From Sporomusa sp. (GTDB lineage: Bacteria; Bacillota_C; Negativicutes; Sporomusales; Sporomusaceae), in NCBI GenBank assembly GCA_029256645.1, contig JAQSXM010000009.1, forward strand, positions 1 through 20,787: a stretch of DNA of 20,787 nt, in the 5' to 3' direction. Made by a program: the position numbers and the translations under genes. Shown piece by piece: positions 1 through 20,787 of the stretch (its first letter is position 1; every line of letters starts with the position of its first letter). Under the pieces are notes generated by a model, which was given only the letters and a program-made list of their open reading frames with translations, was not told the DNA's origin and did no database searches.

Positions 1-12
1 TTTAATGTTCAT
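1..12 (-). CDS. 5' end of a divergent gene, cut by the window edge
   Basis: On the minus strand GAGGTG (complement of 19-24) is followed after six bases by ATG at 12-10, then codons for N, I and K before the window ends. The ribosome binding site and spacing are good, so a gene probably starts here and reads leftwards. The product cannot be named from four codons. It is divergent from the peptide-transporter operon, so a regulator of that operon is possible, but that is only a guess from position. A weak minus-strand -10 (TATAAT, 72-67) would serve it. Confidence 0.5.
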
Positions 13-76
13 GTATTTCACCTCAATAAGCATTAACATATGAATAAAAATCATAATATTTATGTTATTATATCAT

Positions 77-105
77 TTGACAGCATAATGGGAAAGGGAT
101 ATACT
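77..105 (+). promoter_or_regulatory. Sigma-A type promoter of the peptide-transporter/D-amino-acid operon
   Basis: TTGACA (77-82) and TATACT (100-105) are separated by 17 bases. The -35 is a perfect match and the -10 matches at five of six positions. The predicted start is near 112, at the edge of the palindrome 111-134. The first plus-strand gene begins at 449, so the leader would be about 335 bases long. Confidence 0.75.
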
Positions 106-110
106 TTACT

Positions 111-134
111 CATACAAAATAATTAATTTGTATG
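111..134. promoter_or_regulatory. Candidate operator palindrome at the transcription start
   Basis: CATACAAA (111-118) and TTTGTATG (127-134) are perfect 8-base inverted arms, and TAATTA (120-125) in the centre is itself palindromic, leaving one mismatched pair (119/126). The 24-base site starts at the predicted +1 of the promoter at 77-105, where a bound repressor would block initiation or clearance. The binding protein is unknown. Confidence 0.5.
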
Positions 135-142
135 AAAGCAAA

Positions 143-198
143 GACGCTTTTTAAGGACTATGGACTACGGACTATAGACTTAAAGGCGTTTTTTTTTT
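143..198 (+). terminator. Intrinsic terminator or attenuator in the operon leader
   Basis: The arm at 144-155 pairs with the arm at 179-189 through ACGC/GCGT and TTAAG/CTTAA blocks, with one bulge and one wobble. A run of ten T residues (189-198) follows. The loop holds three 7-base tandem repeats of GGACTAY (155-175) and can form an inner CTAT/ATAG helix. It lies between the promoter (77-105) and the first gene (449), so it would end most transcripts as an RNA of roughly 85-90 bases unless bypassed. It is either an attenuator or the end of a small RNA. Confidence 0.55.
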
Positions 199-448
199 AT
201 TTACTGCAGGCAGTGAAAAAAGGGGGAAGTGCTAGAAAGCATGTCAGGATTTTGTTTCACAAAAAAACAGACGCCGGTCGGTCGCCACATCTCATAAGAA
301 TACTGGTAAGTCAAAGAAGACTTCGCATTTACGACAGCGGTGTCTTTTTTAATTACTATCGGTTTGCCGGCTGAACCGACAGTGGATAACTGGCTGCTAT
401 CTTTCTTAAGATAACAGCATCAGAAAAGAAAAACAGGAGGGGTTCTAT
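199..448 (+). other. Structured untranslated leader before the transporter operon
   Basis: No convincing gene is present. Several hairpins can be drawn: TTTACTGC/GCAGTGAA (201-217), TGCT/AGCA (230-241), GTGAAA/TTTCAC (213-218 with 255-260), and AGACGCCG/CGGTGTCT (269-276 with 338-345) followed by a T run to 350, a possible second terminator with a long loop. Near 389-412 a ten-base stem with one mismatch sits just before the AGGAGG site of the first gene. No known riboswitch or T-box sequence is recognised. Confidence 0.4.
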
Positions 449-2005
449 ATGATTCGCTGTAAATGGCTTTTGGCAGTAATCGCAATACTAGTTTTGTCTG
501 TAACAACCGCTTGCTCTAATTCTGCCCCCGAAACTGCCAAAAAGGAAAAAAACGAGCTGAAAGTGGCAATATCGGCAGCACCGCCAACACTGGATCTGCA
601 CAAAACCACTACGCAGATTGCCCAAAAAGTGGGCTGGCATATCTTTGATACCTTGGTTACTCTTGATGAAAATTACCAAGTAGTACCCATGCTGGCTGAG
701 AAAATTGAGATCAGCCCTGACGGAAAAACCACTACACTGCTGCTGCGCAAGGATATTGCTTTTCATAACGGCAAGGTTATGACATCCGAGGATGTGCTGG
801 CCTCTATTAACCGCTGGCGCAATTATTCTTCCCTGGGTAAAGCCAATCTGGGAAAAGCCGAGATTACCGCACCTGATAAAGATACTATTGTCATAAAGCT
901 GCCGGCACCATCAAATGCCGTGCTCTTCTCCCTGGCTTATCCCTCACAGGGGGCATCCATTATGCCGAAAGAGGTTATTGATGAAGCCGGCGATGGAAAT
1001 GTCAAACAGTTTGTTGGCACAGGGCCGTTCCAGTTTGTTGAATGGAAACAGGATCAATACATTCACTTGAAAAAGTTTGACGGTTTTAAACCACGCCCAG
1101 AACCCGCCAGCGGCCTTGGCGGTAAACGGGAAGCCCTGGTAAAGGATCTCTATTTCATCCCTGTGGGCGATAATGCGACAAGGGTGGCCGGTGTACAAGC
1201 CGGCGAATACGATATTGCCGATGAGATCCCCTTTGATAATTATGAAATGTTAAAAAGCAGTACCGGTTTAAAAACAGCCATTGCCCAGGATACGACCTAT
1301 CTGAATCTGGTGTTTAACAAGAAAAATTCGCTGTTTGCCAATGTTAAAGCCCGCCAGGCAGTGGCTGCCGCCTTGGATATGGATCCCATTATGAAGGCTG
1401 TAACAGGAAATCCGGAATTTTATACACTGGATGCCGGGCTGGTATTCCCCAAAGATGCCTGGCATGTGGATAATGGCAAGGAAAAATACAACCAGAAAAA
1501 TACCGAATTGGCCAAAAAGCTGCTGGCCGAGTCCGGTTACAAGGGAGAGCCGGTGGTGTTTCTGGTAACCCGTGATTTTGATTATATGTATAAGAGCTCG
1601 CTGGTTGTTAAGGAACAACTGGAGCAAATCGGGGTCAATGTCAAGCTGGAGGTATATGACTGGGCTACATTAAACAGCAAACGTTCAAACCAGAATGGCT
1701 GGGATATGTTTGTGACAACCTCTTCCGGTTTCAGAGAGCCGACAGCGATCTTATTTCTTGACTCACGTTTAAAGTGGGCAGGCTGGTATAACAACCCGCA
1801 AATGGACAACATGCTTGATCAGATCCGGGAAAGTGCAAATTTTGAAGATGCCAAAAAAATCTTTGGTCAGGCTCAGGCGCTTTACTGGGAAGAGGTCCCG
1901 ACAGTCAAGCTCGGTAATATGAACGGACTGGTAGTCTATCGGAATTATGTCCAAGGATATCAATACTTTATGGAGTCTCCATTCTGGAATGTTTCTGTTC
2001 AATAA
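449..2005 (+). CDS. Peptide-type ABC transporter substrate-binding lipoprotein (SBP_bac_5)
   Basis: This is the extracytoplasmic binding protein of an Opp/Dpp/Nik-class importer, 518 residues, the usual length. A signal peptide ends in a lipobox (VTTAC, Cys22), so the mature protein should be lipid-anchored outside the membrane. The family signature is visible in the mature part: ELKVAISAAPPTLDLHKTT near 36-54, the SPDGKTTTLLLRKDIAFHNG block near 90-110 and GTGPFQF near residue 192. AGGAGG (435-440) lies eight bases upstream of ATG. Matching permeases and ATPases follow immediately. The ligand cannot be read from sequence; the downstream deacylase and racemase suggest N-acyl-D-amino acids or short peptides with D-acidic residues. 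A nickel or glutathione binder is a less likely alternative. Confidence 0.9.
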   Translation: MIRCKWLLAVIAILVLSVTTACSNSAPETAKKEKNELKVAISAAPPTLDLHKTTTQIAQKVGWHIFDTLVTLDENYQVVPMLAEKIEISPDGKTTTLLLRKDIAFHNGKVMTSEDVLASINRWRNYSSLGKANLGKAEITAPDKDTIVIKLPAPSNAVLFSLAYPSQGASIMPKEVIDEAGDGNVKQFVGTGPFQFVEWKQDQYIHLKKFDGFKPRPEPASGLGGKREALVKDLYFIPVGDNATRVAGVQAGEYDIADEIPFDNYEMLKSSTGLKTAIAQDTTYLNLVFNKKNSLFANVKARQAVAAALDMDPIMKAVTGNPEFYTLDAGLVFPKDAWHVDNGKEKYNQKNTELAKKLLAESGYKGEPVVFLVTRDFDYMYKSSLVVKEQLEQIGVNVKLEVYDWATLNSKRSNQNGWDMFVTTSSGFREPTAILFLDSRLKWAGWYNNPQMDNMLDQIRESANFEDAKKIFGQAQALYWEEVPTVKLGNMNGLVVYRNYVQGYQYFMESPFWNVSVQ

Positions 2006-2026
2006 TCAGCAAGGGGGAAGAGACTT

Positions 2027-2983
2027 ATGCTGCGCTATATCTTCAAACGGATACTGTCGTTAATTCCCGTGCTTGCCGTTGTTGCGCTGGTAGATTTTAT
2101 TATTATTCATCTGACGCCGGGAGACCCCGCGGTTATTATGCTGGGATCAGATGCCTCTGAAACGGATTTGTCCAAGCTGCGAGAGCAGCTTGGTCTTACT
2201 CTTCCGATTTATGTCCAGTTTGGTCATTGGCTTCTGGGGGTGGTGCAGGGAGACCTGGGACGCTCGATTTTTATGGATATGCCGGTTACGCAGGCAATCT
2301 GGCAGCACCTGGGGCCTACGGTTTCACTCTCACTGCTGGCAGAGTTGATAGCGGTTTTATTTGCCCTGCCGCTAGGGGTTATGGCAGCAACCAGACGGGG
2401 CAGCTGGATTGACCAGCTGTTAATGGTCACCGGGTTATTGGGAATTTCCATCCCCAGCTTCTGGTTGGGACTTAATTTTATCCTGCTGTTCGCCGTGAAA
2501 CTCAACTGGCTGCCGGCCGCAGGCTATCAGCCGCTGTCCAACGGTTTGCTGAATCATATCAAATATTTGCTGCTGCCGGCTCTGTCGCTGGGGATTATGC
2601 AGGCCGCCCTGATTGCACGCATGACCAGAGCCTCTATGCTGGAGGTACTCAGCGAAAACTATATACGCACAGCTCAGGCCAAGGGATTAAAACAGCAGGT
2701 TATTATCTATAAGCATGCCCTGAGAAATGCCTTTATTCCCATTTTAACGGTAATTGGGCTTACGTTTGCAACATTAATCGGTGGCGCAGTCGTAACCGAA
2801 ATGGTTTTCAATATTCCCGGGATTGGGAAGTTAGTTGTTAATTCGGTTTTACGGCGGGATTATGTGGTGATACAGGGCACGATTCTGATGATTGCCACAG
2901 CCTATGTATTTATCAATTTGCTTGTTGATTTACTATACGCTTATATTGATCCGCGTGTTCGCTTTGACGACCAGGCACGATGA
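2027..2983 (+). CDS. Peptide-type ABC transporter permease, DppB/OppB family
   Basis: This is one of the two membrane subunits that form the translocation channel. The 318-residue protein has an N-terminal membrane segment (about 9-29), the family hallmark LTPGDPA near 29-35 in the first external loop, further membrane spans at about 98-120, 132-156, 180-198, 237-258 and 283-305, and the cytoplasmic coupling (EAA-like) loop at about 212-240 (IRTAQAKG ... HALRNAFIPIL). It ends with the conserved YAYIDPRVR. GGGGGAAG lies just before the ATG. The next gene overlaps or follows directly, which fits one operon. Assignment to the family is secure; substrate is unknown. Confidence 0.92.
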   Translation: MLRYIFKRILSLIPVLAVVALVDFIIIHLTPGDPAVIMLGSDASETDLSKLREQLGLTLPIYVQFGHWLLGVVQGDLGRSIFMDMPVTQAIWQHLGPTVSLSLLAELIAVLFALPLGVMAATRRGSWIDQLLMVTGLLGISIPSFWLGLNFILLFAVKLNWLPAAGYQPLSNGLLNHIKYLLLPALSLGIMQAALIARMTRASMLEVLSENYIRTAQAKGLKQQVIIYKHALRNAFIPILTVIGLTFATLIGGAVVTEMVFNIPGIGKLVVNSVLRRDYVVIQGTILMIATAYVFINLLVDLLYAYIDPRVRFDDQAR

Positions 2984-2997
2984 AGGGAGATTCTGCA

Positions 2998-3852
2998 GTG
3001 GAAGTTATTTCAAGGAAGAGGCTAATCCTGCGACGTTTTTTAGCTAACCGGCTGGCCGTAACAGGGAGTATCCTGGTCTTGCTGGTTATCCTGATGGCGG
3101 TATTGGCACCGTTTATTACTGTTTATGACCCGCTTGCCATGAAAGTTGCCGACCGGTTGCAGGCTCCCAGTTCCGTGCATTGGTTTGGAACAGATGAGTT
3201 TGGTCGTGATGTGTTCAGCCGGGTTATTTACGGCAGTCAGATTTCCCTGCAGGTGGGGGTGGCTGTTGTTATTATCACCTCACTGGGAGGAGTGGTTTTA
3301 GGACTGTATTCCGCCTATTACCGCCGACTGGACATGGTGATTATGAGTATCAATGACGGGATGATGGCCTTCCCCACAATATTGCTGGCGATTGCTATTA
3401 TTGCCGCTTTGGGGCCGACAATACAAAATGTTATTATTTCCATCAGTGTGGTTTACATCTCCCGGGTGGCACGGGCTGTGAGGGCTGCCGCCCTTGTGGT
3501 GCGGGAACAAACCTATATTGAGGCCATCCGCGCCTTAGGGGGAACACCGGCCAGGATTATCTGGCGCCACATCGCCCCTAATTGTCTGTCTCCTTTAATT
3601 ATTCAGGCTACCTTTATTTTTGCCTACGCGATTATCATTGAGGCTTCACTTAGCTTTCTGGGTGCAGGTACACCGCCGCCGCAGCCAAGCTGGGGCAACA
3701 TTCTAAACGATGGCCGGACTCTGATACGGCAGGCCTGGTGGATTATGATCTTTCCCGGCTGTGCTGTTGTTATGACCGTACTCGGGCTGAATCTTATTGG
3801 CGACGGTCTGCGGGACTTGCTTGATCCACGCACCAACAAAGCCAAAGGCTGA
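2998..3852 (+). CDS. Peptide-type ABC transporter permease, DppC/OppC family
   Basis: This is the second channel subunit and partner of the preceding permease. It shows the OppC-family N-terminal segment (RRFLANRLAV, then a long hydrophobic span), the HWFGTDEFGRDVFSR motif after the first external loop, the EAA-like coupling loop (YIEAIRALGG ... WRHIAPN) and the terminal GDGLRDLLDPR. GTG at 2998 is chosen because AAGGGAG (2983-2989) sits eight bases upstream. An in-frame ATG at 2980 would overlap the previous stop by four bases and add six residues, but has no Shine-Dalgarno sequence; translational coupling would make it possible. The function is secure at family level. Confidence 0.9.
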   Translation: MEVISRKRLILRRFLANRLAVTGSILVLLVILMAVLAPFITVYDPLAMKVADRLQAPSSVHWFGTDEFGRDVFSRVIYGSQISLQVGVAVVIITSLGGVVLGLYSAYYRRLDMVIMSINDGMMAFPTILLAIAIIAALGPTIQNVIISISVVYISRVARAVRAAALVVREQTYIEAIRALGGTPARIIWRHIAPNCLSPLIIQATFIFAYAIIIEASLSFLGAGTPPPQPSWGNILNDGRTLIRQAWWIMIFPGCAVVMTVLGLNLIGDGLRDLLDPRTNKAKG

Positions 3853-3883
3853 TCTTAACTACAGAAAATGAGGGATGAGACAA

Positions 3884-4897
3884 ATGGACAATCTTTATCC
3901 TTTACTGCAAGTAAATAATTTAAAAACCTATTTTGCGACAGAGCAGGGACCCGTAACTGCAGTTGACGGCATTGATTTCACTGTACATGAAGGAGAAACT
4001 GTGGGGCTGGTCGGCGAATCAGGCTGCGGCAAGAGTGTAACATCCCTTTCGGTTTTGCGTTTGTTTGAAGAATACAGCGGCACCAAAATAGAAGGAGAAA
4101 TTTTGTTTGAAGGTAAAAACCTGCTGAATTCGTCAATGGACGAAATGCAAACCATCCGTGGAAACCGCATAGCAATGATCTTTCAGGATCCCATGACATC
4201 ATTAAACCCGGTCTTTACGGTTGGCGACCAAATTGCCGAATCAATTATTTTACATCAGCGGCTTGGTAAAAAAGAGGCCTTGGCCAGGGCTGTGGATATG
4301 CTGAAACTGGTGGGGATTTCTTCTCCGGAACGGCGGATTCATGAATATCCCCACCAACTATCCGGGGGAATGCGGCAGCGGGTAATGATTGCTATGGGAC
4401 TGGCCTGCGAGCCCAGACTGCTGATTGCCGATGAACCCACAACCGCACTGGATGTAACCATTCAGGCGCAGATTTTGGATCTAATGCTGGATTTGCAGAA
4501 AAAGATTAATATGGGAATTATTCTAATTACCCATGACCTGGGAGTGGTAGCCGAGGTGTGCTCACGGGTAATGGTTATGTATTTGGGCCAAATTGTTGAG
4601 GAATGTTCTGTGGAAACATTATTTACACGGCCGGCACATCCTTACACAATCGGCCTGATCCGGTCTATTCCCACCCTGGAAGGCAATCGCCGCGAACCGC
4701 TGCACATGATTGCCGGCAAGGTCCCTTCCTTGCAGCAAATTCCGCAGGGATGCCGGTTTGCCCCTCGCTGTCCCCGGGCAGATTCTGTCTGCCGGTCAGA
4801 GATTCCGGGCCTGGGCACCGTTGAGACAGCCCACAAAGTACGCTGCTGGCATTATGAAAATCCGGATAAGAGGGTGAACAGTCATGCCGGTCAATGA
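3884..4897 (+). CDS. Peptide-type ABC transporter ATPase, DppD/OppD family
   Basis: This is a cytoplasmic nucleotide-binding subunit that powers the importer. Visible motifs are Walker A GESGCGKS (44-51), the signature LSGGMRQR and Walker [13 protein letters not shown] followed by the switch histidine region LITHDLG. The C-terminal oligopeptide-transporter domain carries four cysteines spaced CX5CX6CX17C (about 290, 296, 303, 321), a pattern known in DppD-type ATPases to bind a [4Fe-4S] cluster. ATG 3884 has GAGGGA eight bases upstream; ATG 3875, three codons earlier, overlaps that site and is less likely. The gene's end overlaps the next start by 14 bases, which suggests coupled translation of the two ATPases. 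Confidence 0.92.
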
Positions 4898-5870
4898 GGT
4901 TGTTGGAGAAAATGAGTCATTAATTAAGGTAAATCATTTAGTAAAGCATTTTCCGGGGAAAAAGGAACTGTTTAAGGCTCCGACTGTGGTAAAGGCTGTT
5001 AACGGCCTTTCATTCACTATCGAAAAAGGAGAGACTTATGGCTTGGTCGGCGAGTCCGGCTGTGGGAAAAGTACGACCGGGCGTATGCTGCTGCGACTGA
5101 TTGAACCTACGTCCGGGGAGGTATTTTACCAGGGAAAAGATATTTTAAAGTTAAACAGGATAGAACTGCGTCAGATTCGTAAAGACATGCAGATCGTTTT
5201 TCAGGATCCGTTTTCCGCCCTAAATCCCCGTATCCGGGTTGGTGAAGCCATCAGGGAAGTGCTGGACATCCATAATATCGGTGAGCCTAATACCCGCAGA
5301 GAACAAGTCTATGAGCTTTTTCACCGGGTAGGATTAAACAGAGAACAATATGACCGTTATCCGCATGAGTTTTCCGGCGGACAGCGGCAGCGGATCGTTC
5401 TGGCGAGGGCTCTGGCTGTAGATCCGGGTTTTATTGTGTGCGATGAAGCGGTGTCAGCTCTTGATGTTTCAACCCAGTCGCAGATTATCAATCTTCTGGC
5501 AGACTTGCAGCAGGATTTGTCGCTGACGTATTTGTTTATTGCTCATAATTTGAGTGTTGTGCGGCATATTTCTGATAAAATTGGGGTTATGTATCTGGGA
5601 AACCTGGTTGAAGAGGCCAATACAGACGACCTATTCTCCGAGCCTTTACACCCGTATACCCAGGCCCTGCTTACCGCGATTCCGCGGACGGATCTGAACC
5701 GTAAAAGAGAGCGTATTATTTTGTCCGGTGACGTGCCATCGCCGCTTAATTTACCGGCAGGCTGCGCTTTCCACACCAGGTGTCCGGCCGTCAGGGAGCA
5801 GTGCAGGCAGGAAGCTCCACGGCAAAAAATTGTGCATTCCGGACGGCGGGTTGCCTGCCACCTTTATTAA
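4884..5870 (+). CDS. Peptide-type ABC transporter ATPase, DppF/OppF family
   Basis: This is the second nucleotide-binding subunit, 328 residues, forming a heterodimer with the preceding ATPase. Walker A GESGCGKS is at 56-63, followed by the signature FSGGQRQR, Walker [13 protein letters not shown] and FIAHNLSV. Walker B reads DEAVSALD, normal for DppF. The C-terminal domain has the same CX5CX6CX17C pattern (about 294, 300, 307, 325) as its partner. GAGGGTG lies seven bases before ATG. It completes the transporter; a gap of about 120 bases without a recognisable terminator separates it from the deacylase gene, so read-through is plausible. Confidence 0.92.
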
Positions 5871-5993
5871 CCGGGCCGGATATGGGTTAGGTTTTCATCT
5901 ATCAACAAAAATATGAAAAATAGTCATAAGATATAGGATTTATATCGCTTATAGCCATAATAGAGGCGATCTGCGCGGAATGGAGTGAATGAC

Positions 5994-7532
5994 ATGAATA
6001 CCCCTATTCTCATAAAAGGAGCAACTATCTATGACGGCAGTGGAACCCCGCCTTTTATCGCTGATGTTCTGATTGCCGGTGGTATTATCAGCAGGATCGG
6101 CAGAACGGTTCACCAAGCGGGCTGCGAGGTAGTGGAGGCGGCGGGCAAGATTCTTTCGCCTGGCTTTATCAATACCCACAGCCATTCCGAGCTTGAGATA
6201 TTCAGGGATCCCCGACTGCTTCAGGTAATCGGACAGGGCATCACTACCGAGGTACTCGGACAGGACGGCTCATCAGTCACCCCCATCGACGACGCCCATG
6301 TCCAGGAACTGGCAGAGAATATGGCGCCGCTGTGTGGCAAGACAGACCGTCCGTATTGGTGGCGGACCTATGCCGATTACATGCATGAAATCGAAACAGT
6401 CAATCCTGCGGTGCGCTTCGTTGGCCTGGTGGGACACGGCACAGTCCGCATGAGTGTAATGGGAAGCGAAAACCGGGTTCCTACGCCTGGAGAACTCAAT
6501 CAGATTTGCGACATCATTGAAGACAGCATGGCTGAAGGCGCCCGCGGCGTTTCGTTCGGTATGATCTATCCGCCCAGTAGCTATGCCTTCACCGAGGAAC
6601 TCATCGCGATCTGCAGGGTAGTGGCCCGGCATGACGGCATCGTTATGGTGCATACCCGCAACGAAATGGGACGGTTAATTGAATCGTTTGAAGAGATGGT
6701 TCATGTAATGAAGGCGAGCGGCGTCAGGCTGCTGATTTCCCACCTCAAATCACTGGGTTTTCTCAACTGGGGCAAGGTGCTCAAGATACTTGACCGTATG
6801 GAGCAACTTCAGGCCGAAGGCTATGACATTACTTTTGACCAGTATCCCTGGACAGCAGGCAGCACCGGCATGAAAGTCATTGCTCCCGGCTGGGCCTATG
6901 CCGGCGGCGAGGACGAATTTCATAAGCGTCTGCATGATCCCACCCTTTATAAAAAGATTTTGACAGACACCCGCGAGGAATTGTATGCGCGCGGCAGTGG
7001 CAAAAGCGTGCAGATTGCCACAGTCCCTCCCGGCGAGTTTGAGTGGATGGCCGGCTTGCATCTTGACGCCATAGCCAAACGTCTGGACATGGACGAGGCG
7101 GTGGCGGTACTCCATATTCTTGAAAAAACCCGCTCTGCGGTCATTTGCGTTTACCACGCCATTTGCGAGGCGGATGTGCAAAAAGTGATGCAAAGTCCCT
7201 ATCATTGTGTTTGTACTGACGGCATTGTCGGTGCAGTGCCGCATCCGCGGGCCTATTCAACTTTTCCGCGCTTTCTGGGGCGCTATGTGCGTGAGCTTGG
7301 TGTTATACCACTGCAAACAGCCATCCGCAACATCACTTTCGAACCGGCCCGGCGCTTGCGGCTGTGGGATCGCGGACTGGTGCGCCAGGGGCTGTCGGCT
7401 GATCTGGTGCTGTTCGATTACGAGCGGGTGATGGATACCAACAGCTACGCCGAACCCAAAAAGCTGCCGGCTGGTATTTGCAAGGTCTGGGTGAAAGGCG
7501 TGCTGCGCTATCAGGAAGGAATGTCTCTTTAA
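5994..7532 (+). CDS. N-acyl-D-amino-acid deacylase family amidohydrolase
   Basis: Enzymes of this family hydrolyse N-acyl-D-amino acids to a carboxylate and a free D-amino acid in the cytoplasm. The 512-residue protein shows the amidohydrolase metal site: HSH (62-64), HTRNE (His220), SHLK (His250) and TDG (Asp409), plus HPRAYSTFPRFLGRYVRE (417-434), typical of D-aminoacylases. At the position where classical D-aminoacylases have the metal-bridging cysteine (NCG), this protein reads GQDGSS with Asp91, a variant also found in part of the family. ATG 5994 is preceded by GGAGTG at six bases; an in-frame GTG at 5985 overlaps that site. The neighbouring racemase points to N-acyl-D-Glu or N-acyl-D-Asp as substrate, but specificity is inferred. 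A dihydroorotase/hydantoinase role is less likely. Confidence 0.85.
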   Translation: MNTPILIKGATIYDGSGTPPFIADVLIAGGIISRIGRTVHQAGCEVVEAAGKILSPGFINTHSHSELEIFRDPRLLQVIGQGITTEVLGQDGSSVTPIDDAHVQELAENMAPLCGKTDRPYWWRTYADYMHEIETVNPAVRFVGLVGHGTVRMSVMGSENRVPTPGELNQICDIIEDSMAEGARGVSFGMIYPPSSYAFTEELIAICRVVARHDGIVMVHTRNEMGRLIESFEEMVHVMKASGVRLLISHLKSLGFLNWGKVLKILDRMEQLQAEGYDITFDQYPWTAGSTGMKVIAPGWAYAGGEDEFHKRLHDPTLYKKILTDTREELYARGSGKSVQIATVPPGEFEWMAGLHLDAIAKRLDMDEAVAVLHILEKTRSAVICVYHAICEADVQKVMQSPYHCVCTDGIVGAVPHPRAYSTFPRFLGRYVRELGVIPLQTAIRNITFEPARRLRLWDRGLVRQGLSADLVLFDYERVMDTNSYAEPKKLPAGICKVWVKGVLRYQEGMSL

Positions 7533-7628
7533 CTGGCAGGCTGGAGCTTTGCCGGCAAACAAAATCTGGATTTTTACCCAGAATAAAATTGTAGTAATGT
7601 CTGTATTAGTTAGGGGGGGAGCTTTATT

Positions 7629-8435
7629 TTGAACAATCAGCCGATTGGCTTGTTTGACTCGAGCTTGGGTGGATTGACAGTTTATAAGGAGGTAAAGAAA
7701 ATATTGCCAAATGAAAGTTATATTTATTTTGGCGATACCGGCCGTTCGCCGTATGGTTCGCGGCCTGAAGCAGAATTGAAAAGTTTTGTGAAACAAATTA
7801 TTCAATTTATGCAAAAGCATGAGGTCAAAGCAATAGTTATTGCCTGTAACACCGTTACGGCGCTAGGCTTGGAGCAACTGAGCCAGGAGTTCAACATACC
7901 GTTAATCGGTGTAAGCCGTGTTCCGGAGCTGACAGTTTCAACTACCAGGAACAAGCGGGTCGGCGTTATCGGCACAGAGATCACCGTTCGTTCAGGGTTG
8001 CATAAGCAGGATATTCTGCATATAGATCCTTCTATTCAGGTATTTTATGCGGCCTGCCCCAAATTTACACCCATACTTAATAGTGGTGACCTGGCCGGGA
8101 CAGAAGCCGGAGCGGCTGTGGAAGAGTATTTAACGCCGCTAAAAGCGGCGCACATTGATACGCTGGTCCTGGGGTGCACAGCTTTTCCGTTTTTGTTGCC
8201 CGTAATTAGGAGTTTTATGGGCGAAGGGGTCGCGATCATTGATCCGGCGGAAGAAACCGCAAGGCAGCTCCTGCGCTCTTTACAACAGGCCGGGAGGCTG
8301 CACAAATCGGAGAATCCGGCGAATACGCTATTATTTTCGGAACCCGATATCGAAAAAATACGGCTTATTGCCAGTAAAATCATCAACGTAGACGATTGCA
8401 GCTTTCAATATCTTGACATGAACCAGGCTGTCTAA
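7629..8435 (+). CDS. Glutamate (aspartate/glutamate) racemase family protein
   Basis: The MurI family interconverts D- and L-glutamate by a two-cysteine mechanism without cofactor. This 268-residue protein has the family length and motifs: an N-terminal DSSLGGLTV (10-18; usual form DSGxGGLTV), FGDTGRSPYGSR (34-45), catalytic Cys73 in ACNT and catalytic Cys183 in LGCT. The residue after LGCT is Ala185, where MurI proteins normally have a histidine (LGCTHYP) that assists the second cysteine, so kinetics or specificity may differ. TTG at 7629 is chosen because the run AGGGGGGGAG ends seven bases upstream. Position after a D-aminoacylase argues for catabolic racemisation of D-Glu/D-Asp rather than cell-wall supply. 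Confidence 0.82.
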   Translation: MNNQPIGLFDSSLGGLTVYKEVKKILPNESYIYFGDTGRSPYGSRPEAELKSFVKQIIQFMQKHEVKAIVIACNTVTALGLEQLSQEFNIPLIGVSRVPELTVSTTRNKRVGVIGTEITVRSGLHKQDILHIDPSIQVFYAACPKFTPILNSGDLAGTEAGAAVEEYLTPLKAAHIDTLVLGCTAFPFLLPVIRSFMGEGVAIIDPAEETARQLLRSLQQAGRLHKSENPANTLLFSEPDIEKIRLIASKIINVDDCSFQYLDMNQAV

Positions 8436-8466
8436 CCTTTAAAAAGTGCATCCTAAGGAGGCCAAC

Positions 8467-9228
8467 ATGAAGAAAAAAGTTGGTATTATTGGCTATGGTA
8501 CAATCGGAAAGTATATTTTTGAGAAATTATCCCGGGACGGGGTGGAATTCGCCTTTGTGTTTGACAGGACGGCAGTAGCGGATAAAAAAAAGGGCACCAT
8601 ATTTACGGACTCCACCGAAGAAATTGTACAAAAATGCGCTGCTGGAGTGGACCTTGTCATAGAAACCGCAACCTCGCAGGCAGTAGTAGAATTGGCTCCG
8701 GCAATTCTAAGGTTTGCCGACATGGTTGTCTTTTCGGCAACAGCCTTTGCTGACCAGGAATTTCTGAACCGGATACATCAAATTTGCCAAACATCCCAAC
8801 ACAAGCTTTATATTCCTCACGGGGCCATTTTGGGGCTTGATGGTATCATTGACGGAAAAGACGTTTTACAGGAGGTCTCAGTTACGACCACCAAGAGACC
8901 GGAGAATCTTGGCCGCACCGACAGCTGCAGAACAATTCTTTACGAGGGACCAACCCGTAATGTCTGCCGGCTGTATCCGCGCAATGTTAATGTTCATGCC
9001 GCAATAGCCTTAGCAGGACTCGGCTTTGATACAACCCGGTCCAGGATTATCTCCGACCCTGATGCCCCTGGCAATACCCATAGCATTGAGATCAAAGCCC
9101 AGGGCTGTACGTTTAAAATCGAAGTAGTAAGCGAACCGGTATCAGGGGTAACAGGGGCCTATACACCGGTTTCCGCCTATTCGTCAATACGGCGGATCTT
9201 ATTCAATCAGGGGCTGGTAATAATTTAA
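8467..9228 (+). CDS. nadX: L-aspartate dehydrogenase (NadX family)
   Basis: The family oxidises L-aspartate with NAD(P)+ to iminoaspartate, which hydrolyses to oxaloacetate and ammonia or feeds NAD synthesis. The 253-residue protein has an N-terminal Rossmann motif GYGTIG (9-14), the HGAILGLDGI segment (118-127), TTKRPENLGR (141-150), RNVNVHAAIALAG (172-184) and SDP...NTH with His205 at the conserved catalytic histidine position. ATG 8467 follows AAGGAGG by five bases; an ATG at 8446 in the same frame has no such site. No quinolinate synthase or nadC is nearby, so a catabolic deaminating role alongside the racemase and aminotransferase is more likely than NAD synthesis. Activity on D-aspartate or another amino acid cannot be excluded. 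Confidence 0.85.
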   Translation: MKKKVGIIGYGTIGKYIFEKLSRDGVEFAFVFDRTAVADKKKGTIFTDSTEEIVQKCAAGVDLVIETATSQAVVELAPAILRFADMVVFSATAFADQEFLNRIHQICQTSQHKLYIPHGAILGLDGIIDGKDVLQEVSVTTTKRPENLGRTDSCRTILYEGPTRNVCRLYPRNVNVHAAIALAGLGFDTTRSRIISDPDAPGNTHSIEIKAQGCTFKIEVVSEPVSGVTGAYTPVSAYSSIRRILFNQGLVII

Positions 9229-9291
9229 TTAAATATCTGTGTTTTGTTTATTATTAAGGATTTAACTTGAAGGGACGAAAGGAGAAGCACA

Positions 9292-10503
9292 ATGAGTCTG
9301 TTATGTGACAAATTTTCAAAGATCGGTGTTGACAATGCTCCTGGCCAGGAGGTACGCCAGCACATTGGGGAAATTCGGCTCCGGGGAAAAGAGATACCTG
9401 GTAAACCAGTTGATTTTTCTCATGGCGATGTAAATGCATTTGAGCCAATCCCCGGCTCGCTGGACGAATTTATTGCCGGTGTCCGGCGCGGCGGCGAACA
9501 GGCTTATACTGAGTATCGCGGCGGCAGCAGCATTCGCCTGGATTTGGCGGAGAAGCTTACCAGGTTCAGCGGCACGGCGGTTTCTGCTGATAAGGGCCTT
9601 ATTATTACTCCCGGAACGCAGGGAGCGCTGTTTTTGGCAATAGGCGCTACCGTTGCCAGGGGGGACAAGGTCGCAATCGTTGAGCCTGACTACTTTGCCA
9701 ACCGTAAACTCGTCCAGTTCTTTGAGGGCGAGGTGTTTCCCGTCCAAATCGATTATCTTGGAACCTCCGAGTATGCCGGGTTGGATCTAACCCAGCTGGA
9801 GGAGGCGTTTAAGGCCGGCGTCAGACTCTTTTTATTTTCCAACCCTAACAACCCCGCCGGGGTAATCTATTCACCGGCCGAGATTCGTGCCATTGCCGGT
9901 CTTGCCCAAAAATACGGCGCCACGGTTATTGTCGATCAACTATACTCCCGGCTGCTTTACGAAGGGAAAACCTACACCCATCTATGCACGATGGACATCG
10001 AGCCCGAGAATATAATTACCATTATCGGACCGTCAAAACTGGAATCCATTAGTGGTTACCGGCTGGGAGTGGCGTTTGGCTCGTCCAGAATCATTGACCG
10101 CATGGAGAAGTTGCAGGCAATTGTATCCTTGCGTGCTGCCGGCTATAGCCAGGCCGTATTGAAGACCTGGTTTGCCGAGCCAACCGGCTGGTTAGATACG
10201 CGTATCGCGCTGCATAAGGCAATACGGGATGACTTATTAAAAATTCTCCGGTCAGTTGCGGGACTTGAAGTAAGAATACCGGAGGCCGGCAGCTACCTCT
10301 TTCCCCGAATTCCGGCGCTGGCTGTTACTATACAGGAATTCGTCAAAATTCTTCGTCTGCAGGCTGGGGTAACAGTGACTCCCGGTACAGAATTCGGTTC
10401 ACATTTCACCGACAGTTTCCGCCTCAATCTTTCACAGGATCATGAAGCAGCTGTACATGCAATCGAACGCGCCGTTAAATTGATTGAAAGATATCGCAAA
10501 TAA
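9292..10503 (+). CDS. Class I/II pyridoxal-phosphate aminotransferase
   Basis: This is a fold-type I aminotransferase of 403 residues. Visible active-site elements are TPGTQGALF (106-114, cofactor phosphate loop), SNPNNPAG (183-190), Asp215 and Tyr218 in VDQLYSR, the Schiff-base lysine Lys249 in GPSKLES, GYRLG (Arg257) and the substrate-carboxylate arginine Arg377 in FRLNL. These resemble aspartate/aromatic aminotransferases, but the exact substrate pair is not readable. AAAGGAG lies seven bases before ATG. As the last gene of the train it could transfer the amino group of L-glutamate to oxaloacetate, giving aspartate for the preceding dehydrogenase. No clear terminator follows; the first REP-like hairpin at 10621-10655 may serve. 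Confidence 0.88.
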   Translation: MSLLCDKFSKIGVDNAPGQEVRQHIGEIRLRGKEIPGKPVDFSHGDVNAFEPIPGSLDEFIAGVRRGGEQAYTEYRGGSSIRLDLAEKLTRFSGTAVSADKGLIITPGTQGALFLAIGATVARGDKVAIVEPDYFANRKLVQFFEGEVFPVQIDYLGTSEYAGLDLTQLEEAFKAGVRLFLFSNPNNPAGVIYSPAEIRAIAGLAQKYGATVIVDQLYSRLLYEGKTYTHLCTMDIEPENIITIIGPSKLESISGYRLGVAFGSSRIIDRMEKLQAIVSLRAAGYSQAVLKTWFAEPTGWLDTRIALHKAIRDDLLKILRSVAGLEVRIPEAGSYLFPRIPALAVTIQEFVKILRLQAGVTVTPGTEFGSHFTDSFRLNLSQDHEAAVHAIERAVKLIERYRK

Positions 10504-10620
10504 GCGGTTTTATAAGCGCAGGGACCCGGGCTTTCTAAATACCTGGAATTAGTTGTGGTCATATTGATAAGAACGGAAATATCAAGGTGATTGACGTGGT
10601 ATGGGCGGTGGACGGTAAGC

Positions 10621-10655
10621 AAATGACTCAAGAGAACCGTCCCCCTGAGTCATTT
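10621..10655 (+). repeat. REP-like hairpin repeat, copy 1
   Basis: AAATGACTCA (10621-10630) and TGAGTCATTT (10646-10655) are perfect 10-base inverted arms around AGAGAACCGTCCCCC. The 29-base core (10624-10652) matches copy 2 (16796-16824) at 28 of 29 positions. On the minus strand it reads GGGGGACGGTTCTCT between TGACTCA and TGAGTCA. Such GGGGACGGTTCT elements are, to my knowledge, dispersed in many Bacillota and linked to REP-associated tyrosine transposases; no such transposase gene is in the window. The hairpin is followed by T residues and could terminate the upstream operon. Confidence 0.75.
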
Positions 10656-10696
10656 TCGAAACTGCTGAAAAAGTAGCACTCGTCCCCAAACCCATA

Positions 10697-10873
10697 CTAC
10701 ATATAGTTATCCAATATAATTTCGATCTCAATATATTGTAGGCGATCGGTTTTGACCTTGAGTTTTTCAGTGGTTTCTAACCGTCCCTGTGAGTCATAAA
10801 GAGTTACTGTTGTGACATATAGGCTGAGGCAATAGCCGCTTGTATCATTTTGGCGGTAACCCCTTCCGTCCAT
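10697..10873 (-). CDS. Possible 58-codon ORF overlapping the end of the small cysteine-motif gene
   Basis: In a different minus-strand frame from the gene at 11100-10804, an ATG at 10873 opens 58 codons ending in TAG at 10697, overlapping that gene's last 70 bases. Its second half is hydrophilic and protein-like (LETTEKLKVKTDRLQYIEIE). No Shine-Dalgarno sequence is visible. It may be an overlapping gene, or the original C-terminus of the upstream gene displaced by a frameshift, or chance. It reads through the partial repeat as YDSQGR. I do not recognise the family. Confidence 0.25.
   Translation of the reverse strand: MDGRGYRQNDTSGYCLSLYVTTVTLYDSQGRLETTEKLKVKTDRLQYIEIEIILDNYM
10779..10796 (+). 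repeat. REP-like repeat, partial copy 3
   Basis: AACCGTCCCTGTGAGTCA matches the right half of copy 1 at 16 of 18 positions and lies in the same orientation, about 125 bases further on. The left arm is missing. Confidence 0.5.
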
Positions 10874-11100
10874 TTATCAAAATAACATGGATAGTTGGTT
10901 CCGCAGGTCTTACATTCTATATATTGCTTAGCATCCTTTTGTTCCCGTGTATCGTACATATAAGGAAGAAGCTCGTTGGTGTTATTAACTCCAGGGGCAT
11001 TCCCATCTATGCTATAGGAATATTCATAAGTAGCTTGGTATTTTAGTGTAAAATGGTCAGCACTGCAAACGGGGCATACAACACGCGTGTTATGCTGCAT
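10804..11100 (-). CDS. Small hypothetical protein with CPVC/CKTC cysteine motifs
   Basis: The 98-residue product has Cys9-Pro-Val-Cys12 near the N-terminus and Cys63-Lys-Thr-Cys66, then Cys72, which looks like a zinc-ribbon with paired CxxC knuckles. The middle (about 22-60) is polar and tyrosine-rich, and no membrane segment is present. ATG 11100 is preceded by GAGGTG six bases upstream; the GTG at 11109 overlaps that site and is unlikely. It is divergent from marR across about 230 bases. I do not recognise the family; a metal-binding or nucleic-acid-binding role is only a guess. Its stop codon lies inside the overlapping frame at 10873-10697, so a frameshifted C-terminus is possible. Confidence 0.6.
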   Translation of the reverse strand: MQHNTRVVCPVCSADHFTLKYQATYEYSYSIDGNAPGVNNTNELLPYMYDTREQKDAKQYIECKTCGTNYPCYFDKWTEGVTAKMIQAAIASAYMSQQ

Positions 11101-11267
11101 ATTTGTCACCTCTATTTTAATATATGGATATAGTTTTGTTTTCTTAAGGACTAACTACATAAGACCAGTGGCTGCTCATTGCTATTATGTCCATAAATAG
11201 CAGGCTAATGCTGACAGCTTAAATGATAGCGGTTTAAGTGATGTATGATATTTAATTGAAAATTATA

Positions 11268-11296
11268 TTGACTGATTATTGCAATAAGATTATAAT
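11268..11296 (+). promoter_or_regulatory. Promoter of the marR gene
   Basis: TTGACT (11268-11273) and TATAAT (11291-11296) are 17 bases apart, close to the sigma-A consensus. The operator palindrome begins at the end of the -10 element, so repressor and polymerase would compete. Confidence 0.8.
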
Positions 11297-11319
11297 GTAG
11301 TTGTTGGGACAACTACATT
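11294..11319. promoter_or_regulatory. MarR operator 1 (autoregulatory)
   Basis: Eleven-base inverted arms flank TGGG; the core is TAGTTGT-TGGG-ACAACTA (11298-11315). It overlaps the -10 element and start site and ends eleven bases before the marR ATG. The same core occurs again at 11775-11792, ahead of the next gene. This shared core identifies it as the probable binding site of the encoded MarR protein. Confidence 0.75.
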
Positions 11320-11329
11320 GGAGGCTTAA

Positions 11330-11755
11330 ATGAATTTTAAATTAGAGGATTCATTAGGGTTTATTCTAAATAAGGTAAATACAAAACTAAAAAATGAATT
11401 ATTTCAACAATTAAAAGAAAATGATGTAACTCCAGAGCAATGGGCTATTTTAAACTGTTTATGGGAAAAAGAAGGTATTACCCCCAAAGAGTTGTCAGAT
11501 ATGACCTTTAAAGATAAACCGAACACGAATCGGATTTTGGAAAAGTTAATAATAAAGGGGTTAGTTGTTCGAAAATCTCATCCCGTGGATAAGCGAGCTT
11601 TTCAAATATTTTTGACTGATGACGGGTGGGCATTGCGTGAACAACTAATTCCCAAGGTTAAGCAACTATTAGATAAAGCAACATCAGGTATAGAACAACA
11701 TAAAGTGGCAGAAATGAAGAGAATGCTAAATCGAATTTACGAGAACATCAAGTAG
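11330..11755 (+). CDS. MarR family transcriptional regulator
   Basis: A 141-residue winged-helix DNA-binding protein of typical MarR length. The dimerisation helices are at the ends, and the winged helix spans about 30-105: TPEQWAILNCLWEKEGITPKE, then the recognition helix region KPNTNRILEKLIIKGLV and the wing RKSHPVDKRAFQIFLT. MarR proteins are usually repressors released by small aromatic ligands or oxidation; only one kind of ligand class cannot be chosen here. GGAGG lies eight bases before ATG. Operators of identical core flank the gene on both sides, predicting autorepression and control of the DUF169 gene. Codon use is more AT-rich than in the catabolic operon, which may mean separate acquisition. 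Confidence 0.9.
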   Translation: MNFKLEDSLGFILNKVNTKLKNELFQQLKENDVTPEQWAILNCLWEKEGITPKELSDMTFKDKPNTNRILEKLIIKGLVVRKSHPVDKRAFQIFLTDDGWALREQLIPKVKQLLDKATSGIEQHKVAEMKRMLNRIYENIK

Positions 11756-11765
11756 TGGATTTTTT

Positions 11766-11796
11766 TTGAAGTTATAGTTGTCATGACAACTATAAT
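11766..11796 (+). promoter_or_regulatory. MarR operator 2 with promoter of the DUF169 gene
   Basis: A perfect 24-base palindrome (11772-11795) has the core TAGTTGT-CATG-ACAACTA (11775-11792), the same half-sites and spacing as operator 1. Its right end overlaps a TATAAT (11791-11796); a weak -35 TTGAAG is at 11766-11771 with 19-base spacing. A repressor here would cover the spacer and the -10 element. The DUF169 gene starts 60 bases downstream. Confidence 0.7.
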
Positions 11797-11855
11797 GATG
11801 GATTGATATGATTATGTCAGTGTAACTCAATATAAAATAAAGTGAGGTAGAGAAT

Positions 11856-12605
11856 ATGGAAAGCCGTTTAGTTAAAGAATTGAGCTTGCGTTATGAACCG
11901 GTAGCTGTTTTGCTTAGCAATGAAAAACCGGAAGGGGCACTTCAGGGGAAAGAAGGGCAGTGGAGCTGTGCAATTCCGTTATTTATTGCGGCCGCAAAAG
12001 GGAAAACAGCAGTTTTTGAACGTAAAACCACAGGCTGTCTTGGTGGTAAAAAAGGATTGGGGTTTGGTCAATTTCCGAATTATCCCGGTGGGATTGAGTA
12101 TTTTTTGTCAGTTGGCAAAAGCGGCCAATTTGAAGGTGAAGGATATAAAAAAGATCCTGAGCTGGGAGCAGAGTTTGTTGAATGCCTGCCAATAACTGAT
12201 ATTCCCTATCAGTACGTCATTTTCAAACCGTTGTCACAGCTTGACACTACTAAGGAAGTACCTGAGTTAATAGTGTTTTACGTTAATAATGATCAGTTAT
12301 CGGCCCTTACCGTCCTTGCAAACTATTATAGACCGGGAAATGAAAATGTTACGATACCTTTTAGCTCAGGGTGTCAGTCTGTTTTTCTTATTCCCTATGC
12401 CGAAGCCCAGAAGGAAAATCCAAGAGCGGTCGTGGGTTTGACTGATATTACCGTGCGCCCCATGGTCGAGGCTGACATGCTGTCATTTTCTGTTCCCTAC
12501 AAAATGTTTCTGGACCTGGAAGAAAGTGTAGAGGGAAGTTTCTTAAAGAAACACTTATGGCACAGAGTAGTGGCGAGAATGGAAAAAGCCACTAAAGTAC
12601 AGTAG
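11856..12605 (+). CDS. DUF169 family protein
   Basis: A 249-residue cytoplasmic protein matching the uncharacterised DUF169 (COG2043) family by its pattern: RYEPVAVLL near the N-terminus, WSCAI (Cys38), the KTTGCLGGKKGLGFG block (Cys61), FVECLP (Cys110), and SSGCQSVFLIPYAEA (Cys173). The conserved cysteines suggest redox or metal chemistry, but the function of the family is not established. There is no signal peptide or membrane segment. GAGGTAG lies upstream of ATG. It is preceded by its own promoter bearing the MarR operator, so it is probably the regulator's main target, with expression induced by an unknown compound. Confidence 0.8.
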   Translation: MESRLVKELSLRYEPVAVLLSNEKPEGALQGKEGQWSCAIPLFIAAAKGKTAVFERKTTGCLGGKKGLGFGQFPNYPGGIEYFLSVGKSGQFEGEGYKKDPELGAEFVECLPITDIPYQYVIFKPLSQLDTTKEVPELIVFYVNNDQLSALTVLANYYRPGNENVTIPFSSGCQSVFLIPYAEAQKENPRAVVGLTDITVRPMVEADMLSFSVPYKMFLDLEESVEGSFLKKHLWHRVVARMEKATKVQ

Positions 12606-12631
12606 TTTAATTTTTACTGACAGGGGTGCCA

Positions 12632-13816
12632 TTATTCACGCAAAGAAGCGAGTGCTGCATTGGCTAGTACAGCTGCTCCAACCACCAGCGCCGACTCATT
12701 CAGGTTAAATTTCGAATGATGCAGCTGGTAGTTTTTTTGCCCCGCGAAGCCTGTCCCCAAAGCAAAAAATGCGGCCGGAACTTGTTGACAATACAAAGAA
12801 AAATCTTCACCCAGCAGCACTTGCGGCACAGGCACAACGCTTTGCTTGCCGGCAATTTCCCTGGCAGCGCTTGTCAGGATATCAACCGCTGTATCGTCAT
12901 TGATCAACGGAACCAGGCCTCTGGAAAAGGAAAACTGATACTGCGCCCCATGCAGTGAGGCAATGGATTTTACAGTCTGTTCAATCAGTTCTCCGGCCTG
13001 TTCGGCGATCTCTGTTTTAAAACAACGGAGTGTACCGCCCAACACTGCTTTTTCCGCTATGACATTACTCTGCGTGCCGGCGGTGATTGTACCAACCGTC
13101 AGGACAAACGGTTCGACCGGGTCGATTTTGGCAGCGGCAATTCCTTGTAAAGCCAGGATAATTTCGGCGGCAATAACAATCGGGTTGACTGCCTGATGCG
13201 GAAGCGCGGCATGACCACCTTGTCCGGATATTTCGATTTCAAACCTGGAGCCGCAAGCGAAAAACGCTCCTTTACGGTAGCCAACTGTACCTGCCGGCAA
13301 ATGGGGATCAACATGCAGACCGAACAGCATGTTCACATCAGGATTTTTTAGTACGCCTTCAGCAATCATGTCTTTAGCGCCCCCCAAAGGGCTTTCTTCG
13401 CTGGGCTGAAAGATCAGTTTAACCGAACCGGGGATATATTCCCGCAGATTTGCCAGTATTTCCGCCGCTCCAAGCAACATGGCAGTATGGGCATCATGTC
13501 CGCAGGCGTGCATAATATTGTCCTGTTTGGACTGGAAAGGCAGGCCGGTTTCTTCTTTAATGGGCAATGCATCCATATCGGCCCGCAGCCCTACGGTCTT
13601 AGTACCGCCTGTACCCCGTAGAATTCCGACTACGCCCGTCTTACCGATTTTTTCCTGTGTTTCGAACCCCAATTCACGCAGTCGGGCAGCGACAAGTTCG
13701 GCTGTTTTCCATTCTTCGGTTGCCAGTTCCGGGTAGCTGTGAATTGTCCGTCTAAAGTCAATGATCTGCTCTTCTGCCTGGGCAGCGTATTGTTTTAGTA
13801 ACGATAAATATTCCAT
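12632..13816 (-). CDS. M20D amidohydrolase (N-acyl-L-amino-acid/hippurate hydrolase type)
   Basis: A two-metal zinc peptidase-fold enzyme that cleaves N-acyl groups from amino acids or related amides. The 394-residue protein shows RADMDALP (Asp80 region), HACGHDAHTAM (Cys105, His107), FQPSEE (Glu140-Glu141), GLHVDP (His168), the dimerisation lid start GQGGHAALPH (His202) and the C-terminal LHHSKFNLNE. These are the M20D catalytic and metal ligands. It is last in the minus-strand unit, a few bases after the binding-protein gene, so the transporter may bring in its substrate. ATG 13816 is preferred; a TTG at 13828 lies directly against AGGCGG with no spacing. The substrate is unknown: N-acetyl-amino acids, hippurate-like amides or IAA conjugates all fit the family. 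Confidence 0.88.
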   Translation of the reverse strand: MEYLSLLKQYAAQAEEQIIDFRRTIHSYPELATEEWKTAELVAARLRELGFETQEKIGKTGVVGILRGTGGTKTVGLRADMDALPIKEETGLPFQSKQDNIMHACGHDAHTAMLLGAAEILANLREYIPGSVKLIFQPSEESPLGGAKDMIAEGVLKNPDVNMLFGLHVDPHLPAGTVGYRKGAFFACGSRFEIEISGQGGHAALPHQAVNPIVIAAEIILALQGIAAAKIDPVEPFVLTVGTITAGTQSNVIAEKAVLGGTLRCFKTEIAEQAGELIEQTVKSIASLHGAQYQFSFSRGLVPLINDDTAVDILTSAAREIAGKQSVVPVPQVLLGEDFSLYCQQVPAAFFALGTGFAGQKNYQLHHSKFNLNESALVVGAAVLANAALASLRE

Positions 13817-13837
13817 ATTTGCGCTCAACCGCCTATG

Positions 13838-14905
13838 TTATTTTAATTCACCGGTGTAATACGGATTATATTCGTTGGTATAAAGATCTTCCGCAATGAC
13901 CTTGCCTGGCGTTTCAAAGCCGGAAAGTTTGTTTTTCTCGGCCAGATCTACCCAAAATTTAATTTGCTCAGGCTGCACCCATTTATAGGTGCCATAGGTT
14001 GTACCCGCCATATCCTGTACATCCACTTTGAGAAATTCGGCAGCAATTTTCATCGCATCCTCGTAGTGATCATTAATATAATGCTGCGTTTTTACCGTGG
14101 CAACGATGTAAGCTTTAACGACATCCGGATATTTTTTGATAAAATCCTCACTGAATGCCCGCACACCAACAGCACTGAAGCGTCCGTCGCCGGCCCCTGC
14201 CGCGATCTTGTAGCTTGTGGCCAGGATATCCAAACCGCCGTTATTTTTTGCTTTCATATTGTGCGGTGCATGCAAAATGGCAACATCAATGTCACTGCGC
14301 CGAAGTGCCTGTTCCTGCTGCAAATCATTCATGACGATAATTTTAGTTTCATTGGGATTGATTCCGTTTTGCCGTAAGAATTCCGAATTAAACAGTTCGG
14401 CGCAGCTTCCTTTACCGCTCATTGCTATAGTTTTGCCTCTCAAATCTTCCGCTTTGGTTATCCCGCTGCCTGATTTTACAAACCAGGTCATATGGGTTTT
14501 GTCGAATTCAGGAGAATCCAGCGTTCCGGCCTGAACAATTTTCAGATTAGCACCTGCCTGACGCGCAGAGGCAATGGTTGTTGCATGGCCGGAACCGAAC
14601 ACATGATTATAACCTTGTATCACCGATTGGGCCAGCGTTGCATTTTGCGGCAGCGTCCCGGTATATTCGACCTCAAGGCCAACTTCCTTTAAAAATCCCT
14701 TTTTATCGGCGACAATGATTTCGTTAAATCCGGTAGGGGTAGGAAGCTTCAATTTGAATGTTTGGGTAAGCTTTCCATTTACAAATTTAGGGGAACCTTC
14801 ATCTGCCGCTGCCGTTTGTTTTGAATCAACGGCAGAATTTCCGCAGCCTGACAACAATAAGGCAAATAAAATAAGCAGTATTGATGTGATTTGGATTTTT
14901 TTCAT
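13838..14905 (-). CDS. ABC transporter substrate-binding lipoprotein, NMT1/SsuA/TauA type
   Basis: This binding protein captures small organic anions (sulfonates, nitrate, taurine, pyrimidine-like compounds in relatives). The 355-residue protein begins MKKIQITS with a hydrophobic signal and lipobox LLSGC (Cys21), so it should be membrane-anchored outside. Family features include GFNEIIVADKKGFLKEVGLEVEY and the GKTIAMSGKGS ... LRQNGINP block of the type II binding fold. ATG 14905 has AAGGAG nine bases upstream; the open frame extends 35 codons further but without such a site and would bury the signal peptide. It lies between the permease and amidohydrolase genes. The ligand is not readable; the neighbouring amidohydrolase suggests an acylated amino acid or amide. 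Confidence 0.88.
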   Translation of the reverse strand: MKKIQITSILLILFALLLSGCGNSAVDSKQTAAADEGSPKFVNGKLTQTFKLKLPTPTGFNEIIVADKKGFLKEVGLEVEYTGTLPQNATLAQSVIQGYNHVFGSGHATTIASARQAGANLKIVQAGTLDSPEFDKTHMTWFVKSGSGITKAEDLRGKTIAMSGKGSCAELFNSEFLRQNGINPNETKIIVMNDLQQEQALRRSDIDVAILHAPHNMKAKNNGGLDILATSYKIAAGAGDGRFSAVGVRAFSEDFIKKYPDVVKAYIVATVKTQHYINDHYEDAMKIAAEFLKVDVQDMAGTTYGTYKWVQPEQIKFWVDLAEKNKLSGFETPGKVIAEDLYTNEYNPYYTGELK

Positions 14906-14960
14906 CTGAAGACACTCCTTAAAACTGAATTTTAATTTAAACATGTGCCGGGCAATTGGG

Positions 14961-15731
14961 TTATATTTCCTGTCGTCGCCAACGTGATACTTTTTTTTCA
15001 AAGAAAACAATCACATAATTGACAATGATTCCGATGAGCGACATAGTCATAATCGCTGCATACATTTTTGGTATGAGATACTTAAGCTGGGTATCCATTA
15101 GCAGATAACCTAACCCTGAACTGGCTCCCATCATTTCTGCCGCAATCAGGACTAAAATGGAAGAGGTGGCACTAAGGCGGATCCCGGTAATAATTGAGGG
15201 CAGCGCCGCCGGAAAAACCACTTTGTAAAATATGGTGAGCTGAGAGGAACCCATGGATTTTGCCGCCTTGATCAGCAAAGGGTCAACTCCTTTTACCCCG
15301 TTTATGGTATTTAATAGAATTGCCGACCATACGCCCCAAAAAACAATGGCCACTTTTGACAATTCACCGATCCCAAACACCAGCATAAACACCGGTAAAA
15401 GTGCCAGGGTAGATGTTTGCCGGCACAACTGGATGATCGGGTCAATATAAAATTCGGCCTGTTTAAACCAGCCGACAACAAAGCCGAGTGGTACTGACAG
15501 GCCAATTCCCAGAAAAAAACCGGCCACTGACCGTTTTAAACTGACAAAAATGTGCTCGACTAATTCGCCGGACAACAGGATTTTCCAAAAAGTTGCTATA
15601 ACTACTGAAAAAGGAGGCAGAAAATTTTTATCCACAATATTCATGCGTGGTAAAAATTCCCATAACATAAGCAGGACAACTATCCCCAATAAGCGCCTTA
15701 AACTGTAAATATAATGTTTTATTGATTTCAA
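14961..15731 (-). CDS. ABC transporter permease, TauC/SsuC type
   Basis: An integral membrane subunit of 256 residues with about six hydrophobic segments and the coupling loop IKAAKSMGSSQLTIFYKVVFPAALP, preceded by GVDPLL, typical of the sulfonate/nitrate/taurine permease family. It is first in the minus-strand operon, upstream of the binding protein. The only in-frame start is TTG at 15731; GGGAGTGG sits about eleven bases upstream, which is longer than usual. An ATG just before it opens only two codons (M-N-stop) and overlaps the TTG, possibly affecting initiation. The matching ATPase is absent from the operon, so the pump must borrow an ATPase encoded elsewhere or be incomplete. Confidence 0.88.
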   Translation of the reverse strand: MKSIKHYIYSLRRLLGIVVLLMLWEFLPRMNIVDKNFLPPFSVVIATFWKILLSGELVEHIFVSLKRSVAGFFLGIGLSVPLGFVVGWFKQAEFYIDPIIQLCRQTSTLALLPVFMLVFGIGELSKVAIVFWGVWSAILLNTINGVKGVDPLLIKAAKSMGSSQLTIFYKVVFPAALPSIITGIRLSATSSILVLIAAEMMGASSGLGYLLMDTQLKYLIPKMYAAIMTMSLIGIIVNYVIVFFEKKVSRWRRQEI

Positions 15732-15814
15732 TTCATTATCACCACTCCCGATTCTTTCTTATACAGTATTTTGCCTATTGAGGAAGGTAGTTCGTGTTAT
15801 AATTTCTGTTTAAG

Positions 15815-15865
15815 AATAAAAGAGGACGAGAAAATTCGCTAAGAATTTTCTCGTCCTCTTTTATT
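15815..15865 (-). terminator. Perfect 23-bp hairpin, probable terminator/attenuator in the permease leader
   Basis: Arms 15815-15837 and 15843-15865 are perfectly complementary around a five-base loop. The GC-rich centre (GAGGACGAG) is bordered by A/T tracts, so read on the minus strand the stem runs into CTTTTATTCTT, a good intrinsic terminator; read on the plus strand it also ends in TTTTATTAT. No convergent gene is present on either side. It lies between the minus-strand promoter 15951-15924 and the permease start 15731, which favours attenuation or the end of a roughly 100-base RNA. Confidence 0.6.
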
Positions 15866-15923
15866 ATCAAAGTCAGACGAATCTCTGGCCTATTTTTATT
15901 ATAACTCATAGAATCATTACTAA

Positions 15924-15951
15924 ATTATCATGAAATGATTTGATTTGTCAA
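15924..15951 (-). promoter_or_regulatory. Promoter candidate for the permease/binding-protein/amidohydrolase operon
   Basis: On the minus strand TTGACA (15951-15946) and GATAAT (15929-15924) are separated by 16 bases; the -35 is perfect and the -10 matches five of six. The start would be near 15917, giving a leader of about 185 bases before the permease TTG, with the terminator hairpin in its middle. Confidence 0.6.
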
Positions 15952-16130
15952 GAGATACCAAAAATGGTTCACTCGGATCAGGGCAGCTCCTCCCCTTTTG
16001 CAGCCGCACTTCGTGCGTCAGTTTCTGTGCCTGCATTCACCGTGACTTCCTTCGACCTTTTGAGAATCTAACTGAATCAACTTTTTACAAGAGAATTTTT
16101 TGAGTAGGTTTCGCTGAATTTTTGGCAATA
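15952..16130. other. Intergenic stretch between divergent units
   Basis: No convincing gene is present. A 35-codon plus-strand frame (15964-16071) begins MVHSDQGSSS, faintly like the IS3-family transposase motif HSDxGS, but nothing else supports it. A small hairpin CGCAC-TTC-GTGCG lies near 16006-16018. The rest is featureless. Confidence 0.3.
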
Positions 16131-16139
16131 TGGTATAAT
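16131..16139 (+). promoter_or_regulatory. Extended -10 promoter candidate for the hydrolase gene
   Basis: TGGTATAAT matches the extended -10 form TGn-TATAAT. No good -35 is visible at 16-18 bases upstream, which extended -10 promoters tolerate. The gene starts about 95 bases downstream. Confidence 0.45.
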
Positions 16140-16232
16140 TTACAAGAAACTTCAAAAAAGTGCAATGTGGTTAATATGCGTTTTTTGACAAAGCGGCGGC
16201 ATGCAGTTTAGACAAAAAAGGAGTGTACGCGA

Positions 16233-16760
16233 GTGAAAAATATCCTACTGGTCATCGACTATCAAAACGACTTTGTTGACGGCGCGCTTGGTTTTTCCCA
16301 AGCGGCGGAATTGGAGACAGCGATCGTCGCTAAGATTGAACACTATAAACGAAACGGCGACCCGGTTGCCTTTACCTTTGACACGCATCAACCGGATTAT
16401 TTGGCGACCCAGGAGGGTAAAAAGCTGCCGGTGATCCATTGCTTGAAGGAGTCGCCGGGCTGGTGGCTGTACGGTCAGGTTGCTTCCCTTTGCTCTGCCG
16501 GCGATCTGCGTTTTGAAAAAGGCGCTTTCGGATCAATGGAACTGGCGGCGTATCTGCGCGGGGAGGGCTTCGAGCGGGTGGAACTGGTCGGCGTGGTTTC
16601 CCATATTTGCGTCCTGTCCAATGCCGTGCTGGCTAAGGCGGCTCTACCGGAGGCGGAGATTGTCATCGACGCCGCCTGCACCGCCAGTTTTGACGAACGG
16701 TTGCATCTGGCCGCCCTTGACGTGATGGCCGGTTTGCAGATGAGTGTGGTTAACCGCTGA
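16233..16760 (+). CDS. Isochorismatase-family cysteine hydrolase, nicotinamidase-like
   Basis: The fold uses an Asp-Lys-Cys triad to hydrolyse amides such as nicotinamide. In this 175-residue protein the triad is Asp9 (VIDYQNDF), Lys96 (RFEKGAFGS) and Cys126 (VSHICVLSNA). Asp50 and His52 (FDTHQPDY) and His69 (VIHC) sit where PncA-type enzymes bind metal, which favours a nicotinamidase-like rather than true isochorismatase role. GTG 16233 follows AAGGAG by nine bases. Codon use is GC-richer than in the AT-rich neighbours. The gene stands alone; the REP-like repeat begins 34 bases after its stop. Other amidases of the family (carbamoylsarcosine, ureidoacrylate hydrolases) are possible. Confidence 0.82.
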   Translation: MKNILLVIDYQNDFVDGALGFSQAAELETAIVAKIEHYKRNGDPVAFTFDTHQPDYLATQEGKKLPVIHCLKESPGWWLYGQVASLCSAGDLRFEKGAFGSMELAAYLRGEGFERVELVGVVSHICVLSNAVLAKAALPEAEIVIDAACTASFDERLHLAALDVMAGLQMSVVNR

Positions 16761-16792
16761 TGCCGCAGAGATAAGTTTGATAAAAGCTGATA

Positions 16793-16824
16793 AAATGACT
16801 CAAGAGAACCGTCCCCTTGAGTCA
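16793..16824 (+). repeat. REP-like hairpin repeat, copy 2
   Basis: TGACTCA (16796-16802) and TGAGTCA (16818-16824) flank AGAGAACCGTCCCCT; the 29-base core differs from copy 1 (10624-10652) at one position. Upstream A residues are shared, while the downstream TTT of copy 1 is not. It abuts the truncated ada reading frame, whose last sense codon is followed by a TGA formed by the repeat's first bases on the minus strand. Confidence 0.75.
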
Positions 16825-16974
16825 CATATAAAATATAACAACATTTTTGGGATTAGGCGTTCTTGATGTACATGATGGCCGACAAAATGTTTTTGTGCTT
16901 TTTAGCGCATAAAAGAAAACTCCATCGTATGTTTTGTCACAATCTTTGATTGCTTTCCATTGAATCTCGGTCAT
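16822..16974 (-). pseudogene. ada: Truncated ada: N-terminal part of the Ada metal-binding domain
   Basis: The Ada zinc domain carries the methyl-accepting cysteine that repairs methylphosphotriesters in DNA. Here only the first 50 residues remain: MTEIQWKAIKDCDKTYDGVF, then FFYAL and FCRPSCTSRTP with the first two zinc cysteines (CRPSC). The frame ends NVVIFYM at a TGA created by the REP-like repeat. The second cysteine pair (normally CxxC in a FRPCKRC-like segment) and everything beyond are missing, and no continuation is found past the repeat, where the hydrolase gene begins. ATG 16974 has TAGGAGTG seven bases upstream. A four-cysteine zinc site cannot form, so the remnant is probably non-functional. 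The Ada assignment is firm; the cause of truncation is inferred. Confidence 0.75.
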
Positions 16975-17034
16975 TCCTACACTCCTACCTGCATCCTTTA
17001 CGTTTTTATGGAAAAACAAAATAATAAAAAACAT

Positions 17035-17300
17035 GATGTAAAGATTGTTTTATGCAACTTTCTGTATCTTTCATAAAATGATAGCAGGTTGAGTGTAATT
17101 TGTTATTCAAAGTACCCTGGATCGAATTAGAAGTCAATAAGGTGAAAAAAATAGTTCGTTTTCCTACAAAACCAGCGGGATGTTCAGGCTTGACTTTTTA
17201 AAAAACAGGACTTATTTGATGATGATTCATTAATTTGTGCAAGAAACAAGTATAATGACATTTTTTTAATATAATGTATAAAAAGTGATAAAAGCATCAT
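17035..17300. other. AT-rich intergenic stretch
   Basis: No supported gene. A plus-strand frame at 17085-17201 (about 38 codons, ending FPTKPAGCSGLTF) is mildly protein-like but has no good start or ribosome binding site. Runs of A and T dominate, with several TATAAT-like strings (for example 17251-17256) that lack proper -35 partners. Confidence 0.35.
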
Positions 17301-17304
17301 ATTT

Positions 17305-17333
17305 TTGACAATAATCACCTTTAATGATACTAT
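17305..17333 (+). promoter_or_regulatory. Promoter of the cobalamin-riboswitch/transporter operon
   Basis: TTGACA (17305-17310) is followed after 17 bases by TACTAT (17328-17333). Transcription would start near 17340, about 80 bases before the riboswitch. The -10 matches four of six positions. Confidence 0.5.
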
Positions 17334-17421
17334 ATACCCAATAATCATTTATATTGATAGTTATTAAAAATGCATGAAATTAGTATAAATGTTTCTATTA
17401 GGACAATTTCATATACAAAAC

Positions 17422-17594
17422 GTTATAAGTGTCGTCAACATTTAATGTTGACGATGAGAGGAAAACGGGTGAGAATCCCGTGCTGTCCCGCAGCTGTAAA
17501 TAGGGAGCCTGCTTCGAACAAGCGTCACTGAAGGAAACTTTGGGAAGACGGAAGTGAAGGTGATGATCTATGAGCCAGAAAGCCTGCTTATAAT
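17422..17594 (+). promoter_or_regulatory. Cobalamin riboswitch
   Basis: The conserved parts of the adenosylcobalamin aptamer are present in order: GAGGAAAACGGGTGAGAATC (17456 onward), the hairpin ACGGG/CCCGT, GCTGTCCCGCAGCTGTAA (17482-17499) and the B12 box AGCCAGAAAGCCTGC (17573-17587). A closing P1 helix can be drawn between GTTATAAG (17422-17429) and CTTATAAT (17587-17594). An extra perfect hairpin (17433-17453, ten-base arms) lies between P1 and the core. A terminator at 17707-17763 could be the expression platform, lowering transcription of the transporter when cobalamin is abundant. Confidence 0.92.
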
Positions 17595-17633
17595 AAGATT
17601 CATTGTTGACTTACGCGTGATAAGGAGATGGAT

Positions 17634-17717
17634 ATGTGGGTGCAGTCTGGGCTGTTATTTGATTTTAACTTTTGGCCGCAGTGTGCTTCAATAGGCAGCT
17701 TGCCTAAATCCGCATAG
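17634..17717 (+). CDS. 27-codon leader ORF after the riboswitch
   Basis: AAGGAG (17622-17627) is placed six bases before ATG at 17634, and the frame runs 27 codons (MWVQSGLLFDFNFWPQCASI ...) to TAG at 17715-17717. The site is as good as those of the large genes. The stop codon lies inside the 5' arm of the terminator (17707-17763), so a translating ribosome would disturb that stem. No family is recognised. It may be a regulatory leader peptide or a remnant of a gene; chance is possible. Confidence 0.4.
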   Translation: MWVQSGLLFDFNFWPQCASIGSLPKSA

Positions 17718-17763
17718 AATCCGTTCTTTTTGTTAAGAAGACGGTTCTATGCGGATTTTTTAT
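17707..17763 (+). terminator. Strong intrinsic terminator, likely riboswitch expression platform
   Basis: AATCCGCATAGAATCCGT (17707-17724) pairs with ACGGTTCTATGCGGATT (17741-17757) with a single bulged T, followed by TTT, TA and TTTT. The loop is short. It lies about 115 bases after the B12 box and about 150 bases before the first transporter gene, so it probably decides whether that operon is transcribed. Confidence 0.75.
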
Positions 17764-17780
17764 TTTATCCGATGGCTAAC

Positions 17781-17883
17781 CCGCTCTAATACTTCCGCCT
17801 CCATAGGCGGTGAGTACAGAGCGGCTAAGTCCCTGGATAACGTCGACTAAGATTCAGCTGGAGTTTAAAACTCCAGCTGAATC
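17781..17883 (+). other. Two further hairpins between terminator and first transporter gene
   Basis: Hairpin one (17781-17824) stacks CCGCTCT/AGAGCGG, TACT/AGTA and CCGCCT/AGGCGG around a CCAT loop, about 17 pairs with small internal loops. Hairpin two (17851-17883) has perfect 16-base arms starting GATTCAGCTGGAG. Neither is followed by a T run, so they are not ordinary terminators. They may be a second regulatory RNA element, a stabilising structure or an inserted repeat. Confidence 0.5.
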
Positions 17884-17913
17884 AAGTCTAGTTTATAGAA
17901 AGGAGAGGGTGAT

Positions 17914-18855
17914 TTGAAGGGAAAAGAGCTCTTACATCGCTTACTGCAGATGATTATTACTCTTTTCGGTGTGAGTCTGCTGACATTTTCGTTGATGTAT
18001 CTGTCACCGGGAGATCCGGTGGAGATGCTGCTGGAGGTAGCTGACACCATTGTTTCAGAGGAAACGATTGCCGAGACGCGGGCGCAGCTGGGGTTGGATC
18101 AGCCGTTTCATGTACAGTATCTCCGCTGGCTTGCAGGTGTCTTACAGGGAGACATGGGCATGTCTTATTCGGCAAAAATGCCGGTAGCTGACCGTCTCTG
18201 GCAAAGTTTGCCGGGAACTATGGTGCTCGCTGCCTCGGCGACGGTGATGATGCTTCTGATCTCGGTGCCGTGTGGGATACTGTCGGCGATATACAGAAAT
18301 CGTGCTGTTGATTATCTTATTCGCGGCATTTCGTTTTTGGGCGTATCCATGCCGAGTTTTTGGGTAGGACTCATCTTGTTGTATGTTTTGGGGCTGAAGC
18401 TGAGATTGTTCCCGATAGCGGGCGGCGAGGTATCGTTCGACCGGATGGTGCTGCCCTCGTTGACGCTGGCCATCGCGATGGCCGCTAAATATACTCGGCA
18501 GGTGCGTACAGCGGTTTTAGAGGAACTGGGACAGGATTATATCATTGGCGCACGGATACGGGGCTTTCCCATGCGGAAGATTCTCTGGCAGCATGTGCTG
18601 CCGAACGCGTGTCTGCCGCTGATTACGCTCTTGGGTCTGTCAATTGGCTGGCTTCTGGGCGGCGTGGCTGTCATCGAGATGGTCTTTTCCTGGCCGGGGC
18701 TTGGCAAAATGGCCGTACATGCCATTGAGATGCGCGATTATCCTCTGGTACAGGGCTTTGTCCTCTGGATTGCTGTTTTGTATATGGTGATCAATCTGCT
18801 GGTCGATATTTCCTATACTTATCTTGACCCGCGGCTGAAGAAAGGGGGATGCTGA
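17914..18855 (+). CDS. ABC transporter permease, NikB/DppB family
   Basis: The 313-residue membrane subunit has an N-terminal span, the hallmark YLSPGDPVEML (about 29-39), later hydrophobic segments, the coupling loop YIIGARIRGF ... HVLPNACLPLI and the ending YTYLDPRLKKG. TTG 17914 follows AAGGAG by eight bases. It resembles NikB at least as much as DppB, but the two cannot be separated safely by eye. It is the first large gene after the cobalamin riboswitch, which favours cobalt or a related metal/corrinoid ligand as substrate over peptides. The next gene starts directly at its stop codon, so translation is probably coupled. Confidence 0.88.
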   Translation: MKGKELLHRLLQMIITLFGVSLLTFSLMYLSPGDPVEMLLEVADTIVSEETIAETRAQLGLDQPFHVQYLRWLAGVLQGDMGMSYSAKMPVADRLWQSLPGTMVLAASATVMMLLISVPCGILSAIYRNRAVDYLIRGISFLGVSMPSFWVGLILLYVLGLKLRLFPIAGGEVSFDRMVLPSLTLAIAMAAKYTRQVRTAVLEELGQDYIIGARIRGFPMRKILWQHVLPNACLPLITLLGLSIGWLLGGVAVIEMVFSWPGLGKMAVHAIEMRDYPLVQGFVLWIAVLYMVINLLVDISYTYLDPRLKKGGC

Positions 18856-19677
<822 letters not shown>

Positions 19678-19708
19678 CTAAAACACAGATGGGGAAGGAT
19701 GAGATTTC

Positions 19709-20787
19709 TTGAAAAGATTAGGAAAGTTAACCTGGGTACTTATGATACTCTGCCTGGCGGCGGTCTTTATAGCAGGCTGCGGCAGCAGTGGTAAAAAGGA
19801 AGCCGACACAACGACACTGAAAATTGGTGTAACCAATTTTGCCGATTCACTGGAACCAACGGAAAATTATTTTGGCTGGGTTGTCATGCGTTATGGCATC
19901 GGGGAAAGCCTGGTGAAATTTGATGAAAAGATGAATGTACAGCCGTGGCTGGCTGAAAGCTGGCAGATCAGCGCCGACCACATGACCTGGACCTTTAAAA
20001 TCAGAGACGGGGTGAAATTCTCGAACGGCAAACCGCTGGATGCGGCTGCTGTTAAGGCATCTCTGGAAAGGGCCTTTGCCAAGAATAAACGGGCGGTAAC
20101 GTTTTTTAAGTATAAGGAAATGAAGGCTGACGGCCAACTACTTACGATCCACACAGAAAAAACGGAGCCCAATATGCCGGGATTTTTAGCCGATCCGCTC
20201 TTTTTAATTGTGGATGTATCGGCTGAGCCGGCCCGTAATTTTGCCAAGGAAGGACCGATTGGCACCGGGCCGTATATGTGCAAGACTTTCGTCAAGGATA
20301 AAGCAGTTTTGGTGAAAAACCCCTATTATTGGGACGGCGTAGTGCCTTATGAAACTGTTGAAATCCCCTCCATAGATGATCCGAATACACGGGCAATGGC
20401 TCTGCAGTCCGGTGAGGTAGATATGGCGGTCAATATTGCGGCAGGTGACATTGGTCTTTTTAACGATAAGGCAAAATTCCATGTCGACAGAATTGCCTCG
20501 CTGCGCACCGTATTGGCCCGGATTAATCAAAAAGGCGTTTTGGGTGATCCGAAGGTTCGTGCGGCATTTATCAGTGCCTGCGACCGAAAGGTGTATAATG
20601 AGGTTATTCTGAAGGGCACCTTTATTGAAGGCAAGGCGCCTGTACCGCCGTCGATGGATTATGGTTTCGATCAGCTCAAGGATCCGAACAGCTTTAATAT
20701 CGAACGCGCCAAACAACTTTTGGCCGAAGCCGGCTGGAAGGATGCTGACGGCGACGGTATCCTGGAGAAAGATGGCAAGAAGCTTAC
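19709..20787 (+). CDS. NikA-like ABC transporter substrate-binding lipoprotein (3' end beyond the window)
   Basis: The first 359 codons of an SBP_bac_5 binding protein are present, with no stop before the window edge. A signal peptide ends in the lipobox IAGC (Cys24). Segments characteristic of the NikA/OppA family follow: TLKIGVTNFADSLEPTENYF, MTWTFKIRDGVKFSNGKPLD, GPIGTGPYM, NPYYWDG, DDPNTRAMALQSGEVDMAV and AKQLLAEAGWKDADGDGI. TTG 19709 has AAGGA nine bases upstream; no ATG fits in frame before the signal peptide. The IGTGP, NxYYW and DPNTRAxAxxxGxxD strings resemble E. coli NikA. With the riboswitch, a cobalt complex is a reasonable guess; nickel, a metallophore or a peptide cannot be ruled out. 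ATPase genes are expected just outside the window. Confidence 0.88.
   Translation, partial: MKRLGKLTWVLMILCLAAVFIAGCGSSGKKEADTTTLKIGVTNFADSLEPTENYFGWVVMRYGIGESLVKFDEKMNVQPWLAESWQISADHMTWTFKIRDGVKFSNGKPLDAAAVKASLERAFAKNKRAVTFFKYKEMKADGQLLTIHTEKTEPNMPGFLADPLFLIVDVSAEPARNFAKEGPIGTGPYMCKTFVKDKAVLVKNPYYWDGVVPYETVEIPSIDDPNTRAMALQSGEVDMAVNIAAGDIGLFNDKAKFHVDRIASLRTVLARINQKGVLGDPKVRAAFISACDRKVYNEVILKGTFIEGKAPVPPSMDYGFDQLKDPNSFNIERAKQLLAEAGWKDADGDGILEKDGKKL

Follow-up and report, generated by a model that had tools for sequence, protein, structure and literature searches.

A Sporomusa sp. gene cluster with unusual D-aminoacylase-, MurI- and NadX-like proteins that may import and deaminate an amide-linked D-amino acid

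The enzyme families relevant to this work are already known. The closest described systems are (i) D-aminoacylase and N-acyl-D-glutamate deacylase (AfDam, 1m7j; BbDam, 3gip), which belong to amidohydrolase subtype V; (ii) the glutamate racemase MurI; (iii) the aspartate dehydrogenase NadX (2dc1 and 1j5p); and (iv) a PRK06207 aminotransferase named aspartate aminotransferase by its depositors (3nra). In the portions of PMC12017989 drawn on here, subtype V is defined by a Cys/His/His metal site, roles are given for individual residues, including those to which the alpha-carboxylate binds in PpOngB and D-aminoacylases, and the characterised relatives remove acetyl groups. The same portions describe an OngB pathway for oxidised chitin with a D-aminoacylase-like enzyme as the deacetylating step in catabolism. 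At the level of whole clusters, plasmid pAtS4c (locus L043) carries NadX-like and aminotransferase genes together with HyuA/HyuB, an amide hydrolase type, and a nearby SBP-5-like transporter. No operon of the make-up found in Sporomusa sp. was pointed to in the literature, surveyed at abstract level, and three of its four enzymes are unusual versions of their families.

The window (the whole stretch of DNA that was analysed, 20,787 nucleotides) contains nine plus-strand open reading frames between positions 449 and 10503, which were matched to families through the ORF list and profile scans (for the permeases and ATPases, the NCBIfam scan only). The features are as follows.

77..105, plus strand, tentative promoter-like site TTGACA-17-TATACT (judged by the consensus alone, with 11 of 12 positions agreeing)
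449..2005, plus strand, lipoprotein-type solute-binding protein, SBP family 5 (profile match; below all listed NCBIfam cutoffs)
2027..2983, plus strand, ABC permease, DppB/OppB type (best NCBIfam model 339.8 bits, cutoff 350)
2980..3852, plus strand, ABC permease, DppC/OppC type (best NCBIfam model 285.1 bits, cutoff 350)
3875..4897, plus strand, ABC ATPase, DppD/OppD type (NCBIfam match)
4884..5870, plus strand, ABC ATPase, DppF/OppF type (PRK11308, 416 bits, cutoff 408)
5845-5859, plus strand, weak terminator-like stem near a gene junction
5985..7532, plus strand, D-aminoacylase-family metalloamidohydrolase, 'GQDG' clade (Asp94 occupies the metal-ligand Cys position)
7565-7582, minus strand, weak terminator-like stem near a gene junction
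7629..8435, plus strand, racemase-like protein of MurI fold with a TTG start (GCTA for GCTH and N for E151; the two Cys motifs retained)
8446..9228, plus strand, NadX/aspartate-dehydrogenase-like protein, 'PHGA' subfamily (profile and comparison with structural relatives)
9292..10503, plus strand, PLP aminotransferase, class I/II, PRK06207 subfamily (698.9 bits, cutoff 464)

The first-pass annotation had described nine same-strand genes with an importer, a deacylase, a racemase-like protein, a dehydrogenase and an aminotransferase, and all were present with matching families. Its names implied closer matches than were obtained, as the deacylase and dehydrogenase fell below their best NCBIfam cutoffs and the racemase-like protein below two stricter models. 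Successive gaps from the first gene to the ninth were 21, -4, 22, -14, 114, 96, 10, and 63 nt, with the importer genes tightly packed and the enzyme half looser. Neither promoter-like sites (23 versus 17.7 +/- 3.9 expected from shuffles) nor terminator-like sites (18 versus 13.2 +/- 4.7) were clearly above expectation in number, and a single transcript over the nine genes is predicted as likely.

We tentatively read the locus, at a probability of roughly 0.4, as a substrate-specific catabolic operon that would import, deacylate, racemise and transaminate/deaminate an amide-linked D-amino acid. In the reaction order that we infer, the ABC importer would take up a small D-amino acid carrying an amide-linked (N-acyl) group, and the D-aminoacylase-family enzyme would hydrolyse the amide via metal-bound water at an Asp94/His223/His253 site to release the D-amino acid, which the MurI-fold protein may then invert with its two cysteines. 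In the aminotransferase step, a 2-oxo acid (oxaloacetate in the simplest case) would take over the amino group. The NadX-like dehydrogenase would release this group as ammonia and regenerate the acceptor, such that the cooperating pair may replace a single amino-acid dehydrogenase. Because three of the four enzymes depart from the usual form of their families, the amino acid is named only tentatively: glutamate is a first guess, with aspartate or another possible. The broad reading put forward earlier (import, deacylation, racemisation and deamination) is plausible, the genes forming a coherent set for these steps, while its specific form, acidic D-amino acids handled by textbook reactions, is partly supported only.

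The importer is probably of the Dpp/Opp peptide type, judging from family matches. Among named solved structures, AgaA (6hlx; E-value 7.3e-40) came closest to the binding protein, with 8vdx, which carries no substrate name, scoring better. AgaA is not known to bind peptides, and this speaks against use of dipeptides or cell-wall fragments, in which the importer would take up peptides with D-residues and the amidohydrolase would be a dipeptidase that cleaves their amide bond. The Dpp/Opp-type importer itself would suit such a role, as would a locus (L107) where a NadX-like gene occurs with an S9 peptidase and Dpp-type genes. With the removal of acetyl groups by characterised enzyme relatives, as given in the cited portions of PMC12017989, also counting against it, we regard dipeptide use as quite improbable.

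The deacylase likely starts at the ATG at position 5994, as judged from the length of a database copy (P0001, 512 aa), and scored below its best-matching NCBIfam model (159.6 versus 340). When residues were compared across 28 loci (14 of the GQDG and 14 of the Cys type; L027 and L028 were left out of the 30), the protein was found to share with AfDam and BbDam, besides the sequence family, the two His ligands (H223 and H253), the catalytic Asp (D412), and the alpha-carboxylate residues K255, Y287, S293, and R422. It differs from them, and from OngB, in the metal-ligand Cys, whose position is occupied by Asp94, and the protein accordingly lacks the Cys/His/His site of subtype V. This exchange is shared by its relatives, with Asp in 118 and Glu in 2 of the best 120 of 2369 homologues, the Sporomusa sp. 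protein included. The OngB substrate, in the part of PMC12017989 used here, is an amino sugar acid. The retained alpha-carboxylate-binding residues support the earlier proposal of an N-acyl-D-amino-acid deacylase, but its acidic specificity is weakened; the side-chain position, Arg295 in the Bordetella enzyme BbDam, lies past the end of the alignments obtained, in which no specificity residue is identifiable. Lys297 was rejected as proof of acidic specificity since it aligns with a Lys of the hydrophobic-specific AfDam. A link to bile-salt hydrolases was also rejected, as the enzymes in the portion of PMC13081902 consulted belong to another amidohydrolase group, for which a carboxylated Lys is predicted.

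In L001-L003, which hold relatives of the deacylase at 51-54%, the cluster differs from that of Sporomusa sp. and includes a member of the hydantoinase/allantoinase group of amidohydrolases. The L002 amidohydrolase passes the allantoinase model TIGR03178 (409.6 versus 357.85) and also matches hydantoin-5-propionate amidohydrolase below the cutoff (357.5 versus 650). Both L001 and L002 include a protein read as hydantoin-racemase-like, the one in L002 without an NCBIfam match, and proteins that, as read from sequence, appear to be dicarboxylate-type symporters. A further 20 deacylase regions of 5.5 to 19 kb were hand-chosen among the listed places in the phylum of a Sedimentibacter genome (G002); one (L101) gave no metal-site motif. 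A hydantoinase-like gene was found near the deacylase in 7 of these 20 regions, directly adjoining it in L086 and L095. All seven, one of which (L103) is the Sedimentibacter locus again, have a GQDG deacylase, as do 15 of the 20 regions in total. Taken with the L001-L003 clusters, these findings raise the alternative that the substrate is an N-carbamoyl-D-amino acid, a product of hydantoin breakdown, and that the GQDG enzyme is a decarbamoylase, with the rest of the pathway as proposed. Against this, neither the L002 hydantoinase nor HyuA/HyuB had a tblastn match (E <= 1e-8) anywhere in the 20.8-kb window, the importer belongs to the peptide type, and the nearest solved relatives of the deacylase act on N-acetyl compounds; we consider an N-carbamoyl substrate unlikely and retain N-acyl-D-amino acid use as the preferred reading. 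No dehydrogenase or aminotransferase was detected in any of the 20 regions at E <= 1e-8, and the complete four-enzyme neighbourhood, whose presence in other genomes had been suggested as a check, was shown in none. Within the order of G002, a deacylase at E <= 1e-140 occurred in 2 of 249 genomes, both already found.

The racemase-like protein belongs to the MurI sequence family and passes TIGR00067 (216.3 versus 146.65) while scoring below two stricter glutamate-racemase models (241.4 versus 328 and 105.7 versus 408). Both catalytic cysteines of MurI are kept, in ACNT and GCT motifs, as are D10 and S11. In contrast to MurI, it carries G12S, E151N, and H185A, changes at sites that do not vary among the 31 homologues compared; Glu151 and His185, the His of GCTH, are thus replaced by Asn and Ala. 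The glutamate-racemase step assigned previously is weakened by loss of this Glu and His, and, given the lost residues, a housekeeping murI appears unlikely. MurI was found in 29 of the 30 loci examined, and a MurI gene adjoins D-aminoacylase genes in two other genomes. In one such cluster (L084), the deacylase is of the Cys type and of another clade than the Sporomusa sp. enzyme, and the additional 2-oxoacid oxidoreductase and succinyl-CoA ligase genes hint at glutamate as the amino acid.

The dehydrogenase likely starts at the ATG at 8467, from the length of a database copy (P0241, 253 aa). It resembles NadX in its NAD-binding and Asp_DH_C domains and in the Asn and His kept near the C-terminal substrate site (N203 and H205, counted from 8467), but scored below every NCBIfam aspartate-dehydrogenase cutoff (150.8 versus 184, 139.9 versus 267, 139.1 versus 206.55, and five more models). 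In addition, 119 of 120 listed homologues have a PHGA loop in place of the SGA of the two solved aspartate dehydrogenases, with His where both have Ser; the protein is, on sequence grounds, a member of a distinct PHGA subfamily. Its identification as an aspartate dehydrogenase in the first-pass annotation is weakened by these cutoffs and the different loop. A role in NAD biosynthesis was set aside, as no NAD-synthesis partner was among the proteins scanned in the window. The missed cutoffs and the PHGA loop would also suit a dehydrogenase for another amino acid that deaminates the released one directly and leaves the aminotransferase to nitrogen transfer or a side branch. The same holds for a locus (L109) where a NadX-like member occurs with indolepyruvate-oxidoreductase-like, ADP-forming acyl-CoA-synthetase-like, and aldehyde-oxidoreductase-like genes, as read from translations. 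The retained N203 and H205 and the linkage to an aminotransferase, which fits an aspartate/oxaloacetate couple, argue the other way, and we hold this option to be improbable. The aminotransferase exceeds its subfamily cutoff and matches 3nra over nearly its full length (E-value 1.9e-173). Arg281, predicted to bind an acidic side chain, was found in 107 of 120 homologues, the other 13 having failed the search pattern.

The strongest conserved link at the locus is that between the dehydrogenase and the aminotransferase, and its recurrence in other lineages supports this part of the first-pass reading. Contigs were matched by size in bases, which does not show adjacency, using the longest contig of each 90% cluster and 119 of 120 aminotransferase entries. 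Homologues of the two proteins had 10 usable same-size contigs in common, including those of Sporomusa termitida and S. aerivorans, compared with 0.6 expected by chance; eight were at least 5 kb (0.13 expected), and a common size of 1682 was discounted as too short for both genes. Among 40 listed of 83 matched plasmid records, all eight with a NadX-like match of at least 40% carried an aminotransferase of at least 60%, seven within 1.3 kb. Such an aminotransferase occurred in 28 of 1328 matched plasmid records, 20 of which had no NadX-like match of at least 40% among the 40 listed. In a third arrangement, which also favours the operon reading, a NadX-like gene in L107 shares its strand with genes for DppB/DppC-like permeases, an AstE/AspA-family deacylase and an SBP-5 protein. 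A chance neighbourhood is rejected for this pair by the common contigs and plasmid records, though not fully for the deacylase. For the latter, contigs in common with NadX-like homologues were one of 28,156 bases and that of S. aerivorans (6.5 Mb; deacylase 92%, dehydrogenase 87%, aminotransferase 73%), while sizes 3021 and 3936 may be chance matches and 20787 is the Sporomusa sp. contig itself. Scans of viral contigs with the aminotransferase, dehydrogenase, and deacylase alignments led nowhere, and a search of 398 genomes of the G002 phylum for the aminotransferase gave none at E <= 1e-80, which is uninformative as it had no known positive.

These distributions also bear on whether the importer, deacylase and racemase form one unit and the NadX-aminotransferase pair another, as neighbours of separate function. 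The pair occurs on rhizobial plasmids without a detected deacylase and on the S. termitida contig with none among the best 120 of 2369 matches, the 20 deacylase regions gave no match to the pair at E <= 1e-8, and there are gaps of 114, 96, and 63 nt between genes. However, all genes share one strand, the terminator-like stems are weak, and the deacylase and NadX-like homologues share the two contigs above; separate units are judged very improbable, and the single catabolic operon is preferred.

A more speculative proposal, which we consider rather doubtful, is an undescribed and widespread cassette for deamination, made up of the PHGA NadX-like protein and the PRK06207 aminotransferase, which bacteria would combine with varied importers and amide hydrolases and which would work without glutamate dehydrogenase; in the Sporomusa-type operon, its companions would be a D-aminoacylase with an Asp ligand and a MurI racemase that has been re-tuned. 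If so, its hydrolase partners would be the D-aminoacylase type here, the hydantoinase/oxoprolinase type on plasmids of rhizobia and, where the dehydrogenase occurs by itself, the AstE/AspA type, with N-acylated or lactam amino acids as substrates. The pathway proposed for the Sporomusa sp. operon would mean two-enzyme deamination of amino acids freed from amide-linked compounds. It would also assign a role to a dehydrogenase subfamily listed in databases as aspartate dehydrogenase, to a large 'D-aminoacylase' clade whose metal site is altered, and to a MurI paralogue. The locus is, in addition, a caution against transferring the names glutamate racemase and NadX on family matches. For L051 and L052, the surroundings of the pair gave no match to HyuA/HyuB, AstE or a deacylase. 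Hydantoinase/oxoprolinase genes were nearby in two of the four plasmid records fetched with both genes of the pair. The pAtS4c cluster differs from that of Sporomusa sp. in having hydantoinase/oxoprolinase for the D-aminoacylase and a threonine-dehydratase-like protein for the MurI-like one; it further has SIS and PfkB genes, and its transporter is on the other strand.

All nine ORFs placed by the first-pass annotation between 449 and 10503 were confirmed, each on the plus strand. In the importer half, two permeases and two ATPases of the Dpp/Opp type accompany an SBP-family-5 binding protein, and the genes overlap or almost abut; the enzyme half encodes a D-aminoacylase-family amidohydrolase, a MurI-fold protein, a NadX-like dehydrogenase, and a PRK06207 aminotransferase, preceded by gaps of 114, 96, 10, and 63 nt, respectively. 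The enzyme genes and the features that follow the operon are:

5985-7532 (+), deacylase
7629-8435 (+), MurI-fold racemase-like protein
8446-9228 (+), NadX-like dehydrogenase
9292-10503 (+), PRK06207 aminotransferase
10804-11109 (-) and 11330-12605 (+), short orphan ORF, MarR-type regulator, and DUF169 protein, between the operon and the next gene group

The most likely role of the operon is catabolism of an imported amide-linked D-amino acid, with a two-enzyme deamination as the last stage. The proposed pathway of import, deacylation, racemization, and deamination survives as a general scheme; the sequence does not establish its textbook racemase and dehydrogenase labels or its acidic substrate. 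Among the open-licence papers listed in a literature search, none pointed to an operon of such make-up. The leader 5′ of the binding-protein gene, 100-448 (+), gave a better fold than all 100 shuffled versions (z -4.7) and carries hairpins with T tails; it had no match to Rfam.

Among the best 120 of 2,369 deacylase homologues, the closest named protein was that of Sporomusa aerivorans (92%). The nearest solved structures were D-aminoacylase, amidohydrolase 9g5m, OngB (of an oxidized-chitin pathway), and N-acyl-D-glutamate deacylase. The OngB study names the residues in contact with the metal, acetamido group, and alpha-carboxylate (PMC12017989); by these assignments, the carboxylate-site Lys, Tyr, Ser, and Arg are retained, and the metal-ligand Cys is replaced by Asp94 within a GQDG motif. 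GQDG was detected in 14 of 28 readable relatives (Cys in the other 14) and in 118 of the best 120 of 2,369 proteins (GQEG in two), so a large deacylase clade carries a carboxylate at this position. The Asp-bearing site is presumably active. The same source places the specificity-setting residue at Leu298 of AfDam (D-aminoacylase), Arg295 of BbDam (N-acyl-D-glutamate deacylase), and Gln298 of OngB (PMC12017989). Lys297 was considered as a sign of acidic specificity and rejected as proof, as AfDam, which prefers hydrophobic side chains, has Lys at the aligned place. The specificity residue lies in a loop outside the alignments, so an acidic substrate is possible but does not follow from the sequence.

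The MurI-fold protein scored above the TIGR00067 cutoff and below two stricter glutamate-racemase models, with both Cys motifs intact. It was compared with 31 homologues from genomes in the phylum of Sedimentibacter (29 from the 30 best-matching loci plus those of regions L084 and L085), and three residues invariant in all 31 were found to be replaced: Gly12 by Ser, Glu151 by Asn, and His185 by Ala. The His185 equivalent is also present in three solved relatives, and the residues concerned aid catalysis in MurI. Because of these replacements the protein is likely to have a changed substrate or to be a slower enzyme. The NadX-like protein fell under the cutoff of all eight NCBIfam models matched and has a PHGA loop where two solved aspartate dehydrogenases have SGA. 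PHGA was present in 119 of 120 homologues listed, and these enzymes were treated as a putative subfamily of their own. The aminotransferase clearly belongs to PRK06207 and is close to 3nra. Among the matches listed, the closest named proteins were those of S. aerivorans (87%) and S. termitida (86%) for the dehydrogenase and of S. termitida (95%) for the aminotransferase. With the deacylase match, these make a Sporomusa-type bacterium of the Negativicutes the probable host.

Recurrence of this dehydrogenase-aminotransferase pair is a more general and more interesting finding than the operon scheme. With exact contig sizes used as fingerprints, a proxy for co-occurrence, homologues of the two had 11 sizes in common, 10 of them usable, where 0.6 was expected by chance. 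Eight plasmid records (among 40 listed of 83 matched) reached at least 40% identity to the dehydrogenase; all eight held the aminotransferase at 60% or more, a level seen in 28 of 1,328 matched records overall, and in seven the pair lay within 1.3 kb. These records represent about four lineages, and one record of each was examined. In pAtS4c (L043) the order was HyuA, HyuB, NadX-like, threonine-dehydratase-like, and aminotransferase, with an SBP-5-like transporter close by on the opposite strand; in Neorhizobium (L044) 16.6 kb separate the two, and HyuA/HyuB are one gene from the NadX-like gene. In Rhizobium sp. AB2/73 and 11515TR (L051 and L052) the pair flanks a LysR-like gene, and searches of the 28.7-kb stretches for HyuA, HyuB, deacylase, hydantoinase, and AstE were all negative at E ≤ 1e-8. 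Of the four lineages, two therefore have an amide hydrolase of the types searched close to the pair. In pAtS4c, 5893-14890 (+) also includes fructoselysine-6-phosphate-deglycase-like and fructoselysine-kinase-like genes (both below cutoff) with HyuA/HyuB, NadX-like, and aminotransferase genes; this cluster may help the cell to use a sugar-amino-acid (opine-like) lactam.

Six further aminotransferase regions (L045-L050) had no NadX-like match within the examined stretch, so the aminotransferase also works without the dehydrogenase. Their neighbors included (i) threonine-dehydratase-like genes (L045, L047, and L048); (ii) RidA-like genes, by tblastn in all except L048, where one is annotated; (iii) HyuA-like genes 4 to 12 kb off (L046, L049, and L050); and (iv) sarcosine-oxidase, FolD, and PurU genes (L046 and L050; PurU in L049). 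In the Sedimentibacter phylum the aminotransferase was detected in none of 398 genomes at E ≤ 1e-80, searched without a positive control, and the dehydrogenase was detected in one genome at E ≤ 1e-35 and in two of four genomes of the family to which this genome belongs. In this genome, one NadX-like copy (L107) shares its strand with GntR, SBP-5, DUF6282, S9 peptidase, DppB/DppC-like permease, and AstE/AspA-family deacylase genes; ORFs around the second copy of that genome (L106) revealed no such neighbors. In region L109, 5451-12815 (+), a NadX-subfamily gene adjoins indolepyruvate-oxidoreductase-, acyl-CoA-synthetase-, aldehyde-oxidoreductase-, and creatininase-like genes, as read from translations.

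Evidence for the complete four-enzyme set in other genomes is thin. Homologues of the deacylase shared the S. aerivorans contig with those of both the dehydrogenase and the aminotransferase; they also had a 28,156-base contig size in common with dehydrogenase homologues and an 8,132-base size with aminotransferase homologues. The S. aerivorans aminotransferase is only 73% identical to that of the window. S. termitida has the pair, with no deacylase among the best 120 of 2,369 listed. Neither the dehydrogenase nor the aminotransferase was found at E ≤ 1e-8 in any of 20 regions chosen around deacylases of 35-54% identity, which held a hydantoinase-like gene in seven cases and a MurI gene in two. 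The deacylase relatives at 51-54% in L001-L003 neighbor threonine-dehydratase-like and hydantoinase-like genes. MurI (GCTH) adjoins a Cys-type D-aminoacylase in L084 and one GQDG-type plus one Cys-type D-aminoacylase in L085; with one MurI match only per genome, it may be the housekeeping gene. On one strand L084 also encodes 2-oxoacid:ferredoxin oxidoreductase subunits, both succinyl-CoA ligase subunits, and a 2-hydroxyacid dehydrogenase, matching the needs of a route from N-acyl-D-glutamate via 2-oxoglutarate to succinate, a hint that, although indirect, is the best independent pointer to glutamate. This cluster, 5244-14983 (-), is a candidate N-acyl-D-glutamate fermentation locus and includes a transporter-like ORF without an NCBIfam match.

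Elsewhere in the window, an M20-family amidohydrolase gene (TIGR01891, CpsA-like) adjoins genes for an NMT1-type binding protein and a SaoP/SsuC-like permease at 12632-15731 (-), possibly a second locus for N-acyl amino acid use. A cobalamin riboswitch (RF00174, 99.9 bits) at 17410-17605 (+) lies upstream of a second Dpp/Opp-like ABC transporter, 17914-19677, whose permeases share 38% and 43% identity with the operon permeases; this arrangement points to uptake under B12 control, with a metal as one possible substrate.
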